Source: an uncultured Planctomycetaceae bacterium (GTDB lineage: Bacteria; Planctomycetota; Planctomycetia; Pirellulales; Pirellulaceae). From it: a stretch of DNA of 64,000 nt. A program made the position numbers and the translations under genes. Position 1 is the stretch's first letter. Every line of letters starts with the position of its first letter. The notes under the pieces were generated by a model. The model was not told the origin of the DNA. It ran no database searches and saw only the letters and a list, made by a program, of their open reading frames with translations. The stretch covers positions 1-64,000 of the forward strand of contig CAIPEB010000193.1 of assembly GCA_903863885.1 (NCBI GenBank), read 5' to 3'. Below are positions 1 to 64,000 of the stretch, in pieces.

Positions 1-65
1 GCCAAGCCCTGCTCCTTCCCCTGATTCAGAACCTTCGAATAAGCAATGAATGGAAGGCAACAACC

Positions 66-593
66 ATGAGTGACGGGCCCCCGAAGTCTGAGCAGCCCCG
101 GAAGTCGAACGGCGGTTGTGTGATTATGGCTCTTGTCTTCGCCGTGCTGCTCACGGTCGGTTTTATTGTGATCGCGGGCGGGGTCGGCGCAGTCGTCTAT
201 TTCAGGTCGGCACAGCGGCAAAACGTGTATCAGGAGCAGCGGGCGCTGGCCAATGCCATGCAGGCCCAGATCGAGTCGGAGATGGCTCGATTTGACGGCG
301 CAAAGGAAGATGCTCTGGGCCCTGAAAAGCCCGCGTCCGCGATTGCCGCGGAGGCGAAGGAAATCCCGCGGCTGGAAATCCGAATCGACGCGGAAGGACG
401 CTGCACCGTCTCCGGGCAACCCCTGGATGCGTCCGTGCTGCGGACTCAGTTACAGCGAGTCGATGGACAACCGAGGCAGGTTGCCGTACGCGCCGATCGA
501 AAGTGTCCATTTGATCACGTTGCCAAGTTGCTGGCCGTTTGCCGTGCAGCCGGCGCGGAAATAAATGACGTTCGGGCATTGGACGATCCGTGA
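66..593 (+). CDS. ExbD/TolR-like single-pass membrane protein
   Basis: A 175-residue protein with one hydrophobic segment at about residues 19-47, followed by a linker and a C-terminal region (about 95-172). That region reads like the periplasmic domain of ExbD/TolR: a pattern of Val/Ser-Gly-Gln-Pro-Leu, then RADRKCPFDHVAKLL and a terminal cysteine-containing helix. ExbD proteins normally energise TonB or Tol systems together with ExbB, and carry an Asp in their transmembrane helix. No Asp is visible in this helix, and no exbB or tonB lies nearby. It may therefore be a diverged structural relative rather than a working proton-channel subunit. A GGAAGG ribosome-binding site sits 8 nt before the ATG. 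Family assignment is by pattern only. Confidence 0.6.
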   Translation: MSDGPPKSEQPRKSNGGCVIMALVFAVLLTVGFIVIAGGVGAVVYFRSAQRQNVYQEQRALANAMQAQIESEMARFDGAKEDALGPEKPASAIAAEAKEIPRLEIRIDAEGRCTVSGQPLDASVLRTQLQRVDGQPRQVAVRADRKCPFDHVAKLLAVCRAAGAEINDVRALDDP

Positions 594-669
594 TTGACCG
601 CTATTTTTCTTACGCATGGGTACCTTGCGTAAGTCCGCCGTCAGGCGTGGATCGAGGTGAATTGCCTAA

Positions 670-2982
670 ATGCCCCAGCGTCCCGTAATTGTTCAGTCGG
701 GTTCTCGTTCCTCAGCGGAAAACGGGTACCGTGCCGAGGTTGGTCAGGCTGCGACGCTTGTCGAACTTCTGCAGTCGCGTGCCGTGGAAACCGGTTCGGG
801 TTGTGAATACGGGTTTCTCAACGAGGATGGGACGCTCACCACCTGGACTGTCGCCGATATCGCGCGACGGGCGACGGCCATTGCGGCGGTGTTGCAGGAC
901 GAGTGTCAGCCCGGGGACCGTGTGCTGCTGGTCTATCCGCCGGGAATCGAGTTTGTGCCGGCGTTTCTCGGTTGCATGTGCGCCGGCGTGCTGCCCGTGC
1001 CGGCCACTTATCCGAAGCCTCGGCGACCGATGCCACGGCTGACGTCGATCAGTCAGGACAGCGGCGCGGCGGTCGTACTGACGACGTCGGCAACGCTGGA
1101 TACTCTCGAGTTGTCGCGGACGAGCCCGGAACTGCAGGCCCTTAATTGGCTGGCGACCGATGCGATTGCGGATGAACAGGCCTCGCGATGGAGACGGCTT
1201 AGGCCTGACCCATCCGATCTGGCTTTTCTGCAGTACACGTCCGGTTCCACGAGCGAGCCGAAAGGCGTGATGGTCACACACGCCAACCTGATGCACAATC
1301 TGGAGGTGATCAAGCGGGCTTTCGCCGTCGATCGACTGCACGAGGATGGGTCGGAACGAACCAGCGTCTGGTGGCTGCCGGCATACCACGACATGGGGCT
1401 GATCGGCGGCATACTCGGCGCTCTCTATGCAGGCGGGCGGCTGGTGATGATGCCTCCTGCGACATTTCTGAAGCGGCCGTTCGTATGGCTCAAGGCGATG
1501 TCGGATTTCAAGGCAACGGTCAGCGGTGCTCCGAATTTCGCCTACGACATGTGTATCGCCAAAACGACGCAGGAGGATCGCAAGGGACTGGATATGTCGC
1601 GGTGGCGTCTTGCGTTCTGCGGTGCAGAACCTGTTCGCGCGGAAACTCTGCGCCGGTTTGCCGAGGCGTTCGCACCGTGCGGTTTTCGCGAGACCTCGTT
1701 CTATCCGTGCTACGGGCTGGCCGAGGCGACGCTGCTTGCCACGGGAGGTGACGGTCCCGCAGTCCCGGTGGTGCGGTCGGTCTGTGCCGATTCGCTGGGC
1801 TGTCACCAGATTCAGGAAGTTGCGGGCCGTCAGGACGCATCGACGCGCGACTTCGTCGGATGCGGCCGTCCCTGGCTTGGCCAGGAAGTGCTGATCGTCG
1901 ATTCCGACAGTCGTTTGCCCGTGCCCGAGGATCGAGTCGGCGAGATCTGGCTTCGCGGGCCGAGCATCGCGCGGGGTTATTGGAATCGTCGTGAAGAAAC
2001 GGCCGCCGAGTTCGGGGCAGCTCGCTCCGACGATCCGACCTGTCATTACCTGCGAACGGGCGATCTCGGATTCGTCCACGGCGGACAGCTGTTTGTGACG
2101 GGGCGCACGAAAGAGGTCATTATCGTGCGGGGACGCAATCTCTATCCGCAGGACATCGAACTGACCGTTGGACGCTGCCATGCCTCGCTCAATGGCGGCG
2201 CGGGGGCGGCATTTTCCATCGAGGTCGACGGCGCGGAGCAACTCGTGGTCGTGCACGAAATCGATCGGCAGTACCGCGGCGAGTTCGACGAGATCATTCG
2301 AGCGGTGCGTCACTCGGTGGTAAACGAGCATGAACTCGACCCGTATTCGGTTGTGTTGATCCGCCAGGCCAGCCTGCCGCGGACAACCAGCGGAAAGATC
2401 CAGCGAAACCTGTGTCGGCGCCAGTACCTGACCGCCGAACTGAACGTCGTTTCGCAGTGGAACAACCCCGGCCGGCAACCAGCGCAGACGGTTGAAACCG
2501 GCAACTCGCCGGAGTCCGCTCAGCCCCCGCTGCAGCCGCAACGAAAGAGCTTCCCATTTCAGAAACCCGAGAGAGCCCTCACCGCGTTTGAGAAGGATCG
2601 GCTGACCGAACAACTCGAAACGTGGCTGCTCCAATGGCTGGTGGAGAGGGCCGGGGTTTCGCCCGCGGAGGTTGACCGCAACCGGCCCTTTGCCGAATAT
2701 GGACTGGACTCGTTGACGGCGGTCGAATTGAGTCAGGAGTTGGAGGACGGTCTGCGGGTCAAACTCGCGCCCATCGTAGCCTGGAATTACCCCACTCCGG
2801 CCACGCTGGCCCGCTACCTTGCGGAGTTGGCCGGCGGAGAAGGTGCGGAGTCGGACGGCAATGCTGGGACGGCTCCGGCACAAGACGACGATGAGTTCGC
2901 TCGGTTGCTGGCGGAAATCGAATCGCTGTCGGACGAGGAAGCACGATCCCAGTTGCGAGGCGGCAATCCCGACGCTTCGTGA
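670..2982 (+). CDS. Fatty acyl-AMP ligase (FAAL) with C-terminal acyl carrier domain
   Basis: A 770-residue adenylate-forming enzyme. Residues about 25-600 form an AMP-binding domain with the P-loop TSGSTSEPKGVMVTH (about 190-204), the YHDMGLIG motif (about 239) typical of FAALs, and TGDLGF / GRTKEVIIVRGRNLYPQDIE near the hinge. The last part carries a carrier domain with YGLDSLTAVEL, whose Ser681 is the expected phosphopantetheine site. FAALs activate fatty acids as acyl-adenylates and hand them to a carrier protein for polyketide, nonribosomal peptide or lipid assembly. Here the acceptor is apparently fused. A GAGGTGA ribosome-binding site precedes the ATG. The next gene, an rfbB, starts 118 nt downstream on the same strand, which hints at a glycolipid but does not prove it. 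The window's large PKS is 45 kb away, so a partnership with it is speculation. Confidence 0.88.
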   Translation: MPQRPVIVQSGSRSSAENGYRAEVGQAATLVELLQSRAVETGSGCEYGFLNEDGTLTTWTVADIARRATAIAAVLQDECQPGDRVLLVYPPGIEFVPAFLGCMCAGVLPVPATYPKPRRPMPRLTSISQDSGAAVVLTTSATLDTLELSRTSPELQALNWLATDAIADEQASRWRRLRPDPSDLAFLQYTSGSTSEPKGVMVTHANLMHNLEVIKRAFAVDRLHEDGSERTSVWWLPAYHDMGLIGGILGALYAGGRLVMMPPATFLKRPFVWLKAMSDFKATVSGAPNFAYDMCIAKTTQEDRKGLDMSRWRLAFCGAEPVRAETLRRFAEAFAPCGFRETSFYPCYGLAEATLLATGGDGPAVPVVRSVCADSLGCHQIQEVAGRQDASTRDFVGCGRPWLGQEVLIVDSDSRLPVPEDRVGEIWLRGPSIARGYWNRREETAAEFGAARSDDPTCHYLRTGDLGFVHGGQLFVTGRTKEVIIVRGRNLYPQDIELTVGRCHASLNGGAGAAFSIEVDGAEQLVVVHEIDRQYRGEFDEIIRAVRHSVVNEHELDPYSVVLIRQASLPRTTSGKIQRNLCRRQYLTAELNVVSQWNNPGRQPAQTVETGNSPESAQPPLQPQRKSFPFQKPERALTAFEKDRLTEQLETWLLQWLVERAGVSPAEVDRNRPFAEYGLDSLTAVELSQELEDGLRVKLAPIVAWNYPTPATLARYLAELAGGEGAESDGNAGTAPAQDDDEFARLLAEIESLSDEEARSQLRGGNPDAS

Positions 2983-3100
2983 TTCGGTCTGTCTGAACCG
3001 ATTCGTCTCGTGGGTATCAGTCGTTTCAACTGCGATCATCGATTGAATGCCGTCATCCGGCGTGCGGCGTCCGTTATACCCCCAGAGTGAAAGTAGGGCC

Positions 3101-4177
3101 ATGAGTTCAAGTCATGTTCCGCATGTCGTCCTCGTAACCGGCGGCGCCGGTTTCATCGGCGTGAATTTCGTGCGGCATATGCTGGAGGCCGACTCGCAGG
3201 TGCGCATCGTCAACCTCGATGCGTTGACCTACGCCGGCAGCCTGAGCAGCCTGGAAGGCGTCGAGCAGCGGCATCCTGCGAGGTACCGCTTCGTACACGG
3301 CAGCATCTGCGATGAACGGCAGGTCGAATCGCTCTTCCAAGAAGAGCCCTTCGACACGGTCGTCCACTTCGCTGCCGAGAGCCACGTAGATCGTTCGATC
3401 ACCGGTCCGCGTGCCTTTATCGAAACCAATATCACCGGAACGTACGTCCTGCTGCAGCACGCCCTGGCCGCGTGGCGTTCCCGCCCCGAGTTCCGGTTTC
3501 ACCACGTCAGCACCGATGAGGTTTACGGGTCGCTGGGTGCGACCGGACGATTCACCGAGGAAACCCCTTACGATCCGAGCAGCCCCTACAGTGCGTCCAA
3601 GGCTGCCTCGGATCATCTCGTCCGGGCGTGGCATCGGACGTATGGATTGCCGGCGACGATTTCCAACTGCTCGAACAACTATGGACCGTATCAGTTTCCC
3701 GAAAAACTCATCCCCCTGATGATCTGCAGCGCGCTGGCGGGCAAACCGCTCCCGGTGTACGGGACGGGGAGCAACGTGCGCGACTGGCTGCACGTGGCTG
3801 ATCACTGCCGCGCGGTGGATTGCATCGTGCGCAACGGAACACCCGGGCGGACGTACAACGTCGGCGGTGACAACGAGTGGAAGAACCTCGATATCGTCCA
3901 GCTGATCTGTGATCTGCTCGATCAGAAGCGTCCCCGTTCTGCGGGATCGTACCGCGAACTGATTACCTTCGTCGCCGACCGTCCGGGGCACGATCTGCGC
4001 TATGCGATTGATGCCGCTCGCATCGGCTCGGAACTGGGCTGGAAACCGAAGTACACTTTCGAATCAGGGCTGAGCGAGACGATCGACTGGTATCTTTCCG
4101 GCGGTGCGTGGCTGACCGCAATTGCCGAATCGCGTTACCAGGGCGAGCGACTCGGACTGGTGACGGGCAAGAAGTGA
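3101..4177 (+). CDS. rfbB: dTDP-glucose 4,6-dehydratase
   Basis: A 358-residue extended short-chain dehydrogenase converting dTDP-D-glucose to dTDP-4-keto-6-deoxyglucose, the branch point for dTDP-L-rhamnose and other deoxysugars. Seen directly: the NAD motif TGGAGFIG (residues 13-20), [12 protein letters not shown] (about 89-100), the STDEVYG motif with the catalytic Asp/Glu (137-143), and the Tyr163-xxx-Lys167 pair in YSASKAA. The C-terminal [11 protein letters not shown] and LGWKP motifs are those of RfbB. An in-frame ATG lies 54 nt upstream, but conservation and spacing favour the ATG at 3101. rfbA, rfbC and rfbD are not in the window, so the rest of the nucleotide-sugar pathway must be elsewhere. 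Confidence 0.92.
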
Positions 4178-4319
4178 TACATCACTCGAGCGATCATACA
4201 CATTCGCCTACATGATTGCGGCCCGGGCTCCATCGAATTGCCTTTAAAACTCGGGCAGGGACCTGATGGATATGGCCTTCGGCCATCATTCGCCGGTTGA
4301 AGATCGAGCCCTCCATGTT

Positions 4320-4345
4320 GTGGTGCGATCTTGCGACCGCACCAC
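4320..4345. terminator. Candidate bidirectional hairpin between convergent genes
   Basis: A perfect 8-bp stem (GTGGTGCG ... CGCACCAC) with a 10-nt loop lies in the 204-nt gap between rfbB and the convergent Tat-exported gene. A smaller ATGGCC-TTC-GGCCAT hairpin is at 4272-4286. Neither has a T-run, so termination is inferred from position only. Confidence 0.35.
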
Positions 4346-4381
4346 GCGAGGGTGAGCGTTTCCACGATCGCGCCAGGCGTC

Positions 4382-5356
4382 TTAATTCCGCGAGGCTTGC
4401 AGGAACTCCTCGTAGATCGCGACGACGGCCTCGTCGGAGAGCTTCGGGCGGATGACGAGTCGAGTCTTGGCCTTGACCGTCTCGCCCTCCCGGAGGTCTT
4501 TCCCGAACAGCGAGAAGTAAACCGAGCGATGCGTCTCTTCCCCGAAGGGCATGGCGATCGCAAAGCAATCGGCGGGGCGTGCCATCAGCACGGCGGTCAA
4601 TCCGGTTTCTTCGTCGCGCCGCACCGCGCAGGCCCCGGCCAGTTCCGGCCGGATCGTCCAATCCACGGGATTGGGTGGTCGCTTCCAGCGCCCATCCTGG
4701 ATCATGGCCACGGCACCGGCGTCGCGAGGGTACATGTGCCATACCGCATCGCTTTGCTTTGCCTCGTCAAAACGCGGTTTGCTCCCGTCTTTCACCATCG
4801 CGAACGAGCGGGCGAAACCGTCGAAGTAGGAGGCAAGAAACACTTCGAATCGTTTCAGTTCCCGTCCGGCGCGGATGCCCGTTTCAAGGTCGAGCGTATC
4901 GGCCGCCGTGAATCGGTAGACGGCATGCATGTCGAACGGATGCACGTCGTCGCGAGTCCACGACACCTCCACGGCGCCGTTCGGTGTCAGCGAGGCTGAA
5001 CTGTTCCAGTCCCAGCCCGCAGGTCCGTACCGGTTGGCGTCATCCAGTAATCGGTAGTGGGAAAAGAGTCCGAGGCTCTTTGCGAGGCTCTTGCCGGTGG
5101 CCACGTGCGACGCGGGCAGCAATCCGCGGGATTTGCCTTCGCCGCGCAGCACGCCTTTGAGATCACCGGTGTCGAACGAGAAAGCACTGCCATCCGGTTG
5201 GAACGCCAGCTTTCCCGCTGCTTCGCCGCCGATTGCCGAGGAAGCGAGTGAGGCGGCGCAGGCGGCCAGCATGGGTGTTGCCGCGCCCAGCGCCACACGT
5301 TCGAGAAACCCGCGCCGCGTTGTGCGCTCGGAATCGCGCGTCGAATGCTCGGACAT
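4382..5356 (-). CDS. Tat-exported protein of unknown function
   Basis: A 324-residue protein with a twin-arginine signal (TTRRGFLERVALGAA, residues 12-26) and an Ala-rich hydrophobic stretch, so it should be exported folded. The mature part is predicted rich in beta strands, with aromatic motifs (LFSHYRLLDD, LASYFDGFARSF) and a basic C-terminus. I do not recognise the family with confidence; an all-beta sandwich of the kind found in carbohydrate-associated planctomycete proteins is plausible. The start is set by an ideal GGAGGT ribosome-binding site (5365-5370 on the opposite strand) 8 nt from the ATG, which excludes longer in-frame readings. It is transcribed divergently from the hydrolase at 5544. 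Confidence 0.75.
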   Translation of the reverse strand: MSEHSTRDSERTTRRGFLERVALGAATPMLAACAASLASSAIGGEAAGKLAFQPDGSAFSFDTGDLKGVLRGEGKSRGLLPASHVATGKSLAKSLGLFSHYRLLDDANRYGPAGWDWNSSASLTPNGAVEVSWTRDDVHPFDMHAVYRFTAADTLDLETGIRAGRELKRFEVFLASYFDGFARSFAMVKDGSKPRFDEAKQSDAVWHMYPRDAGAVAMIQDGRWKRPPNPVDWTIRPELAGACAVRRDEETGLTAVLMARPADCFAIAMPFGEETHRSVYFSLFGKDLREGETVKAKTRLVIRPKLSDEAVVAIYEEFLQASRN

Positions 5357-5543
5357 GGAAGTGCACCTCCGGAGTTGCAGATCAGGAATAACACTTACAC
5401 AAATCGCCGACCGAGTGCAGTCCGACATGGTCAGACCGGCTCGCCGCAGTACAATGTCGTGCCTGCCCATTGTTCCGCGCAAGACGCCGCTTTGCGATAA
5501 CCCAACCTGTGGATATTGCCCCAACCCGTGGATTAAGACTGGA

Positions 5544-6629
5544 ATGCCAGAGATTGACTGTGGTGCCGAAGATCGGCCAGGCGACGACGGAGTGTCCCGA
5601 ACTGACGCGTTGAGTGCCGGTTGCGCCGACGCGAATCACCCGATCGAGGAGGCGACTGACGTCCATCCGCGGTACAAGCCTCAGAAGGGGCCGTTCACCT
5701 GGATGACGATCGATTGCCTGACATTGCGCGACGAATCTCGGGGTAAAGACCTGCCGTTGCGCGTTTCGTTTCCCGCCGAAGACGGCGTATTTCCCGTCAT
5801 TCTGTTTTCACACGGCGCGAGCGGCTCCAAGGACGCGTACCGGCCACTGATCAAACACTGGGTGTCGCACGGATACATCTGCATCCAGCCGACGCACAGC
5901 GACTCGCTGATGCTGCTGCCGCGCGAGGAGCGTCGCAAGTACGCGTCGCTGATCGCCTATATCTCGAGTCCTTACGTACGCGAGCAATGGCTGTCGCGAG
6001 CCGAGGACATTCGATTCGTAATCGACAGGCTTGCCGATGTGGCCGCCGCGTCGGGACTTTGCGATCGACTCGATGCGTCGCGGATCGGCATGGGGGGGCA
6101 TTCGTTCGGATCGCAGACTTCGCAGCTGATCGCGGGCATGTCGCTGCAACTGCCGGATCGCACCGGTCGTTTCGCGATTGCGGATCCGCGGCCGATCGCG
6201 TTCGTCATGCTCAGTCCGCAAGGGATGGGCGGCACGATTGACGAGCATTCGTGGGCCGGCATGACGCGACCGGTCATGATGGCAACCGGATCGCACGACA
6301 ATTCGAGCAAAGGCCTGCCGTACACCTGGCGGCTCGAGGCGTTTGCACGTGTGCCTGCTCACGACAAGTATCTGCTCATGATTGAAGGCGGCCATCACGA
6401 TTTCGGCGGCATCAGCGGCGCCCGATATTCTTGGGCCGGTCCCCACAATCATAAGCACGTCGAATGGGTAAACGCGGCTACCGTCGCATTCTGGGATGCA
6501 CAGCTGAAAGACGATGCGGGCGCATCCGATTTCCTGCGTTCGGGACGCATGCTGCGCGCCAGTCACGGCGCGGCCGAAATCCGTTCGCCGCGAAGAGACG
6601 ATCCGCTGCGGCCCGATTCGGGCGGGTGA
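5544..6629 (+). CDS. Alpha/beta hydrolase, PAF-acetylhydrolase/chlorophyllase-like
   Basis: About 361 residues. A FPVILFSHGASGS strand and oxyanion region (about 83-95) is followed by GGHSFGSQT with nucleophile Ser187, a later ATGSHDN segment that can supply the acid, and GGHHDF for the catalytic His. This is the order and spacing of the dienelactone/PAF-acetylhydrolase type of esterase. No clear signal peptide is seen with this start. The open frame continues upstream of 5544 across the divergent promoter region, and several upstream ATGs are possible (for example 5427), so the N-terminus is uncertain. Homology-like sequence starts near residue 52. The substrate is unknown. Confidence 0.8.
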   Translation: MPEIDCGAEDRPGDDGVSRTDALSAGCADANHPIEEATDVHPRYKPQKGPFTWMTIDCLTLRDESRGKDLPLRVSFPAEDGVFPVILFSHGASGSKDAYRPLIKHWVSHGYICIQPTHSDSLMLLPREERRKYASLIAYISSPYVREQWLSRAEDIRFVIDRLADVAAASGLCDRLDASRIGMGGHSFGSQTSQLIAGMSLQLPDRTGRFAIADPRPIAFVMLSPQGMGGTIDEHSWAGMTRPVMMATGSHDNSSKGLPYTWRLEAFARVPAHDKYLLMIEGGHHDFGGISGARYSWAGPHNHKHVEWVNAATVAFWDAQLKDDAGASDFLRSGRMLRASHGAAEIRSPRRDDPLRPDSGG

Positions 6630-6687
6630 AATCGGCGGGCGGATTGCCCCGTGTCACTCGCGCTGCATTGCAGCGTGCTGTGCCCTC

Positions 6688-7446
6688 TCACTTTTCGCGG
6701 ATCACCCGCAACAGGTTGAACGGCACGTAGTACTTGGCGTAGCGGTGGCCATCGGAATACAACTGTCCCTCTTCGTCGCGCACGAGAACGGTGGCCCGCT
6801 TCGTGACGCGATTCACAATTCCCTGATACTCGCGGCCGTCGACCCGGAACCGGACTTTCGCGCCGCGGTGGACTTGGAATTGGACAAAAGCGCGTTCCTT
6901 GGGAGTGATCAACTGGTGCGTGGATTCGGTGTGGCCGAAGAAACGCCGCGCGATCGAGCGGAATCGAGGCGCCGAACAACTGGAGGAGGACCAGACCAGA
7001 TTCTCGATCAGGTGCACCAGTTCATGTTCCATGATGCGCTGCAGCGCTTCCAGCCGATCGTGACAGACGTGGCCGCACGAGGAGATCGTCCGATGCGAAT
7101 CGTCGGCAAATGCCTGGAAAAGCAGCGTCGATGCCACCGCGATCTCGTATTTCGTCGTTCCGTGTCCGCCGCGCGGCGTGAATCTCACCGTGTGTCCGCC
7201 GGCCGATGTCATGCGGCGCGAAATGCGGAACCTCAGCGGGCTGTTGCCCAGCGCGGCTCGCATCTCTCCCTCGAAAAAGGACTGGTCGTACAGATCGAAC
7301 AGCAACTGAAGATCGCTGGAGTGGATGCGCGTGAAGTTGCCGGTCTTGAGGTAGGGTGATCTCGCCAGCGCGAGCCGGTGGATGCGAGCGACTCGCTCGC
7401 GAATCTCCTCGAGACTGAACCGGCCGCTTTCGATCAGCTGCTTCAT
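6688..7446 (-). CDS. SprT-like zinc metallopeptidase-fold protein
   Basis: A 252-residue protein with a MEHELVHLIE motif (zinc-binding HExxH at residues 141-145). It follows a region with FxLYDxxFF and the Arg/Gly-rich strand pattern seen in SprT/Spartan-like peptidases. The C-terminus (about 190-252) contains a small beta-domain (GAKVRFRVDGREYQGIVNRV). The start at 7446 lies 26 nt after the stop of the upstream DUF4838 gene, so the two are probably co-transcribed. A physiological substrate cannot be inferred. It converges with the hydrolase at 5544; the 58-nt gap contains a small CGCTGC-ATT-GCAGCG hairpin at 6661-6675. Confidence 0.78.
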   Translation of the reverse strand: MKQLIESGRFSLEEIRERVARIHRLALARSPYLKTGNFTRIHSSDLQLLFDLYDQSFFEGEMRAALGNSPLRFRISRRMTSAGGHTVRFTPRGGHGTTKYEIAVASTLLFQAFADDSHRTISSCGHVCHDRLEALQRIMEHELVHLIENLVWSSSSCSAPRFRSIARRFFGHTESTHQLITPKERAFVQFQVHRGAKVRFRVDGREYQGIVNRVTKRATVLVRDEEGQLYSDGHRYAKYYVPFNLLRVIREK

Positions 7447-7472
7447 CGCTTTCGTCGTTCGCGTGCCTCGGG

Positions 7473-8510
7473 TCAGGCACCGACCAGCCCTGCGCCGTAT
7501 TCGTTCAAGAAATCCAATTCCCCGAACCGCTTTCGGTAATCGGCGTCGATCCAGACGGCAAAACTCGTGATATGACGTATGCCGCGGGCGCGGTAGGCCG
7601 CCACATCGGACCGGAACACTTCGCGATTCCACGGCAGCTTCACCGCAGGGAGTTTCCAACCCGAGAAACGCGAGACATCCAGCCAGTACTCGAGTACCTG
7701 AGCGTCATCTTTGGAGAACACCTCGAGGTTCGCATCAAGCGCCTCGATGCGATCGACGTCCGCGGGGGCCTGCTGTTGCGTGTAGGCCACGTCGTATTTC
7801 CGATGGATCGGGGCAAACTCGAGAAACACTCCCTTGTCCGGCTTGACCTTGCGAGGCGCCTGCATCGTGTTGTCGTAGGCGAGGTGGGCGAGCTTCGCAT
7901 CCGGCGCGTCTCGCCGCAATGCGCGGAGAATGGAATTAGAGATCAGCAGCGACTGCTCGGAGGGCGACAATTCGCTGCATTTCGGGCACGAACACCACGG
8001 CAGTCCGTCGTCTCCCCAGTAAAAATATCGCCCCGTCGTGGGACGCAGATCGCGCGCCATGCTCGCAGCATTGGAGGCGATGATGTCGAGGGCCGATTGC
8101 GAATGAACGCAGCAGTTCGCATCGGGCAGTCGCTGGCCCTTGTCATCCATGCGGAAAAGCTGCGGGTCTTTTTCGAACAGCGACCGGGGCAGCAGTTCGC
8201 GCATCGCGTGCAGTTCGTACTCGACAGCGACGCGCGCCGTCCGGCACGCTTCGAGGAAGCGCTGCCCCGGGTCGGTCCGGATCCACTCCGCCACGGCTTT
8301 CGGCGAGTTCGGATGGTGGATGCCGATTGTGGTGAGCCCAGCCGCGGCGACCCGCGCGGGCCAGTCGGCCAGCGTGAGATCTCCCGGCACCAGCACGACT
8401 CCGCGAGTCAGCAGCGCCGCCTCGCGATCGGCGCCGGATGCCGCACCGATCGCGGCCAGTCCGGCTCCGGCAAATGTCGCGAGAAAACGGCGACGATTCC
8501 AGGGTTCCAC
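7473..8510 (-). CDS. Tat-exported DUF4838-type glycoside-hydrolase-like protein
   Basis: About 345 residues. A twin-arginine signal (NRRRFLATFAGAG) is followed by a TIM-barrel-like sequence with TTIGIHHPNSP, a WGDDGLPWCSCPKCSELS segment typical of DUF4838 proteins, and LAYDNTMQAPRKVKP. DUF4838 domains occur in putative polysaccharide-degrading enzymes; activity is unproven. Two starts are possible. GTG at 8510 has a GGGAG ribosome-binding site. TTG at 8552 overlaps the stop of the upstream thioredoxin-like gene. I prefer 8510 because it puts the Arg motif at the usual distance from the N-terminus. It sits in a minus-strand run with the TlpA-like lipoprotein and the SprT-like gene. Confidence 0.72.
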   Translation of the reverse strand: MEPWNRRRFLATFAGAGLAAIGAASGADREAALLTRGVVLVPGDLTLADWPARVAAAGLTTIGIHHPNSPKAVAEWIRTDPGQRFLEACRTARVAVEYELHAMRELLPRSLFEKDPQLFRMDDKGQRLPDANCCVHSQSALDIIASNAASMARDLRPTTGRYFYWGDDGLPWCSCPKCSELSPSEQSLLISNSILRALRRDAPDAKLAHLAYDNTMQAPRKVKPDKGVFLEFAPIHRKYDVAYTQQQAPADVDRIEALDANLEVFSKDDAQVLEYWLDVSRFSGWKLPAVKLPWNREVFRSDVAAYRARGIRHITSFAVWIDADYRKRFGELDFLNEYGAGLVGA

Positions 8511-8548
8511 GTGTCTTGCTCCCGATGAAACGCAGTTCGCGGACGTCG

Positions 8549-9700
8549 TCAACTCTGCGGCTTGGCGGGTTCGTCGAGCAGGATCTTCACCACCGCTTCG
8601 AGGAACTCGTAGGGGTGATAGCCGACGGCTTTGAGGCGGACGACGCCATTGCGGTCGATGATGATCGTCGTCGGGAAACCCTGAAAGTCCGGCACTTTGT
8701 CGCGGGTGGCGTCATCCCCGATCACGCACGGGTACTTGACGTTGTTGGAATTCACGAATTGCTGGATCGTCTCGAGTCGCTCGTTTTCGGGCACTCGCTC
8801 GTAATTGAGGCCGACGATTTCCAGTCCGTCTTTCTGATAAGTCTCGTAGAGCTTCACGAAATGCGGGATTTCCATGCGGCACGGCGGGCACCAGGTCCCC
8901 CAAATGTCCGCAATCACGACTTTGCCCTTCAGGCCGCTCAGCGACACCGGCTTTCCGTTCAGGTCCGGCAGATCGAACGAGAAGTCAAACGGCTTCTGTT
9001 CGGCCATTTCCTTGACGGCCTGTTCTTTTGCCTGGGCCGCGGCCTTCGCGACGACCTCCTCGAGCAGCTTCTGGAATTCGGGATTGGACCGCAGGCTTTC
9101 GAGATCCGAGTCCGTCTTCAGGTTCTCGGCGTTGGAGAATCCTGCTTTCAGAGCCTCACGCAGCGCGACGAGCGCCTTGTCCGCCTGCTTATCGGTTGCC
9201 AGGGCGCATGCTTCGTTGTAGATCGCGCCGGCCAGCATTTGCTGCTCCTGTGGATCCAATTCCTTTTTCAGCGCCGCGTACTTGCGCATGGCTTCGGCGA
9301 CTTTCAGGAACATTGCGTTGGCCTTGGGGCGATCGCTGGCCGCCAGTTCCTGAGCCTTGAACTGAGCGACTTGCGCGTAGATCATCATCGCTTCCGGATT
9401 GTTCGGATCGCCGGCGAGCGCCTGCTCGGCCAATTTCACGGCTTCGTCCATCTTGCCGTTCTGCGCCGCCTCCACGATGGTGCGTACATCGATCGCTTTA
9501 CCCGGCCCTGTCGCTGCGGGCTGCCCAGCCGGCTCTGTCGCGGCCGGAGGCGCCGCAGGTGCGGGGCCAGGTGTCTGCGCCGGCTCGGCGGCCGCGGGCG
9601 GGCCAGGCGGGGTTCCCTTTTCGGGTGCGGGTGGGGCCGACTGATTGCAGCCGATCAGCAGCGAGAGCGTCAGCAGAGCGAGAAGAGATCGGAAAGACAT
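8549..9700 (-). CDS. TlpA-like thioredoxin-fold lipoprotein
   Basis: A 383-residue lipoprotein. The signal peptide ends in LLIGC with lipobox Cys18, then comes a low-complexity Pro/Ala linker (about 20-70), a helical TPR-like region (about 75-210) and a C-terminal redoxin domain. Within that domain, GTWCPPCRMEIP places the active-site pair at Cys271 and Cys274, and FPTTIIIDRNG supplies the cis-Pro. Such proteins act outside the cytoplasmic membrane as thiol-disulfide oxidoreductases, for example in cytochrome c maturation or protein quality control. An AGGAAG ribosome-binding site sets the ATG at 9700. It heads a probable three-gene minus-strand unit. Confidence 0.88.
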   Translation of the reverse strand: MSFRSLLALLTLSLLIGCNQSAPPAPEKGTPPGPPAAAEPAQTPGPAPAAPPAATEPAGQPAATGPGKAIDVRTIVEAAQNGKMDEAVKLAEQALAGDPNNPEAMMIYAQVAQFKAQELAASDRPKANAMFLKVAEAMRKYAALKKELDPQEQQMLAGAIYNEACALATDKQADKALVALREALKAGFSNAENLKTDSDLESLRSNPEFQKLLEEVVAKAAAQAKEQAVKEMAEQKPFDFSFDLPDLNGKPVSLSGLKGKVVIADIWGTWCPPCRMEIPHFVKLYETYQKDGLEIVGLNYERVPENERLETIQQFVNSNNVKYPCVIGDDATRDKVPDFQGFPTTIIIDRNGVVRLKAVGYHPYEFLEAVVKILLDEPAKPQS

Positions 9701-10069
9701 GGGCAACTTCCTGTTGGCGCGAGAGTCGATTTTCGAAATAGGTAAAAACGGAATGCGGGCGATCCCGCAGTTGTGGCTTATACGACAAAACCCGGAATCC
9801 GGTGTCGATCAAATATTCATCTGTCGAGCTGCCGGCATTGGGCATCCGGCATCGGCATCTTCATCTTGCGCGGTGTAGCCCCATCAGGTTAACTCTGTGA
9901 CGTTAACCGCCAGGATGTCTGTTTTTTGGGCAACGTCCATCGACCAACGGGAGCGGGCTATTTAATCGGTGCGGTAGCACCGCTCTGGCTGGCGGTCCTA
10001 CCGCCCTGCGGTAGTCTACGCGGGGGCACGCGGCAGAACAAGCTCGAGGCAAATCGCCGCTGAAGGCTT
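9701..10069. other. Gene-free interval with tandem hairpins
   Basis: This 369-nt stretch shows no convincing gene. Positions 9967-10005 hold two adjacent small hairpins, CGGTGC-GGTA-GCACCG and GGCGGT-CCT-ACCGCC, near the 3' end of the RND gene and able to act as its terminator. The stretch near 9785-9865 contains degenerate CCGGAATCCGG / GGCATCCGGCATC units that resemble the repeat islands elsewhere in the window. The promoter of the TlpA-like gene should also be here. Confidence 0.5.
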
Positions 10070-13000
10070 TCAAGCCAGACCGGGCAGCAACGGCGGATCA
10101 GGAATATCCGCGGAATGCGAGGTCTTCTCGACCCCGCACTCGGCCGTTTGCACTGCGGCGTCGCTCGCCGGCCAGTGGATCAACCTCAGGTCTTCGACAA
10201 AGACCACGTACAGCACGGGTACGATTACCTTGGTGACAACCGTTGCCAGCAACAGACCGGCAATCTGCACATAGCACATCGGCTGCCACAGCGGGCCGCC
10301 TTCCAGAGCGAGCGGAATGAGTCCGCCGACCGTCGCCAGCACAGTGACGAGCACCGGTCGCAGACGGACCAGGGCCGAGTCGATCACCGCGCGATGCAGC
10401 GACTCGCCACGCTCGGCGGCTTCTTCGATGTAATCGAACAGCACGATGATGTGGCTGACGATGACTCCGGCCAGCGACGCGACGCCGAGAAAAGCCATGA
10501 ACCCGAACGGCGCGTTGAACGGCAGCAGACCCGTGATTCCCGCAACAAGACCGAAGGGAACCGCGGCGAACACCACCAGTGGTTTCGTTACGCTGTTGAA
10601 CTGCATCACCAGCGCCAGGTAGATCACGACGAGCGACACGACCAGCGCCAGCGAAACGGCCTGAAATCCTTTCGCCTGCTCTTCGTACTCGCCGCCGAAC
10701 TCGTAGCGATAGCCGGCCGGCCACGATCCGGCGAGCTGACCGATGCGCGGCTTCAACGCTCCCACGACCTGGCTCGGCAGGCGGGGCTGTCGCGCGTCGC
10801 ACTTCACCGTGATGCACCGCTGGTGGTCGCGGCGGCAGATCTTGGGAGCCACAAAGCGGACGTTGAAACTGGCCACCTGGCTCAGCGGCAAACGCCGGTT
10901 GGTGCTTCCGCTGACTGCGTCCAGGTTCTCCAGGTCATTCAATTTCGTCCGCTCGTCGTTGCGCAGGCGGAAGAGAACCGGGATCAGCCGATCCTGTTCC
11001 CGCAGGTAAGTCGTGGCAACTCCGGACAGTCCCGACTGCAGCAGCAGGGCAATGTCCTCATTCGTGACGCCCGACATGTTGGCCTTCTGCGTATCGATCT
11101 CGGCCGACATCTGCAGCAATTCCGCATCCCAGTCGTCGTGGATGTTATCGGTGCCGGGAATCCGCCGCAGTTCTTCTTTGACCTGTTCCGCGATGCGCCG
11201 CAGGGTTTCAGTGTCGGAACCGTAGATTCTCAGCTGCACGGGGATGCCGATGGGAGGCCCGGTCTCGAGTTGCTCAACCGTAATGCGCCCGGCCGCGACG
11301 TGCCGCGGCAAATCCTGCTTGAGCCGCTCTGCGAGTCCGACCGTTTCGTTGCGCGAGGACGTGTGAACGAGGATCTGGGCGTAATTGTCCGCTCGCTGTT
11401 CCGGCACGATCGACAACCAGAACCGCGGGCCTCCCCGGCCCACGAAGGCCGTGTAGCTGTCGATGTGCCTGCCCTCGAGGGACTCGATCTGTTGAACCAC
11501 GCGAATTGCTTCGTCGCGGGTCTGGCGAAGGGGAGATCCTTCGGGAAGGAACAGATTGACGGCGAAGACGCGATGCAGATCTTTCGGAAAGAACGCGGTA
11601 TTGATGAACGTAACCGAGGCCGTGCCGCCGCCGAGCAGCATCGCGCACGCGCACAGAGAAAAAGCCTTGTGGCGGAGGCACCACTCGGAGAAGCCGTTGT
11701 AGTACCGGGCAAACGTGGCGCCGCGGCCCTTCTCGTTCAAGCTCGCCTCAAAACCCTTCTGTCCCTTCAGAATGTAATATCCCAGCAGAGGCATGAACGT
11801 CATCGACACGATGCGGCTGGCGACCAGCGACGCGGTGACGACGATGGGAAGCGAATAGATAAAATCGCCGACGCGGCCCTTGACCAGCAGCAGCGGCAGA
11901 AACGCGACGCAGTTCGTCAGCGTTGCGTAGAGGATCGCTCGCGCGAGTTTCTGCGGACCCTGCCACGCTGCGATATCGCGAGGCACGCCGTGAGCCATCT
12001 CGCGGTTGATGGCATCCCCCGCCACCACCGGATCATCCACCAGCAGACCGAGCGCAATGATCATGGCTGCCAGGGAAACCTGCTGAAGGTCTATCCCTAT
12101 CAGCTGACACATGCCCAGCGTCATGGCCACGGTCAGCGGAATCGAAAAAGCCACCAGCAGAGCGCTGCGCCATTCCATCAGCAGCAGCGCGACGACCACG
12201 ACGATGACCATGGCCTCAATCAGGTTCTGGTCGAACTGCAGGATCTTCTCCTGCACTTCGTGAGGTTCGTCGTGGGTCTTCTCGATCCGCACGTCGGCGG
12301 GGAGCACGCCGGCCAGCGATTGCAGCGCTGCGTCAATATCCCGGCCGAATTGTCCGATCTGCGTTCCCTTGATCTGCCGCACCGCGAGCGTGATGGCCCG
12401 GTAAGTCTGAAGCGGCGCGCCGGCCGCGCGGTCCGTGTTCTTGGCGGACTGCTGAGCCTCGCTCTTGACGCAGCGGAAATTCATGACCGACGGCGGGTCC
12501 TCGTACGACCTCACGAGATCCACGACGTCGCGAAGGTACAGAGGATAGCCGCCACGGTTGTCGATCATGACGTCGCCGATGTCCTGCTCGCTCCGGAATT
12601 CGCCCGACGGACGGACCACCAGATCGCGATCGGGCATCTCGATGTGCCCCGCGGGCAGGTTGATGTTTCTCGCTTCAATCCGCGCCATCAACTCGCGCGG
12701 AGCCAGATCGAGCGCCGCGAATCGCCGGCTGCTGTAGTACAGGTAGATCGCCTCCCGCTGGTTGCCGATCTCGTCGATCTGCCCGACCGTCGAGGAGGCT
12801 TTCAGGCGGTCGCGAACCAGTTCCGCGAATCGGTGCAGATCTCGGTAACCGTAGCGTTCCGGACGCCGCAACGGATCGCGCAGGTGCTCGACCAGCTTCT
12901 TTTCCAGACTGTCGAGATTTCGGATCAGCACTCCGGGCCACATGTCGGCATGCAGGCTGCCGGTGCCCGCCGTATCGCGCTCCCATGCGAGCACTTCATG

Positions 13001-13726
13001 CACGAGTTGCTGGTCCGAGACGCCCTGGGCGAGCTGGAAGTCAACCGAGCCCGCGCCGATCGATTCGACGAATTGCCCGTCGGCGATCAATTTCTTTTCG
13101 GTCAGACGCCGCAGCAGACTGGTCCCCAGCCACTGAACGTGACTTTTCGATACGGCGGGAGGATAAACGAGTACTGCGCTCACGCGGTTGCGGCGGAACG
13201 ATTCGGGCCGGCTTTCGCGAAAGGCCGCCAAATCGCGGCGGATGCTCTTCGCGCGGGCCTCGACCTCGAAATCCGATACCTTCGGTCCCGAGATCGTGAG
13301 CATCACCGCGACCGTCTCGCCGAATTCCTTGTCGAGCACGGGCTGCATAACTCGTCCGTGCACCGAGGGCAGGTCCTTCATGGTCGCCAGACGATTCTGG
13401 ATATCCTGCCAGACGACTTCAGTCTGCCGGACGGTGTCGAATAGTTCGACAAAGACGACCGACAGATTCTCGCGGCTGAGCGAATGCACCTTCTCGACCG
13501 ACGCATTCTCCGTGACGCGCTTCTCGATCTTGCGCGTCAATTCCTGCTCGACCCGCGTGGCGTCCGCTCCCGGATAAACCGTCACGACGGTCCCGATACG
13601 CACCGGGATGATCGGGTCGTGGCGCTGGGGCATCTGGTAGTACGCATAGACTCCCCAAACCAGCGTTGCCACAAGCGCCGTCCAGGCCACGGGACGGCGG
13701 TACACAAAGAACTGCGCCGTCGTCAT
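10070..13726 (-). CDS. RND-family efflux transporter inner-membrane subunit
   Basis: About 1218 residues, the size of a full RND pump. An N-terminal membrane helix follows MTTAQFFVYRRPVAW. Two large periplasmic loops alternate with helix bundles, including VVVALLLMEWRSALLVAF and the conserved GLLVDDPVVAGDAINREM. RND pumps use the proton gradient to export solutes or lipids from periplasm or membrane. The ATG at 13726 is 16 nt after the adaptor gene's stop. A TTG at 13765 would extend the frame into the adaptor gene and is less likely. No outer-membrane factor (TolC type) gene accompanies it. The substrate class cannot be told from sequence. Confidence 0.93.
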   Translation of the reverse strand: MTTAQFFVYRRPVAWTALVATLVWGVYAYYQMPQRHDPIIPVRIGTVVTVYPGADATRVEQELTRKIEKRVTENASVEKVHSLSRENLSVVFVELFDTVRQTEVVWQDIQNRLATMKDLPSVHGRVMQPVLDKEFGETVAVMLTISGPKVSDFEVEARAKSIRRDLAAFRESRPESFRRNRVSAVLVYPPAVSKSHVQWLGTSLLRRLTEKKLIADGQFVESIGAGSVDFQLAQGVSDQQLVHEVLAWERDTAGTGSLHADMWPGVLIRNLDSLEKKLVEHLRDPLRRPERYGYRDLHRFAELVRDRLKASSTVGQIDEIGNQREAIYLYYSSRRFAALDLAPRELMARIEARNINLPAGHIEMPDRDLVVRPSGEFRSEQDIGDVMIDNRGGYPLYLRDVVDLVRSYEDPPSVMNFRCVKSEAQQSAKNTDRAAGAPLQTYRAITLAVRQIKGTQIGQFGRDIDAALQSLAGVLPADVRIEKTHDEPHEVQEKILQFDQNLIEAMVIVVVVALLLMEWRSALLVAFSIPLTVAMTLGMCQLIGIDLQQVSLAAMIIALGLLVDDPVVAGDAINREMAHGVPRDIAAWQGPQKLARAILYATLTNCVAFLPLLLVKGRVGDFIYSLPIVVTASLVASRIVSMTFMPLLGYYILKGQKGFEASLNEKGRGATFARYYNGFSEWCLRHKAFSLCACAMLLGGGTASVTFINTAFFPKDLHRVFAVNLFLPEGSPLRQTRDEAIRVVQQIESLEGRHIDSYTAFVGRGGPRFWLSIVPEQRADNYAQILVHTSSRNETVGLAERLKQDLPRHVAAGRITVEQLETGPPIGIPVQLRIYGSDTETLRRIAEQVKEELRRIPGTDNIHDDWDAELLQMSAEIDTQKANMSGVTNEDIALLLQSGLSGVATTYLREQDRLIPVLFRLRNDERTKLNDLENLDAVSGSTNRRLPLSQVASFNVRFVAPKICRRDHQRCITVKCDARQPRLPSQVVGALKPRIGQLAGSWPAGYRYEFGGEYEEQAKGFQAVSLALVVSLVVIYLALVMQFNSVTKPLVVFAAVPFGLVAGITGLLPFNAPFGFMAFLGVASLAGVIVSHIIVLFDYIEEAAERGESLHRAVIDSALVRLRPVLVTVLATVGGLIPLALEGGPLWQPMCYVQIAGLLLATVVTKVIVPVLYVVFVEDLRLIHWPASDAAVQTAECGVEKTSHSADIPDPPLLPGLA

Positions 13727-13742
13727 GCGCGATCCGGCGTGA

Positions 13743-14945
13743 TTAGAGGGAGACACGGTACTCAAGCTCCTGGACAGGCTGCACGCTTACCGGCTGGCCG
13801 TCCTCAACACGGTTGGCGCCCGCCACGATCACGCGGTCGCCCACCTGGACCTGCGACTTTGCGCCGACCGAAAGGCAGAGACAATTGTCGTAGACGCCAT
13901 CGAACTGGATCCGCTTGCGGCGGGCCACGTCCCGATTCGCTTCGCGCGTGACCACGAACACCTCGTAATCTCCCGCGCTGGCGCCTCGCTGGACTGCCGT
14001 GAGCGGCATCAGGACCATCTCGGCCGGGCGTCCCGACAGCAACGTCACCACCATTCCCGGCTTCAATCCGCGCGGCGGATCGATGGTGACTTCGACCTCG
14101 AATGTGCGGGTCTTCAGATCGGCCGCCGGCAGGATCTTGGACACGCTGCCCGTCAGACTTGCACCGGGCAGGGCCTCCGCGACGACCGTCATTTCCTGGC
14201 CAATCCGGAATTCGCCGAGCCGCGTGTCGGGCACTCCCAGCGCCACGCGGACCTGCGAGAGATCCATGATCTGCAGCACGGGCTGGCCGGCGGCAACTCG
14301 TTCGTTGGCCTCCACGTACTTCCGCGAAACCGTGACCTGTTTCAACGGCGAGAACAACTCGCAGTGCTTGAGATCGTCGTCGGCCTGCTGCAGGAGCACC
14401 GTCGCGGCCGAGATTTCGCGGCGCGAACCTTCCCACTCGGCCTCCAGCGCATCCCGTTGAGCCAAGGCGTCGTCGTGATTCTGCACGGATACCGCGTTGC
14501 TCGATCGCAAGGTGCGTATGCGTTGGTAGTCGGTCCGGGCCGCGGTCAGCTTGGCGAAGATCGCGCGCTCCTGCGACGTGGCCTGAGCAAGTCGCTCCTG
14601 CGCCGTCGCTCGCTTGCGCTGATAGTCGGCACTGTCCAGCGCGACGAGGGACGATTCGGTGCCGACCACGTCGCCTTCCTGTAACTCGCGAGGACCTTCG
14701 TTCGACTGGCCCACTTTCAGGAAACTCGCCACCGTGCCGGGAACTTTGAAGGAAAGTTCAATGCACTGTCGCTCGCGCACGGTGCCGGTCAGTCGCAACT
14801 GCCGCTCAATCGCGTCCCGACGCAGCGTTATTGCTTCCACGGGTACGGGGCTCGGCGGAGCGGCCTCGCGCCGACAACCTGCGATGCTTATGACACACAA
14901 CGTCAACGCCGCGCCCGCCAACTTCCCAGCTGCACGTACTAACAT
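13743..14945 (-). CDS. RND efflux periplasmic adaptor lipoprotein (membrane fusion protein)
   Basis: A 400-residue adaptor with a lipoprotein signal (SIAGC, lipid-accepting Cys24). It has two half-lipoyl segments (RLTGTVRERQCIELSFKVPG and ANERVAAGQPVLQIMD) flanking an alpha-helical hairpin (about 95-190), then beta-barrel and membrane-proximal domains. It would link the inner-membrane RND pump encoded immediately downstream to an outer-membrane channel. Its ATG overlaps the 3' end of the tetR gene by 7 nt, indicating coupled translation. A TTG two codons further upstream is an alternative start. Confidence 0.92.
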   Translation of the reverse strand: MLVRAAGKLAGAALTLCVISIAGCRREAAPPSPVPVEAITLRRDAIERQLRLTGTVRERQCIELSFKVPGTVASFLKVGQSNEGPRELQEGDVVGTESSLVALDSADYQRKRATAQERLAQATSQERAIFAKLTAARTDYQRIRTLRSSNAVSVQNHDDALAQRDALEAEWEGSRREISAATVLLQQADDDLKHCELFSPLKQVTVSRKYVEANERVAAGQPVLQIMDLSQVRVALGVPDTRLGEFRIGQEMTVVAEALPGASLTGSVSKILPAADLKTRTFEVEVTIDPPRGLKPGMVVTLLSGRPAEMVLMPLTAVQRGASAGDYEVFVVTREANRDVARRKRIQFDGVYDNCLCLSVGAKSQVQVGDRVIVAGANRVEDGQPVSVQPVQELEYRVSL

Positions 14946-15544
14946 GGCCAAACTCGCTCCGTCTGTCGCAGTATGCCGTGCCGGAACACCGAGGTCACCG
15001 TGGCAAAGACCTCCGACAGCGACACGTTGGAGGAAATCAATCCGGGGTTCTCAATCAGCCGCATCACGGCCGCCTGGAAAACGGCACGCACCACGTGCAT
15101 GTTCAAGTCCGACCGCAGTGCGCCTTCACGCTTGGCGGCAATCAGCACCTGCCGAAACAACGCGTCGTGGGCGTTCTCCCGCGCGGCGCGGTATTGCTCG
15201 TAGACGTCCGGATAGAGCCGGTGAATCTCCTCCAGGCACGCCAGCAGGTTGCCCGACGGCAACTCGCTCAACTCTTTTCCGAGCTGCGCCAGGCATTCAT
15301 CGATTTCGCCCATCGACTTGCCGCGGCAGTGGGCGGCCGCCCGCTCGAAATTTCCGGACAACCGCTCGCAGCACGCCGCCACCAGCCCCTGCTTGTCGGA
15401 GAAATAGCGGTACACCGTGATGCGCGTCATTCCCGCATGTCTTGCCACTTCGTCCACCGACGTCCTGCGCACCCCCGTCTGCAGGAAAAGCTCCAGAGCG
15501 GCTCTCACGATTCGTTCGGCGGTCGTTTCGTTTTCGCGTGGCAT
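14939..15544 (-). CDS. TetR/AcrR-family transcriptional regulator
   Basis: A 201-residue regulator. The N-terminal helix-turn-helix reads IVRAALELFLQTGVRRTSVDEVARHAGMTRITVYRYFSDKQ, the classic TetR pattern (residues about 11-51), followed by an all-helical ligand-binding domain. It is the first gene of a three-gene unit with the membrane fusion protein and RND pump, so it most likely represses its own operon and responds to a pump substrate. A repeated 8-mer directly upstream (15553-15572) is a candidate binding site. Confidence 0.93.
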   Translation of the reverse strand: MPRENETTAERIVRAALELFLQTGVRRTSVDEVARHAGMTRITVYRYFSDKQGLVAACCERLSGNFERAAAHCRGKSMGEIDECLAQLGKELSELPSGNLLACLEEIHRLYPDVYEQYRAARENAHDALFRQVLIAAKREGALRSDLNMHVVRAVFQAAVMRLIENPGLISSNVSLSEVFATVTSVFRHGILRQTERVWPC

Positions 15545-15552
15545 GTTACAAA

Positions 15553-15572
15553 TGTATCATCGACTGTATCAT
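15553..15572 (-). promoter_or_regulatory. Candidate TetR operator: repeated 8-mer
   Basis: TGTATCAT occurs twice, at 15553-15560 and 15565-15572, 12 bp apart and 9 bp before the tetR start codon. The AT-rich patch stands out in a GC-rich background. The repeat spacing, about one helical turn, and its location between promoter and start codon fit an autoregulatory site; the role is inferred. Confidence 0.45.
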
Positions 15573-16007
15573 TCGTCAACTTGAGTTCCGGCCGCGCCGG
15601 AAGGATGTTAAGACGGGAAAGGTGGGAGGGCGGGCTGTTGCTGCGGGCGGGGCGCGGCGCAGCGGAAAACCGGGTCGCGGCGGCAGCGCAATCAAGGGAT
15701 CGCAAAAAAATAACCCAAACAAGTCGCCAACTGCTTGTGAGCAAACGATACGTTACAGCAACCGAACGGTGTGCACTGCCTACCTGTTGACCGTGAATGT
15801 GGCCGGTGTGCCACTGGCTCTGCCAGTGTTGTATGGCAACACTCAGGACCAAACCTCCGGAATCAGACGTGTGACAGGTTAAGCCGATGTCCGATGAACG
15901 ATGCAGAACACTGGCAGAGCCAGTGGCACACGAACGAATTGCTCAACTTCTTCTTTCGCTCTGCTTTAGCTAATTGCCGAGCGACGATCCTAATCGCAGG
16001 TGCAGCG
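15573..16007. other. Gene-free interval with inverted repeat pair
   Basis: This 435-nt stretch between the tetR promoter and the nitrilase-family gene has no supported gene. It holds the tetR operon promoter region and the 25-bp inverted repeat pair described separately, plus a purine/GC-rich stretch around 15600-15680. Confidence 0.5.
15806..15931. repeat. 25-bp perfect inverted repeats, each itself palindromic
   Basis: The arms at 15806-15830 and 15907-15931 are exact reverse complements over 25 bp, separated by 76 nt. Each arm contains CACTGGC-TCT-GCCAGTG, a 7-bp stem with a 3-nt loop. Short self-complementary units in such pairs are the pattern of REP-like intergenic elements. They may also terminate transcription of the nitrilase-family gene that ends at 16008. 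Confidence 0.8.
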
Positions 16008-17798
16008 TCATGGGGCGGTTCGCCAGCCTGTGGCGTCGATCCGCGTGATTTCGGATTGGATGTCCGTGCCCTCGTAAAAGGACAGCCATCCCCGCACTCG
16101 CACGGTGTCGCCCGGCGCGCAGTCCGGGAAGATCGGGTCGGAGTGAACGCAGGGCACGGGCGGGTTGGCCCAGGCCCGCTGGACGGGATCCCAGGCTGTG
16201 ATGAGCCATCGCTTGCCGTCCGGAGATTTGCATGCGGCGTATGGCGGCTGCAGCAGGCTGTTCTCGTCGGTCTGCCGGCTGAATTCCGCCGCGCCTTTCA
16301 GCATGACGCATACCTGGACGCGAAGGCCGGTCAGTTTCTCGGGGGTGCCGTTGCGCAGCCACATCTCCATGCGCACCGCGGTTGGATCCGGCGTGACTTT
16401 CGATCCGAACGCGATGCCGTTGGGCAAGGTCCGCTCCAAGTGCAGCTTGCCGTCCGCCTCGCGCGTCCACTCGAGCCGAGGCAGCTTGAGGTCCTGCTGG
16501 GACCAGATTGTCGGCACGTGCGTGTGGGCCAGGTAGATCAGGCCCAGGTTGCTGAAGACGGCTTCCGGCACGTCCACGACGACGTACGCGTTGTCGTCCC
16601 AGGGCGTGAATACGCTGATTTTCGTTTCACGCTGCGGATTCACGGCACCGTCGAGGAATCCCGTGCGCGGGTGTCGGCCGCCGGGATAGGGCAATACCCG
16701 CAGCGGGTCGGTCTTTGCCCGGGGCGGAGCCGTTTTCCCCTTGAGCTCCAATTTCCTGGCGGCCGCTGCGAATTCGTCGAGCGTGAGGCCCGTGGCCGCG
16801 CAGACTTCGTCGGGAGTGTAGTGATGGTATACCACCATGTTTTCCAGCCAGTATTTCAGCTCGTCGTCGCTGGTCGGACGGCGGTACGCAGTGAGCAGGT
16901 CGGCCACCTGTTCGTTGAGCCACGAGGGCACTTCGTGGAAATTCGCCCAGACGTACGGGCTGCTGAACATCTTGGGAGTCACCGTCGCCGTGATCAGCGC
17001 GCTCTTGTACAGCGGTGCCTCGGCGAGCGGTTCGCCCTGCGGCGAGAGAATGAAGCTTGCCCCGTATCCGACGTGATGGGGCTTGTCCATTTTCACGTTG
17101 TTCGCGCGTGCCACGACCATTTTCAGTTGGCACGCCAGGCCGATGTGGCAATTGCGGACCCACCGCATGTGGTCTTGCGCCGCGATGTCGAGAATCTCAT
17201 TGTTGTGCGGCGTGAAGAGGAGCTCGGCGCCTTCGAGACGCGCCGCCATCGCGACATGAGGGAATGACGTGTCGTGGCAGACAATGACCGCGAATCTTGC
17301 TCCGTGCGCCGTGAAAACGGGGACGGCTTTGCCGGGCAGGAATCGCAGTTCATGGCTGTCGCCGCCGGTGAGCAGCACTTTGTCGTAGATGCCGAGCAGT
17401 TTTCCGCGGTGTATGACGAGAATCGAGTTATAGATTCCCTCACTGGTCTTCCGGGCCATGCCGATCATCACCACGACGTCGTGCGATTTGGACTCGTCGA
17501 TGAAGGTCTGCAGTTCCGGGTCATTCAGCGGCCTGGCGCCCTGTTCCATCAGTTCGCGGCTCGCATATCCGGAGAGGAACGTTTCGGGGAACGCCAGGAA
17601 CTGACTGCCTCGGTCGATCGCTTGACGCACGACTGTGCGGGCGGTGGCGAGGTTTGCCGTGAAATCGCCCTCTTTCACCGTGCCCTGATAAATCGAGACG
17701 ACCACGTCGCGCTCGAGGGCGCGCAGCTGCGCGGTGATTGCCAGTGCCGCGACGAACACGGAAACGGTCAGACAACGGCGGCGGATCGACAATGTCAT
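16008..17798 (-). CDS. Secreted nitrilase-superfamily protein with long C-terminal extension
   Basis: About 596 residues. A signal peptide (about 1-28) precedes a carbon-nitrogen hydrolase domain (about 30-290) with the full catalytic triad: Glu72 in FPETF, Lys140 in IYDKVLL and Cys174 in VCHDTSF. The family hydrolyses nitriles or amides, or transfers acyl groups through a cysteine thioester. A further 300 residues follow: a helical segment around 300-390, then a beta-rich domain with many aromatic residues. I cannot assign this part, and it is not present in ordinary nitrilases. Export of this fold is itself uncommon; apolipoprotein N-acyltransferase is the known extracytoplasmic case, but that protein is membrane-embedded, unlike this one. 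The ATG at 17798 is chosen because the signal peptide begins there. Confidence 0.82.
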   Translation of the reverse strand: MTLSIRRRCLTVSVFVAALAITAQLRALERDVVVSIYQGTVKEGDFTANLATARTVVRQAIDRGSQFLAFPETFLSGYASRELMEQGARPLNDPELQTFIDESKSHDVVVMIGMARKTSEGIYNSILVIHRGKLLGIYDKVLLTGGDSHELRFLPGKAVPVFTAHGARFAVIVCHDTSFPHVAMAARLEGAELLFTPHNNEILDIAAQDHMRWVRNCHIGLACQLKMVVARANNVKMDKPHHVGYGASFILSPQGEPLAEAPLYKSALITATVTPKMFSSPYVWANFHEVPSWLNEQVADLLTAYRRPTSDDELKYWLENMVVYHHYTPDEVCAATGLTLDEFAAAARKLELKGKTAPPRAKTDPLRVLPYPGGRHPRTGFLDGAVNPQRETKISVFTPWDDNAYVVVDVPEAVFSNLGLIYLAHTHVPTIWSQQDLKLPRLEWTREADGKLHLERTLPNGIAFGSKVTPDPTAVRMEMWLRNGTPEKLTGLRVQVCVMLKGAAEFSRQTDENSLLQPPYAACKSPDGKRWLITAWDPVQRAWANPPVPCVHSDPIFPDCAPGDTVRVRGWLSFYEGTDIQSEITRIDATGWRTAP

Positions 17799-17974
17799 TG
17801 CCGGGCACCTTTCCTGGAAAATGGGAAGGTCGAGGTCGCAAATGGGGCGGCGCGGAATGCCGCTCAACGTTGTATTCCTCCGGCGCTCCATCGCCAGACG
17901 CGTGGACGATTGGAAACGCCTGGTCGATTTGCCGGTCCGGTCAATCGAAGCGCGCACAGGGGCGCCGGTCGAAT

Positions 17975-18517
17975 TCAGAGAGCGCTGGTTGCGTCGGGAG
18001 AGAGCTCGATGTCCACGCCGAGTTCCTCGCCGATTTGCAGCAGATCGGCCGTCAGGCCCGCGATCGGCAGCCCGGGCGGCACCTGGATGCGAGCCACCAT
18101 CTGGAAGAGCGGCGTTGCGGTAATGGGCGCGCAGACGACCTCGGTTTCCATCGTATCCACATTGATGCTTCGCGATGCCAGATAGGCGGCGACCTTGTGC
18201 ACAATGCCTTCGTGATCAGCGCCGGAAAGCCGCAGTTCGCATAGCCGGTGTTGCTGCCAGTCGTTCGCCGCGGGAGGCTGGCTCTGTTTGACGAGGACGG
18301 CCATTTCGCTGTCCGCCATGGCTGTGAGCGTGGCCGTCAGCGCGGCCGCATTTTCACTGGGAACACTCAACCGCACGATGCCGGCAAAATCGCCTCCGAG
18401 TCGTGCGAAACGGCTTTCCTCCCAGTTTGCGGAATGTCCGACCAGCGCCTCCGTGATGCGCTCGACGATGCCCGGACGATCCGGACAGGTGATCGTGACG
18501 ATCAGGTGGGATCTCAT
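17975..18517 (-). CDS. Double ACT-domain regulatory protein (GcvR-like)
   Basis: A 180-residue protein made of two ACT domains: residues about 3-80, starting HLIVTITCPDRPGIVERIT, and about 93-175, starting LCELRLSGADHEGIVHKVA. This is the layout of GcvR-type proteins, which sense amino acids (glycine in Escherichia coli) and act through protein contacts. No partner GcvA-like regulator or glycine-cleavage gene is in the window, so the ligand and target are unknown. A GGAG ribosome-binding site supports the ATG at 18517. A strong hairpin separates it from the upstream PEPCK fusion gene. Confidence 0.82.
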   Translation of the reverse strand: MRSHLIVTITCPDRPGIVERITEALVGHSANWEESRFARLGGDFAGIVRLSVPSENAAALTATLTAMADSEMAVLVKQSQPPAANDWQQHRLCELRLSGADHEGIVHKVAAYLASRSINVDTMETEVVCAPITATPLFQMVARIQVPPGLPIAGLTADLLQIGEELGVDIELSPDATSAL

Positions 18518-18640
18518 GGCGGTTCTCCGCGGGATGTGTGTTTTCGACCGGTCGATCATGACGAGCGGCTGCAAGTCGCTCGGGTCGAGTCTTCCATGCC
18601 TGGTTCGGCTTTGCGATGCGTATGGTGTACTCGCAGTCGG

Positions 18641-18677
18641 CACGGGCCGCCTGCCGGATTGCGGCAGGCGGCCCGTG
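18641..18677. terminator. Strong hairpin, 16-bp stem
   Basis: A perfect 16-bp GC-rich stem (CACGGGCCGCCTGCCG and its complement) with a 5-nt loop, 32 nt beyond the stop of the PEPCK-aminotransferase gene. No clear T-run follows on either strand, but stability and location support a terminator or 3'-end stabiliser. Confidence 0.7.
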
Positions 18678-18708
18678 TTGTACCCGGTGGCTCACCCGTG
18701 CTGCCCGA

Positions 18709-21700
18709 TCACGAACGCTCGGCGTCGTGAAGCTCCCGGGCTGCGGTGGCCATGGTCTTGTAAAGGTTTTCGAGATCTTTCTCCTCGACCGACGACAGGG
18801 TGACACGGATGTCCCGATCGCTGTCGGTCTGCACGCCGATCCCGTACTTCTGCAACAGGTATTTGCGGAAGGTCTCGGCATCCAGCGCCTTGAGCTTCAG
18901 GCACATGAAGTAACCTGAATTGAACGGGTATGCCTGCCAGACGTCCGCAAACTCGGACGAACTGAGGATCTGTTTGGCTCGGGCCGCCCGTGCCTTGAGG
19001 ATGTCTTTCTTTTGCTGTCGTTCCTGGTCCAGCGTGTCGCTCGACAGGGCCTTGAGCAGGATCGACTGGGCCGGTCGCGAGCAATTCGCGATGCTGCTTC
19101 GGATCGCGCCGGCGACTTTCTTTTCCAGCGCTCCGTAGAGTGCTTCGTCGCTGAGGGCCGCCTTGGTGCCGAACGTCAGCATGCCGGTGCGGAAGCCCCA
19201 CTGGAAGTTGGTTTCGCTCGGGCTGTCCACTTTGATCGCGAGGATCCGCTCGTGGCATCCGGCCAGGCGGGCGAAGAGCGATTCGGCGAACAGGTCTTCC
19301 TCGTAGGTGAGGCCGAAGTACGAGTCGTCAACGACGACCACCAGATTGCGTCCAGCCTCGGCCGCTTCGTACAGCGTGCGGACGATGCGTTCGGCCTCGG
19401 ACTTGGTGATCGAATAGCCCGTCGGGCTGTTGGGGAAATTGAAGATCAGCATGGTCTTCCAGCTTCCCGCCCGCGTCGACAAGGCTTCGCGCAGCGCGTC
19501 CACGTTGAATCCGCCCGTCACGTTGAAGAACGGGTACAGGCCGATCTGCGCCTGGTATCGCACGGAGAAGATCAGTTCGTAGTTGTCCCAGTACTTGTCG
19601 GGCAGCAGCACCATATCGCGGCGATCGAGGAACATCTCGCCGATCAGCGACAGGGCGTGGGTTCCGCCCGCGGTGACGATGGGCAGCGAAAAACTCTTTC
19701 CTTCGAGGCTGGGGTTGGCCCGCAGCAGTTCGGACCGCCACTTCTCCCGCAACTGGCGAACCCCCGTTGCCGACGAGTAATTGAACGCCTCGGTCGGGGT
19801 CAACCCGTTGAAGTATTTCATGACCGACGGCAGGTGCATCGGTTCGCCGCCCTCGCGGGCCACGCCGAGCGTGACGTCGATCTTGCGGGCTTTTTCCGTT
19901 TCTCCCGCCGATTTTGCGGCGGCCACCTGCGGCAGATACAGTCGCTTGCCGAACTCGGAGAGCATCGAGCCGACATTCGGGTTCTCGCGATCGATCATCT
20001 CGTTCAGATCCGCTGCGGATCCTCGAATCTCGCCCCCAGGCGCCATCAGCGAGATCGGTGCGCGGAGCCGGAGCCGGAGTGACTCGAGCTGATCCCACAT
20101 CGCCCGGGGCAACCGCTTGTCGAACTGCTGGAAGAACGGCGTGATCAGCTCGGTTTCGCGGAAACACTCCTCGCGGTCGATGGCGAACAGCTGATCGAGC
20201 GTCTTCCGGGTGATTTCCAGTCCGGTCAGGTCGAGGCTATCCGCGGCAGGCACGTAACCGATCGGCGTCTTGACCGCGTCGGCTTCACCGCGGCAGCGGT
20301 CGAGAATCCACTCGATCACGCGCAGGTTTTCGCCGTAGCCCGGCCAGAGGAAGTCGCCGTTCTCGTCGGTGCGGAACCAGTTCACGTGGAAGATGCGAGG
20401 CGGCTGCGTCATGCGCCGGCCCATTTCGAGCCAATGCGCGAAGTAGTCGGCCATGTGGTAGCCGCAGAACGGCAGCATGGCCATCGGATCGCGGCGCACC
20501 TCGCCGACTTTGCCGAATGCCGCGGCCGTTCGCTCGGAAGCCATGGTCGCGCCGACGAACACGCCGTGCTCCCAGTCAAATGCCTCGTAAACCAGCGGCG
20601 CGACGCGGGCGCGCCGTCCGCCGAAGATGATCGCCGAGATCGGCACACCGTGATGGTGCTCGGTGCGAAACGACGCCGACGGACATTGCGACAGCGGCGC
20701 GGTGAAGCGGCTGTTGGCGTGAGCGCCGGCGATTGGCTTGCCGTCGGCGTCCTTGATGCCCGGTTTCCACGGGCGGCCCTGCCAGTCCCAGCCCTCTTCC
20801 GGCGGCGGACCCTCGCCGCCTTCCCACCACACCGTGTTGTCCTTGGACAGGACCACGTTGGTGTAGATCGTGTTGCTGGCGATCGTCTTGATCATGCTGG
20901 GGTTCGTCTTCGAATTCGTCCCCGGCGCGACCCCGAAGAAACCCGTCTCGGGGTTGATGGCCCACAGACGTCCGTCCGTATCGATCCGCATCCACGCGAT
21001 GTCGTCACCCACCGTCCAGATGCGGTAACCCTTCTTGCGCAGCCCTTCGGGCGGCAGAAGCATGGCCAGGTTCGTCTTGCCGCAGGCGCTGGGGAAGGCG
21101 GCGGCCACGTACTCGACGCGCCCTGCCGGATCCTCGATGCCCATGATCAGCATGTGTTCGGCAAGCCAGCCCTCTTCCTTGCCGAGAAAGCTCGCAATGC
21201 GCAGCGCCAGACACTTCTTGCCCAGCAGCACGTTGCCGCCGTAGCCCGACCCGACGCTCCAGATCGTATTGTCCTGGGGGAAATGCAGTATCAGCCGGCG
21301 CGTCGCGTCCAGTTCCGCTTTGCTGTGCAGGCACCGGGTGAACTCGCCCCCCGTGCCCAGCTGCCGCATGACGCGCGTCCCGACATGGGTCATGATCCGC
21401 ATGTTCAGCACCACGTAGGCGCTGTCCGTCAGTTCCACGCCGATCTTGCTGAACGGCGAACCGACCGGGCCCATCGAGAACGGAATCACGTACATCGTGC
21501 GGCCCTTCATCGAGCCGCGGAAGATCCCGCGGGCCCGCCGATAGGCCTCATCGGGCGCCATCCAGTTGTTGGTCGGCCCCGCGTCGTCGCGCAGGTTCGT
21601 GCAGATGAACGTCAATTCCTCAGTACGCGCCACGTCATTGACGGCCGTTCGGTGGTAAACGCACCCGGGCAGTTTTTCCTGGTCGAGAAGATGCAGTTCC

Positions 21701-21831
21701 TTCGTATCGACGGCTTCACGAACAAGTCGGTCTTTTTCTTCTTCCGATCCATCAATCCACACGATGCGATCGGGCTGGCACATCTGTGCCATTTCCTGGA
21801 CCCATTTCTGCAATTCGCGATGCTGATTCAT
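18709..21831 (-). CDS. pckG: GTP-type PEP carboxykinase fused to class I aminotransferase-like domain
   Basis: A 1040-residue fusion. Residues 1 to about 595 match GTP-dependent PEP carboxykinase (oxaloacetate + GTP to PEP + CO2 + GDP), including the nucleotide loop FPSACGKTNLAML with Cys250, the substrate loop upstream (GSGYGGNVLLGKKC) and FGGRRARVAPLVYEA. After a short linker, residues about 620-1030 form a fold-type I aminotransferase domain: TAGGTHALSL, NFPNSPTGY (the PLP-contacting Asn), VVDDSYFGL (Asp and Tyr) and WGFRTG. The Schiff-base lysine expected 8 residues before Arg881 is Glu873 (SPSETNFQWGFR), so this half may not perform normal transamination. If it were active, aminotransferase chemistry could interconvert aspartate and oxaloacetate, the PEPCK substrate. 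A 16-bp hairpin follows the gene. The reading frame is continuous, with no sign of sequencing error. Confidence 0.9.
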   Translation of the reverse strand: MNQHRELQKWVQEMAQMCQPDRIVWIDGSEEEKDRLVREAVDTKELHLLDQEKLPGCVYHRTAVNDVARTEELTFICTNLRDDAGPTNNWMAPDEAYRRARGIFRGSMKGRTMYVIPFSMGPVGSPFSKIGVELTDSAYVVLNMRIMTHVGTRVMRQLGTGGEFTRCLHSKAELDATRRLILHFPQDNTIWSVGSGYGGNVLLGKKCLALRIASFLGKEEGWLAEHMLIMGIEDPAGRVEYVAAAFPSACGKTNLAMLLPPEGLRKKGYRIWTVGDDIAWMRIDTDGRLWAINPETGFFGVAPGTNSKTNPSMIKTIASNTIYTNVVLSKDNTVWWEGGEGPPPEEGWDWQGRPWKPGIKDADGKPIAGAHANSRFTAPLSQCPSASFRTEHHHGVPISAIIFGGRRARVAPLVYEAFDWEHGVFVGATMASERTAAAFGKVGEVRRDPMAMLPFCGYHMADYFAHWLEMGRRMTQPPRIFHVNWFRTDENGDFLWPGYGENLRVIEWILDRCRGEADAVKTPIGYVPAADSLDLTGLEITRKTLDQLFAIDREECFRETELITPFFQQFDKRLPRAMWDQLESLRLRLRAPISLMAPGGEIRGSAADLNEMIDRENPNVGSMLSEFGKRLYLPQVAAAKSAGETEKARKIDVTLGVAREGGEPMHLPSVMKYFNGLTPTEAFNYSSATGVRQLREKWRSELLRANPSLEGKSFSLPIVTAGGTHALSLIGEMFLDRRDMVLLPDKYWDNYELIFSVRYQAQIGLYPFFNVTGGFNVDALREALSTRAGSWKTMLIFNFPNSPTGYSITKSEAERIVRTLYEAAEAGRNLVVVVDDSYFGLTYEEDLFAESLFARLAGCHERILAIKVDSPSETNFQWGFRTGMLTFGTKAALSDEALYGALEKKVAGAIRSSIANCSRPAQSILLKALSSDTLDQERQQKKDILKARAARAKQILSSSEFADVWQAYPFNSGYFMCLKLKALDAETFRKYLLQKYGIGVQTDSDRDIRVTLSSVEEKDLENLYKTMATAARELHDAERS

Positions 21832-22196
21832 TCCCCTTGCGCACCTTTCTCGTGATGAACGTGCAGAGTCTCTTTCCGAATCTCGTAACGACGAATGCGT
21901 TCCGCTGAATTCGGACCGCAGAGAACTCGGATTCCTGCCCCCGGCCGGGCCGAGGCGGGAACGGACCGTACTGGGTCAGGATTCTAGCGACCCTGCGCCG
22001 ATTTTCCAGTATTCAACCCCCGTTTCCGGAAGCATTTAGCTAAATAGACTCGAGGCACTCCAAGCCCCCCCGAACCGGTCCTTGGGAAAAAGACGTGTCC
22101 CCGGCAACGGGAATCGACAATTCGCGGACAATTTGGGAATGCCTGGGGATCTTCGTCAGTCTGGAGCGGTAGTTGTTCCGGCATCCGGCATCTCTT
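21832..22196. other. Gene-free upstream region of the PEPCK fusion
   Basis: A 365-nt interval with no supported gene. It should hold the promoter of the PEPCK-fusion gene. A short CCGGCATCCGGCATC stretch near 22178-22193 resembles the tandem GGCATCC units seen at the window's repeat islands. No clear promoter consensus was identified. Confidence 0.4.
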
Positions 22197-22985
22197 TCAC
22201 TTCCGCTCTGTGGCACCCGCTGCAGGACCGGGGGAGGCCTCGGCCGGTTGCTGTTTCGTGGTTGCGGCCGGCCGGGAAATGGAAGACGCCTTTTCCGTCT
22301 GCATTTCCATAACCGTGATCTTCTGCCAGATCTTCTGAGACAGGCCTCCGGCCAGAGTTTCCACATCGTTCACGGCGTCGAGCACGACCGGGTCCCGCAG
22401 ATACTGGACGTACAGCGCCGACAACTTGCTGATCAGGGACAGCATTTCCGAGCAGTAGTCCAGGTAGCGCGCAAGTTCATAGGGAGTGAGCATCCGCTTC
22501 GGAGAAGATGGAGTCGACTGGCTGGGAGACCGCATCGAATGCGGGTCCTTCGTCAACTGGTGCATGTCGATGACGTGGGCGATGCTGCGCAACTGATGCA
22601 GGCCCCGAAGGGCGGCCGATCTTTTCCAGCGAGTTTCTGCCGACACGAGAAAGATCACGGCGATCCCGAAAAAGACCAGTTCGTTCATCGCTGCGTCGAC
22701 GGCGGGGATCAGATCGTAAAATTTCACCCCGTCGGCCTTAATGGGAACCGAGGCGAGGGCCGTGACGATCGAGACCAGCAGCGCCGCAACCACCAGGATC
22801 ACGGCGATGCGCAGCAGCCAGTAAGGCTCGCGCAGCTTCTGGGCGCGGACCACCGATTCCCGAGCGACAGTCAGCGTTTCCTGGCCGACCCGGCTGAGGC
22901 CCGAATCGGGAAACCGTTCGTCGATCCGCCGGCAGAGCTGTTCCGCGGTTTCGACGATGTTTCTGCCATGCAGCGAGCGGTACAT
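22197..22985 (-). CDS. Two-helix membrane protein of unknown function
   Basis: A 262-residue protein. A helical N-terminus (HGRNIVETAEQLCRRIDERF) precedes two transmembrane segments, WLLRIAVILVVAALLVSIVTAL (about 56-78) and LVFFGIAVIFLVSAE (about 103-118). A cytoplasmic helical region follows with HVIDMHQLTKDP, LTPYELARYLDYCSEMLSLISK and a disordered Pro/Ala tail. The YLDYCSEMLSL-type helix looks conserved, but I cannot name the family or function. It is monocistronic as far as can be seen, divergent from the Tat-exported isomerase-like gene. Confidence 0.72.
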   Translation of the reverse strand: MYRSLHGRNIVETAEQLCRRIDERFPDSGLSRVGQETLTVARESVVRAQKLREPYWLLRIAVILVVAALLVSIVTALASVPIKADGVKFYDLIPAVDAAMNELVFFGIAVIFLVSAETRWKRSAALRGLHQLRSIAHVIDMHQLTKDPHSMRSPSQSTPSSPKRMLTPYELARYLDYCSEMLSLISKLSALYVQYLRDPVVLDAVNDVETLAGGLSQKIWQKITVMEMQTEKASSISRPAATTKQQPAEASPGPAAGATERK

Positions 22986-23231
22986 CTGGCGTTGATTCCC
23001 TGAAGTGTGCGAATCGTCCCCTCATCGAGCGGTCTTCATCGTAGCGTTCGGCCGGTGCATTGTCTCTTTCCCGCCGTCTCTTTCCCGCCAGGGTGACCAT
23101 CGGCGTCCCTCGGCCGGCCGGTCGCGATTAACGCGAGCCACTAGTTGCCGCTTTCTGCGGCGTAAAACAAGATATGGGCAGTTGAGTTACTCCGGATAAG
23201 TGAACGCTCGATGCTTTTTTGGAGGTGCGTC

Positions 23232-24662
23232 ATGTGCAATGGCTGCAATCGGCGGCAGTTTCTCGGATCGGCGGCTGCGGGGGGAGCGTTGCTGGCGATG
23301 AATTGGGCCACTCGCAGTGCAATGGCCGCGACGGCGGAGGACTGGCCGCCGCTTCCGCCGGTCAAGATTCTCAAGGTGTATGCCGGACGGACCGGAGACT
23401 ATTACCTCACTCGCCCCACCGAGGAACTCGCACGGTTCGAGCAGTACTTCACGGACCTGGAAAAGAAGCTCGGCGACATTCAGTTTGTCGGGGGCGACAT
23501 GATTCCGCCGGCGAAGGTCGAGGACGTCGTCGCCAAGGCCGGCGATGCGGATGCGGTCTTCATCGTGCATCTGTCCGGTCACGGCGGCGACGCGCCCGTG
23601 CTGAGCAAGCTCGTGGACGCGGGAATGCCGACCGCACTGTTTTCTCAACCGTTCAGCGGTCACGGATGGATGTACTTCCCCCAATGGCACAAGCAGGGGA
23701 AACGCGTCGTTCTGCTTCCGACCAGCGACTGGAATGAAATCGGCAAGGTCGTGGCTCTGATGCGGGTTCCGGCTCGCATGAAGCAGACGAAGATCCTGGC
23801 GATCGGCAATCCGCACGGCAGCGAGGCCGCCTGCTCCGCGGAGAAGATCAAGGCCAAGCTGGGCAGTGAACTCGTCATCGTTCCCAACGAAAAAATCATG
23901 GAGCGCTGGAAGTCCATCGATCCCAAGGCCGCCGAGGCCGAGGCGGAATCTTACTGGCTCAGCCAGGCTCAGCGTGTCATGGAGCCCCGCCGCGACGAGA
24001 TCATCGACTCGGCCAAGCTGTTTCTGGCCATCAAGCAGATCATGATCGAGGAAAACGCGCGGGCGGTCTGCAGCGTCCATTGCATGGGCGATCCCCGCGG
24101 TTGCCTGACGTTCAGCAAGCTGAACGACATGGGGTTTGTCGGCGCGTGCGAGGGAGATATCGATTCGACGCTGACCATGCTCATGTTCAACTATGCTTTC
24201 GGTGTGCCCGGCTTCATTACCGATCCGGTCATCGATACCGCCAAGAACGCCATGGTGCACTTCCACTGCACGTCGGCCACGAAACTCGACGGTCCTCAGG
24301 GCGAACGCCGTCCGTTCACGATCCGCAATCAGACCGACAGCAAGGGCGGGGTCGCGCTGCAGGTCGAGAACCGCGTGGATCAGCCTGTGACATGCGCCAA
24401 GTTCGTCAATCTCGACACCATGTTGGTCTGTCCGGGGAAGATCATCGAAACCAGCACCAGTCCGCTGGCCTGCCGCACCCAATTCGCCCAGAGCGTTCGC
24501 GACGCCAAACGCCTGTTCCTGCAATGGGGGCAGGACGTGATCCAGGGCGATACAATGACCCTGCTGCATCGCGTCGTTTTCTACGGGGACCACGCAGGGT
24601 CCCTGCAGACGCTCGGCGACCTGATGGGCTTCAAGGTGATCGAAGAAGGGGGACCAGTCTGA
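23232..24662 (+). CDS. Tat-exported sugar-isomerase-like protein (fucose/arabinose isomerase fold)
   Basis: A 476-residue protein with a twin-arginine signal (NRRQFLGSAAAGGALL, residues 6-21). The mature part shows the alternating layout of L-fucose/L-arabinose isomerase-type proteins: IVHLSGHGGDA (about 115-125), PTALFSQPFSGHGW, and a second half with GACEGDIDSTLTMLMFNYAF and HFHCTSATK that may position metal ligands. Those enzymes are normally cytosolic; export predicts action on extracytoplasmic sugars or a non-enzymatic role. A GGAGGTG ribosome-binding site before the ATG at 23232 fixes the start over the in-frame ATG at 23211. It leads a plus-strand gene run with an exported MocA dehydrogenase. 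Confidence 0.75.
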   Translation: MCNGCNRRQFLGSAAAGGALLAMNWATRSAMAATAEDWPPLPPVKILKVYAGRTGDYYLTRPTEELARFEQYFTDLEKKLGDIQFVGGDMIPPAKVEDVVAKAGDADAVFIVHLSGHGGDAPVLSKLVDAGMPTALFSQPFSGHGWMYFPQWHKQGKRVVLLPTSDWNEIGKVVALMRVPARMKQTKILAIGNPHGSEAACSAEKIKAKLGSELVIVPNEKIMERWKSIDPKAAEAEAESYWLSQAQRVMEPRRDEIIDSAKLFLAIKQIMIEENARAVCSVHCMGDPRGCLTFSKLNDMGFVGACEGDIDSTLTMLMFNYAFGVPGFITDPVIDTAKNAMVHFHCTSATKLDGPQGERRPFTIRNQTDSKGGVALQVENRVDQPVTCAKFVNLDTMLVCPGKIIETSTSPLACRTQFAQSVRDAKRLFLQWGQDVIQGDTMTLLHRVVFYGDHAGSLQTLGDLMGFKVIEEGGPV

Positions 24663-24698
24663 ATAGCCCTGCGTGATCCCGGGAACGCTCAGTGAGCT

Positions 24699-24727
24699 GC
24701 GGACCGGTCTTCCGGCCGGTCCGCTTT
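24699..24727 (+). terminator. Candidate terminator after isomerase-like gene
   Basis: A 9-bp stem (GCGGACCGG / CCGGTCCGC) with an 8-nt loop is followed by TTTA, 37 nt past the stop codon. It could also pass transcription partially to the MocA gene downstream. Confidence 0.55.
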
Positions 24728-24911
24728 ACGAAAACTGCGAGTGTTGCGGTGGTAAGACCGCAACGCAACGCAAGCGCGACCCGCAACCGCGATTCGCCGT
24801 CCGGACAGGCCGCAGACCAGGCGCGGCAGCACGGCCTGATCGCACGCGTCATTGCACAATGGCCGAACTTGATTGTCGACTCCGCCGCAGCAAGACAGGG
24901 AGACATTGAAC

Positions 24912-26228
24912 ATGACCCACGAGACGCAGTCTTCATCCGCATCGCCCACCCGTCGCGAGTTCCTCAAAGAGGCGGCGGCGGGCGCGGCAGTCGCGTACGG
25001 ATTGTCTTTGAGCCGCAGCGCTCATGCCGCCGGGAGCGAAGGAATCCGCATCGGCATGATCGGGTGCGGTGGCCGCTGCAGCGGTGCCGCCTCTCAGGCT
25101 CTGGGGCTCGGCAAGGATGTGAAACTGGTTGCGATGAGCGACGTATTCGAGGACCGCATGCAGGAAAAGCGGGCCTATTTCAAAGCCACTTTTCCTGAGC
25201 AGTTCCTCGCCACCGACGAGACCTGCGCCCACGGACTGGACGGGTACAAGGCCGTCATCGCGTCGAGCGACGCGGTGTTGATCGCGTGTGCGTCCAAATT
25301 CCATTCGTTCTATGCCGAAGAGGCGATCAAGGCCGGCAAGCACGTCTTCATCGAAAAGCCCCATGCAATCGATCCGGCCGGCTGCATCCGCCTCAAGGGC
25401 GTTGCGCAGATGGCGAAGGAAAAGAACCTCAATCTCGTATCGGGGCACGAAAGCCGCTACAGCCTTGCTTATCAGGAACAGGTCAAACGCATCCACGACG
25501 GAGCGATCGGCGACGTGGTGTCGATCCAGTCGATGTTCCTGCGCGCCCCCTACGGGCTTGTGCCCCGGCCGGCCGGGATTTCGGAACTGATGTACCAGTT
25601 CCGCAACTGGTATCACTTCCGCTGGCTGTCCGGCGACGACGTGACCCAGTCGCTGGTTCATAATCTCGACCGCATGCGCTGGGTGCTGCACGAAGAGAAC
25701 CCGACGTGGTGTTTCGGGCTCGGCGGTCGATCGAGCTCGTTCGGCGAAGTCTACGGAGACATGTTCGACCACCACAGTGTCGTGTACGAGTTCAAGAGCG
25801 GCCCTCGCCTGTATGCTCTCTGCCAGACCCGCGCCGGCTGTTACGGGAACTGGGACGACGTGATCATGGGCACCAAGGGCATCTGCCACTGGACGGCCTG
25901 CCGCATCGAGGGCGAGACCAAGTGGCGTTACGAAGGTCCCCAGAACGACCCGAACGTCGAGGAGCAGAAGATCCTGGTCGGGGCACTGCGCGAGGGGCGC
26001 GTCGTGAATCACGGCGATACGATGATCGACAGCACCTACATGGCGATTATGGGACAGATCGCCTGCTACAACGGAGGGCCGCTGACCTGGGAAGAACTGC
26101 TGGCGGCGAAGTTCGAATTTGAACCTAAAATCGCCGATGTCAAAGCCGACATGGTTGCACCGACCACACCCGACGAGACGGGCAACTATCCGCTCCCGCG
26201 TCCCGGCATAACCAAGGAATTCAGTTGA
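24912..26228 (+). CDS. Tat-exported Gfo/Idh/MocA-family oxidoreductase
   Basis: A 438-residue protein. A twin-arginine signal (TRREFLKEAAAGAAV) is followed by a Rossmann start IRIGMIGCGGR (about 47-57), the family's EKP motif in HVFIEKPHAID, and VHNLDR near the expected catalytic His. Exported members with tightly bound NADP(H), such as glucose-fructose oxidoreductase, travel through Tat already folded with cofactor. That is a plausible parallel here, though activity is unknown. An AGGGAG ribosome-binding site supports the start at 24912 rather than the ATG at 24873. It lies between the exported isomerase-like gene and a TIM-barrel isomerase gene on the same strand. Confidence 0.87.
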   Translation: MTHETQSSSASPTRREFLKEAAAGAAVAYGLSLSRSAHAAGSEGIRIGMIGCGGRCSGAASQALGLGKDVKLVAMSDVFEDRMQEKRAYFKATFPEQFLATDETCAHGLDGYKAVIASSDAVLIACASKFHSFYAEEAIKAGKHVFIEKPHAIDPAGCIRLKGVAQMAKEKNLNLVSGHESRYSLAYQEQVKRIHDGAIGDVVSIQSMFLRAPYGLVPRPAGISELMYQFRNWYHFRWLSGDDVTQSLVHNLDRMRWVLHEENPTWCFGLGGRSSSFGEVYGDMFDHHSVVYEFKSGPRLYALCQTRAGCYGNWDDVIMGTKGICHWTACRIEGETKWRYEGPQNDPNVEEQKILVGALREGRVVNHGDTMIDSTYMAIMGQIACYNGGPLTWEELLAAKFEFEPKIADVKADMVAPTTPDETGNYPLPRPGITKEFS

Positions 26229-26404
26229 GCGAGAGCTGCTTTCTGCGGAGATGGTCGCTGTTCGCTTGCGAAACGTCGGTGCAACGCAACGACGGACGAG
26301 CTTTCCGCGGAGCAAAAAGCCACCATGCGCGAACCTCCGCTTTGATGAAACAAACAGCTTTGTGACGTGCAAGACACCCCGATTACCAAGAGAGGAATTT
26401 CCAT

Positions 26405-27268
26405 ATGTTCCGTAGCTCTGCAATTGCTTTTTGCGCTGCGGCCGTTGTCGCATGCTGGGGGCCGGCCGCGGAGCAGGATGCCAAGCCGGCGGGAGGCCAT
26501 CCGATATATGGTCTGTGCATGGAAATGCACGACGCAAAGCAGCGTTCGATGGAAGAGCAGGCCGTTATGCTGCACGAATTGGGCTTTGACGGCGCGGGAT
26601 ATCCGCTCTGGATGGATGAGAACCTGGAAAAGAACCTCGCCGTGCTCGACAAGGAGGGGCTGAAGGTCTTTCTGCTGTACGCGACGATCAACCTCGACCA
26701 GTCTCCGGCATTTGACCCGCGGCTGCCGGACGCGATGCGAAAGCTGCGCGGACGGCCCGTGACGATCTGTGTGTTGTTGAGGGGCTTTCCCCCGGGGGAT
26801 GAGCGAGGCATGGAGCCGGCCGTGAAGGTGCTGCGGAGCCTTGGGGATCTTGCCCGCGAGAACGGGCTGCGGATCTCAATCTATCACCATACCGGGGATT
26901 GGACGGACAGCATCCTGTTCGCGCTCAAGGTTGTGAAGCAGGTGGACCACGCCCAGGTTGGCGTGAACTTCAACCTCTGCCATTGGCTGATGGTGGATGG
27001 AGGCAAAGACTATGAACCGGTGTTGCGTGACAACGTCGCGAAGGTCTTTGCCGTGACCATCAACGGCGCGCAAGTCGGAACAAAAACCTGGACCGACGGT
27101 CTGATCCAGCCCCTGGACAAGGGCGACTTCGACAATCAGCGACTGCTGAAGTTCCTCGACGGCGTCGGCTATCGGGGACCGATCGGAATCATGTGCTACG
27201 GCATACCCGGCGATGCGCGCGAGCATCTCGAGAGATCGGTGCGCGTGTGGCGGTCGTGGAAAGAATAG
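26405..27268 (+). CDS. Secreted sugar phosphate isomerase/epimerase-like TIM barrel
   Basis: A 287-residue protein with a signal peptide (about 1-22) and a xylose-isomerase-like TIM barrel (AP-endonuclease-2 type). Visible motifs are IYGLCMEMHD, LGFDGAGYPLW, ISIYHHTGDW, VGVNFNLCHWL and the final YRGPIGIMCYGI, where His, Asp and Glu residues typically bind a divalent metal. Members isomerise or epimerise sugars and inositols; the substrate is not deducible. It lies 176 nt after the MocA gene, followed by a repeat island before the SDR gene. The downstream SDR-aldolase run suggests a place in sugar or polyol degradation. Confidence 0.78.
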   Translation: MFRSSAIAFCAAAVVACWGPAAEQDAKPAGGHPIYGLCMEMHDAKQRSMEEQAVMLHELGFDGAGYPLWMDENLEKNLAVLDKEGLKVFLLYATINLDQSPAFDPRLPDAMRKLRGRPVTICVLLRGFPPGDERGMEPAVKVLRSLGDLARENGLRISIYHHTGDWTDSILFALKVVKQVDHAQVGVNFNLCHWLMVDGGKDYEPVLRDNVAKVFAVTINGAQVGTKTWTDGLIQPLDKGDFDNQRLLKFLDGVGYRGPIGIMCYGIPGDAREHLERSVRVWRSWKE

Positions 27269-27285
27269 ACGCGCGAGGGGAACGC

Positions 27286-27396
27286 GGATGCCGGATGCCG
27301 GTAGTCGGTAGTCGGAAAGATATTCGACTTCCTCCGGACTCCAGACTCCGGACTCCAGACTCCAGACTCCAGACTCCAGACTCCAGACTCCGGACT
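27286..27396. repeat. Composite heptamer repeat island A
   Basis: It begins with tandem GATGCCG and GTAGTCG units (27286-27315), then a short spacer and nine consecutive heptamers of the form CCRGACT (27334-27396, CCGGACT or CCAGACT). The island lies between two genes and encodes only low-complexity peptides. Confidence 0.85.
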
Positions 27397-27477
27397 GACC
27401 TCGCCGCCCTCTTGGAAGCCGTGTTGAATTGCGATATACAAGGCTCGGTTTTTTCTTTCTCACGGGGGGCGTCAGGG

Positions 27478-28260
27478 ATGGACCTTGGCCTGCGGAACAA
27501 AGTGGCGATTGTCACCGGGGGATCTCGCGGATTGGGGCGGGCGATCTGCCTGGGACTCGCTGCGGAGGGGGCCCGTGTTGTCGTCAATTACTATCGCGAC
27601 GCGGGGCGCGGCATCGATTTGCGGGATGAGGCCGAGGAGCTGGTCAAGGTGATTCGCGCTGCCAATGGCGTCGAGGCGGCGGCCGTGCCCGGCGACATCT
27701 CCCGCGGCGAGGAAGTGGCCGCGCTGTTTGATCAAGCCGAATCGGTGCTCGGCCCCGTGGACGTGTTGGTCAACAACGCGGGGATCTGGCCGACCGCCTA
27801 CGTCAAGGACATGTCTGAGGAAGAGTGGCGCAGCACGATTGACATCAACCTCACCGGGCCGTTTCTCACCTGCCGCGAAGCCGTGCGGCGATGGCTGGGC
27901 AGTTCACGCAAAGGGCGGATCGTCAACATCAGTTCGCAGGCCGCATTCCATGGCTCGACAACGGGCCACGCGCATTACGCCGCTTCGAAGGCGGGGCTGG
28001 TGACCTTCACGGTTTCGCTTGCCCGCGAAGTGGCTTCGCAGGGCATCCACGTCAATGCCGTGGCGCCCGGCATGATGACGACCGAAATGGCCCGGGATGC
28101 ATTGAATAAAGGCACAGACCAATACCTGAAGCGAATTCCGCTTGGGCGGATCGGCGATCCGTCCGAGATAGCCAACGTGGTCGTATTTCTCGCGTCGCAG
28201 CGAGCCAGTTATATGACGGGTGCCACGGTGGACGTTACCGGCGGCATGCTCATGCGATAG
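27478..28260 (+). CDS. Short-chain dehydrogenase/reductase (SDR)
   Basis: A 260-residue classical SDR. The NAD(P) motif TGGSRGLG (13-20), NNAGIWP (99-105), the catalytic Ser in NISSQAAF, and Tyr167/Lys171 in HYAASKAG are all present. It probably oxidises a polyol or sugar hydroxyl. The ATG at 27478 starts the conserved first beta strand; the frame extends upstream through the repeat island, which is not coding. An aldolase gene begins 39 nt downstream, so the two should be co-expressed. A paralogue with the same MTGATVDVxGGxLMR ending lies at 34278-35045 on the other strand. Confidence 0.9.
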   Translation: MDLGLRNKVAIVTGGSRGLGRAICLGLAAEGARVVVNYYRDAGRGIDLRDEAEELVKVIRAANGVEAAAVPGDISRGEEVAALFDQAESVLGPVDVLVNNAGIWPTAYVKDMSEEEWRSTIDINLTGPFLTCREAVRRWLGSSRKGRIVNISSQAAFHGSTTGHAHYAASKAGLVTFTVSLAREVASQGIHVNAVAPGMMTTEMARDALNKGTDQYLKRIPLGRIGDPSEIANVVVFLASQRASYMTGATVDVTGGMLMR

Positions 28261-28299
28261 AGTGTGCGATCGATATTCCCATGGACTGACGAGGCAGCG

Positions 28300-29148
28300 A
28301 TGTTAGTAAATGCAAAAGAAATCCTGAGCGACGCCCGCGCCAATCAATATGCGGTGCCCGCGTTCGATTGTGTGGAAGAGATGGTACGCACGATGCTCGA
28401 GACCGCGGAAGAACGCCGTGCCCCGGTCTTTCTGATGTGCCTGCTTCCGGATCTGGTCGGCAACGGGTGGGCCTACCTGCCGGGGTTGATCCGCATCGCC
28501 GCATCGCACCATCGGGTTCCGGTGGTGCTGCATCTGGATCACGCGATGGAACTGGAGTCCATCAAGCGGGCGGTCGATGCCGGGTTTACTTCCGTGATGA
28601 TCGACGGTTCCAAGCTGCCCTTTGAAGAGAATGTGCGTTTCACCAAGGCCGCGGTGGACATCGCGCATCCGCGCGGAGTCAGCGTCGAAGCCGAGTTGGG
28701 GCACGTGGGCGGATCGGACCTCGAAGGCAGCACCTACGGCGAAAATGTGCTGACGGATCCGGATGAAGTGACGCGATTCGTCGAGCAGACCGGCGTCGAT
28801 TCGCTGGCTGTCTCGATCGGCACGTCGCACGGCGTATACAAATCGCTTCCCACGCTCAGCATCGGCCGGCTCAAGCAGTTGAATCACGTCAGCCCCGTGC
28901 CGCTGGTGCTGCACGGCGGTTCCGGCACGCCGGATGACCAGGTCCAGGAAGCGGTTCGCAACGGCATCTGCAAGATCAACATCTATGCGGACATCCGGAT
29001 TGCCATGGGCCGTGGTCTGCACACGGCGGCCGCAACCCAGCTCCGCGAGGATCCGTTGCCTCAGGAAGTGTTCGGACCGATGCGGGAAGAGATCTCCGAC
29101 GTCGTGCGCGCCAAGATCGATCTGTTGTTTGCCGCCAATCGCGCCTGA
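28300..29148 (+). CDS. Class II fructose-bisphosphate-type aldolase
   Basis: A 282-residue class II (zinc) aldolase of the Fba/GatY/KbaY family. Residues seen: LHLDHAME with catalytic Asp80 and zinc ligand His81, EAELGHVGG with Glu131, GTSHGVYK with His177, and VLHGGSGTP with His205. The family cleaves ketose 1,6-bisphosphates or phosphorylated ketose acids to dihydroxyacetone phosphate and an aldehyde. Its position between an SDR and a 2-hydroxyacid dehydrogenase, with two sugar kinases encoded nearby, suggests an aldol step on a phosphorylated sugar or sugar acid rather than glycolysis. A GAGG ribosome-binding site supports the start at 28300. Confidence 0.9.
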   Translation: MLVNAKEILSDARANQYAVPAFDCVEEMVRTMLETAEERRAPVFLMCLLPDLVGNGWAYLPGLIRIAASHHRVPVVLHLDHAMELESIKRAVDAGFTSVMIDGSKLPFEENVRFTKAAVDIAHPRGVSVEAELGHVGGSDLEGSTYGENVLTDPDEVTRFVEQTGVDSLAVSIGTSHGVYKSLPTLSIGRLKQLNHVSPVPLVLHGGSGTPDDQVQEAVRNGICKINIYADIRIAMGRGLHTAAATQLREDPLPQEVFGPMREEISDVVRAKIDLLFAANRA

Positions 29149-29168
29149 TTTTATTTAGGAACCTGCCC

Positions 29169-30215
29169 ATGAAGCTCCTGGCGATCAGCGATACGTACAT
29201 CCCCGCTCAATTCATGGGTGCGGGGCTCTCACGGTTGGAATCGCTGGGTGTCGAGGTCGAAGTGCGACGTTGGGAGCACGAGAACCTGGTCCAGCTGCAG
29301 CAGGCGAACCTTGCCATTGAAAAGGGCGGACCTGAAGCCGTGCCGCTGGGCGATGATCTCCTGCGTGACATCGATCGTTTCGAGATGCTCGTCGTGCAGT
29401 TCGCTCCGGTTTCGCGCCGATTGATCGAGGCGGCGGCGCGGCTGAGCGTAATCGGCGTGCTGCGAACCGGCGTCGAGAATGTGGACCTGCCCGCAGCCGC
29501 CCAGCGCGGCATCACCGTGCTGAATACACCTGGCCGAAACGCCCGAGCCGTGGCCGAGTGCGCCATGGGTTTGATCCTGAGCGAAATCCGCAACATCGCC
29601 CGGGCGCACGCACACCTGATGCGCGGCGACTGGCGGCGGTCGTTCGCCAACAGCGATGCCATCCCCGAACTGTACGACAAGACCGTCGGGTTGATCGGCT
29701 ACGGCGCGGTCGGCCGACTCGTTGCCGGATACCTGAACGCCTTTGGAAGCCGCATCGTCGCGTACGATCCTTTCGCCAAGGGCGATCCCGCGCCCGCGAA
29801 GCTGGTGGATCTGGAAACGCTGCTGCGAACGTCGGATGTTGTTTCGATCCATGCGAGATTGAGTGACGAGACATATCACATGATCGGCGAGCGGGAGCTT
29901 GCGTGGATGAAGCCCAACGCGGTGCTGGTCAATACGGCGCGCAGCGGGCTGATCGATGAAGCAGCGCTGGTCAAGGCGCTGGCCGAGCGGCGGCTGCAGG
30001 GGGCCGCACTGGACGTGTTCGATGTCGAGCCGCTTCCCGCGGACCATCCGTTGCTGAAGCTGGACAACGTTACTCTCGCGCCGCATCTTGCCGGGAGCAC
30101 GATTGATGCCTTTCGGAACAGCCCGCGGCTGATGGCAGACCACCTGGCGCGGATGCTGAACGGCGACAGCGACCTCCCGGTCGTCAATGGAATCATGCCA
30201 TCGCTGCGAGTTTGA
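29169..30215 (+). CDS. D-isomer-specific 2-hydroxyacid dehydrogenase
   Basis: A 348-residue NAD-dependent dehydrogenase of the phosphoglycerate/glycerate dehydrogenase type. It has a Rossmann loop GLIGYGAVGRLV (about 176-187), catalytic Arg in VNTARSGLIDE, Glu in LDVFDVEPLP and His in LAPHLAGST. These enzymes interconvert 2-hydroxy- and 2-oxo-acids. The gene starts 20 nt after the aldolase gene, so it probably acts on an aldolase-derived or sugar-acid intermediate. It is slightly longer than usual at the N-terminus (about 100 residues before the conserved RTGVENVD). Confidence 0.9.
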   Translation: MKLLAISDTYIPAQFMGAGLSRLESLGVEVEVRRWEHENLVQLQQANLAIEKGGPEAVPLGDDLLRDIDRFEMLVVQFAPVSRRLIEAAARLSVIGVLRTGVENVDLPAAAQRGITVLNTPGRNARAVAECAMGLILSEIRNIARAHAHLMRGDWRRSFANSDAIPELYDKTVGLIGYGAVGRLVAGYLNAFGSRIVAYDPFAKGDPAPAKLVDLETLLRTSDVVSIHARLSDETYHMIGERELAWMKPNAVLVNTARSGLIDEAALVKALAERRLQGAALDVFDVEPLPADHPLLKLDNVTLAPHLAGSTIDAFRNSPRLMADHLARMLNGDSDLPVVNGIMPSLRV

Positions 30216-30296
30216 AGATTGCGAAGAACCAGCGCACGACGCTTGCCCGCAACCGCCGGCAAACGGTCGGGCCACCAGCCACAGGGAGAAACCGGA

Positions 30297-31406
30297 ATGA
30301 AGTCAGTACTGATCGCTCCGCACAAGTACATCCAGGGGCGCGGTGTTTTGCGCGAGATCGGGTCCTATCTGAAGCTGCTCGGCAAGAAGCCGCTTGTTCT
30401 CTGGGACGGCGCGGTCAAGAACATCGTGGGCGATGTTGTGCTGACGAGCATCCGCGAGGCCGGACTGGAGATCGTGGAAGTGGCGTTCGGCGGGGAAGCG
30501 ACTCAGGCGGAACGACTGCGAGTCACCAACATCGCGAAGGCGCAGAAAGCGGATATGTCCGTCGGCATCGGCGGCGGGAAGATCCTCGACGTCGCCAAGG
30601 CCGTGGCCGTGGATGCCGGTCTGCGAATGGTCACCTGTCCGACGATTGCTTCCAACGACTCGCCGACCAGTGCGGCTTCGGTCTGGTACGACGAACAGCA
30701 TAACTTCGTCGGCTTTGACTGCTGGCCGTTCAACCCGGACATCGTGATGGTGGATACCCAGGTCATTGCCCGTGCTCCGGTGCGCGCGTTTGTGGCGGGC
30801 ATGGGGGATGCCCTTTCGACGTGGGTCGAAGCCGCGGCCGCCTATCAGTCGCGTGCGAACAACATCGCCGGCGGACAACCGACCATGGCGGCGATGGCCA
30901 TTGCGGAGTTGTGCTTCGAAACGCTGATGAATTACGGGCTCGAAGCGAAACGCGACGTGGAAAACAAGGTCGTGACTCCCGCCGTCGAGAAAGTCGTCGA
31001 GGCCAACGTTCTTCTGTCGGGCCTCGGGTTCGAGAGCGGAGGGCTCGCGACGGCACACATGATCGGGAATCTGCTTTCAAATGTACCCGAGTGCAAAGAC
31101 CTGATGCACGGCGAAAAGGTCGGCTTCGGGATTGTCACCCAGCTTTGTCTGGACGACGAAATGGAGCCCGATCTGGCCGACTCCATCATCGACCTGGAAA
31201 TCAAACTCGGATTGCCGGTGACGTTTGCCGACTTGAAGCTCGAGGGCATCACGCGCGAACGGCTCCAGCCGATCGGGGAGATGTGCGCCGGCGAAGGCTC
31301 GCTGTGCCATAACCATCCGTTCAAGGTGACAGCGGATGATATCGTCGATGCCATGATTTCCGCCGATGCAAGGGGACGCGAACGGAAGATGCTGCTCGCG
31401 GAGTGA
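30297..31406 (+). CDS. Iron/zinc-containing alcohol dehydrogenase, glycerol dehydrogenase-like
   Basis: A 369-residue protein close to GldA. Visible are the NAD region GIGGGKILDVAKAVA, CPTIASNDSPTSAASV, and three metal ligands in GMGDALSTWVEA (Asp), TAHMIGNLL (His) and MHGEKVGFG (His). GldA oxidises glycerol to dihydroxyacetone; relatives act on other small polyols. The neighbours (SDR, aldolase, hydroxyacid dehydrogenase, kinases) suggest the substrate may be a polyol of this pathway. An AGGGAG ribosome-binding site 8 nt before the ATG at 30297 decides the start; the frame begins further upstream. Confidence 0.9.
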   Translation: MKSVLIAPHKYIQGRGVLREIGSYLKLLGKKPLVLWDGAVKNIVGDVVLTSIREAGLEIVEVAFGGEATQAERLRVTNIAKAQKADMSVGIGGGKILDVAKAVAVDAGLRMVTCPTIASNDSPTSAASVWYDEQHNFVGFDCWPFNPDIVMVDTQVIARAPVRAFVAGMGDALSTWVEAAAAYQSRANNIAGGQPTMAAMAIAELCFETLMNYGLEAKRDVENKVVTPAVEKVVEANVLLSGLGFESGGLATAHMIGNLLSNVPECKDLMHGEKVGFGIVTQLCLDDEMEPDLADSIIDLEIKLGLPVTFADLKLEGITRERLQPIGEMCAGEGSLCHNHPFKVTADDIVDAMISADARGRERKMLLAE

Positions 31407-31446
31407 ATACGTTCAGTCGATTGCGGTCAACAAAGGAGAAACAGAC

Positions 31447-32559
31447 ATGAATTGCAACGTTGCTCGTCGATTTGCGCTGCTGACGCTGGCGGCCTGTGCG
31501 GTCATCGCCCTGGGCGGGAATTGCCTCGTCGCGGGAGAAGCCAAGGGCAAGCGGCCTCGTCCGGTTCCGTCGCAGCCTTTCCGCAAGCCGGAATTGCTCG
31601 TCCAGCTGCCTGCCGACCTGTGCAACACGCCCGATGCGATGGCGCTGCTGCCCGACGGGAACCTCGTCCTGTCCGTCCCGAATTTCAACGATACGACCCT
31701 GCCGCCGGTGGTTCTCAAGGTCACGCCGGACAACAAGGTCGAGAAGTTCTTTGAGCTGCCGGCTAATCCGAACACCGGCAAGCCGTTCGGATCACTGGGA
31801 ATCTGCGTCGCTCCTTCCGGCGATCTGCTGATTGCGGACTACCAGATGGAAGGCCAGCAGAAGTCCCGCGTGTGCCGCATCCAGATGAAGGACGGCAAGC
31901 CGGTCGGAATCGCTCCGGTCATCGAAGGGTTCAACGTGAGCAACGCCGTGATCTGCCACGACGGATACTTGTTCGTCACGGATACGCAGATCGACAAGAA
32001 TGTCGAACCGGCGCTGAGCGGTGTGCTTCGTTTCAAACTCGATGAACTCAACGGCGCCCCGGTTCAATTGAAGACGCCGGTGCAGGATGACCCGCACTTC
32101 ATCGCGACGATCAAGGTCTTCGACAAGGATCTGAAACTCGGCGCCGACGGGCTCTGCTTCGACAAGAAGGGCAACTGCTACGTCGGCAATTTCGCGGACG
32201 GCACGGTGCACCGCCTGACCTTTGGTGCGGACGGTAAAGTGACGTCGAATGAGATCTTTGCAAAGGCCGACTATATGAAGTCAGCCGACGGACTGTTCTT
32301 TGATGCCGAGAGGGACAGGATTCTCGTCGCTGACTCCAAGGCAAATGCCATTCACCTGGTGTCTTTGGACGGCAAGGTCCAGGTGCTGGCCCAGAGCGGC
32401 GATACCGATGGACTGGACGGCGGCATGGATCAGCCTTGCGAGCCTATCCTGCGCGGACGCGAAGTGATCGTCTCCAACATGGACTGGCCGGTGCCGGGTT
32501 GCATCAACAAGAAATACGACAAACCGGCCACGTTGTCCGTGATCAAGCTGGGGCGCTGA
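31447..32559 (+). CDS. Secreted SMP-30/gluconolactonase-like beta-propeller
   Basis: A 370-residue protein with a signal peptide (about 1-29, ending near LVAGEA). Repeated beta-propeller strands follow, such as PDAMALLPDGNLVLS, GSLGICVAPSGDLLIADY, LGADGLCFDKKGNCYVGNF and SADGLFFDAERDRILVADS. SMP-30-type propellers hydrolyse sugar lactones with a bound divalent metal. Secretion would place lactone hydrolysis outside the cytoplasm, after an exported oxidase step; this is inference. It starts 40 nt after the gldA-like gene, has a strong AAAGGAG ribosome-binding site, and is followed by an intrinsic terminator. Confidence 0.82.
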   Translation: MNCNVARRFALLTLAACAVIALGGNCLVAGEAKGKRPRPVPSQPFRKPELLVQLPADLCNTPDAMALLPDGNLVLSVPNFNDTTLPPVVLKVTPDNKVEKFFELPANPNTGKPFGSLGICVAPSGDLLIADYQMEGQQKSRVCRIQMKDGKPVGIAPVIEGFNVSNAVICHDGYLFVTDTQIDKNVEPALSGVLRFKLDELNGAPVQLKTPVQDDPHFIATIKVFDKDLKLGADGLCFDKKGNCYVGNFADGTVHRLTFGADGKVTSNEIFAKADYMKSADGLFFDAERDRILVADSKANAIHLVSLDGKVQVLAQSGDTDGLDGGMDQPCEPILRGREVIVSNMDWPVPGCINKKYDKPATLSVIKLGR

Positions 32560-32592
32560 TCGGGGACCTGATAGAAAAGCGGCTGATAACGG

Positions 32593-32637
32593 GACGTCCG
32601 GGCCTCGCGGAGATGCGGCGGTCCGGACGTCTCTTTT
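32593..32637 (+). terminator. Intrinsic terminator between convergent runs
   Basis: A 9-bp stem GACGTCCGG / CCGGACGTC (32593-32601 and 32623-32631) with a 21-nt loop, followed directly by TCTTTT. It ends the plus-strand catabolic run and separates it from the convergent kinase gene. Confidence 0.8.
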
Positions 32638-32735
32638 GCGCGCACGCCCCGGAGTTCGAAGTACGCGTTTGAAGAATACAATTACGCCTGCCGGGCCGAA
32701 TCATCTCCAGGGGAGTATGAATTCTGAACCACGGT

Positions 32736-34265
32736 CTATGAACCCGGCGACTCGGTGGCTGCGATCTTCCGGTTCAGTGCCGCCAGACTCGGGTGAAGAT
32801 CGCGATAGATCTTGAACATCGAGGCATAGTGCCGGGTTCGCGCCGGATCCGGTTCGTACCGCTCGCCGGGCCGGAAGACCCGCTCAAACGCGTCGCGTTC
32901 GTCGCGGTAGTCGCCTGTTCCGATGGCTGCGAAGATCGCCGCGCCGAGCGGCGTGGCTTCAGTGATCGCGGGGACTTCCAGAGTCCTGCCGACGACGTCC
33001 GCTTTGTTCTGCATCCAGAATCGATTCCGCGTGCCGCCGCCGACCGCAACGAGCCGGTCGAGTTCCCGACCCAGGGCCGTTTCCATGGCGCGCACGATGT
33101 CGAGGAATTGAAAGTCCAATCCCTCGATCACGGCGCGCATCAGGTCAACTGCATCGGCGCGATTCGTAAGCCCCACGAAGGCCCCCGTGCTCAGCGGATC
33201 GACCACGGGACATCCGGCGCCGGACATGTGCGGGAGGAACATGACCCGCCGGGCGCCCGGCGGCGACGCCGCCACGCGTTGCATCAGCGAGTCCCAGTCG
33301 CCGGACGACGAGCCGAGCAACTCCCGACGGTACCACTCCAGCATGTCGGCGCAGGGGTTGCCGCCCCAGAGGGCATACCGGCCGCGGGCAACGTGCGATT
33401 GGAGCGTCATGCCTTTCGCACGCAGTTCCGGATCGAGCAGCGGCGTGTCGAGCGTCGTGAGAACGCTCTCCCACGTGCCCGTCACATCGAGCACGACGCC
33501 CGGTTCGAATGCGCCGACAGGTATTGCGCCGCACAGATGATCGTGCCCGCCCAGCACGACTGCGGTTCCTCGAGGCAAACCCGTAATACGGGCGGCCTGT
33601 TCGTGAATCTCGCCGATCCAGGTGCCGCTGGGGAGCACGTCGCACAGGAGACGTCGCGGGATTCCCGAGGCTTTCAGCAGTTCGTCGGACCAGTCCCGCT
33701 TCGATTGATCAAACAACAGCGTGCACGACGCCATGCTCGGGTCGGTGACCTGCCGTCCGCACAGCATAAAATTGACAAAGTCCTCGATCAGCAGCCACTT
33801 GTCGGCCCGCTCCATGACTTGCGGTTCATGCTCGAACATCCAGAGCATGCGCAGCGCGCTGTTGATGGGCCAGACCGGATTGCCGCCGATGGCGAACGTT
33901 CGCTCGAGGCCGACGTGCTCCTGCCACCAGGCAAGTTGCGGTGCGGTGCGCGGGTCGAGCCAGGAAATCAGCGGGTACAGCCACTGTCCGTCCGCGGCGA
34001 CGGGCAGTCCATCCATGCCCATCCCGGTGACCGCGACCGCGCGGATCTGCCGGGCGTCGTGCAGCTGGCCGACGGCTTCCCGAATTGCCGCGGCCGTGTC
34101 GTTCCAGATCTGCTCGGGTTGCCAGACCGTCCATTCGGGATGCTGCGGATCCGGATGAAATCGCAGCGTCGGGCGGCTGCCGGAAGCAATCTGCCTTCCC
34201 GAAAGATCGTAGGCGACGGCCTTGAGCGACGTCGATCCGAGGTCGATACCCATCCAGCAAACCAT
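32736..34265 (-). CDS. FGGY-family carbohydrate kinase (xylulokinase-like) 1
   Basis: A 509-residue sugar kinase. The ATP-binding phosphate-1 motif GIDLGSTSLKAVAYD (6-20), TGMGMDGLPV with the Gly-Met-Asp pattern (about 80-89), LLFDQSKRDWSDELL, and AVGGGTRNRFWMQNKADVVG (phosphate-2/adenosine) near the C-terminus fit xylulokinase-type FGGY kinases. The substrate should be a ketose or polyol. It starts 12 nt after the SDR gene stop, so it is translated from the same message. A paralogue with the same motifs is the next kinase upstream (35136-36686); two related kinases in one operon may phosphorylate different substrates or steps. Confidence 0.9.
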   Translation of the reverse strand: MVCWMGIDLGSTSLKAVAYDLSGRQIASGSRPTLRFHPDPQHPEWTVWQPEQIWNDTAAAIREAVGQLHDARQIRAVAVTGMGMDGLPVAADGQWLYPLISWLDPRTAPQLAWWQEHVGLERTFAIGGNPVWPINSALRMLWMFEHEPQVMERADKWLLIEDFVNFMLCGRQVTDPSMASCTLLFDQSKRDWSDELLKASGIPRRLLCDVLPSGTWIGEIHEQAARITGLPRGTAVVLGGHDHLCGAIPVGAFEPGVVLDVTGTWESVLTTLDTPLLDPELRAKGMTLQSHVARGRYALWGGNPCADMLEWYRRELLGSSSGDWDSLMQRVAASPPGARRVMFLPHMSGAGCPVVDPLSTGAFVGLTNRADAVDLMRAVIEGLDFQFLDIVRAMETALGRELDRLVAVGGGTRNRFWMQNKADVVGRTLEVPAITEATPLGAAIFAAIGTGDYRDERDAFERVFRPGERYEPDPARTRHYASMFKIYRDLHPSLAALNRKIAATESPGS

Positions 34266-34277
34266 GGCCGCGCCCCC

Positions 34278-35045
34278 TTATCGCATCAGGAGTCCGCCGC
34301 TGACATCGACCGTTGCGCCGGTCATGTAACTGGCCGCGCCGGAGGCGAGGAACACGACGACACCGGCCACCTCTTCGGGCGTGCCGATACGGCGCAGCGG
34401 AATGCGTGCGAGGTATTTGTCGAGATTGGCGCTCAGAGTCTCCGACGTCATGTCGGTTGACATCATGCCGGGCGCGACGGCGTTGACGGCGATTCCCAGA
34501 GAAGCGACCTCGCGGGCCAGTGAAATCGTGAACGAGATCATCCCGCCCTTGCTGGCGTCATACGGCGCGTGGCCGGTCGTGGATCCGAGGAATGCCGCGG
34601 CCGACGAGACATTCACGATGCGACCGCCGCGTCCCGAGGCTTTCAGTCGCCGGACCATCTCGCGGCACGTCAGGAACGTGCCGGTGAGGTTCACCTGAAG
34701 CGTATCGGTCCACTCATTTTCCGCAGTGTCCACGACCTGCCGCGTCGGACACACGGCCGCGTTGTTGACGAGAATGTCGAGAGGACCGAGCGATTGCTCG
34801 ACCGCCATGAAGATCGCCATGACGTCGTTTTCGCTGGCGACGTTGCCCGGTACGGCAATCGCTTCGACCCGGTGGTGTGAACGGATCTCGGCCGCAATGC
34901 TCTCGGCCTGTTCGCGGCTGTTCTGATAGTTGATTGCGACCCGCGCGCCCTCGGCAGCCAGGGAAAGGCTGATTGCCCGTCCCAGCCCGCGCGATCCGCC
35001 GGTCACCAGCGCGACTTTGTCCCGCAATTGGAGGTCCATCCGCAT
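34278..35045 (-). CDS. Short-chain dehydrogenase/reductase (SDR), paralogue
   Basis: A 255-residue classical SDR: TGGSRGLG (15-22), NNAAVCP (94-100), NVSSAAAF with catalytic Ser, Tyr162/Lys166 in YDASKGG. It is clearly similar to the SDR at 27478-28260: near-identical glycine loop, the same LTCREMVRR / LTCREAVRR helix and the same GATVDVxGGxLMR end. The pair looks like an internal duplication with one copy in each convergent run. It sits between the two kinase genes and so probably generates or consumes a kinase substrate. An ATG two codons further in is an alternative start. Confidence 0.9.
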   Translation of the reverse strand: MRMDLQLRDKVALVTGGSRGLGRAISLSLAAEGARVAINYQNSREQAESIAAEIRSHHRVEAIAVPGNVASENDVMAIFMAVEQSLGPLDILVNNAAVCPTRQVVDTAENEWTDTLQVNLTGTFLTCREMVRRLKASGRGGRIVNVSSAAAFLGSTTGHAPYDASKGGMISFTISLAREVASLGIAVNAVAPGMMSTDMTSETLSANLDKYLARIPLRRIGTPEEVAGVVVFLASGAASYMTGATVDVSGGLLMR

Positions 35046-35135
35046 ATTCCCATATTGTTAGGATGCTTTTAAAGTGAATTGAGACTAACACAAACAGATC
35101 ATATAAAGGTGCGCGGTCGAGGTCCGCTGCGCGGC

Positions 35136-36686
35136 TCAATGCCCGGCCGGTTGGCTGTGCAGTTGTGTGTGCACAGGGCGGATCGCTGTGTAAAGCGCGG
35201 ACCACGTTTCATACGATTCGCGGTAACGCGACGACAGTGCAGGATCAGGCTCGTATACGCGGCCGGGTCGGCGGACGGTGGCGAAGGCCTCGGCTTCGTC
35301 CCGGTACACTCCCGAACCGATGCCGGCGAGGATCGCTGCGCCCAGCGGAACCGCTTCGTCGAGTGCGGGAACTTCAATCGGTTTTCCCACCACATCCGCC
35401 TTGTTCTGCATCCAGAACTCGTTGTTCGTGGCGCCGCCGATAGCGACGATCCGTTCCGGGGAAACCGACAGTCCGCGGCGATAAGCCTCGATGATGTCGA
35501 GGAACTGATAGTCGAGGCCCTCGATCACGGCACGTTGAATATCGCTTTTCGTAACGAAATTCCTCAGGCCGACCAGCGCTCCCATGGAAGTGGGATCCAC
35601 GACGGGGCAGCTCGCGCCCGACATGTGCGGCAGGAACAGCACGCCGCGCGAACCAGGGGGCGAACTTGCCGCAGCCGCCATCAGGTGCGTCCAGTCGCTG
35701 CCCCCCTGCTCTTCCGCCTTGCGGCGCTCGTCGCTGCCGAACTCGCGGCGAAACCACTCGAGCATGTCGGCCGCCACCGCGCCGCCCATCACGGTCCACT
35801 TTCCGCGAGCCACGTGCGAATCGACGAATACACCGAGTCGCCCGACCGCCGGGTCGAGTATCGGAGCGTCGAGCGCGGTCACAACCATCTCCCACGTTCC
35901 CGTTACGTCCAGCACGACGCCCGGAACGAAAGCCCCGGTCGGCAGCATGCCGCAGCAGTAGTCGTGTCCACCCAGAACTACGGGCGTGCCTTTGGCAAGA
36001 CCTGTGGCCGCCGACGCCCTGCCGTGCACCTCGCCGAGAATCGTGCCGCTGGGCAGCGCTTCGCAGAGCAGTCTGCCGTCAACCCCGGAGGCGGCGATCA
36101 ACTCCTCCGACCATCGGCGTTGACGCTGGTCGAACAGCAGCGTCGTGGAAGCCATGCTGTAGTCGGTTGCGAATCGTCCGCAGAGCTGGTAGTTCACAAA
36201 ATCCTCGATCAGAACCCACTTGTGGGCGCGAGCGAGGATCTCCGGTTCATGCTCTTTCATCCACAACAGCCGCAGGGCCGTGTTGAAGCCCCAGATGGGC
36301 GTGCCGGTCAGGGAAAACTGCCGGTCCGCGCCGATGTGCTCGATCCACCACCGCTGCTGCGGAAGCGTTCGAGGGCAATGCCAACTGATGAACGGATAGA
36401 GCCAGTTTCCGTCCTCCGTCATGGGCAAGCCGTCCATGCCCATGCCCGTCACCGTGACTCCGCGGATGTTCGCGGGTTGAGGAACGGCCGACAACGCTTC
36501 GCGAATCGACTCCGCCACGGAGTCCCAGATCTGCTCGGGTTTCCAGATCGCCCAGTCGGGATGCTCGGCGCTCGGGTTGAAGCGCAGCGTAGGTCGGCTG
36601 CCTGACGCCACCGCGCGGCCGTTTACGTCGTAAACCACAGCTTTCAGGTTCGTGCTGCCCAGGTCGATGCCCAGCAGATAGTCCAT
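35136..36686 (-). CDS. FGGY-family carbohydrate kinase (xylulokinase-like) 2
   Basis: A 516-residue FGGY kinase with GIDLGSTNLKAVVYD (6-20), TGMGMDGLPM, LLFDQRQRRWSEELI, VLGGHDYCCGMLPTGAF and AIGGATNNEFWMQNKADVVG. It resembles the neighbouring kinase throughout (for example FLPHMSGAxCPVVDPxSxGA in both). An AAGGAG ribosome-binding site 11 nt before the ATG at 36686 decides the start; a longer frame exists. The order on the minus strand is large exported protein, this kinase, SDR, second kinase. Confidence 0.9.
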   Translation of the reverse strand: MDYLLGIDLGSTNLKAVVYDVNGRAVASGSRPTLRFNPSAEHPDWAIWKPEQIWDSVAESIREALSAVPQPANIRGVTVTGMGMDGLPMTEDGNWLYPFISWHCPRTLPQQRWWIEHIGADRQFSLTGTPIWGFNTALRLLWMKEHEPEILARAHKWVLIEDFVNYQLCGRFATDYSMASTTLLFDQRQRRWSEELIAASGVDGRLLCEALPSGTILGEVHGRASAATGLAKGTPVVLGGHDYCCGMLPTGAFVPGVVLDVTGTWEMVVTALDAPILDPAVGRLGVFVDSHVARGKWTVMGGAVAADMLEWFRREFGSDERRKAEEQGGSDWTHLMAAAASSPPGSRGVLFLPHMSGASCPVVDPTSMGALVGLRNFVTKSDIQRAVIEGLDYQFLDIIEAYRRGLSVSPERIVAIGGATNNEFWMQNKADVVGKPIEVPALDEAVPLGAAILAGIGSGVYRDEAEAFATVRRPGRVYEPDPALSSRYRESYETWSALYTAIRPVHTQLHSQPAGH

Positions 36687-36767
36687 CGCTGCCAACTCCT
36701 TGCTGAAGGGTGCGCGCATCTTGCAGGACACGCCGTGCCGTGTCAAGCAAGTCGTGCCGCGTCGACG

Positions 36768-39700
36768 TCAGTTCGCTTCCAAGGCGCAATCGTCGTAGAT
36801 CACTGCGCCTTGTTGCCAGACGCACGCGATGTGGCTCAAGAGGCGAAAGCGGATCTTGACGGTATTCGGGCTCGTCGTGAAAGAGCACACGGCCCGCTCG
36901 AAATCGTCATTGGCTTTGCGAATGCCGACACGATCATGCGTCACAATCACCTTTCCGCCCGCATCGATTTCCTCGATCACGATTCCGGCGAAGTCGCCGG
37001 CATCAGCACCGAATCCCTTGCCGTTTCCGGCGACGTCAAGACCGCGAATCCAGGCCGATGCGGTCAGCCTTGCGCCGGGATCGACCACGACTTCCTGGTC
37101 GAGTTGCAGAGTGCCGCCGCCGTCCGTGACATGGCTGATCGCCTCCTTGCCCCGAAAGATCACAGGCTTGCGCCAGTCGTAGATCGATTCGGGATAGATA
37201 TAGCAAGCCGTGCCCTCGGAATAGCGAAACGACCACGCGCCGCGCTGTCCGGCCGGTCCATGCTCGATGCTGCGGGCCGCCGGGAAGCCCTGCTCGAAGT
37301 CGCCGTTGACGAGCAGATTCTTCTCAGCGAGACGCGCCAGGACGAACGACATGCGATTCTCGCCGGGACCGAGCACAGATCGTTTGGTCTGCGGATAACA
37401 TCCCTGTTTTTCGGCGCGAACCGTCACGTCGCAGAAATCTTCGAGTTGCCCCAGGGTGAACTCGCCGCGCTCGTCGCAGCGAATGCTCCTGTCGCCGACC
37501 GTGACTACGGCATCGGCAAGAGCACGCTGCTGCTCGTCCGTGACCCGGCCGGCAACCGAAGCGGGCGCGGGAGGACCGTCGAGCACGCACTGGTCGTAGG
37601 ATACAAAACCGTCCGCATCGTTCGATTCCATTGCCGTTTCCAGCACGAAGCGGATGCGGCGGGTATCTGCCGAGGTCCGGGCTTCGCAGACCGTGTACCG
37701 GTAGGGCGAGGGCTGATTGATCGCTTGAGAAGCTTGGCTTTTCAATACGTTTCCTTTGTCGTCCAACTCTTCGAGCACTACGCGCGCAGCATCCTGGCTG
37801 CCTTTTCCGAAACCGCCGGTGCTGCTGCCTGACGTGCGGATCCACGCCGAGCCGCGATACGAGGAGTTCGGACGCACCGCCACAACTTGCGACACGCGAC
37901 TGCGTCCCGCCCCGACGATTCTCACCGCATCACGTCCGGTTCCCGGCAGCGGCGGACTGCACGAAGACTCGCGCCGCAGCTCCGTCGTTGTGCCTGCCGC
38001 AGCTGTGAAAGACCAAGCCCCCGAGGTATGTGAGTCGGCCGGCGTCACGGAAATCGCCGCGTCCTGGTCGAAGCCGGGGTTCCTCAGCAGATTGCGGGCC
38101 GCGACGGTCACGGGTTGAACTCCCGGACCTCCGCTGCCCTGCCCTATTTCCAGAGCTTGCACGAATGCCTCGCCCGCGAGGCCGGAAGCCCGGTCGCCGC
38201 CAAGAAATCGCAAAGCGATCACGCCGTTTCGGGGCTCGACGTTGTCGAAGACAATATCCGCTGCGCGAAACGGGCCGCCCGCCGTTGCCGCGACGTCCAT
38301 CTTGCGGACGACTTCCTGGCCGTTCAGCTGAACCGTAACGCAGTTTTCGCACGTATCGAGTCCGCGGCATGCAGCGAACTTCACTCGCACGTAATATCGG
38401 CCGGGGCCCACTGTCGCATTGACTGTGAAGTCGGAGCCGTGAATCCCGTAACGGTACAGGTCGGCGTCGCCGGTTTGACCGATCAAGCCATTGGCCGGTT
38501 GCGTCCACCACGTTCGCTGGACGCTGTCCTGCATGTCTCCCAGTCTCGTGACGACTTCGGTTCCCGGTTTCCAGAACTTGCCGGCCGAGTCCTTCAGGTC
38601 GTCCCGTCCCGGGTAGCCGAACACCATGCGCTGTGTCTGGGTCGGTCCCGCCCCTTCGCCGAAGTTCACCGTCCCTTCGGCCTTGGAAAACCGGATTCCG
38701 GAAATGTAGATTCGCGTGCCGCCGGACCGTTCGTTCTTCGCTCCGCGCGGCTCGATTCGGATCGTGTGGTCGGCGGTAGGAAGGCCGTTGCGGTAATAGA
38801 GAATCTGGTCGTGGCGTTCTGCCGGATTCCAGCAATCGACGGCTACGAGCTGCTTCACATCGTCGAGGTAGATATCCGCCAGACCTCCGTCGGGACCGAC
38901 GCAGCCGACGACCCGCACCTGGTTTCCGTGGAACTTCCACTTCAATGTTCCGCCGGAAGCGACCCGTCCTGCGCAGGCCTTATGTTGGCCCGCGTCGGCA
39001 GAAAGGGCCTGCCAATCGGCCGCGGCTTCAGCCTGTTCGGCGCCTGCCGAGGTCTGAGGATCGTTGCCTTCAATGGCGATACTCTTCGCGCCGTCGTGAC
39101 GGATTGCGAGCAGAAAATCACCGGATCCTAATTCGCGCAGCGTATAGCCGTTCGCGTCCAATCCGTCGCACTTGGGTAACTGCTGCCCGTCTGCGGTGAC
39201 TCGCGCCGGCGCGAAGGAGAGCCGCAGATGTTCGATGGTCTTGGGCGGGCAGTCGAAAGTGCTGTATTCGATGCGGCCCGGGCCGTAGTGGATCGTGCTG
39301 ACCACGGCAGTGCTCCGCAAAACGTGGTTCTCGCGGCAGGGCGCGAAGTACTCGGGCATCCAGGCGATCGTGTTGAGCAGGTGCTTCAGCGCCATCGGGT
39401 GCGCGATCTTGAACCAGGCGTTGTTCACGACGAAGCCGCCGTCGATATTATCCTCCGATACGCCCGTTTCGTGACCGTCGTAGGTGGCCAGGATCTGCAT
39501 GCGGCGGGCCAGTTCTCGTCCCCACGAACAGTCGGCTTCGACGCCGTATTGTGCGAATGCCACGGCCAACTCCATCGGGCCGTACCACAGCGATCGGCCG
39601 CAGCACCCGCTCGACTCGGGATATGCCCATGCGCCGCTGTAGACTTCTCCGTTCGAAGCCGGGCTGACGCTCGTGTGGTTCAGAAACAGCGAGAGCACGT

Positions 39701-40736
39701 TGCGGGCGTCGTTCCGCCAACCGGGAAAGGCGTCCTTGTTGTCCATGAAATAGCGAGCTGCGAACTCCGTGACATTCTCGGCCTGGACGGGATCGGCCCA
39801 ATCCCAGTAATTGCGTCCCCAGACGTCGTTTACCGTCCACTCCGGCAGCAGGACGTTCTGCAGATACGCCCGTCCGGCGTCGCGCGCTTTGACGATTTGG
39901 TCGTCTGGTCCCCGATAGCCAAGCCGAATGAGTTCGTCGAAGAAGTAAAGCAGGAACGTCACGCCGCCCGTCAATTTGTCGTCCTTCCACGGCGAGGATT
40001 CCGGGTTGGCATACCGGCCCCACGGAGGACGCGAGGGATCAAGATTGCGCTGCTTTGCGAGCTGATCGCCCCACTGTTTGCACGCATCGAACCAGCGGGT
40101 GTTGCCGGTCAGCTGGTAGGCTTTCAGCATCGCGAGACCGACCTCGGCAACGATGTCCAGTTGGATCATGCCCTTCGCATCGGACTGGCCGTAGGGCTTT
40201 CCCTGGACGGGAACGCTAATCAGGAACTTCGGCCAGGGATGTTCCTGCGGGGTCAATCCGTGGTCAAGCAACGCTTCCGCCTGGTATGTCAGATGCGCAA
40301 TGGCTGCCGGGTCTCCCGTGTATCGGTAATAGTCCACCAAGCCCGAGAGAATATACGAAGAGCGTTGCCCGAGATCCCCGTTGTCCCAGTTGCTGATCGG
40401 GATCGGAGTGATCTCTCCCGCGTCCGAGATCTGCCAGTGGCCGTTGAAGACATAGTGAGGCACCGGCGACGGGGCCTGCGGCGCATTGACCCACGGATAA
40501 CGCTTCAGCGTCTCGGCCGCGATCCGCACGCGGAAATCGAGCTGGCCGTTCTGTGCCGTGTACCACGGCGCGATGACCCCGTTGCGATCGTGCACCGCCT
40601 TGTGGCCGTAGTACCTCTCTTGAACCGTCGCCGCGCACGTGGCGGTCGAATGAGCTGCGGTGATGATCCAGGCTGTCGAAGCAATTGCGATCAAACGCAG
40701 ACTCGACGTGCACTTCGCGAACAGGATGCGGAACAT
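36768..40736 (-). CDS. Giant exported multidomain protein: alpha-barrel, malectin-like and carbohydrate-binding domains
   Basis: A 1322-residue protein with a signal peptide (about 1-35). Residues about 40-540 look like an (alpha/alpha)-toroid found in glycoside hydrolases, polysaccharide lyases and uronyl epimerases (LSGLVDYYRYTGDPAAIAHL, AYPESSGCCGRSLWYGPMELA). A beta-rich part follows, then a malectin-like domain (about 690-862, NFGEGAGPTQTQRMVFGYPG). Two similar carbohydrate-binding-like modules begin NLLRNPGFDQ (about 879) and NLLVNGDFEQGF (about 1139), separated by a carboxypeptidase-regulatory-like domain (about 1059-1135, AGRVTDEQQRALADAVVTV). It probably binds and perhaps cleaves a complex polysaccharide outside the cell. 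It precedes the kinase-SDR-kinase genes, supporting a role in feeding that pathway. Catalytic residues cannot be assigned. Confidence 0.75.
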   Translation of the reverse strand: MFRILFAKCTSSLRLIAIASTAWIITAAHSTATCAATVQERYYGHKAVHDRNGVIAPWYTAQNGQLDFRVRIAAETLKRYPWVNAPQAPSPVPHYVFNGHWQISDAGEITPIPISNWDNGDLGQRSSYILSGLVDYYRYTGDPAAIAHLTYQAEALLDHGLTPQEHPWPKFLISVPVQGKPYGQSDAKGMIQLDIVAEVGLAMLKAYQLTGNTRWFDACKQWGDQLAKQRNLDPSRPPWGRYANPESSPWKDDKLTGGVTFLLYFFDELIRLGYRGPDDQIVKARDAGRAYLQNVLLPEWTVNDVWGRNYWDWADPVQAENVTEFAARYFMDNKDAFPGWRNDARNVLSLFLNHTSVSPASNGEVYSGAWAYPESSGCCGRSLWYGPMELAVAFAQYGVEADCSWGRELARRMQILATYDGHETGVSEDNIDGGFVVNNAWFKIAHPMALKHLLNTIAWMPEYFAPCRENHVLRSTAVVSTIHYGPGRIEYSTFDCPPKTIEHLRLSFAPARVTADGQQLPKCDGLDANGYTLRELGSGDFLLAIRHDGAKSIAIEGNDPQTSAGAEQAEAAADWQALSADAGQHKACAGRVASGGTLKWKFHGNQVRVVGCVGPDGGLADIYLDDVKQLVAVDCWNPAERHDQILYYRNGLPTADHTIRIEPRGAKNERSGGTRIYISGIRFSKAEGTVNFGEGAGPTQTQRMVFGYPGRDDLKDSAGKFWKPGTEVVTRLGDMQDSVQRTWWTQPANGLIGQTGDADLYRYGIHGSDFTVNATVGPGRYYVRVKFAACRGLDTCENCVTVQLNGQEVVRKMDVAATAGGPFRAADIVFDNVEPRNGVIALRFLGGDRASGLAGEAFVQALEIGQGSGGPGVQPVTVAARNLLRNPGFDQDAAISVTPADSHTSGAWSFTAAAGTTTELRRESSCSPPLPGTGRDAVRIVGAGRSRVSQVVAVRPNSSYRGSAWIRTSGSSTGGFGKGSQDAARVVLEELDDKGNVLKSQASQAINQPSPYRYTVCEARTSADTRRIRFVLETAMESNDADGFVSYDQCVLDGPPAPASVAGRVTDEQQRALADAVVTVGDRSIRCDERGEFTLGQLEDFCDVTVRAEKQGCYPQTKRSVLGPGENRMSFVLARLAEKNLLVNGDFEQGFPAARSIEHGPAGQRGAWSFRYSEGTACYIYPESIYDWRKPVIFRGKEAISHVTDGGGTLQLDQEVVVDPGARLTASAWIRGLDVAGNGKGFGADAGDFAGIVIEEIDAGGKVIVTHDRVGIRKANDDFERAVCSFTTSPNTVKIRFRLLSHIACVWQQGAVIYDDCALEAN

Positions 40737-40817
40737 GGCTGGCTCTCCGCTGCGGCATTGGTTGAAAGACACATTGTGGAGGAGCCAAGTCGTGCTTCGC
40801 AAGCGGCAGGGTCCTGT

Positions 40818-41705
40818 TCACTCCGAAGCAAGCTGCCGCGAATTGCTGCGAGGCGGTGACTGCAGGCCCCCGACGCGCTGAATCCACACGTGCAATTCGC
40901 CCAGGTACGAGCTCGGGTCCGGTTCGAATTCCAGCGTGTGGGCTGCCGTCGCGTACTCGCAGCACTGTTTGTCCGCGGCGGCGATTTCATCGAAGAAGGC
41001 GCGCGTGCGACCGTTGTTCACGATGCGTTCGCGTCCGGCGAGCATCAGCAGCGTCGGTGCGTGCATGGATCCCGCCGCCGCCCGCGCCGCCCTGTTGAGG
41101 TCGAGATCGGCGACCGCCCAGCGTATCGTGATCGTGCGGAGCGTGAATGGATCGTCTCGGATGAAGGCCTGCCAGCGAGGCGTATCCGTGAAGAGGCGGG
41201 GATCTCGCAAGGGAATCGAGATCCGCATGCGGCCGAATCCCGATCGCATGGCGGCGCGCAACAGGAATCGCTGCGGGAGATTGGCCTGCTGCAACGCGTA
41301 GAGCCCGGGACACAGCAATCCCATGCCGCCGATCAATTCGGGGCAGTGCCGCCCGAGTGCTGCAACCAGCTTGCCGCCCCAACTGATTCCCAGCACGATT
41401 GCGCGTCGGCCGTCGGGCCATTGCCCGAGATATGCCTCCATGTCGCGCAGCCATTGCTGGTGTCCGATGGCGTCGCCGCGCGCGTGCATGTTCAGCCCTG
41501 AGCCTCGACGGTCCACGGCGTGAACTTCACATCCCCGCGCTGCGAGAAAGCGGCAGGTGCTCAGATACCAGCCGCTGTGACTCACGATGCCGTGGATGAG
41601 AACGACGCGCGGTGTCCCGGTTCCGGCATTCCAGATCCGCGACGCCATGCGATAGCCGTCCGGTGCGGCGAAAGAGATGATCTCGTGCGCTTCGCAAGGT
41701 CTCAC
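40818..41705 (-). CDS. Alpha/beta hydrolase, monoacylglycerol lipase-like
   Basis: A 295-residue hydrolase with a GTG start preceded by GGAG. Motifs: VVLIHGIVSHSGWY (oxyanion region, about 34-47), VDRRGSGLN, the nucleophile elbow LGISWGGKLV, and AAHTLEFEP with the catalytic His. Lysophospholipase/monoacylglycerol-lipase-type enzymes cleave acyl esters. It ends the minus-strand run that starts with the polyketide synthase and could trim or release an acyl product, but it may equally belong with the catabolic genes downstream (81 nt to the giant exported protein). Confidence 0.82.
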   Translation of the reverse strand: MRPCEAHEIISFAAPDGYRMASRIWNAGTGTPRVVLIHGIVSHSGWYLSTCRFLAARGCEVHAVDRRGSGLNMHARGDAIGHQQWLRDMEAYLGQWPDGRRAIVLGISWGGKLVAALGRHCPELIGGMGLLCPGLYALQQANLPQRFLLRAAMRSGFGRMRISIPLRDPRLFTDTPRWQAFIRDDPFTLRTITIRWAVADLDLNRAARAAAGSMHAPTLLMLAGRERIVNNGRTRAFFDEIAAADKQCCEYATAAHTLEFEPDPSSYLGELHVWIQRVGGLQSPPRSNSRQLASE

Positions 41706-41764
41706 CGTTTACTCCATCCTCTCCCGCCAGTCCCCGGGTTCCCGAACAACTTCGCCGTGAGGGA

Positions 41765-42946
41765 TCAGGCCAATGGGCGCTTCAACTCACGAATAGTCCA
41801 GCGCGCAAGCACTTCGGGGTTCACATGTACGCCCGATCCGGGGCTCTCAAGCGCCGGCGCACGGCCGCCGTATGCGAACGTGATGTCCTCGTTGGTCAGC
41901 AATTCCCGCAATACGTGCCGATCGTATGAGCCTTCGAGGTAACGGATGTTACTCACGCTGGTCGCCCAATGTCGTCCGGCAGCCGAGAGGATGCCCGTTT
42001 CTCCGGGGTGGCATCCGAGTTGATAACCCAGTCCGTGTGCCGAGGCCTCGGCGGCAAGACGCAGGCTGTTGAGAAAACCGCCGCACTTCGACAGGCGGAT
42101 GTTGAATAGATCGCAGGCACGCACTGCAGTCGCGCGTTGCGCGTCGGCCATGCTGGTCAAGGACTCGTCCAGCATGATCGGAACTGCGAGCCGTGTCCGG
42201 ACCTCGGCCAGGGAATCAAGCTCCGCGTGCGGCACCGGCTGTTCCAGGCAACTGATGCGGTAACGGAGCAGCGGCTCGACTGCAGCGGCCAACTTGTCCG
42301 CGTGCCAGGACTCATTGGCATCAATTCGAATATCGACGCGGCTGCCCAGGCAGAGCCGGATTCGCCGCAGGCGTCTCGCGTCGTCGGCCCCTGCGAGGCC
42401 GACCTTGACCTTGCACTGTTGGAAACCGTAGCAGCGCATCTTGAGCGCGCTGCGGCATTCCGCGAAAGCGCTCTCGGCCGTGATGGTTGTGGAATAACGC
42501 ACTTCGCGGCGTTCGTGACTGATGGAACGCGCCGGCGGAAAGTGACGGGTCACTGTGGAGATGGGCTCAGCGAACAAGCGTCCGTACGCATCAAGAATGG
42601 CCAACTCCACCGCGCAGCGAAGCGAGTTGCTGCGGCAGCCGCGCGGATCGTCGCAAGGGACGGATGGTTGAAATGCCCCGCAAAGTTCGATCACTTCACT
42701 CCAGCGTGTCGGCGACGCGCACAACTGGCGCTCAAGAGGTGTTTGACCGAACTGATCCAGCGCGCCTTCCGGGGTCTCGCCGGTCACATAATCCCGCGGC
42801 ACGCCTTCGCCCCAGCCTTCGATCCCGTTGGCCAAGCGGCAGCGAACGAGAAGGTTGGTGCTTTCGCACCGAGTCGCGGAGGCATGTCGGATGACGCGCC
42901 GCAGAGGAACTCGCACGATGTAACAGGTCAGTTCGGCGATCCGCAT
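41765..42946 (-). CDS. Enolase-superfamily enzyme (muconate-lactonizing/dipeptide epimerase/OSBS type)
   Basis: A 393-residue protein with the N-terminal capping domain (MRIAELTCYIVRVPLRRVIRHA) and a barrel carrying CKVKVG (catalytic Lys), IDANESW (Asp), LEQPVPH (Glu), MLDESLTS (Asp) and RLSKCGGF (second Lys). The metal site and both lysines of the MLE subgroup are therefore intact. Members catalyse proton abstraction next to a carboxylate: cycloisomerisation, dehydration, or amino-acid/dipeptide epimerisation. Epimerisation of an N-acyl or dipeptide substrate would fit a pathway with a GH3 amide synthetase, but this is inference. Its start codon overlaps the 3' end of the upstream SDR gene by 19 nt, so translation is coupled. 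Confidence 0.85.
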   Translation of the reverse strand: MRIAELTCYIVRVPLRRVIRHASATRCESTNLLVRCRLANGIEGWGEGVPRDYVTGETPEGALDQFGQTPLERQLCASPTRWSEVIELCGAFQPSVPCDDPRGCRSNSLRCAVELAILDAYGRLFAEPISTVTRHFPPARSISHERREVRYSTTITAESAFAECRSALKMRCYGFQQCKVKVGLAGADDARRLRRIRLCLGSRVDIRIDANESWHADKLAAAVEPLLRYRISCLEQPVPHAELDSLAEVRTRLAVPIMLDESLTSMADAQRATAVRACDLFNIRLSKCGGFLNSLRLAAEASAHGLGYQLGCHPGETGILSAAGRHWATSVSNIRYLEGSYDRHVLRELLTNEDITFAYGGRAPALESPGSGVHVNPEVLARWTIRELKRPLA

Positions 42947-43965
42947 GGCGATCCGATCAAACGCGGTGTCTGCATTTTGCCCGTCGCCCAGTCGAGCGCG
43001 TCGCGCATTCCGGGTTGGAAATCCACCGTTCCGCGATATCCCAGCTGCCGCTTGGCCTTGGCAATGGAAAAGTCGAGGTTCAACGCCATGAACTTGATTG
43101 TCGCGCGGGTCAGCAGCGGCGGTTGCTCGCTGCCTTTCAGCCTGGCATAACCTTCAATGAACGGTACTGCAACCCTTGCCAGCCAGAGCGGAACACGGCC
43201 AGGCCGCGGTTTGCCGAGATACTCAGCCACCGCCATCAGGTATTCTTCGCGCGTCACGAGACGGTCGTCTCGAATGTTGTAAACCTGACCGACAGCCTCG
43301 TCCCTGTCGATTGCGAGAAACACCGCGTCGACGAAGTTGCCGACGTATACGTTGTTCAACAGTGATTTTCCGTCGCCGATGAATTTCACCATGCCGGACT
43401 CGAATCGCTGCAGCAAACGCGGAATCACGTGCCGTTCGCCGGGGCCGTAGATGAAGCCCGGCCTGAGAATCACGGCCGGCAGTTTGCACTCATCAATGTG
43501 ATGCCGGACCACCACCTCGGCTTCCGCCTTGGTCCGGGTATATCCGTCGAGTCCCGTAAGACTCGGGGACACTGTCTCATCCGTTCCGTAGTGATTCCGG
43601 GCGGGATAGACGCCCAATGTACTGACCTGGATCCAGCGCTCGACCGCGGCTGCTCGCTCGGCGGCAGCCAGGAAATGCTCGAGCGCAACGACATTTATTG
43701 CCCTGTACTTTTCTGCGGGTCCCCAGTCGCCGATGTGCGCCGCCGAATGCACCACGATCTGTACGTCCTGCAGCAGTTTCGGAAAACAGGCGTGATCGGA
43801 AAGGTCGCCGTCGACGTACTCGATATCGAGTCCGGCGAGCAGCGTGCGGTCCGCGCCGGCCCGTACGAGAGCACGCACCTTGTAACCGCGCTCAAGTGCG
43901 CGTCGCGCGACAAAACTGCCGACCATTCCCGTCGCGCCGGTAACCAGCATTCGCCTGTTTGCCAT
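42928..43965 (-). CDS. NAD(P)-dependent epimerase/3beta-HSD-like SDR (OleD-like)
   Basis: A 345-residue extended SDR: TGATGMVG (10-17), VVHSAAHIGDWGPAEKYRAINV (about 71-92), the catalytic Tyr142-TRTK146, and LRPGFIYGPGERHVIPRLL. The HSAAxxGxWG and INV patterns recall the 3beta-hydroxysteroid dehydrogenase/OleD branch, which reduces or oxidises beta-keto or beta-hydroxy groups of acyl or sterol substrates. That fits tailoring of a polyketide or fatty acyl product, though sugar-nucleotide epimerases share the fold. The ATG at 43965 (MANRRMLVTG) is preferred over the in-frame start 18 nt upstream. Its stop overlaps the enolase-superfamily gene. Confidence 0.85.
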   Translation of the reverse strand: MANRRMLVTGATGMVGSFVARRALERGYKVRALVRAGADRTLLAGLDIEYVDGDLSDHACFPKLLQDVQIVVHSAAHIGDWGPAEKYRAINVVALEHFLAAAERAAAVERWIQVSTLGVYPARNHYGTDETVSPSLTGLDGYTRTKAEAEVVVRHHIDECKLPAVILRPGFIYGPGERHVIPRLLQRFESGMVKFIGDGKSLLNNVYVGNFVDAVFLAIDRDEAVGQVYNIRDDRLVTREEYLMAVAEYLGKPRPGRVPLWLARVAVPFIEGYARLKGSEQPPLLTRATIKFMALNLDFSIAKAKRQLGYRGTVDFQPGMRDALDWATGKMQTPRLIGSPCGSPN

Positions 43966-44322
43966 GAACCGCTCCGCAGACAACGAGGTAGCAATTGTGG
44001 TCTCAGTGTATCAGTTGTCCGCCGCCGTCGGGATGGGTTCTCATGTGCCGTACGGCCCGCATTGAATGAGGGCACGGACGTCCGGGAGCGGAGAGCGAAT
44101 CGATCCGCGTTTCATCCGTGAAAATCCGTGGCCTCTTTTCCTCCGAATGCTCCGTGGCTCGTACGAAAGAATCCGGAGTCCGGAGAAAGACAAACAACGA
44201 TCCCGCTGCCGCCGCTTCCGGCGATCGCATTTTCATCGGGCGTGGTGTATCGCCAACATCTCAACTCCGATGTTGTTGTTTCGCACTGCCGGGTAAATTT
44301 CTGGCACAACCCCGCCGGCCTC
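43966..44322. other. Gene-free interval holding repeat copy A
   Basis: No gene is supported in these 357 nt. It carries the first copy of the direct repeat (44097-44269), the likely promoter of the OleD-like operon, and the 3' trailer of the DUF2442 gene. Confidence 0.5.
44097..44269. repeat. Direct repeat copy A flanking DUF4160/DUF2442 cassette
   Basis: A 173-nt sequence starting GAATCGATCC and ending CATCTCAACTCCG. It is near-identical to 45084-45247 in the same orientation; the main difference is a 9-nt insertion (GCCGCTTCC) in this copy and scattered substitutions. It contains TCATCCGTGAAAATCCGTGG and TCATCGGGCGTGGTG blocks. Confidence 0.9.
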
Positions 44323-44607
44323 TCAGACCAATTCGACCCCAGCGTCCATTTCGGAAATCGCTTTGCCTGTGGCCTCGGAGTAAAGCACGTCCGGGCAGAA
44401 GTCAACGCCATTCGGCCATACGATCGTGCCGGCCTCCCGGTCGACCGTGACTTGCGAAAAGACGCCGATGTCTTCCAGAGGAGCGAAAACACCTCCCCGC
44501 CCGAGAATCCGGTGACGGAAATCCAGATCGGATACGGTGCCGTCCGTGAACGTCAATTCGAGTCTGTAGTCAGTAACGTGGCGAACACGAGTGATGCGGG
44601 GGAACAT
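44323..44607 (-). CDS. DUF2442-family small protein
   Basis: A 94-residue protein: RITRVRHVTDYRLELTFTDG at the start, DLDFRH, and GTIVWPNGVDFCPDVLY near the end, which is the DUF2442 signature. DUF2442 genes often directly follow DUF4160 genes and the pair has been suggested to behave like a toxin-antitoxin module; the biochemistry is not settled. Here it starts 12 nt after the DUF4160 stop and both are bracketed by direct repeats. Confidence 0.88.
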   Translation of the reverse strand: MFPRITRVRHVTDYRLELTFTDGTVSDLDFRHRILGRGGVFAPLEDIGVFSQVTVDREAGTIVWPNGVDFCPDVLYSEATGKAISEMDAGVELV

Positions 44608-44619
44608 GCCGCTGTGCTC

Positions 44620-44880
44620 CTAATTGAGAGGCGCGATGCGATTCGGAGGTTGATTGCTTCGCATCAACTCCCAGTTGGCCAACAGTTCCTGTTGATGTGC
44701 AGTTGCCCATTCGATAACCATGCCCAACGCACGTCGGGACATCCGACCGCGCAATAGGCTGATCTTCTCGATATCCAGTTCCGCCTCCGCGTCATTGTAG
44801 ATCGCATGGAAATGCGGCGGATTGTGGTCGTCGAAGTACATTCGAATGGAAATACCGAAAAACCTGCTCACCTCTGGCAT
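44620..44880 (-). CDS. DUF4160-family small protein
   Basis: An 86-residue protein with MPEVSRFFGISIRMYFDDHN, then PPHFHAIYNDAEAELDI and WATAHQQELLANWELMR, all characteristic of DUF4160. The frame stays open for 100 codons upstream into the repeat, but the family starts at this ATG. It forms a two-gene unit with the DUF2442 gene. Molecular role unknown; a toxin-antitoxin-like role is a hypothesis based on gene pairing. Confidence 0.88.
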   Translation of the reverse strand: MPEVSRFFGISIRMYFDDHNPPHFHAIYNDAEAELDIEKISLLRGRMSRRALGMVIEWATAHQQELLANWELMRSNQPPNRIAPLN

Positions 44881-45267
44881 GGTTTTTTCCACAGACACCC
44901 AGTGAATGTGACGAGGACTGACACGACGTGTCTGCCAACGCCCGATCCGGCGCTTGCTCAAGAATTGATTATATTCGTACTCGCCGATTCGTGTGCGACG
45001 AAGATGGACCGTTGCGACTTTCAGGCCAACGTCGAGTATGAAGCGGCAGGACCAGAAGTGCTGCTGGGCAAGGTATGCAGGATGAATCGATCCGTGCTTC
45101 ATCCGTGAAAATCCGTGGCCTCTTTTCCTCCGAATGCTCCGTGGTTCGTACGAAAGAATCTGGCGTTCGGAGAAAGACAAACACCAATCCCGCTGCCGGC
45201 GATCGCATTTTCATCGGGCGTGGTGTGTCGCCAACATCTCAACTCCGTGATTGTCTCTCCGCCTTGA
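44881..45267. other. Gene-free interval holding repeat copy B
   Basis: This 387-nt stretch holds the second direct repeat copy (45084-45247) and about 200 nt of unassigned sequence upstream of the DUF4160 gene, presumably its promoter. The open frames here are extensions or repeat-derived and were not accepted. Confidence 0.5.
45084..45247. repeat. Direct repeat copy B flanking DUF4160/DUF2442 cassette
   Basis: A 164-nt copy of 44097-44269 in direct orientation, lacking the 9-nt insertion. With copy A it encloses 814 nt (44270-45083) containing both small genes. It lies 20 nt beyond the stop of the GH3 gene, inside what would otherwise be one long minus-strand operon. Confidence 0.9.
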
Positions 45268-46962
45268 TTACAGCGAATCGCTGGTTGTCGTGCCGTCCGT
45301 TGAATCCAGCGTCGAAAGTCGCTCGGCGAACTGCAGGTCATTGACGAGGCACGGGTGTTTGTACTCTTCCAGGTTGCCGCGCCGGGAGATGCGACCCGCG
45401 CGGAAGCGATCCCAGGCGCCCTCGGGGATTTCGATCAGGGACAAGGGTTCAAGCCTGCGAGACCGGACCTTGTCGGCATACTCGCAGTTCAATTGCCGGA
45501 GTTGCGAATCGACGAATCGCAGGAGATCCGCTGCCCGCCCTTTCTCGATTCCCGCTTCCAGCAGAAGCACATAGCCCGGGCGGTCACCCTCGACTCGCGG
45601 AGCGATCGTGAAGGTCTCGATCCGCATGCCGAGTTCCGAAAAGCCGGCCTGCACGGCCGAGACAACCTGGAATTCGCTGAGTTTCTCGCCGGTGAGACTC
45701 GAGAAGTGCGCTCCCTTGCTCAGGAATCGCAGGACAGGGACCTGTCCCTCAAACGCCTCGCACCGCACGAGATCGTGAATGTTGTAGCGGTAGAGACCGG
45801 CGGACGTCGTGAGCAGGATGAAGTAATTCCGCCCTTCCTGAAGTTCGTGCGCTTCGAGCACGGTGGGGTTCGGGCGGTCGATCTCCTCCTCGGGGATGAA
45901 CTCGTAGTAATGGTGCACGTAGTCGAGGATTCCGCTGCTCGTTCCGTCTTCGAGCGGGATTGTCATGCGACCCTCGCTCGCGGACAGACCGTGATCCCTC
46001 AGCGCCGTATCGCCAAAGTATTCACCCAGCCGCGGCAGATAGACGCCGACGGATCCTCCCATCCAGACGGCCAACAGCGACAGATCCGGCCATGCGTAAC
46101 GCGGGTACAGCATCCCGTGCTGGTCGATAATCCGTTCAAGTTCGTTTGCCCTTCGCGGATTGCGCCGCCGAATCCGCGGCTCGAGTGAGGCACGGATCGC
46201 TGCGGGCAGTTCAGCGCCGGTCAGGGTTCCGTCGTGGATATCGCGGATCAACGACTCTCGTTGACGATCTGCTCGCCGTGCGAACTCGATCAGCGTGCTC
46301 GGATTGGCGGTGATGATCATGCCGACGTTCGGCTCGGCGAGGGTCAGCCGCAGCGCCGCGTAGTGCTTTGCTGCCGGATCGTCGATGCGCACGACCTCGC
46401 GCGGCAGGACAAATACGCGGCGCGTTACCGCGGGAGCCGCCTCTGCGGCCAGCCCGCTGATATTGCCGCATGGGATTCCGCTCTCGGTCACGAGTTGGCG
46501 CCAGTTGCTGGTCAGCTGCAGCGTCTTCTTGTGGATCTGATCGACATGGCCGTGGTAGTTCGCCGCGCCCCAGACGTGCCAGCTGCGCCGATACTCGGCG
46601 AAGAACTGACTTGTTACCGGAATGAACTTGGGGCGATTCGTCGTGCCCGATGTCATGGCGAACATCAGTACGCGAGTGCCCGGGCCGAACATCGCGCCGA
46701 GGTCGCCGCGTTTGACGCTTTCGATGTACTCGCGGTAATACTCGTAGTCGGTGATGGGGACCCGGCGCCGGAAATCGTCGAGGGTTCGTATTTCGGAAAA
46801 GGCGTGGTCTCTGCCGAAGCGGCTGTCGGCATTGCGGCCCAACTTCTCAAACAGCCGTTCTCGCTGGACCTCACGCGATCGATGGGTTTCGCGCAGGAAC
46901 GCGCCTACCTTCCGATAGTAGATCGGTATCGCGGCCCGGTAGATCAGGGATTCAATGCTCAC
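45268..46962 (-). CDS. GH3-family acyl-adenylating amide synthetase
   Basis: A 564-residue GH3 (auxin-responsive promoter) family protein. The ATP motif AMTSGTTNRPKFIPV (about 102-116), YPRYAWPDLSLLAVWMGG, SASEGRMTIP and FILLTTSAGLYRYNIHDLVR follow the GH3 order. Plant GH3 enzymes adenylate a carboxylic acid hormone and couple it to an amino acid; bacterial members are less well characterised. The start is a GTG at 46962 that overlaps the stop of the ketopantoate-reductase-like gene (GTGA). An annotation starting further upstream in this frame would be wrong. Coupling to a PKS with a thioesterase suggests it activates the released acid and forms an amide or ester. Confidence 0.88.
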   Translation of the reverse strand: MSIESLIYRAAIPIYYRKVGAFLRETHRSREVQRERLFEKLGRNADSRFGRDHAFSEIRTLDDFRRRVPITDYEYYREYIESVKRGDLGAMFGPGTRVLMFAMTSGTTNRPKFIPVTSQFFAEYRRSWHVWGAANYHGHVDQIHKKTLQLTSNWRQLVTESGIPCGNISGLAAEAAPAVTRRVFVLPREVVRIDDPAAKHYAALRLTLAEPNVGMIITANPSTLIEFARRADRQRESLIRDIHDGTLTGAELPAAIRASLEPRIRRRNPRRANELERIIDQHGMLYPRYAWPDLSLLAVWMGGSVGVYLPRLGEYFGDTALRDHGLSASEGRMTIPLEDGTSSGILDYVHHYYEFIPEEEIDRPNPTVLEAHELQEGRNYFILLTTSAGLYRYNIHDLVRCEAFEGQVPVLRFLSKGAHFSSLTGEKLSEFQVVSAVQAGFSELGMRIETFTIAPRVEGDRPGYVLLLEAGIEKGRAADLLRFVDSQLRQLNCEYADKVRSRRLEPLSLIEIPEGAWDRFRAGRISRRGNLEEYKHPCLVNDLQFAERLSTLDSTDGTTTSDSL

Positions 46963-48032
46963 GGTTCGGCTTTCTTCCGATGTTCTGCGGCCTGTCCTAG
47001 CCGCCTGAATCGTCCAATCACCTGCTCTCGCGAAAAGAACGCACCGGCGCCCTGCCGTTCCAGTTCGTGAACCATATCCACCACGGCCGAATTGAAAGGT
47101 GCCTGCCCCGCTAGAGATTCCGCGAGCCGGACGACCTGTCCATTCACGTGATCGATTTCCGTCGGTTTTCCGCGCACGAGATCCTGCTGCAGCGAAAAGA
47201 CGATTGCCCTGCGATTGTAGTTTCTCCGGGCGACTGTGGCGATCAGGCTGCCAATCAGCGGAGCACCGAGCAGATGCATCAGGTTTCGCAGGCCGTGGAT
47301 CCCGGGCCGCCCCGGGATTTTCGCCAAGGAAATCCGGGCCCGCCGCAATGTCGCGATGCATTCCCTGACCAGAGGAAGACCCACGTGCGTCCGCCAAGCC
47401 GGGTCGCATAAGCCTTCCGTGATGAAGTTCGACTGTGACAGGCACGAAGCATAACCGACGGCGTTGAACGTCAATTTGCTGTAAAGCACACCGAGTACGT
47501 TGGGATGCTCGCGCACCGGCAAGCCCGATCTTGTCAACAGCCGCGCCGCCGATCGCGATGCGTCGATGTTGACTCGATCGCGCGACGGTCCCACCACAGT
47601 GACGCCGTTGAGTTGCAGGCTGACAACCCCCGGTTCGACCACCGAGATGTTCGTAGCCGTCATGCCCATCACAAGGCGGTCGGGCGCAACGAATCGCAAG
47701 AGCGTGCCGTCGTTGATGCCATTCTGGATCGAGACCACGATCGCCCTGCCCCAATGCATCGAGGCCTGCTCGAGCGCAGCTTGCGTATCCTGTGATTTCA
47801 TCGTGACGAGCACGATATCCGACCCCGCAATTTCCGCCGTGTCTTCCGAGTATGCGACAGGCACATCGCACCGGCCCCACGGACCCTGGAGCTGCACGCA
47901 GCCCCGCTCGTGCATCGCTCGTCCATGAGCACCGCGGCCGATGAAGAGCATCTCGGTTTCAGGGGCGCGGTGCTTGATCAGTCCGCCGAGCATTGAACCG
48001 ATCGCACCGGCGCCGAGCACGGATACTTTCAT
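46959..48032 (-). CDS. Ketopantoate reductase-like (ApbA/PanE family) dehydrogenase
   Basis: A 357-residue protein: MKVSVLGAGAIGSMLGGL Rossmann start, VTMKSQDTQAAL (with the NADPH/substrate Lys region), SIQNGINDGTL, and a C-terminal helical domain with YSKLTFNAVGYASCL, FSLQQDLVRGKPTEIDHVNG. PanE reduces 2-ketopantoate in pantothenate synthesis, but many paralogues reduce other 2-oxo acids. Being joined to the PKS gene by an ATGA overlap and to the GH3 gene by GTGA, it most likely tailors the polyketide product or supplies a 2-hydroxy acid building block. It is somewhat longer than PanE. Confidence 0.88.
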   Translation of the reverse strand: MKVSVLGAGAIGSMLGGLIKHRAPETEMLFIGRGAHGRAMHERGCVQLQGPWGRCDVPVAYSEDTAEIAGSDIVLVTMKSQDTQAALEQASMHWGRAIVVSIQNGINDGTLLRFVAPDRLVMGMTATNISVVEPGVVSLQLNGVTVVGPSRDRVNIDASRSAARLLTRSGLPVREHPNVLGVLYSKLTFNAVGYASCLSQSNFITEGLCDPAWRTHVGLPLVRECIATLRRARISLAKIPGRPGIHGLRNLMHLLGAPLIGSLIATVARRNYNRRAIVFSLQQDLVRGKPTEIDHVNGQVVRLAESLAGQAPFNSAVVDMVHELERQGAGAFFSREQVIGRFRRLGQAAEHRKKAEP

Positions 48033-51000
48033 GGCTGGCCGTCACCCTCGGGGAATGATGAGAAGGGCGACCTGCCGAGGCCGGCAGTGCATGCTTCCAC
48101 AACGCGGGCCAATGCTCCGGCATGTTCCGGCGACATCATGCTGAAATGGTCGCCCGGCGCGCTGTGGATTTGCAGCCGATCGCCGATCGTCTGAGCCCAA
48201 CCGAAATCGTGGCCGAGTGGCCGGCCGGTGATTTGTTCCAGCACATCTCCCGTTTCGGGACGCACCAGGTGGATCTTCTGGGAGAACGGGGCGATTCGAT
48301 AACCGCGGATCATGCGCGCGTGAGCATTGCCGGCCTCAACGATCCGGCGAATGTGATCGGGAGTTGTCTCGCGCGGCAGCACTCGCTGCGAAGTGGCGAC
48401 TTCCCAGACAAACTGCCACAGCGTTGCTTCGTCCATCGACGAGAGGTGTTCGTAAGAGATCTGCCGGACATCGATCGTGGCGCCGGCAAACCAGTTCGTG
48501 AAATTGCCCAGTTCGAGCAGGAACTTCAGATTGTCGTCAAGATGTACGCTGTCGTAGATCGAAGGCAGCGGCGTGTCGAAGAGGATCACAAGGCCGAGTT
48601 CGTCGCCTCGCTCTTGAAGCGTCCTGGCCAGCTCATACGCAAGTATCCCGCCGGCGGACCAGCCTCCGATGAAATAAGGACCTGACGGTCGAATGGACTT
48701 CACCGCGTCGTGGTAGACTTCGATCATCTCGCCCAAATCGCTGTGGGGCGGAAGCACACCCTCGTTGCCGCGGCCCCGCATCGCGATCAGCGGATTCCGC
48801 GTCAGGGCACGGGCCAAGTGGCGGTAACAGTTGATATCACCGCCGAGCGGATGAATGCAGAAGAGCGGCGCTGCGCCTTCAAGCGGACTCATGCGGACGA
48901 TGGGCGACCACGTGCGGAGATCCGATTCGGGCAGCGCAATTGAGTCTGCGGCCTCGGCTCCTCCGGTACTGATCGCTTTGGACGCGTGAGAGGCCAGCTT
49001 CGTGATGCTCGGGCCTTCCATGAAGGCCGTCATCGGAAGGCTGAAATCGAGACGCCTCTCGAGGTTGTTCTTCAATTCCATCGCCAGCAGCGAGTCCATG
49101 CCGATTTCGTTGAGCGGCTGATCGAGTTCCAGCGAGTCCTTGTCAATGCCCATGATCCTCGCCAGTTCGGTGGCGAAGTAATCACGCAGACGTTCCACGC
49201 GCCCGCCGGCGTCCAGCGGCTGAAGTGAATCGAGGAAGACGCGGTCGATTCCCTCGGCTGCCACTGCCTGATCTTCAGCGGAGTGCAGCACCGCGATGTC
49301 ATGGAGCAGCGTCGGCACGCGGTTGCCGAGCATGCGCAACAGGTCGGGCCAGTTCACGTCCATGGCCGCGCAATTCGAGTCGGGCCCCGACATCAGTTGT
49401 TCGAGAAGCCGCAAGGCCTGGCCCGGTCCAAGCAGCCGCATGCCGCGGCTCTGCATTTGACCGGAGTGTCCCGCGTCGACGGCCATTCCCGAACCCGACC
49501 ATGGTCCCCAGTTGACGCTCAACGCCGGCAGGCCCCGGAAGCGGCGGTATTCGGCCAGGGCATCGAGGAATGCGTTGCCGGCCGCATAATTCGCCTGCCC
49601 CGGCGAACCGATTACGGCAGCCACCGAAGAAAACAGGACGAAGTGTTCCAGCGGCGAGGTGGCCGTGGCCGCATGAAGATTCCATGCGCCGATGACCTTG
49701 GGGGACATGGCCCGATCCAGGCTCGCAAGATCCATGTCGAACAGCAGGCCATCGTCCAGTACGCCCGCCGCATGAAAGACTCCGCGCAACGGCGGCAGTT
49801 CGGAACGGATCGTATCCATGGCGGTCTTCAGCGAATCCCAATCTGCCACGTCCGCTGCGATCGCGGTGATATTCACGCCGGATGCCCGCCAATTCTCGAT
49901 CGCTTCCGCCGCTTCCCCGGCGGGTTTGTTCCGCGACACGAGCACGATGTGCCCCGCGCGGTTGTCGATCAGCCATTGAGCGAGATGCCTTCCCAAGGCT
50001 CCGAGTCCGCCGGTTACGAGATAAGTTGCATCGCTGCGAATCAAGCGAGAGCCGGCGGACTCCGTTTTGCCGGAAACGCCGTCCCGTCTGTCAAGCGACA
50101 CAACGACCTTGCCGATGTTCCGGCGCTGCGCCATGAAGCGGAACGCTTCGACGGTCCGGTCGATCGAGAACTCCGTCTTCGGCAGCGGATGGTAGACGCC
50201 CTCTGCGAAATGCCGCATGACTTCGGCAAACAGCGAGCGAATCGCATCGGGACGCTGCCGCAGCATTCGATCGAGATCGATCGCGAAGTAGGACAGGTTG
50301 TCCTGGAACGGAAGCAGTCCGATCATCCGGTTCTGGTAGATGTCGGTCTTGCCGATCTCCAGGAATCGGCCGTAGGCACGCAGCACCGACAGGCTTTTGG
50401 AGATCGCGTCCCCGGGCAGTGAATTCAGAACCACATCGACGCCCTGGCCTTCGGTCGCCGCCCGGATCTGCCCGGCAAACTCCAGTGTGCGCGAACTGAA
50501 TACCTGCTGAACGCCGAGCGAACGCAGGTAGTCGCGTTTCGACTCGCTGCCTGCCGTTGCGAACACTTCGGCGCCGACATGCTGCGCTATCTGGATCGCA
50601 GCCAGCCCCACGCCTCCGGCTCCGGCGTGGATCAGAATTCGCTCGCCTTGCTGCAGCCGGGCCAGCGTGATCAATGCGTAATAGGCAGTGAGAAATGTGA
50701 TCGGGACGGTGGCTGCTTCGGCCGGATCGTTGAGCGTGTCGGGGCGGCGAACGAGAGCATATTCAGCGGTCAGCGCATGCGAGGCAAAGCTGAACGGCGC
50801 GACGCCGAGCACTTCGTCGCCCGGTCGAAGCCGCTCGATATCCGGACCGACCGCAGTGACTCGCCCCGCGCACTCGATTCCCAGCGGGACGATCGGGTCG
50901 GTCAGGCCCGGGTAAAGCCCCATGGCTTTGAGCACGTCGCTGAAGTTCAACCCGGCTGCCGCGACTTCCACCTCCACCTGGCCCGCGCCTGGAGTCGGGC

Positions 51001-54000
51001 GCTCGAATGGCTCGAACCGCAGCGACTCAAACCGGCCCGGCTGGCCGAGACGCAGGTGGTACGACGTCGAACGGGGTACGGCAAACACGCCGGTGGTTTC
51101 AGCTGGTCCCTGACTCTCCGGCGCCGGTTCGAGTCTCGCAACGAGCCGCTCGCCGTGGCGATACGCAATCTGTTCCGCTGCCGAGCCGACGATGATCTCC
51201 CGCGTCAACTGCGAAGCTGCTGTTGCGATATCCGCGCGAGGATCAAGGTCGATGAGCCGGCAATGGAATTCCGGATGTTCCATTCCGAGAACACGTCCCA
51301 GGCCCCACAGCGGAGCCTGAGCGCACGCGACGTCCGAATCCTGCGAAGATGCGACCTGCGACCCTCGCGTGACAAGAAAGACGGCGGGCGGGACTGAAAA
51401 CTGCACCCGTGCCAGTCGGCGCACCAGGAGCAGAGCGGCGCCGGTGCCTCGGCGCCGTGCCTCGCGCAGCACCGGCGAGCCGTCGTGCCCCGGATCGTCG
51501 ATATCCAGGCTCCAAAGGTGAATGACTGACGCCGGGAGACTCTCCGCCGAACTGAATCCTTCGCTGAACAACCTCTCCCAGTGCGCATCGTCGAGTGGAT
51601 TCAGTCCGCATTCACCGCCGCTTCCGTCGGTTGCCGCGCGCAGCCTGAACTCGCTTGCGCACCTGACCAGCCAGATTCGCCGTCCGGACTGACGCAGTGA
51701 TTCGGCCAGGCCGCCGCCGACGCCCGAATCGTCCGCGAGGATCAGGGCGGTTTCGCGCGGCGCGGCTAATTCGCTCCGAATCTCGCCGGAAATGCTCAGG
51801 GGCTGCGTCTTCCATTCGGTTCGATAGAGCCAATCAGCAACGCTGCGTTCGTGGCCGTCGCCACCGGAGCGGCCAACGCGTTGGACACGCACTCCGGTCA
51901 TTTCGACGATCATTTGTCCTGTCGTGTCGAATACACAGATGTCGCCTTCGACCGTTTCGGGGCTGGCTTGATCGGCCTTGGAAGTCCGCACGCCGAGGAT
52001 GAGCGAGCCATTCTGCGGCCTGCTCTTCACTCGGACCCGCTGCACCTGTGTGGGCAGGTATGTGTACCGGCTGAACGAGCCGTCCGGTTCGAGCGGCACG
52101 AGGCCCGCAGTCGCCTGGAACAGGGCGTCGCCGATGGCCGGGTGCAGCTCGTATTTGTCCAGGTCGGCGACGATGCCCGGCGGCACGGCCACTGCCGTGA
52201 GTGCATGCTGATCGTCCCGCCTCAGATCCTGAAGCACTTGAAAGCTGGGACCGTAGACCAGGCCGCGCTGCCTCATCAATTCGTGGTAGAAGGCATCTTG
52301 CGAGGTGATCGAATGGACTTGCCGGCGAATCTCGTCAAGCTCCGGCGGCGCCGACGGTGCGGCTTCACCCGTTCGGTCCAGACGGACTTTGCAGCAGGCG
52401 TGGAGCGTCCATCTCATTTCCGCAGTGTCCGACTCGGCGGCCGTGCTGTGAACCTCCAGCAGGAACTCGTCCGCACCCGCAGGCGATGCTGTGAGTTGCA
52501 CCGCGCGATCGTGACCCTCGGCCAGGAACATCGCATGCTGAATCGACAGGTTCTCGATTACATGTTCGCCCGGGCCAAGGAGGTGTTTTGCCGCGGCGAG
52601 CGCCATTTCGACGTAACCTGCGGCCGGGAAAACGGGCGCGCCCTGCACCTGATGCTCTGCCAGGTATTTCGGCGAGTGGCACGAGAGACGAGACTCGAAA
52701 ATCTGCGTGGGCAAGGGCGAAAAAATGCGGTGGCCGAGCAGCGGATGCAGCGCCGGACCGTGTCCTCCCGTGGTGAACCGCCGCTGCGCCTGATTCGGTT
52801 CGAACCAGTATCGGTCGTGATCGAAAGGATAGGTGGGCAACTCGGCCGTTCGCCGACCGTGGGTTCGTTCAAAGGCCGCCCAATCGATCTTGCCGCCCGT
52901 CAGATAGAGTTCGGCGACGCTCTGAAGCAGCACGCTCCAGTCGTCCTGGCCCTTGCGCAGCGAAGGCAGCCAGAGGATGTTTGCATCGTTCCAGCAGCGT
53001 TTGCCCATCCCGATCAGGCTTGCGGTCGGCCCGACTTCGACCAATACACGCACGTCCTGGTCAGCCAGCGCACGGATACCCTGCTCGAAGAGCACAGGGT
53101 TACGGGCGTGGTCCCGCCAGTAGCGGGCGTCGGGCGCGTCGCCGGTAAGCAAACGTCCGGTGAGGTTGGACGCAATCGGAATAGCGGGCGCGCGGAACTC
53201 GCCCTGCGCCGCAATTCTCTCGAATTCGTCGAGCATCGGCTCCATCAACGGCGAGTGGAATGCATGCGACACAGTGAGCAACTGGGCCGCAATTCCCTCG
53301 GCTGCGAATTGGGCCGCGATCACCTCGACGGCTTTGGAGTCGCCGGAAATCACCGTGTTTTCGGGGCCGTTGACCGCGGCGATCGAGATTGCGCTGGCGG
53401 AAAGTCGAGGCCTTACTCTTTCCGCCGGAGCAAAGACCACCGCCATTGATCCGTTTCGCGGCAGTTGCTGCATCAGCCTCGCCCTCGCTGCGATCATGCG
53501 CAGGGCCTGCGGCAGATCGAAGACGTCCGCAATGCACGCTGCGACATATTCGCCCACGCTGTGGCCCAGCAGGATACAAGGCTCGACGCCCCACGATCGC
53601 CACAGTTGGGCCAGCGAATACTCCAGCGAAAAGAGCGCCGGCTGCGTGTAGGCGGTTTCATCCAGCAGACCTCGCGTGTCGCCGCGCTCGAACAGCACAT
53701 CGAGCAACGACTGTTCCAGTTCGCCACGAAGCCCTTCGTCGCACCGGTTCATGGCTTCGCGAAAGACCGGTTCGGATTCCCACAAGGCACGCCCCATTCC
53801 GACGTACTGTGAACCTTGACCCGTGAACAGGAATGCGACTTTCGGGGGCGCGGACATGCGGGCCCGCGCGGTGTTCACGCCGGGTATCTTGCGGCCGTCC
53901 CGCAATGCGGCCAGTTGTTCGGACAGGGATGCGGTGTCCGAAGCCACGCAAGCGGCACGATAGGAAAAATGAGAACGGCCCGCGTTGGCCGATGCGCAGA

Positions 54001-55522
54001 TATCCTCGATGGCCAACTCAGGGCGATTGCTCAGACACTCGTCGTATCGGCCGGCGAGTCTCGCCAGAGCGGTCTCCGTCTTGGCGGACAACGTCAGCAG
54101 GTGCAGTGGACGATTTGCGGCCGGGGGCGGACCGCCGGTCTGGGGCGAAGCCTCCTCGACAATCACGTGGGCATTCGTGCCGCCGAATCCAAAGGAACTG
54201 ACACCGGCCACTCGCGTGCCGTTGACCGCATCCCAGGGAACTGAATCCTGAGCGATCCGCAGCCTCGTGCCGGCCAACGAAATGTGTTCGTTCAGCTGGC
54301 TGAAATAGAGTTGCGGCGGAATCACACGGTGCTGGAGCATCAGCACCACCTTGATGATGCCCGCTATGCCCGAAACCGTTTCCGTGTGTCCGATGTTCGC
54401 CTTGACCGATGCGATCGAGCACGGCGGCTGGTCGGCCGACAGCCGGCGAAAGACCTCGGCCAGAGCCTGAGCTTCGATCGGGTCGCCGAGCGGCGTGCCG
54501 GTGCCGTGCGCCTCGATGTAACCGACCGATTCGCTCGCGATTCCCGCTTGAGCCAGCGCCGCGCGAATAACTTCCTGCTGTGCCCGGCTGCTTGGAGCCG
54601 TGATGCCGGACGTGCGTCCGTCCTGGTTGGCGGCGGTCGCTCGAATCACGGCCAGCACACGGTCGCCGTCCCGAACCGCATCGGTGAGTCGCTTCAGCAC
54701 AAGGATGCCACAGCCCTCGCCGCGCACGTAACCGTTGGCGCTTGCGTCGAACGGCCGGCAACGCCCATCCGGCGAGAGCATGCGAGCCTTGGAAAACGCA
54801 ATCGTTGTCTCGGGTGTGAGAATCAAGTTCACCGCGCCTGCCAGTGCGGCGTCGCATTCCCGGTTTCGCAGGCTGCTGACCGCCAGATGCACGCCGATCA
54901 GGCCCGACGAGCACGCAGTATCCACGGCCAGACTCGGCCCCCGAACATCAAGAACGTAGGAGAGACGGTTTGCCGCGATGCTCAACGCGTTGCCGGTCCC
55001 CACGTGTGCGTCGATGTGCCGATAGTAATCCTCGAACTGTGACGGGATCTTCGAGTAATCCGTTCCGCCGATCCCGATGAACACTCCGGTTCGACTTCCG
55101 CACAATCGCTCCGGCGAGATGCATGACGTCTCGAGCGACTCCCAGGCCACCTCCAGCAACAAACGCTGTTGCGGATCCATGCGGGACGCCTCGCGCGGCG
55201 AGATCCCGAAGAACTGCGGATCGAACCGGTCCACGTCGGCGATCATCCCCGCCCAGCGCACCGACATCTTGCCCGGTTGGTCGTCGCCCGTGTCGTAGAA
55301 TTCGTCCACGTCCCAACGCGACGGCGGAATCTCGCCGGTCGCGTCGATGCCCTCGGAGATGATCCGCCAGAACGCATCGAGACTTGAAGCCCCGGGAAAA
55401 CGGCAAGCCATTCCGACGATGGCGATCGGCTCGGCGGTGCGAGGGCTCCCCTTGAGTCGCTGCTCCAGCAAATTCCGTTGTGCAACCGAGAGGTTCGCCA
55501 CGCGTTCTGCAAGATCGGCCAT
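48029..55522 (-). CDS. Single-module fully reducing type I polyketide synthase (KS-AT-DH-ER-KR-ACP-TE)
   Basis: A 2497-residue multienzyme. KS (about 31-455): DTACSSGL with Cys204, HGTGTPLGDP with His339, KANIGHTE with His379. AT (about 560-860): GHSVGE with Ser655 and SHAFHSPL, the HAFH pattern associated with malonyl-CoA choice. DH (about 905-1190): His957 in EHQVQGAPVFP and Asp1132 in HPAIGDALFQ. ER (about 1490-1820): HAGAGGVG. KR (about 1835-2010): TGGLGALG and Tyr1979 in NYAAGN. ACP: Ser2144 in GMDSLLAMEL. TE (about 2215-2480): Ser2289 in GGWSAGG. Every catalytic residue is intact, so each cycle could give a saturated two-carbon unit, as in iterative fatty-acid-like synthases. There is no loading module or second module, and the TE suggests release as a free acid or lactone. 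A GAGGAAAA ribosome-binding site precedes the ATG. Confidence 0.96.
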   Translation of the reverse strand: MADLAERVANLSVAQRNLLEQRLKGSPRTAEPIAIVGMACRFPGASSLDAFWRIISEGIDATGEIPPSRWDVDEFYDTGDDQPGKMSVRWAGMIADVDRFDPQFFGISPREASRMDPQQRLLLEVAWESLETSCISPERLCGSRTGVFIGIGGTDYSKIPSQFEDYYRHIDAHVGTGNALSIAANRLSYVLDVRGPSLAVDTACSSGLIGVHLAVSSLRNRECDAALAGAVNLILTPETTIAFSKARMLSPDGRCRPFDASANGYVRGEGCGILVLKRLTDAVRDGDRVLAVIRATAANQDGRTSGITAPSSRAQQEVIRAALAQAGIASESVGYIEAHGTGTPLGDPIEAQALAEVFRRLSADQPPCSIASVKANIGHTETVSGIAGIIKVVLMLQHRVIPPQLYFSQLNEHISLAGTRLRIAQDSVPWDAVNGTRVAGVSSFGFGGTNAHVIVEEASPQTGGPPPAANRPLHLLTLSAKTETALARLAGRYDECLSNRPELAIEDICASANAGRSHFSYRAACVASDTASLSEQLAALRDGRKIPGVNTARARMSAPPKVAFLFTGQGSQYVGMGRALWESEPVFREAMNRCDEGLRGELEQSLLDVLFERGDTRGLLDETAYTQPALFSLEYSLAQLWRSWGVEPCILLGHSVGEYVAACIADVFDLPQALRMIAARARLMQQLPRNGSMAVVFAPAERVRPRLSASAISIAAVNGPENTVISGDSKAVEVIAAQFAAEGIAAQLLTVSHAFHSPLMEPMLDEFERIAAQGEFRAPAIPIASNLTGRLLTGDAPDARYWRDHARNPVLFEQGIRALADQDVRVLVEVGPTASLIGMGKRCWNDANILWLPSLRKGQDDWSVLLQSVAELYLTGGKIDWAAFERTHGRRTAELPTYPFDHDRYWFEPNQAQRRFTTGGHGPALHPLLGHRIFSPLPTQIFESRLSCHSPKYLAEHQVQGAPVFPAAGYVEMALAAAKHLLGPGEHVIENLSIQHAMFLAEGHDRAVQLTASPAGADEFLLEVHSTAAESDTAEMRWTLHACCKVRLDRTGEAAPSAPPELDEIRRQVHSITSQDAFYHELMRQRGLVYGPSFQVLQDLRRDDQHALTAVAVPPGIVADLDKYELHPAIGDALFQATAGLVPLEPDGSFSRYTYLPTQVQRVRVKSRPQNGSLILGVRTSKADQASPETVEGDICVFDTTGQMIVEMTGVRVQRVGRSGGDGHERSVADWLYRTEWKTQPLSISGEIRSELAAPRETALILADDSGVGGGLAESLRQSGRRIWLVRCASEFRLRAATDGSGGECGLNPLDDAHWERLFSEGFSSAESLPASVIHLWSLDIDDPGHDGSPVLREARRRGTGAALLLVRRLARVQFSVPPAVFLVTRGSQVASSQDSDVACAQAPLWGLGRVLGMEHPEFHCRLIDLDPRADIATAASQLTREIIVGSAAEQIAYRHGERLVARLEPAPESQGPAETTGVFAVPRSTSYHLRLGQPGRFESLRFEPFERPTPGAGQVEVEVAAAGLNFSDVLKAMGLYPGLTDPIVPLGIECAGRVTAVGPDIERLRPGDEVLGVAPFSFASHALTAEYALVRRPDTLNDPAEAATVPITFLTAYYALITLARLQQGERILIHAGAGGVGLAAIQIAQHVGAEVFATAGSESKRDYLRSLGVQQVFSSRTLEFAGQIRAATEGQGVDVVLNSLPGDAISKSLSVLRAYGRFLEIGKTDIYQNRMIGLLPFQDNLSYFAIDLDRMLRQRPDAIRSLFAEVMRHFAEGVYHPLPKTEFSIDRTVEAFRFMAQRRNIGKVVVSLDRRDGVSGKTESAGSRLIRSDATYLVTGGLGALGRHLAQWLIDNRAGHIVLVSRNKPAGEAAEAIENWRASGVNITAIAADVADWDSLKTAMDTIRSELPPLRGVFHAAGVLDDGLLFDMDLASLDRAMSPKVIGAWNLHAATATSPLEHFVLFSSVAAVIGSPGQANYAAGNAFLDALAEYRRFRGLPALSVNWGPWSGSGMAVDAGHSGQMQSRGMRLLGPGQALRLLEQLMSGPDSNCAAMDVNWPDLLRMLGNRVPTLLHDIAVLHSAEDQAVAAEGIDRVFLDSLQPLDAGGRVERLRDYFATELARIMGIDKDSLELDQPLNEIGMDSLLAMELKNNLERRLDFSLPMTAFMEGPSITKLASHASKAISTGGAEAADSIALPESDLRTWSPIVRMSPLEGAAPLFCIHPLGGDINCYRHLARALTRNPLIAMRGRGNEGVLPPHSDLGEMIEVYHDAVKSIRPSGPYFIGGWSAGGILAYELARTLQERGDELGLVILFDTPLPSIYDSVHLDDNLKFLLELGNFTNWFAGATIDVRQISYEHLSSMDEATLWQFVWEVATSQRVLPRETTPDHIRRIVEAGNAHARMIRGYRIAPFSQKIHLVRPETGDVLEQITGRPLGHDFGWAQTIGDRLQIHSAPGDHFSMMSPEHAGALARVVEACTAGLGRSPFSSFPEGDGQP

Positions 55523-56210
55523 TCAGTTTTCCTCAACCTCGCCCGATTCTTCAAAATTCCTCGGATTGTCGCGATCTGCCGGAACCGGCATTTAGACGCG
55601 TTCGCCCAACATCGGTTTTCGTGCCGTACAGGATTTCGCAATCCGGGACATGAAGCCGGCGCGCGAGAGCAGGCGATCCGAACCGATCCGCCTGCCTGCC
55701 GAATCAATGCATGCTGCAATTGATGCGATCAGTCCATTCGACTCGCGACAGGTGCCGTGATTCCCTCTTGTGTTCCGTTCCCCAACCGGGCTGCGCGGAT
55801 GGTTCCGACTGAACAGATGACGCGGCCGTGCAGCCGAACAAACCGCTCGCGGAGCGGCCAGCCACGGTCGGCCAGTATAGGGGGGAAGGCTCCAGAACTC
55901 AACAATTGTGGAGTTACTCGCCGTACGATTGTCAAGATGTAGGGTGCCGGAATTCTCAATGGATGGGAGAAATGCGTAACTCGCCCGAAGGGCCCTGTCT
56001 GGGACGATTTCCCAGGCTTGCACGGTGTTTCAAGCCCGGCAAGCGCGAGACCGAGGCCGCGTGCCGGGTTTGGCAGCCTTTCCGGCAAGAAAACTCCTTG
56101 TTTCTTCGAAGGACCTTGAGAGTATGGAAAAATCGGAGTGCCAGCCTGACCACTCTCGTTGCACGGCTCCGAACCGCTCCGCTTCTCGACAACTGCAGGT
56201 GCCTGACGCC
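55523..56210. other. Divergent control region between PKS and RTX-esterase
   Basis: A 688-nt gap containing the divergent promoters of the PKS operon and the secreted esterase. A 20-bp near-palindrome at 55896-55915 is annotated separately. ATGs at 56025 and 56124, in frame with the esterase, are possible but less likely starts. No gene is supported. Confidence 0.5.
55896..55915. promoter_or_regulatory. Near-perfect 20-bp palindrome, candidate operator
   Basis: AACTCAACAATTGTGGAGTT matches its reverse complement at 18 of 20 positions, centred on CAATTG. It lies 374 nt upstream of the PKS start in the divergent control region. The AT-rich core in a GC-rich genome is typical of a dimeric regulator site; no regulator gene is adjacent. 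Confidence 0.45.
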
Positions 56211-57815
56211 ATGTGGCCTTTTGGGAAGATGCGATCACGGCGACGCTCCGCCTCGGCAGGCAACCCGCGTCGTCGATTCTCCCTGGAGCGACTTGAGACT
56301 CGCACGCTCTTTGCCGCCACGCTGGTGAATTCGCTGGACGAAGTTGTCGTCAGCGAGAGCGGCATTCGCATCGTGCCCGGCGCCGTTGCGGGTCCCGAGG
56401 GAAAGGTCCTCGTCGTAACGGGAACTTCAAAGAACGACACGATCCAATTGCGGCCCGGCCCTCAACCGCGCGGCGGAGTGGATCTGGTCATGAACGGGGC
56501 GGTGACTTCGTTCGCGGATCCGATCTGCGCCATCGTCGTGCACACCGGCAGTGGAAACAACAGCGTCTCGGTGAGTCCGTCGCTGGCTATCGACGCATAT
56601 CTTTTCGGCGGGACCGGCGGCGATACGATCGTTGGCGGCGGCGGCGACGATGTGGTAATCGGGGGGAACGGCAATGATTCGCTTTCGGGCGAATCGGGAC
56701 GCGATATCGTCTTCGGCGGCAAGGGAAGCGATGCCGTGTACGGCAAGACCCGCGCCTCCGTGACCGGTGATTCCGAGAACATCTTGTACTCGGAGTCGTT
56801 CCGAGGCGAATACAACCTGCCGATGCTGCGTGATCTGGCGTCGCGCTGGACGAACGATGCGCCACTCGCTGATCGTGGCGCGGCTGTCCAGCAGGTGCTG
56901 ACCGCCCCAAAAATGGTGGTGGACAATGCGGCGGACAAACTTTACCGGGCCAGCACCGCGGATCTGATTACCGCAGTCGCGGCCAAGGGCGATCGAGTGA
57001 GCTTTGCCCTTCCCGGCATCGAAAACACTTGGTACTCCGGGCCGTACCGCGATGCTCAGGGATTCGATTTCTACACGGTCGAATCCCCTTATCAGGCGTC
57101 TGCAACCAATGTTCGCGTGCTGTTACCCGCGGCATTTGACGCTTCAAAGACGTATCGCGTCGTCTATGTGCTTCCGGTCGAGTCGGGCGCCGGATCCGTC
57201 TACGGCGACGGCCTGGCCACCGTACGGGCAGGCGGTCTGCAGAACAGCTACAACACGATCTTCGTGGCTCCGACGTTCAGCGCCGTGCCGTGGTATGTGA
57301 ACAGCACGACGAGCCAGACGATCTGGCAGGAGACCTACTTCCGCACGGCGGTTGTGCCGATGGTGGATCAGCTGTATCCGGTCCTCGCCGCGCCGGAAGG
57401 ACGACTGCTGCTGGGGTTCAGCAAGTCGGGGCTGGGTGCCTTTTCCATGTTGTTGCGGCATCCGGACGAGTTCGGGCGGGCATGGGCATTCGATTCGCCG
57501 CTGAACATCTCCAATCCACGGACATTCCCCGATTTTGCGACGGTGCTGGGCAGCTCGCAGAATTACGAGAACTATCGGCTCTCGAATCTGTTGAGCCAGC
57601 AGGCCGAGAATCTCCGAAACCGGCCGCCGCGACTCTTCATGATGGGCTACAACCTCTGTGCGTCACACCTTCAGGCTGTCGACTCGCTGATGAACCAACT
57701 GCAGATCCCCCACGTCTACCTGCCGGGCATCCGCCGGCAGCACGTGTGGCAGAGCGGTTGGGTCCCCGAAGCGGTGAAATATCTGCTCTCCGATCTGCCT
57801 GAACTCACGGCGTAA
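56211..57815 (+). CDS. Secreted RTX-repeat esterase
   Basis: About 534 residues. The N-terminus is basic and carries RRRFSLERLETRTLFA, the type of motif found on planctomycete extracellular proteins in place of an ordinary signal peptide. Residues about 133-178 hold RTX calcium-binding nonapeptides (GGTGGDTIVGGGGDDVVIGG, GGKGSDAVYG). After about 200 residues comes an esterase-D-like alpha/beta hydrolase domain (VRVLLPAAFDASKTYRVVYVL; nucleophile elbow LLGFSKSGLGAFSM with Ser404; GIRRQHVW near the C-terminus for the His). RTX repeats fold on meeting extracellular calcium, so export to the surface or outside is likely. Starts at 56124 or 56025 remain possible. Confidence 0.78.
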   Translation: MWPFGKMRSRRRSASAGNPRRRFSLERLETRTLFAATLVNSLDEVVVSESGIRIVPGAVAGPEGKVLVVTGTSKNDTIQLRPGPQPRGGVDLVMNGAVTSFADPICAIVVHTGSGNNSVSVSPSLAIDAYLFGGTGGDTIVGGGGDDVVIGGNGNDSLSGESGRDIVFGGKGSDAVYGKTRASVTGDSENILYSESFRGEYNLPMLRDLASRWTNDAPLADRGAAVQQVLTAPKMVVDNAADKLYRASTADLITAVAAKGDRVSFALPGIENTWYSGPYRDAQGFDFYTVESPYQASATNVRVLLPAAFDASKTYRVVYVLPVESGAGSVYGDGLATVRAGGLQNSYNTIFVAPTFSAVPWYVNSTTSQTIWQETYFRTAVVPMVDQLYPVLAAPEGRLLLGFSKSGLGAFSMLLRHPDEFGRAWAFDSPLNISNPRTFPDFATVLGSSQNYENYRLSNLLSQQAENLRNRPPRLFMMGYNLCASHLQAVDSLMNQLQIPHVYLPGIRRQHVWQSGWVPEAVKYLLSDLPELTA

Positions 57816-57830
57816 CGTGCGGAGGAGTTG

Positions 57831-57907
57831 GGAGTCGGGAGTCTGAAGTCCGGAGTCTGGAGTCCGGAGGAAGGCAAGCATCCGTCCGACTACCGACTAC
57901 CGGCATC
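57831..57907. repeat. Composite heptamer repeat island B
   Basis: Five degenerate GGAGTCY-type heptamers (57831-57867), a spacer, then CCGACTACCGACTACCGGCATC (57886-57907, described in pieces: GACTACC twice, then GGCATC). Read on the minus strand it has the same order as island A at 27286-27396: GGTAGTC units, AT-containing spacer, CTTCCTCCGGACTCC. Confidence 0.8.
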
Positions 57908-57937
57908 TGCCCCCGCCCCGGCATGTCAACTTCGTGA

Positions 57938-59197
57938 TCAATCGCAGGTGGAGGCATCGAACTGCATGGTGCGGATTGATTCCACCGCGCTCTGGTGCAG
58001 CGAGTAATTGTCAACCGTGGTCGAAACGAGCCACTGCGCTGCGCGAGGCCGCGCCAGCAGCAGCAACGCGACGCCGGCGGCCGGGAAGAAACTCCGCCAG
58101 TCCTTCCGGACGTTCGTCAGTTCGTCTTCGCTGTTCTCGTACAACCCAGAACCTCGCCAGGATCTCAGCAGTTCGGCGACGAGTTGCCTTCGGCTGCACC
58201 CGTTCAGCGCCATGGCCATCAGGATGAGGAAGCCCTGATGAGTCTTCACGCCTTCGCGTGCATCCGCTGCCGGCAATACGGGGCGGCCCAGGGAAACCTG
58301 CACCAGCAATTCGCACAGGTTCACGCCGCTGAGCAAGGCGCTGCCCGTTTCTCCGATTCTCGGGTTGCATTCGATCAGTTGCAGGCTGCCCGTCTGGGGA
58401 TCGCGGAAGTACTCGATGCACATCGCGCCATGCCAGGCCAGATGTGCGCCGATGTGCCGCATCTGTTCGACCGCCGCATCGTCCAGCACGCTGATCTTGG
58501 CCATGGATGAGCCGCCGACGCCCGTGGCGCGGGATTCAACGCACTGTGCGCCGACAAGCACACCCTCCTGGAAGATCCCGGTTACGCCCCGTTTGACGCC
58601 GGTCGCGAGTGTCTGCACGAGTATCTCGCGATCATCGCCGACCCAGCCTGCACGATCAAAATCATCCACTGCCTTGCAGAGTTCGCTTGCGCTGTTGACC
58701 AGCCGGACGCCCTCGCCAGCCGTACTGTAAGGAACCTTCACGTAAAAGGGAAACTCGTTGCGGACCAGCAAGTCGCTTCGTCCGTGCACGATTTCGGTGC
58801 GCGGTTGCGGCAGGTTCAATTCATCCAGCAGTCGCGAGAACCTGGCTTTGCTCATCAGGCGATCCATCGACTCGAACGACGGCAGCGCCAGAGCCGTGTG
58901 CTGCTTCAGCTCATCGCGGAATCGGGACAGCAGGAACACCTGTTCATGCGTCGGAAGCAGCACGTCGTACGGTTCCGATCGCAATCGATCGACGAGGAAC
59001 GAGAGGTAAGCGGCGGGTTCGCGCGAGTAGCAGGGACAATTGTAGCGGCGGCGCACGAACCTCGAAAATCGGCCCTGGCAGAACGGCGACGGGTCGAGCA
59101 GGTCGAGCGTGTGCCGGGGGCCGAGCGAGAAAATCGCCTGGCGCGCCGACGTGCTCGAGCCTTCGGTCAACAGGATCTTCAGCGGTGCTGCCGTCAC
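57938..59197 (-). CDS. ATP-grasp ligase
   Basis: A 419-residue ATP-grasp enzyme of the carbamoyl-phosphate-synthase-like or carboxylate-amine ligase group. Features: an N-terminal pre-ATP fold (MTAAPLKILLTEGSSTSARQ), PFYVKVPYSTAGEGVRLV (ATP-binding Lys and Gly-rich loop, about 150-170), and IECNPRIGETG (Mg-binding Glu and Asn, about 271-281). It would phosphorylate a carboxylate and couple it to an amine or thiol; the substrates are unknown. It has a GTG start with a GAGGGGTG ribosome-binding site inside the end of the upstream dehydrogenase gene (3-nt gap), so it is the last gene of that operon. Repeat island B follows its 3' end. Confidence 0.85.
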   Translation of the reverse strand: MTAAPLKILLTEGSSTSARQAIFSLGPRHTLDLLDPSPFCQGRFSRFVRRRYNCPCYSREPAAYLSFLVDRLRSEPYDVLLPTHEQVFLLSRFRDELKQHTALALPSFESMDRLMSKARFSRLLDELNLPQPRTEIVHGRSDLLVRNEFPFYVKVPYSTAGEGVRLVNSASELCKAVDDFDRAGWVGDDREILVQTLATGVKRGVTGIFQEGVLVGAQCVESRATGVGGSSMAKISVLDDAAVEQMRHIGAHLAWHGAMCIEYFRDPQTGSLQLIECNPRIGETGSALLSGVNLCELLVQVSLGRPVLPAADAREGVKTHQGFLILMAMALNGCSRRQLVAELLRSWRGSGLYENSEDELTNVRKDWRSFFPAAGVALLLLARPRAAQWLVSTTVDNYSLHQSAVESIRTMQFDASTCD

Positions 59198-59200
59198 GGT

Positions 59201-60283
59201 TCACCCCTCAAAGCTGAATCGCGCGGCCTGGGCCTGCGCTCGCAGCGCCAACTCGATTGCAAGAAACGTGTGGTCCTGAGGCATGGCCGTCTGGGTCCGG
59301 TTCAGGCAGTCGAGAATCAACTGGCCGAAATAGGGAAAGCCGACCTTGCCGTGGACTGGCAGGTGATGTTCGCCCCGTTTGTCCGCCAAATATACGTGGT
59401 CGCCCACCTTGTCGCGCGCGAGGTCGAGGTACTTGCGCAGTTCGATGGTTCCTTCGGTTCCCAGGATGATTGTCCGGCCGTCTCCCCAGGCGCACAGGCC
59501 GTCGGGAGTGAACCAGTCGACTCGGAAGTAAAACGTTGCGCCGTTGTCTGCGGCGAAGGATGCATCGCCGAAATCCTCGAATTCGGGATGGTCCGGGTTG
59601 TGGTAATTCGCGACCTTGCTGTGCAGCACACGCGCGTCCCGCGCATCGGCATAGTGGAGAAACTGCTCGATCTGGTGACTGCCGATATCGACGAGGATGC
59701 CGCCGAATCGCTGTCTCTCCCAGAACCAGTCGGGACGCGTCCCGGGATTGAGCCGATGGGGCCCGAGTCCGATCACCTGCACAACGCGTCCGATGGCTCC
59801 GTCGCGAATCAACTGGCCCGCGTGCACCGCCGCTTCGACGTGGAGCCGCTCGGAATAATAGACGGCGTAGATCGCGCCGGTCTCCGCCACCTTGCGGCGT
59901 GCCTCGCTTAATTGTCTGAAGGTGGTCAGCGGAGGCTTGTCGCAGAAGTAGTCTTTGCCCGAATCGATGACCCACATTCCCACCGGTTGCCGCTCGTCCG
60001 GCACGCAAGCGCTGGCCACAAGCCGCAGCGACGGGTCTTCGACCACCTCGTTTTCGCATCGAGCCCGCCGCACCCCGGGGTACCTTGTCTCGAACGCTTC
60101 GACCTTCACGGGATCTCTGTCCCAGACGGAGACCAGTTCGCCCCCTGCCTCGATCAGCCCGTTGCACATTCCGTAGATGTGGCCGTGATCCAGGCCAACC
60201 ACGCCAAAACGGAACTCGCCCGGCCCGCAGACGGCGCGCGCCTGACCCTGTGGGGCGTAGTTCATCCCATCGGCTTTCTGCAT
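59201..60283 (-). CDS. Gfo/Idh/MocA-family oxidoreductase 2
   Basis: About 360 residues. FRFGVVGLDHGHIYGM near the N-terminus has the Rossmann pattern, but with GLDHGH instead of the usual GxGxxG, a variant seen in some MocA-like branches. CDKPPLTTFRQL is the EKP-equivalent motif (Asp in place of Glu), and GGILVDIGSHQIEQFLHY holds the catalytic-site His. It probably oxidises or reduces a sugar or sugar-like substrate. ATG 60283 has a GGGAG ribosome-binding site; an in-frame ATG at 60358 has a close GAGG as well, so the exact start is open. It follows the first dehydrogenase gene directly and precedes the ATP-grasp gene by 3 nt. Confidence 0.85.
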   Translation of the reverse strand: MQKADGMNYAPQGQARAVCGPGEFRFGVVGLDHGHIYGMCNGLIEAGGELVSVWDRDPVKVEAFETRYPGVRRARCENEVVEDPSLRLVASACVPDERQPVGMWVIDSGKDYFCDKPPLTTFRQLSEARRKVAETGAIYAVYYSERLHVEAAVHAGQLIRDGAIGRVVQVIGLGPHRLNPGTRPDWFWERQRFGGILVDIGSHQIEQFLHYADARDARVLHSKVANYHNPDHPEFEDFGDASFAADNGATFYFRVDWFTPDGLCAWGDGRTIILGTEGTIELRKYLDLARDKVGDHVYLADKRGEHHLPVHGKVGFPYFGQLILDCLNRTQTAMPQDHTFLAIELALRAQAQAARFSFEG

Positions 60284-60378
60284 GCTGGTTTCGCTCCCGC
60301 TCGTCCTGGATTCCGACTCGAAAACACCGATCGGCCCGACATCGCCCGGCGGCTGCATTCCACCTCGCTCCGGAGGTC

Positions 60379-61536
60379 TCACTTGCCGTAATTGCGCCCG
60401 AGATTGATTTCGTTGTTTGCGAAGTTCCCGATGTTCCTGGTCTTCTCGTGAAAATGGCGGGCATGCTTCAGCACGCCCTCCTGCGTGTAGAAAAGATCGC
60501 TGGCCTGAAGCGGCAATGTCACCGGATGGCCGAGGTGGGCCGATTGATAGATGGCCGTGATCAGTTCCAGCGTATTGCGCCCTTGGCTGCCGTCGACGAC
60601 CAGACGCTCCTCGCCGTGGATTGCCCGCAGGAAATTCTCGATTTGAGCGTCGTGTCCTTCAACGGTCAGCGCCGGCAGTTGATCGTAGCGGGATTGGATG
60701 AGCGTTTTGCGCTCGAGGTCTTCGTCGGGAAAACCGTTCTCTCGCTGTTTCATCGCGACAACCTGCCAGGGCACAGCGACCTTCGCGAACTCGCCCTGGA
60801 AGGCCAGTTGCTGCTCTTCGCCGTGGTGGATCAACGAAGCCGTGATCTGTCCTCGGGCGCCATCGCCGTACGAGAGCAGCGCGGTCGAGAAGTCCTCGAC
60901 TTCGCTGTTTTCGTGGCACAGATTCGCTGTGACCGCGAGTACCTCGCGCGGCATTCCCATCATCCATTGGAACAGGTCGATGTGGTGCACTGCGTGGTTC
61001 ATCGTGCACCCGCCCCCTTCCTTGGCCCATGTGCCGCGCCACCAGAGATCGTAGTAGTTGCCGCCCCGCCACCAATAGGAATCGACCTGAGCGTGAAGCA
61101 CGCGGCCGATAAGGCGTGCATCGAGCAGTTGCTTCAATTTCCACATCGGAGTCTTGAATCGGTTCTGGGCAACGACCGAAAGGATCTTGCCGCTTGTCTT
61201 CGCGGCGTGCAGCATGGCGTCGCATTCCTGAAGCGACGTCGCCATCGGCTTTTCGACGAGGACGTGCTTGCCGGCGTCAAGCAATGCGATGCACGCCGGT
61301 GCGTGCTCGAACGGAGGAAGGCAGATCGAAGCCGCATCGAATTCCGCGTCGGCAATCAGCTGGTCCAGCCCGCCGTAGACCGAGGCTTCCAATCCGAACT
61401 TCCTCGCTTTTTCCGCCGCCTTGTCCGGATACAGATCCGCCAGGGCCACGATGCGGCAGCGGGCCGGGTGCCGCAGATACGCCTGAATGTGGCTGTCCGA
61501 TATGGCGCCGACGCCGAGGATGGCGATGCGCAACAT
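60379..61536 (-). CDS. Gfo/Idh/MocA-family oxidoreductase 1
   Basis: A 385-residue cytosolic dehydrogenase: LRIAILGVGAISDSHIQAY (Rossmann), HVLVEKPMATSLQE (EKP motif), and GGGCTMNHAVHHIDLFQWMMG with the active-site His residues. No signal peptide, unlike the Tat-exported member at 24912. Substrate unknown; family members act on sugars, inositols and related polyols. Co-directional with the second MocA-like gene, the ATP-grasp gene and the upstream URO-D-like gene (84-nt gap). Confidence 0.9.
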   Translation of the reverse strand: MLRIAILGVGAISDSHIQAYLRHPARCRIVALADLYPDKAAEKARKFGLEASVYGGLDQLIADAEFDAASICLPPFEHAPACIALLDAGKHVLVEKPMATSLQECDAMLHAAKTSGKILSVVAQNRFKTPMWKLKQLLDARLIGRVLHAQVDSYWWRGGNYYDLWWRGTWAKEGGGCTMNHAVHHIDLFQWMMGMPREVLAVTANLCHENSEVEDFSTALLSYGDGARGQITASLIHHGEEQQLAFQGEFAKVAVPWQVVAMKQRENGFPDEDLERKTLIQSRYDQLPALTVEGHDAQIENFLRAIHGEERLVVDGSQGRNTLELITAIYQSAHLGHPVTLPLQASDLFYTQEGVLKHARHFHEKTRNIGNFANNEINLGRNYGK

Positions 61537-61620
61537 GTCTTGTCCCCCAATGCTTCGCTGGCTCGATCAGCCTTGAATCGCCGATCGCTTGCCGCAGATC
61601 AGTTCAGCCGCCGTTTCCGC

Positions 61621-62655
61621 TCACCAGGCCTCCCGAGCGGCTTCCAGCATCGCGTCGATGTTGGCCATGGGTGTCCCGGGCGACGTCCCCCCGCCCGCGG
61701 AGACGAGCAAACGCGTCCTTTCCGGATGCAATTGCAGGCTTTCCCGCGTGTACCGGCGTACCTCGTCCGGAGTTCCCTTGCACAACATGTCCAGCGGCGG
61801 CACGTTGCCCATCAGGCAGATGTCGGGTCCCACCAGTTCGCGCACTTTGTGCAAGGGCTGCAGGTGTGTGAAGTTGAACAGATGGATGCCGAGGTCGTTC
61901 AGAAAGCGGTACGAAGCCGGATTGTCCGTATCGTTGTGGAACATCTTCAGCCAGCCGGGAAAGCTGTCGAAGATCTCCTTCAAATACGGATGCGCGAACT
62001 CCTGATAGTCCTTCGGCGAGACGAATCCGGCGATGTCGTCCAAGACGAGGATGCTCTCGACTTCACTCAGTGCCTCGGCCTGGGCTTCGAGCCAGGTCCG
62101 CACAAGAGTCGTCGTGGTCCGCAGAAATTTGTGGGTTTCCTCACGCTGCAGTTTCATCGCCAGCAGAAAGTTGCTCACCCCCATCAGATGCGTTGCCACG
62201 GTCAGCGGGCCGCGGGCAGCCACCACTTTGATGACGTGTCCGGCATCTCGAATCCGGGGTTCCAGTCGCCGGTAGTAGTTCAGGATCATCGGCATGAAGC
62301 CGTCCAGCCGCGGATCGGGAACGCTCAGTTGCGCCAGATCTGCCATGTTCCAGTCCCGCGTATGCACGACGGGCGTTTTCTCGTGATACAGGCTGACCCG
62401 ACAACCGAAGCCGCTTGGCTCGGCCGCCATTCCAATCTCCGACCAGAATCCAGGCACGAAAATCACGTCCGGGAATCGATTCTCGATCGCGAGATTGGCT
62501 TCCAGCCAGACCTCGGGCACCGTGAGGTAGTCAAGCGTCGATATTCCCAGCACGCCCGGAATCCAGGGGCTGTCCACGATCAGAGCCACCGGCGCTTCGG
62601 CCATCGGCTCGCCGCTGACGCAACGTTTGATGATGTCCCACTGCTCAGGTCTCAT
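61621..62655 (-). CDS. Uroporphyrinogen decarboxylase-family protein (methyltransferase-like branch)
   Basis: A 344-residue protein of the URO-D/MtaA/CmuA superfamily. Motifs: DVIFVPGFWSEIGMAAE, VVAARGPLTVATHLMG (the RGPLxxA pattern), ESILVLDDIAGFVSPKDYQEF (URO-D-like DDxxG), WLKMFHNDTDNPASYRFL and LLVSAGGGTSPGTPMANI at the end. True uroporphyrinogen decarboxylases sit with haem genes; here the neighbours are sugar-type dehydrogenases, so a methyl-transfer or decarboxylase-like role in a catabolic pathway is more plausible. The ATG at 62655 starts the conserved part. It heads the four-gene minus-strand operon. Confidence 0.82.
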   Translation of the reverse strand: MRPEQWDIIKRCVSGEPMAEAPVALIVDSPWIPGVLGISTLDYLTVPEVWLEANLAIENRFPDVIFVPGFWSEIGMAAEPSGFGCRVSLYHEKTPVVHTRDWNMADLAQLSVPDPRLDGFMPMILNYYRRLEPRIRDAGHVIKVVAARGPLTVATHLMGVSNFLLAMKLQREETHKFLRTTTTLVRTWLEAQAEALSEVESILVLDDIAGFVSPKDYQEFAHPYLKEIFDSFPGWLKMFHNDTDNPASYRFLNDLGIHLFNFTHLQPLHKVRELVGPDICLMGNVPPLDMLCKGTPDEVRRYTRESLQLHPERTRLLVSAGGGTSPGTPMANIDAMLEAAREAW

Positions 62656-62703
62656 GCGAGTCTCGCTTCGTCGGTAGCGAACCAAAGGTCGTAGCAATCC
62701 GCC

Positions 62704-62827
62704 GGTATCCGGTGTTCGGTATCCGGTGTTCGGTATCCGGTGTTCGGTATCCGGTGTTCGGTATCCGTTCGAGCGTCTTTTCTGGCTCCAGACTTCAGAC
62801 TCCGGACTCCAGACTCCAGACTCCCTC
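62704..62827. repeat. Composite repeat island C
   Basis: Four and a half direct copies of the 14-mer GGTATCCGGTGTTC (62704-62766), a spacer, then CCAGACT/CCGGACT-type heptamers (62786-62827). The order matches islands A and B: a CCGGT-rich tandem block, a spacer, then ACTCCAG heptamers. Confidence 0.85.
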
Positions 62828-62883
62828 CGCCGTGGGATTGTAATGCCTGCGCGACGAGTTTTTCCACCGGTGTGGCAGGCATG

Positions 62884-63723
62884 TCAGCCGATGTGACGTG
62901 CGAGCCAGTCTGCGTAGTCGGTCACGACCTGTTGTTGATTGAGGTCACTGTGCAGTTCGTGATAGGCGTCGGGGTACGTTCGCAGTTCCTTGTCCCGGCA
63001 AACCAGACGATCGAAGAAATGGCGTGTTCCCTGTACGGCGGCGATGCGGTCTGCTTCCCCGTGTGCGAAGAGGATCGGGACACGGATGGATTCGGGCGAC
63101 GTCAAAACTCGTTTTCGCGCCGCCAGGATCTCGGTGCCCCAACGAGCGCTGGCTTGATGAAACGTCAGTGGATCCGCCTGGAACGCGGCAACGGCGGACG
63201 GGTCACGCGACAAATCGGCTGCGTGGAGTGGCAAGGGAACTCGAAACCACGGCAAGATACCTGAAAGAAGGTAAGCCAGACCCACGAGAAACGGGTTGGC
63301 CACTCCTGAAGGATCGAGCGGCGGGGCGCTGATAATGGCCCCCGATACGGGACGCGGCTGGAGCAGGAATTCAAGCGAGACGAGCCCTCCCATGCTGTGT
63401 CCGAACAGAAAAAGCGGCAGGTTCGGATGTTCGCTGCGGACCCGGTCGAGAAGCCATTCCAGATCGGTGCGGTACTGCGACCAACGCGCCACATGCCCCC
63501 TTCGGCCCGGAGAACGCCCGTGTCCCCGCTGGTCATATGCCGTTACTTGTATTCCGCGGCCGGCCAGTTCGATTGCCAGGTTGGAGTATCGACCGCTGTG
63601 GTCGCCAAAACCGTGGACGATCACCAACGCGCCTCGCGCAACAGCGGGAGTCCACTGCCGCGTGAATATGGACTTCCCGTTGCTTCCGCTCAGAAATTCA
63701 CTCGTCTGGCGAACTTCGTCCAT
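62884..63723 (-). CDS. Alpha/beta hydrolase, monoacylglycerol lipase/lysophospholipase family
   Basis: A 279-residue hydrolase: ALVIVHGFGDHSGRYSNLA (oxyanion, about 31-49), YDQRGHGRSPGRRGH, LFLFGHSMGGLVSLEF with the nucleophile Ser, LFAHGEADRIA (acid Asp) and YPDAYHELHSD (His). This is the full motif set of monoacylglycerol lipases, which cleave glycerol monoesters. The ATG at 63723 has a GAGGACA sequence just upstream; the open frame runs 123 nt further but lacks family similarity. A repeat island separates it from the URO-D-like gene. Confidence 0.9.
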   Translation of the reverse strand: MDEVRQTSEFLSGSNGKSIFTRQWTPAVARGALVIVHGFGDHSGRYSNLAIELAGRGIQVTAYDQRGHGRSPGRRGHVARWSQYRTDLEWLLDRVRSEHPNLPLFLFGHSMGGLVSLEFLLQPRPVSGAIISAPPLDPSGVANPFLVGLAYLLSGILPWFRVPLPLHAADLSRDPSAVAAFQADPLTFHQASARWGTEILAARKRVLTSPESIRVPILFAHGEADRIAAVQGTRHFFDRLVCRDKELRTYPDAYHELHSDLNQQQVVTDYADWLARHIG

Positions 63724-64000
63724 TGTGTCCTCGTATTTGGCGACCGTGACGACCGCCTGGCGCTGCAGTGCCGCGCGGGACGACAGCAGCAGATTATGCG
63801 GGGCAAGCAACAAGAATACGACATCTATGCAGCGGAATTTCCCCATTGGTCATTGGGCCCGGGTAGCATTGCGGCAGTCAACTGATTCGGCGTCGTTTGT
63901 GATACCGGACGCCGCCGCGACGCTGGTCCAGAAGCCGGAGATTAGAAGGAGACGGGAAATTAGAATATTAAATACGCGTCTCGACCGAAACCTTGCGGGT

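Follow-up and report, generated by a model that had tools for sequence, protein, structure and literature searches.

A predicted dhiTA-type toxin-antitoxin gene pair between direct repeats inside a biosynthetic operon of an uncultured planctomycete

Introduction

Adjacent genes for DUF4160 and DUF2442 proteins make up the dhiTA type of toxin-antitoxin (TA) system. Growth of Dickeya dadantii and of E. coli is inhibited when the DUF4160 toxin is overproduced but not when toxin and antitoxin are produced together, and the dhiTA operon is repressed by its own products (PMC8198452). The DUF4160/DUF2442 pair makes Thermus plasmids more stable, and no transformants were obtained with a vector that lacked DUF2442 (PMC12724237). 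That DUF2442 neutralises DUF4160 has been demonstrated in Dickeya (PMC8198452), and for Thermus it is suggested (PMC12724237).

For TA genes in general, mobility is presented as clear and fixation as not understood, and the spread through chromosomes of TA genes that have no transposase of their own is an unsettled question (PMC2654758). Two kinds of carriage offer points of comparison. Tn3-family transposons carry TA passenger genes (PMC7157771), and the insertion of restriction-modification genes, which likewise are addiction units, is described in two papers as duplicating the target over a long, variable stretch on the order of 100 bp (PMC3874152, PMC3031569). Here, we describe a DUF4160/DUF2442 pair enclosed by direct repeats in a stretch of 64,000 nucleotides (the window) from an uncultured Planctomycetaceae bacterium, and compare it with these systems. 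The TA type is a known one, and its setting here is uncommon.

The gene pair and the operon around it

The features of the locus are collected in Table 1. Reading from the GH3-family gene, its stop is followed by 13 nt, R2, the TA pair, R1, and the OleD-like gene, and the TA genes and the surrounding operon all lie on the minus strand. A sequence-only reading of this DNA had proposed that near-identical direct repeats enclose these two small genes and nothing else, and a Pfam scan agrees, since DUF4160 and DUF2442 are the only open reading frames (ORFs) between R1 and R2 with Pfam matches. The two genes are adjacent, toxin first, 12 nt apart, and both pass the Pfam cut-offs. The longest DUF4160 ORF (186 aa) extends into R2; the start was placed at 44880 by alignment with same-family relatives in two genomes (G040 and G021), whose DUF4160/DUF2442 proteins share 62-68% amino-acid identity with those of the window and lie in other surroundings. 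The 203-nt leader is probably the promoter region of the cassette and had no strong match elsewhere in a 401-kb sample of the window genome; the 131-nt spacer on the OleD-like side likewise had no other match in that sample.

Table 1. Features of the DUF4160/DUF2442 locus and further copies of the dispersed repeat in the window
Feature	Coordinates	Strand	Remarks
OleD-like NAD-dependent epimerase / 3-beta-HSD family gene	42928..43965	-	PF01370, PF01073; downstream operon neighbour; start 43965
Whole insertion	43966..45267	.	1302 nt, OleD-like start to GH3 stop, relative to two other genera
Unique spacer, R1 to OleD-like start	43966..44096	.	131 nt
Repeat copy R1 (OleD-like side)	44097..44276	+	modules 1, 2, 3
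DUF2442 protein, dhiTA-type antitoxin (predicted)	44323..44607	-	PF10387, E 3e-15; 94 aa; alignment with relatives
DUF4160 protein, dhiTA-type toxin (predicted)	44620..44880	-	PF13711, E 6.9e-22; 86 aa from conserved start
Cassette leader, R2 to toxin gene	44881..45083	-	203 nt
Repeat copy R2 (GH3 side)	45084..45254	+	module order as R1, one 9-nt gap
GH3-family gene	45268..46900	-	PF03321, PF23571, PF23572; upstream operon neighbour; stop 45268; start approximate, listed ORF extends to 47880
Copy of modules 2-3	9757..9904	+	nhmmer; the window's only DUF4160 is not beside it
Partial copy, heptamer module	27253..27368	-	nhmmer
Partial copy, modules 2-3	57833..57941	+	nhmmer

The addiction-type character suggested by the sequence-only reading finds a specific counterpart in dhiTA (PMC8198452 and PMC12724237), and by analogy with the Dickeya and Thermus studies the window pair is predicted to function as a TA system of this type. 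A search for PADLOC models found none, and two DUF4160/DUF2442 queries gave no match in complete E. coli genomes, where polymorphic insertions were sought. The neighbours scanned by Pfam (epimerase, enolase-like, GH3, ApbA, and hydrolase) include no transposase, integrase, or resolvase, so that the absence of a transposase, as first remarked, holds among these genes and extends to integrases.

Empty sites in two other genera

The neighbour genes were searched in 199 same-family genomes at the DNA level and in 241 at the protein level. An OleD match at E <= 1e-70 was present in 17 other genomes, and in only two of these, G083 and G594, did GH3 lie within the fetched 1.5-kb flank. Both belong to other genera and are distant relatives, with OleD-like proteins at 67-72% amino-acid identity. 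In these, the GH3 and OleD-like genes are adjacent and overlap by 11 nt and 4 nt, respectively, with neither a repeat copy nor the gene pair at the junction, in keeping with the earlier view that the block intrudes into an otherwise continuous run. Since the two genes overlap in the relatives and are separated by the whole block in the window, the block with both repeats reads as an insertion, or else as a deletion in both genera; relative to the genera of these two relatives it is, on gene order, an insertion. Consistent with insertion are also the sole DUF4160 copy in the window genome (DUF2442 has four), the other surroundings of its relatives, and the low GC content of the TA genes (55.7%, against 62.0 +/- 2.2% (sd) for 558-nt windows, the second lowest of 254).

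The sequence-only reading had asked whether relatives show an empty site with a single repeat copy; the empty site was found, and the single copy was not there. Among the genomes searched, no relative had the GH3/OleD site with one repeat copy and no TA pair, and none had the TA pair at this site without repeats.

The flanking repeats and their dispersed family

R1 and R2 lie on the same strand as direct repeats and enclose about 810 nt. Alignment of 44097-44270 with 45084-45248 gives 155 identities, 10 mismatches, and one 9-nt gap, or 93.9% of aligned positions (155/165). A chance origin was rejected; allowing at most three mismatches, the window holds two instances of the 23-nt repeat core, where 100 shuffles gave an expectation of 0.00. 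The 401-kb sample, which had been picked as rich in the repeat, contains no direct pair besides R1/R2 that reaches 100 nt and 80% identity at a spacing of 0.2-4 kb. Each copy consists of three modules, the first of ATCCGTG iterons with a 10-bp period, the second beginning CTCGTACG and continuing with GGAGTCC-type heptamers, and the third ending CAACTCCG. Because a profile search of the 401 kb found no other copy with modules 1, 2, and 3 in this order, R1 and R2 most likely share descent, one from the other; because they differ by 6%, the event is old and secondary change likely.

Short motifs that recur between genes across the window genome are combined in the repeat as a mosaic. The core ATCCGTGNNNATCCGTGGC, allowing at most one mismatch, occurs at 251 sites in this 11-Mb genome (none for the reversed control) and, unevenly, in 70 of 199 family genomes, a set in which the reversed control gave a few matches; the repeat family counts 34 in G083, 35 in G095, and 22 in G066. 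Of the 134 partial matches that an nhmmer profile search gave in the 401 kb, three lie at other places in the window (Table 1). Short copies occur in both orientations, and some form close divergent pairs. The mosaic repeats of the window genome contain 10-bp iterons ATCCGTGNNN, the heptamers GGAGTCC, CCGACTA, and CCGGCAT, and the end module CAACTCCG. The boundaries of R1 and R2 coincide with ends of dispersed modules (GAAT... and ...CAACTCCG).

Set against a single DUF4160 and four DUF2442 genes, the 251 cores do not bear out the proposal that the dispersed repeat is the general boundary of the cassette. With so many cores and one DUF4160 gene, the repeat is not tied to these genes in any general way; the genome-wide search suggested with that proposal found the repeat widespread, an outcome that the sequence-only reading had itself named as a refutation. 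In 80 DUF4160 loci from named genomes of many phyla, the core flanked the pair on both sides in none and on one side only in two. No related paper appeared among the matches listed when the repeat letters were searched in the literature, and literature searches, with matches judged from their listings, found no published description of the mosaic repeat.

Two further arrangements of the core were observed. In contig C474 of the window genome (3773-4279), a PDDEXK_3 (GxxExxY) gene, one of three in the genome, lies between two oppositely oriented cores. In contig C147 of G095 (4562-8270), six direct ATTCGTGTTCATCCGTGG copies stand 641-926 nt apart and belong to long, nearly identical tandem units that contain runs of heptamers (aagaact, ctacgcc); a cassette role for these arrays was rejected, as the stretch read contains no obvious gene.

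Bracketing of toxin-antitoxin loci elsewhere

A locus counted as bracketed when a direct repeat measuring 40 nt or more had its two copies on opposite sides of the pair, each within 1.5 kb. Of the 80 named-genome DUF4160 loci, the 72 with at least 1 kb on both sides were used, and 12 of these chromosomal loci were bracketed (16/80 in a looser first count). When the assumed position was moved by at least 1.4 kb in the same loci, 0-5% appeared bracketed; smaller offsets gave 7-15% because the windows overlap. Within the phylum of the window, after loci with less than 1 kb on a side had been dropped, bracketing was seen in 11/29 HicA loci (29 of 30 used), 4/30 ParE loci (30 of 30 used), 2/24 loci of a second DUF4160 set (24 of 29 used), and 1/25 cold-shock (CSD) genes (25 of 30 used), the one CSD match (L320) coming from a genome with several neighbouring CSD genes on the same contig; in the family of the window, the OleD-like gene was bracketed in 0/16 (16 of 19 used). 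All loci were best-scoring rather than random, and the named set includes some groups of related species more than once (several Lachnospiraceae); on this basis the 29/155 bracketed TA loci differ from 1/41 non-toxin loci with Fisher p = 0.005. By set, p was 0.0001 for HicA, 0.018 for named-genome DUF4160, and 0.10 for ParE; the effect is strong for HicA and moderate for DUF4160, and ParE alone is not clearly above the controls. Two of the Lachnospiraceae loci (L193 and L200) have, by our own reading, a second DUF4160-like ORF upstream, and the repeat of L198 is similar; these three may not be target duplications.

Outside the window genome, the bracketing sequences are quite different from R1/R2, and bracketing therefore tracks the TA pair rather than this particular repeat. 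At eight of the 29 bracketed TA loci, the repeat includes the stop codon of an adjacent intact gene or comes within 11 nt of that codon: thyX (L263, 88 nt), genes for an NTP transferase (L285, 53 nt), an atpC-like protein (L260, 70 nt), and a radical SAM protein (L288, 64 nt), rpsI with the hairpin-and-T stretch that follows it (L189, 84 nt), two sigma-54 activator genes (L151, 215 nt; L160, 49 nt), and an AraC-type gene (L173, 496 nt at 97%). For L263, L285, L189, and L173, the partial copy is 3' of the TA genes, either right beside the stop codon of the last one or up to a few hundred nt from it. Arrays also occur. In contig C102 of G259 (528-2609; L259), HicA and other toxin-like ORFs are interleaved with four copies of a C-terminal end, ...KHYGFTDEELDFIINYDIKYRMGQ..., and no integrase was noticed in the 3 kb; at L145, three copies surround a VapC-like ORF and a DUF4160 pair. 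The labels RelE-like and VapC-like for ORFs at these two loci are our own readings, and the identity of the KHYGFTDEELDFIINYDIKYRMG end was sought in solved structures, where none was found. Insert sizes are TA-like, mostly 443-1500 nt, and the window shares the plan of these bracketed loci.

Plasmids presented a different picture. Of 72,556 plasmid records, 37 had a DUF4160/DUF2442 match, and none of the DUF4160 loci in 16 regions taken from these matches was bracketed. At six plasmid loci (L349-L353 and L357), from Legionella, Pseudomonas syringae, Piscirickettsia, and Acidithiobacillus hosts, the pair lies beside Tn3 transposase, other transposase, and/or recombinase genes.

Origin of the bracketed cassette

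The reading that we place first, at about even odds, is that a horizontally acquired dhiTA-type cassette settled between overlapping genes of the GH3/OleD-like operon and that local sequence was duplicated as it did so. The TA cassette would have integrated between the GH3 and OleD-like genes, and integration would have duplicated about 170 bp of local intergenic sequence, which would have produced the second repeat copy; the repeat would thus be duplicated target and no part of the mobile unit. Addiction would then retain the cassette, because its loss by recombination between the direct repeats would free the stable toxin. The insertion, its TA-only content, its atypical composition, and its bracketing are observations, whereas duplication on integration, including its mechanism, is what we infer from them. 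Bracketing was weak in the second DUF4160 set, absent on plasmids, and not clearly above the controls for ParE alone, all of which speak against this reading. We do not call the GH3/OleD locus a proven target duplication, because the empty sites carry no repeat copy rather than one and because the repeat boundaries coincide with module ends, which plain target duplication does not predict.

That coincidence is fitted at least as well by homologous recombination, which we regard as possible and hold tentatively. A circle or fragment carrying the TA genes next to a dispersed repeat would have entered by recombination with a repeat already present between GH3 and OleD, and a repeat would then stand at either side of the TA genes, so that the dispersed repeat would act as a homology arm, close to what the sequence-only reading had in mind. 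The 251 cores provide hundreds of homologous places in the genome, G083, G095, and G066 could be donors as bearers of the repeat family, and the gene-3'-end copies that alternate with different TA genes at L259 and L145 are as repeated integration by homology would give. The genome of the window, however, shows no second DUF4160 beside a repeat, no second locus with the full composite was found, most repeat copies bracket nothing comparable, and the core is not found on both sides of any of the 80 DUF4160 pairs.

A composite-transposon-like unit, in which the two repeats and the TA genes would travel together through an enzyme that acts in trans on the repeat ends, is unlikely. The defined repeat ends would suit such a unit, as would the short copies in both orientations with their divergent pairs, which recall REP/BIME elements. 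Yet the 401 kb of repeat-rich sequence holds no other block of this plan, the repeats form no strong hairpin (z -1.2 and -2.1), and no mobilising enzyme was identified in a search whose scope did not take in RAYT-type transposases. Still less probable is an ancestral gene pair beside which repeats inserted later on either side by chance: the modules are indeed common intergenic elements, but R1 and R2, 94% identical, share an arrangement seen nowhere else searched, two relatives have no pair at the site, and the base composition of the TA genes is atypical. An integron gene cassette with the repeats as attC sites, already disfavoured, is highly improbable, for although TA genes between 60-180 nt repeats recall super-integron cassettes, R1 and R2 contain on either strand neither of the attC consensus boxes, RYYYAAC and GTTRRRY, fold weakly, and have no integrase among the neighbours scanned.

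Implications

Under the duplication reading, the similar bracketing in other bacteria suggests a simple way for selfish TA pairs to settle in chromosomes. A wider generalisation, which we offer as speculative and rather doubtful, is that chromosomal TA modules commonly travel as bare cassettes with a copy of adjoining sequence, either a gene 3' end or a dispersed repeat, and integrate at homology, the window being the dispersed-repeat case. If so, L259 and L145 would be integrase-free, integron-like arrays in which gene-end copies are interleaved with different TA pairs.

If TA cassettes leave long local duplications, their insertions could be mapped from single genomes, insertion without breaking a neighbour gene would be explained by duplication of its 3' end, and the mobility of restriction-modification and TA genes would become one testable question. 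Searches of the open-access literature listed restriction-modification papers, reviews, and unrelated papers, and among these no account of TA pairs enclosed by duplicated gene ends.

Comparison with known systems

Among dispersed intergenic repeats, REP/BIME elements and cyanobacterial STRR heptamers are short, many-copy, and present in both orientations, with heptamer and decamer periodicity. The window repeat has these same properties, but unlike them it is not palindromic singly and is a mosaic of three modules. With super-integron TA cassettes the locus has in common TA genes between short direct repeats, without attC boxes, an integrase, or strong hairpin folding in the window. Restriction-modification gene insertion with long target duplication was reportedly described by Nobusato et al. 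in 2000 and by Furuta et al. in 2010.

Relative to the TA passengers of Tn3-family transposons, the pair adjoins Tn3 transposase or recombinase genes on some plasmids, whereas neither transposase nor resolvase was seen at the window locus. With dhiTA and the Thermus plasmid module (PMC8198452, PMC12724237), the window pair shares the two domains, the toxin-first order, the size, and the close spacing; it differs in being chromosomal, inside a biosynthetic operon, and bracketed by repeats, and its activity is a prediction.

The restriction-modification insertions differ from the window in three respects: the pair here is a TA pair, the bracketing sequence is a composite of dispersed repeats rather than ordinary unique target sequence, and the empty sites seen carry no copy. 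Long direct repeats do stand at both ends of the inserted addiction unit, as R1 and R2. Because the repeat is built of dispersed modules, the locus is not filed as a proven member of this class, which it resembles in its working; as in the long-target-duplication insertions described in PMC3874152 and PMC3031569, an addiction pair without its own transposase is found between direct repeats of around 100 bp, variable in sequence, at a site that is empty in relatives.

Follow-up and report, generated by a model that had tools for sequence, protein, structure and literature searches.

Planctomycetes carry many biosynthetic clusters without an assigned product. In mycobacteria, polyketide synthases (PKSs) are paired with FadD adenylating enzymes, as in Pks13/FadD32 and Pks2/FadD23, while GH3 enzymes are associated with acyl-amide formation, the family members being able to use other acids and amines. 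As for the planctomycetes themselves, the nearest tested chemistry is that of Singulisphaera acidiphila: the GH3 enzyme OlsH joins a free fatty acid to ornithine at the expense of ATP, producing N-acyl-ornithine, and the alpha/beta hydrolase OlsI adds a second acyl group to this product by O-acylation (PMC12493201). The author of the preliminary description of the locus considered here knew of no described pathway with its combination of genes; no known product was found for it, but a fatty-acid-using planctomycete GH3, namely OlsH, was already in the literature. A literature search for the gene combination returned only the OlsH paper as relevant, and coverage of subscription journals was thin, which makes this absence weak evidence; as far as the search reached, the conserved seven-gene set reported below is undescribed.

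The window, that is the whole stretch of 64,000 nucleotides that was analyzed, carries, on its minus strand, a PKS gene followed head to tail by a PanE-like gene and a GH3 gene (Table 1). The PKS/PanE junction reads CC-ATGA-AA at 48032-48029 and the PanE/GH3 junction reads CC-GTGA-GC at 46962-46959, and together with the ORF positions these reads bear out the ORFs, coordinates and stop/start overlaps of the preliminary description. There, the trio was taken as a candidate biosynthetic operon; it does belong to a conserved biosynthetic unit, but this unit has seven genes, so that the trio as the complete unit was rejected. In several Pirellulales, the PKS is unlinked from the other genes. The SDR, enolase-superfamily and hydrolase genes lie downstream of GH3 on the same strand, with the enolase start located 19 bp within the SDR gene, and the ATP-grasp gene lies upstream of the PKS; these four genes belong to the unit, and its chemistry is constrained more by them than by PanE. 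What the analysis shows is the presence of all seven genes, the integrity of their catalytic motifs and their conservation as a set.

Table 1. Members of the seven-gene set in the window, and the related fusion gene found at other planctomycete loci
Feature	Position	Strand	Size and basis of assignment
PKS, single-module type I, KS-AT-DH-ER-KR-ACP-TE	48029..55522	minus	2497 aa; Pfam, motifs and KS tree
PanE-like 2-oxo-acid reductase	46959..48032	minus	357 aa; Pfam ApbA and ApbA_C; conserved residues; model fold
GH3 acyl-amide synthetase	45268..46962	minus	564 aa, GTG start; Pfam GH3, GH3_M, GH3_C; motifs; tree
ATP-grasp ligase	57938..59197	minus	419 aa; fold of L-amino-acid ligases and PylC; conserved near PanE
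Extended SDR, OleD/3-beta-HSD-like	42928..43983	minus	351 aa; Pfam and NCBIfam; YxxxK in six orthologues
Enolase superfamily, MLE/dipeptide epimerase/N-acyl-amino-acid racemase class	41765..42946	minus	393 aa; Pfam MR_MLE_C; PDB matches
Alpha/beta hydrolase, monoacylglycerol-lipase-like	40818..41705	minus	295 aa; Pfam Hydrolase_4; PDB monoacylglycerol lipases
Alpha/beta hydrolase-PanE-like fusion	L057 8709-10529; L058 3472-5313; L059 2822-4684; L064 6782-8569		several planctomycete families

Two further features of the window lie among these genes. GH3 and the SDR are separated by a DUF4160 gene (44620-45180), which is spanned by a direct repeat of about 180 bp (copies at 44097-44276 and 45084-45254; identity 92%, spacing about 987 bp); because GH3 and the SDR adjoin in relatives, this interval has the appearance of a later insertion or duplication. 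The opposite strand encodes, in the interval from the PKS to the ATP-grasp gene, a putative esterase with RTX calcium-binding repeats (56025-57815, plus strand), for which no relation to the seven-gene set was found.

Regarding conservation in relatives, on which the preliminary description had made its case depend, PKS, PanE and GH3 occur together in eight genomes (G000, G274, G294, G296, G297, G400, G422 and G426) that span the window's own family and the Pirellulales, so that a lack of conservation cannot be held against the trio. In another genus of the window's family (G274), a single 25.8 kb contig bears all seven genes plus an MMPL gene in a rearranged order: PKS, GH3, hydrolase, enolase, MMPL, PanE, ATP-grasp and SDR. 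A scan of named genomes with the PanE alignment gave six planctomycete loci, namely those of Pirellulales IP29b_bin.126 (L067), MAG_30 (L068), ALOHA_ZT_43 (L069), Aeoliella straminimaris ICT_H6.2 (L070), DLM2.Bin10 (L071, same contig as G274) and CSSed162cmA_102R1 (L072), the last with the PKS followed by PanE at a contig end; a search of the Aeoliella family added G400 (L194; single contig of 6,608,792 bp), G422 and G426. Some 40 bp separate PanE from GH3 in L070 and L067, and the PKS and PanE genes of L072 do not overlap; a fixed ratio of the proteins therefore does not follow from the overlaps, and this weak argument was rejected. Four-base ATGA and GTGA overlaps are common among bacteria, and what relatives keep here is the linkage of the genes, not their stop/start overlaps.

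The gene order was desaturase-PanE-GH3-SDR-enolase-hydrolase in L067 and L070, with the ATP-grasp gene divergent; PanE-GH3-SDR-enolase is kept in L194 as well, where a hydrolase was looked for beside the set and not found. Thus, Pirellulales including the cultured A. straminimaris preserve the order from PanE to the hydrolase with the synthase unlinked, and in G400 the PKS and PanE are about 4.6 Mb apart on the one contig. The PKS adjoins GH3 in G274, ALOHA (PKS-GH3-SDR-enolase-hydrolase), G422 and G424. Overall, the PKS travels with the set but is often unlinked. The ATP-grasp gene stays near PanE in six loci or genomes (G274, L067, L068, L069, L070 and L194), and the alpha/beta hydrolase is in the same operon in the window, L067, L070, L092 and L047. 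Accessory genes vary: a GT2 and an FkbM methyltransferase gene precede the PKS in G422, in A. straminimaris and, joined into a single 565-aa protein, in G424; homologues of the two are present in IP29b, and of GT2 also in ALOHA. MMPL adjoins the set in G274 and L068. In the window's own genome, a search for the desaturase found no homologue, and MMPL homologues are distant only and on other contigs. No GH3 was found beside the PKS in G404, G405 and G437; a replacement ligase was considered there and rejected, the neighbors being Gfo/Idh oxidoreductases, a sulfatase, FeoB and a protein that no family matched with confidence.

The PKS is complete, fully reducing and equipped with its own TE, as first described: Pfam detects all of the domains, and the active-site motifs are intact, with DTACSS/EAHGTGT/NIGH in the KS, GHSVGE with HAFH in the AT (malonyl type), HxxxGxxxxP in the DH, GGVG in the ER, YAAGN in the KR, GMDSL in the ACP and GWSAGG in the TE. 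The orthologues from Aeoliella, IP29b_bin.126, ALOHA_ZT_43 and G274 have this motif set too, except that the TE pattern used had no match in that of ALOHA. In the KS tree, the sequences of the set form a clade (86/79) within a well-supported group (100/99) that also contains G375, a genome in which no GH3 of the set's type was found. Five of the six named genomes have one close PKS orthologue each, with KS domains 61-67% identical, and none was seen in MAG_30; G400, like A. straminimaris, has a single close homologue. The PKSs of G121, G205, G333, G339, G345 and G387, all from the window's family, group in another KS clade, and a search of these genomes found no close GH3. A second type I PKS locus exists in the window's own genome (L116, G000:C292:72000-91000), where a 2216-aa PKS is followed by at least one further KS.

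Pfam also bears out the two other assignments of the preliminary description, PanE-like (ApbA/ApbA_C) and GH3 (N-terminal, middle and C-terminal domains). In the PanE-like protein, N104, K186, N190 and E292 are invariant in six orthologues and correspond to active-site residues of Escherichia coli ketopantoate reductase (PanE); the nearest folds to its AlphaFold model are ketopantoate reductases and D-mandelate dehydrogenase, a D-2-hydroxyacid dehydrogenase. Fold and active-site residues are therefore those of the PanE superfamily, but the scores are below all PanE model cut-offs (TIGR00745, 139.5 vs 141.35; NF006083, 144.5 vs 371), and the context is a lipid gene set. The value just under the general subfamily cut-off, and the unlinked PKS and PanE of some genomes including the single-contig G400, would suit a chance neighborhood, with a stand-alone PKS beside unrelated metabolic genes and PanE serving coenzyme A synthesis; this is highly improbable, because the same families recur linked in differing arrangements across genera and orders, with significant co-occurrence. 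In addition, PanE of this type passed an E value of 1e-15 in only 15 of 294 planctomycete genomes, a rarity and distribution that disfavor a housekeeping enzyme.

Co-occurrence was significant: the enolase is found in 31 and GH3 in 77 of the 294 planctomycete genomes, with GH3 in all 31 that have the enolase (P = 4e-21), one family has 10 genomes with both, 1 with GH3 only, 0 with the enolase only and 5 with neither (P = 0.0014), and in the Aeoliella family all 6 PanE genomes are among the 13 of 43 that have the PKS at E below 1e-190 (P = 2.8e-4), all three P values being inflated by shared ancestry and the within-family test least so. Seven of those 13 PKS genomes have no close PanE, hence PanE is not obligatory for the PKS. 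GH3 and the enolase also occur in genomes without the PKS of the set, and their coupling across the phylum is a functional link that we have not previously seen reported.

The GH3 protein has the domains of the acyl-amide synthetases together with the nucleotide-binding motifs TSGT, SASEG and GLYRYNIHD, and the solved relatives found were JAR1 and other plant GH3 amide synthetase structures. It scores 117.3 bits with the OlsH model, against a cut-off of 620, and in the tree it is apart from the OlsH-like sequences, as sister to the GH3s of another family of the same class; both results rule it out as OlsH. They also bear on the idea that the locus makes a variant ornithine lipid, or an acyloxyacyl lipid with a single amino acid, with GH3 in the role of OlsH, the hydrolase in that of OlsI, and the PKS as no more than the source of a 3-hydroxy acyl chain. 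OlsH and OlsI are a planctomycete precedent for this, and GH3 is next to an alpha/beta hydrolase in many planctomycetes; such a product is nevertheless quite unlikely given the GH3 score and clade, a PKS that as built should reduce fully and not halt at the 3-hydroxy stage, and an enolase and an ATP-grasp protein that have no counterpart in the described pathway.

As for the enolase-superfamily protein, its best PDB match was 2p88, which is presumably an N-succinyl-amino-acid racemase (the record title gives the MR/MLE family only), followed by dipeptide epimerases. Residues K179, K181, D209, E235, D260 and K287 are invariant in nine homologues, and they provide the KxK motif, the three metal-binding acids and the sixth-strand lysine of the racemase/epimerase class. 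N-acyl/N-succinyl-amino-acid racemases and dipeptide epimerases, which share these residues, are thus the closest solved relatives; they match at only about 120 bits, and here the genomic partner is GH3. Function in the enolase superfamily is hard to predict from sequence. The recurrence of an enolase, a hydrolase and an adenylating enzyme also brings to mind menaquinone biosynthesis, in which MenC, MenH and MenE belong to the same three broad classes, and MenC models do match the enolase weakly (about 70 bits); a ring formed by elimination or cyclo-isomerization, instead of an amide, is however very hard to credit, since MenC is a more distant relative of the enolase than are the 2p88 family, dipeptide epimerases and muconate lactonizing enzymes, a MenD-like partner was not seen, and a saturated chain lends itself poorly to ring closure.

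The SDR retains YxxxK in six orthologues, and its best NCBIfam model is OleD, the 2-alkyl-3-oxoalkanoate reductase of the OleABCD olefin pathway; the score is 147.7 bits, below the cut-off of 580, and no OleA or OleC partner was seen within the seven-gene set. In the hydrolase, S108 and H256 are invariant in six orthologues. The AlphaFold model of the ATP-grasp protein (pLDDT 81.7) has its best fold matches in RizA (4wd3), 2pn1, PylC (4ffl) and 3vot, that is L-amino-acid ligases, a CPS-like protein and PylC; the L-amino-acid ligases of the RizA and BL00235 types and PylC are the closest folds, with a TM-score of about 0.5 and 14-18% identity only.

GH3 and the enolase are found in other planctomycete contexts as well. 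L061 (G055:C99, 3063-16759) is a type II-like locus with all genes on one strand: a class I/II aminotransferase, two FabA-like dehydratases, a KR, an ACP, two KSs and GH3, then a methyltransferase, DUF362, DUF1571, the enolase, an alpha/beta hydrolase and a flavodoxin-like protein; it is a second acyl-supply system on the same GH3-enolase-hydrolase core. In L055 (8087-14496), GH3 and the enolase lie between two alpha/beta hydrolases, with a patatin and a ParA-like gene and without a PKS, and L052, L053 and L056 have ORFs related to this arrangement. A hydrolase-PanE-like fusion was confirmed by Pfam in L057 (606 aa), with similar ORFs in L058, L059 and L064; the enolase is beside it in L058 and L059, which ties the hydrolase, PanE-like and enolase activities together.

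That the seven genes make a polyketide-derived N-acyl-amino-acid or acyl-dipeptide lipid is, on this evidence, an evenly balanced proposition, for which we infer every reaction, the step order and the product. In a single round or iteratively, the single-module PKS would add malonyl units to an acyl starter, and its TE would free a largely saturated carboxylic acid; a fully reducing PKS that is dedicated to the set and has its own TE points to a supplier of the acid. GH3 would adenylate this acid with ATP and attach it to an amino acid through the amino group, after which the enolase may use the lysines K179-x-K181 and K287 for a proton transfer that inverts the alpha-carbon of this N-acyl amino acid. 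The ATP-grasp protein may then make a further amide bond, perhaps to another amine or to a second amino acid. The PanE-like protein and the SDR would reduce a 2-oxo and a 3-oxo group to hydroxyls, whether these groups belong to the chain or to a building block, and, by analogy with OlsI in the ornithine-lipid pathway, the alpha/beta hydrolase could esterify a hydroxyl or trim it; some genera might then add a desaturase, the GT2/FkbM pair or the MMPL exporter. Given two amide-forming enzymes and one of the N-acyl/dipeptide racemase class, the product that accounts for them most economically is an N-acyl amino acid or acyl-dipeptide, and the desaturase and MMPL neighbors fit a lipid. The amino-acid chemistry is better supported than the 2-hydroxy modification of the product first suggested. 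The distance of this GH3 from OlsH, the seven PKS genomes of the Aeoliella family that lack a close PanE, the PKSs without an adjacent GH3 in G404, G405 and G437 and the lack of a hydrolase beside the set in G400 count against the pathway, as do the other acids and amines open to GH3 enzymes and the difficulty of predicting enolase function.

A wider and more tentative proposal is that the products form a new bacterial lipid class, polyketide-derived N-acyl amino acids or dipeptides in which an enolase-superfamily racemase inverts the amino-acid center once acylation is complete; GH3 and the racemase would be a widespread planctomycete core, and PKS, PanE, ATP-grasp, desaturase, GT2/FkbM and MMPL would be lineage-specific additions. 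The GH3-enolase coupling itself predicts epimerized N-acyl amino-acid lipids. A species description of 2026 lists one type I PKS cluster each in A. straminimaris and A. mucimassa; for the isolates that it describes, it states that all clusters but the type III PKS one lack an assigned compound (PMC13315336). With the partner enzymes named and a product class predicted, the question becomes testable in cultured strains.

In comparison with the mycobacterial FadD-Pks-acyltransferase-MmpL systems of Pks2 and Pks13, the set has a similar highly reducing single-module PKS with an adenylating partner, an acyltransfer-capable alpha/beta protein and, in some relatives, an MMPL exporter. On this model, GH3 would activate the starter acid for the PKS, the SDR would reduce the 3-oxo product and the hydrolase would move it to a head group, giving a hydroxylated lipid. 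The PKS scores well with both models, though under their cut-offs (Pks2, 1310 vs 2400 bits; Pks13, 756 vs 2100 bits), the SDR is nearest to OleD-type 3-oxo-acid reductases, and MMPL adjoins the set in two relatives; even so, this is unlikely, as the ATP-grasp ligase and the racemase-class enolase would have no role, the solved GH3 relatives found are plant amide synthetases, and GH3 and the enolase also occur where the PKS does not. Indeed, the mycobacterial, ornithine-lipid and menaquinone models each leave conserved genes without a role. Here, the adenylating partner is GH3 in place of a FadD-type acyl-AMP ligase, the AT is of the malonyl type, and the amino-acid-type ligase and the racemase-class enzyme are present. 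OlsH/OlsI is the nearest in tested chemistry, sharing at the level of enzyme class a planctomycete GH3 and an alpha/beta hydrolase of the same operon; no OlsG-like methyltransferase was noted within the seven-gene set, whose GH3 is instead of another clade and is accompanied by a PKS, a PanE-like reductase, an SDR, an enolase and an ATP-grasp protein.
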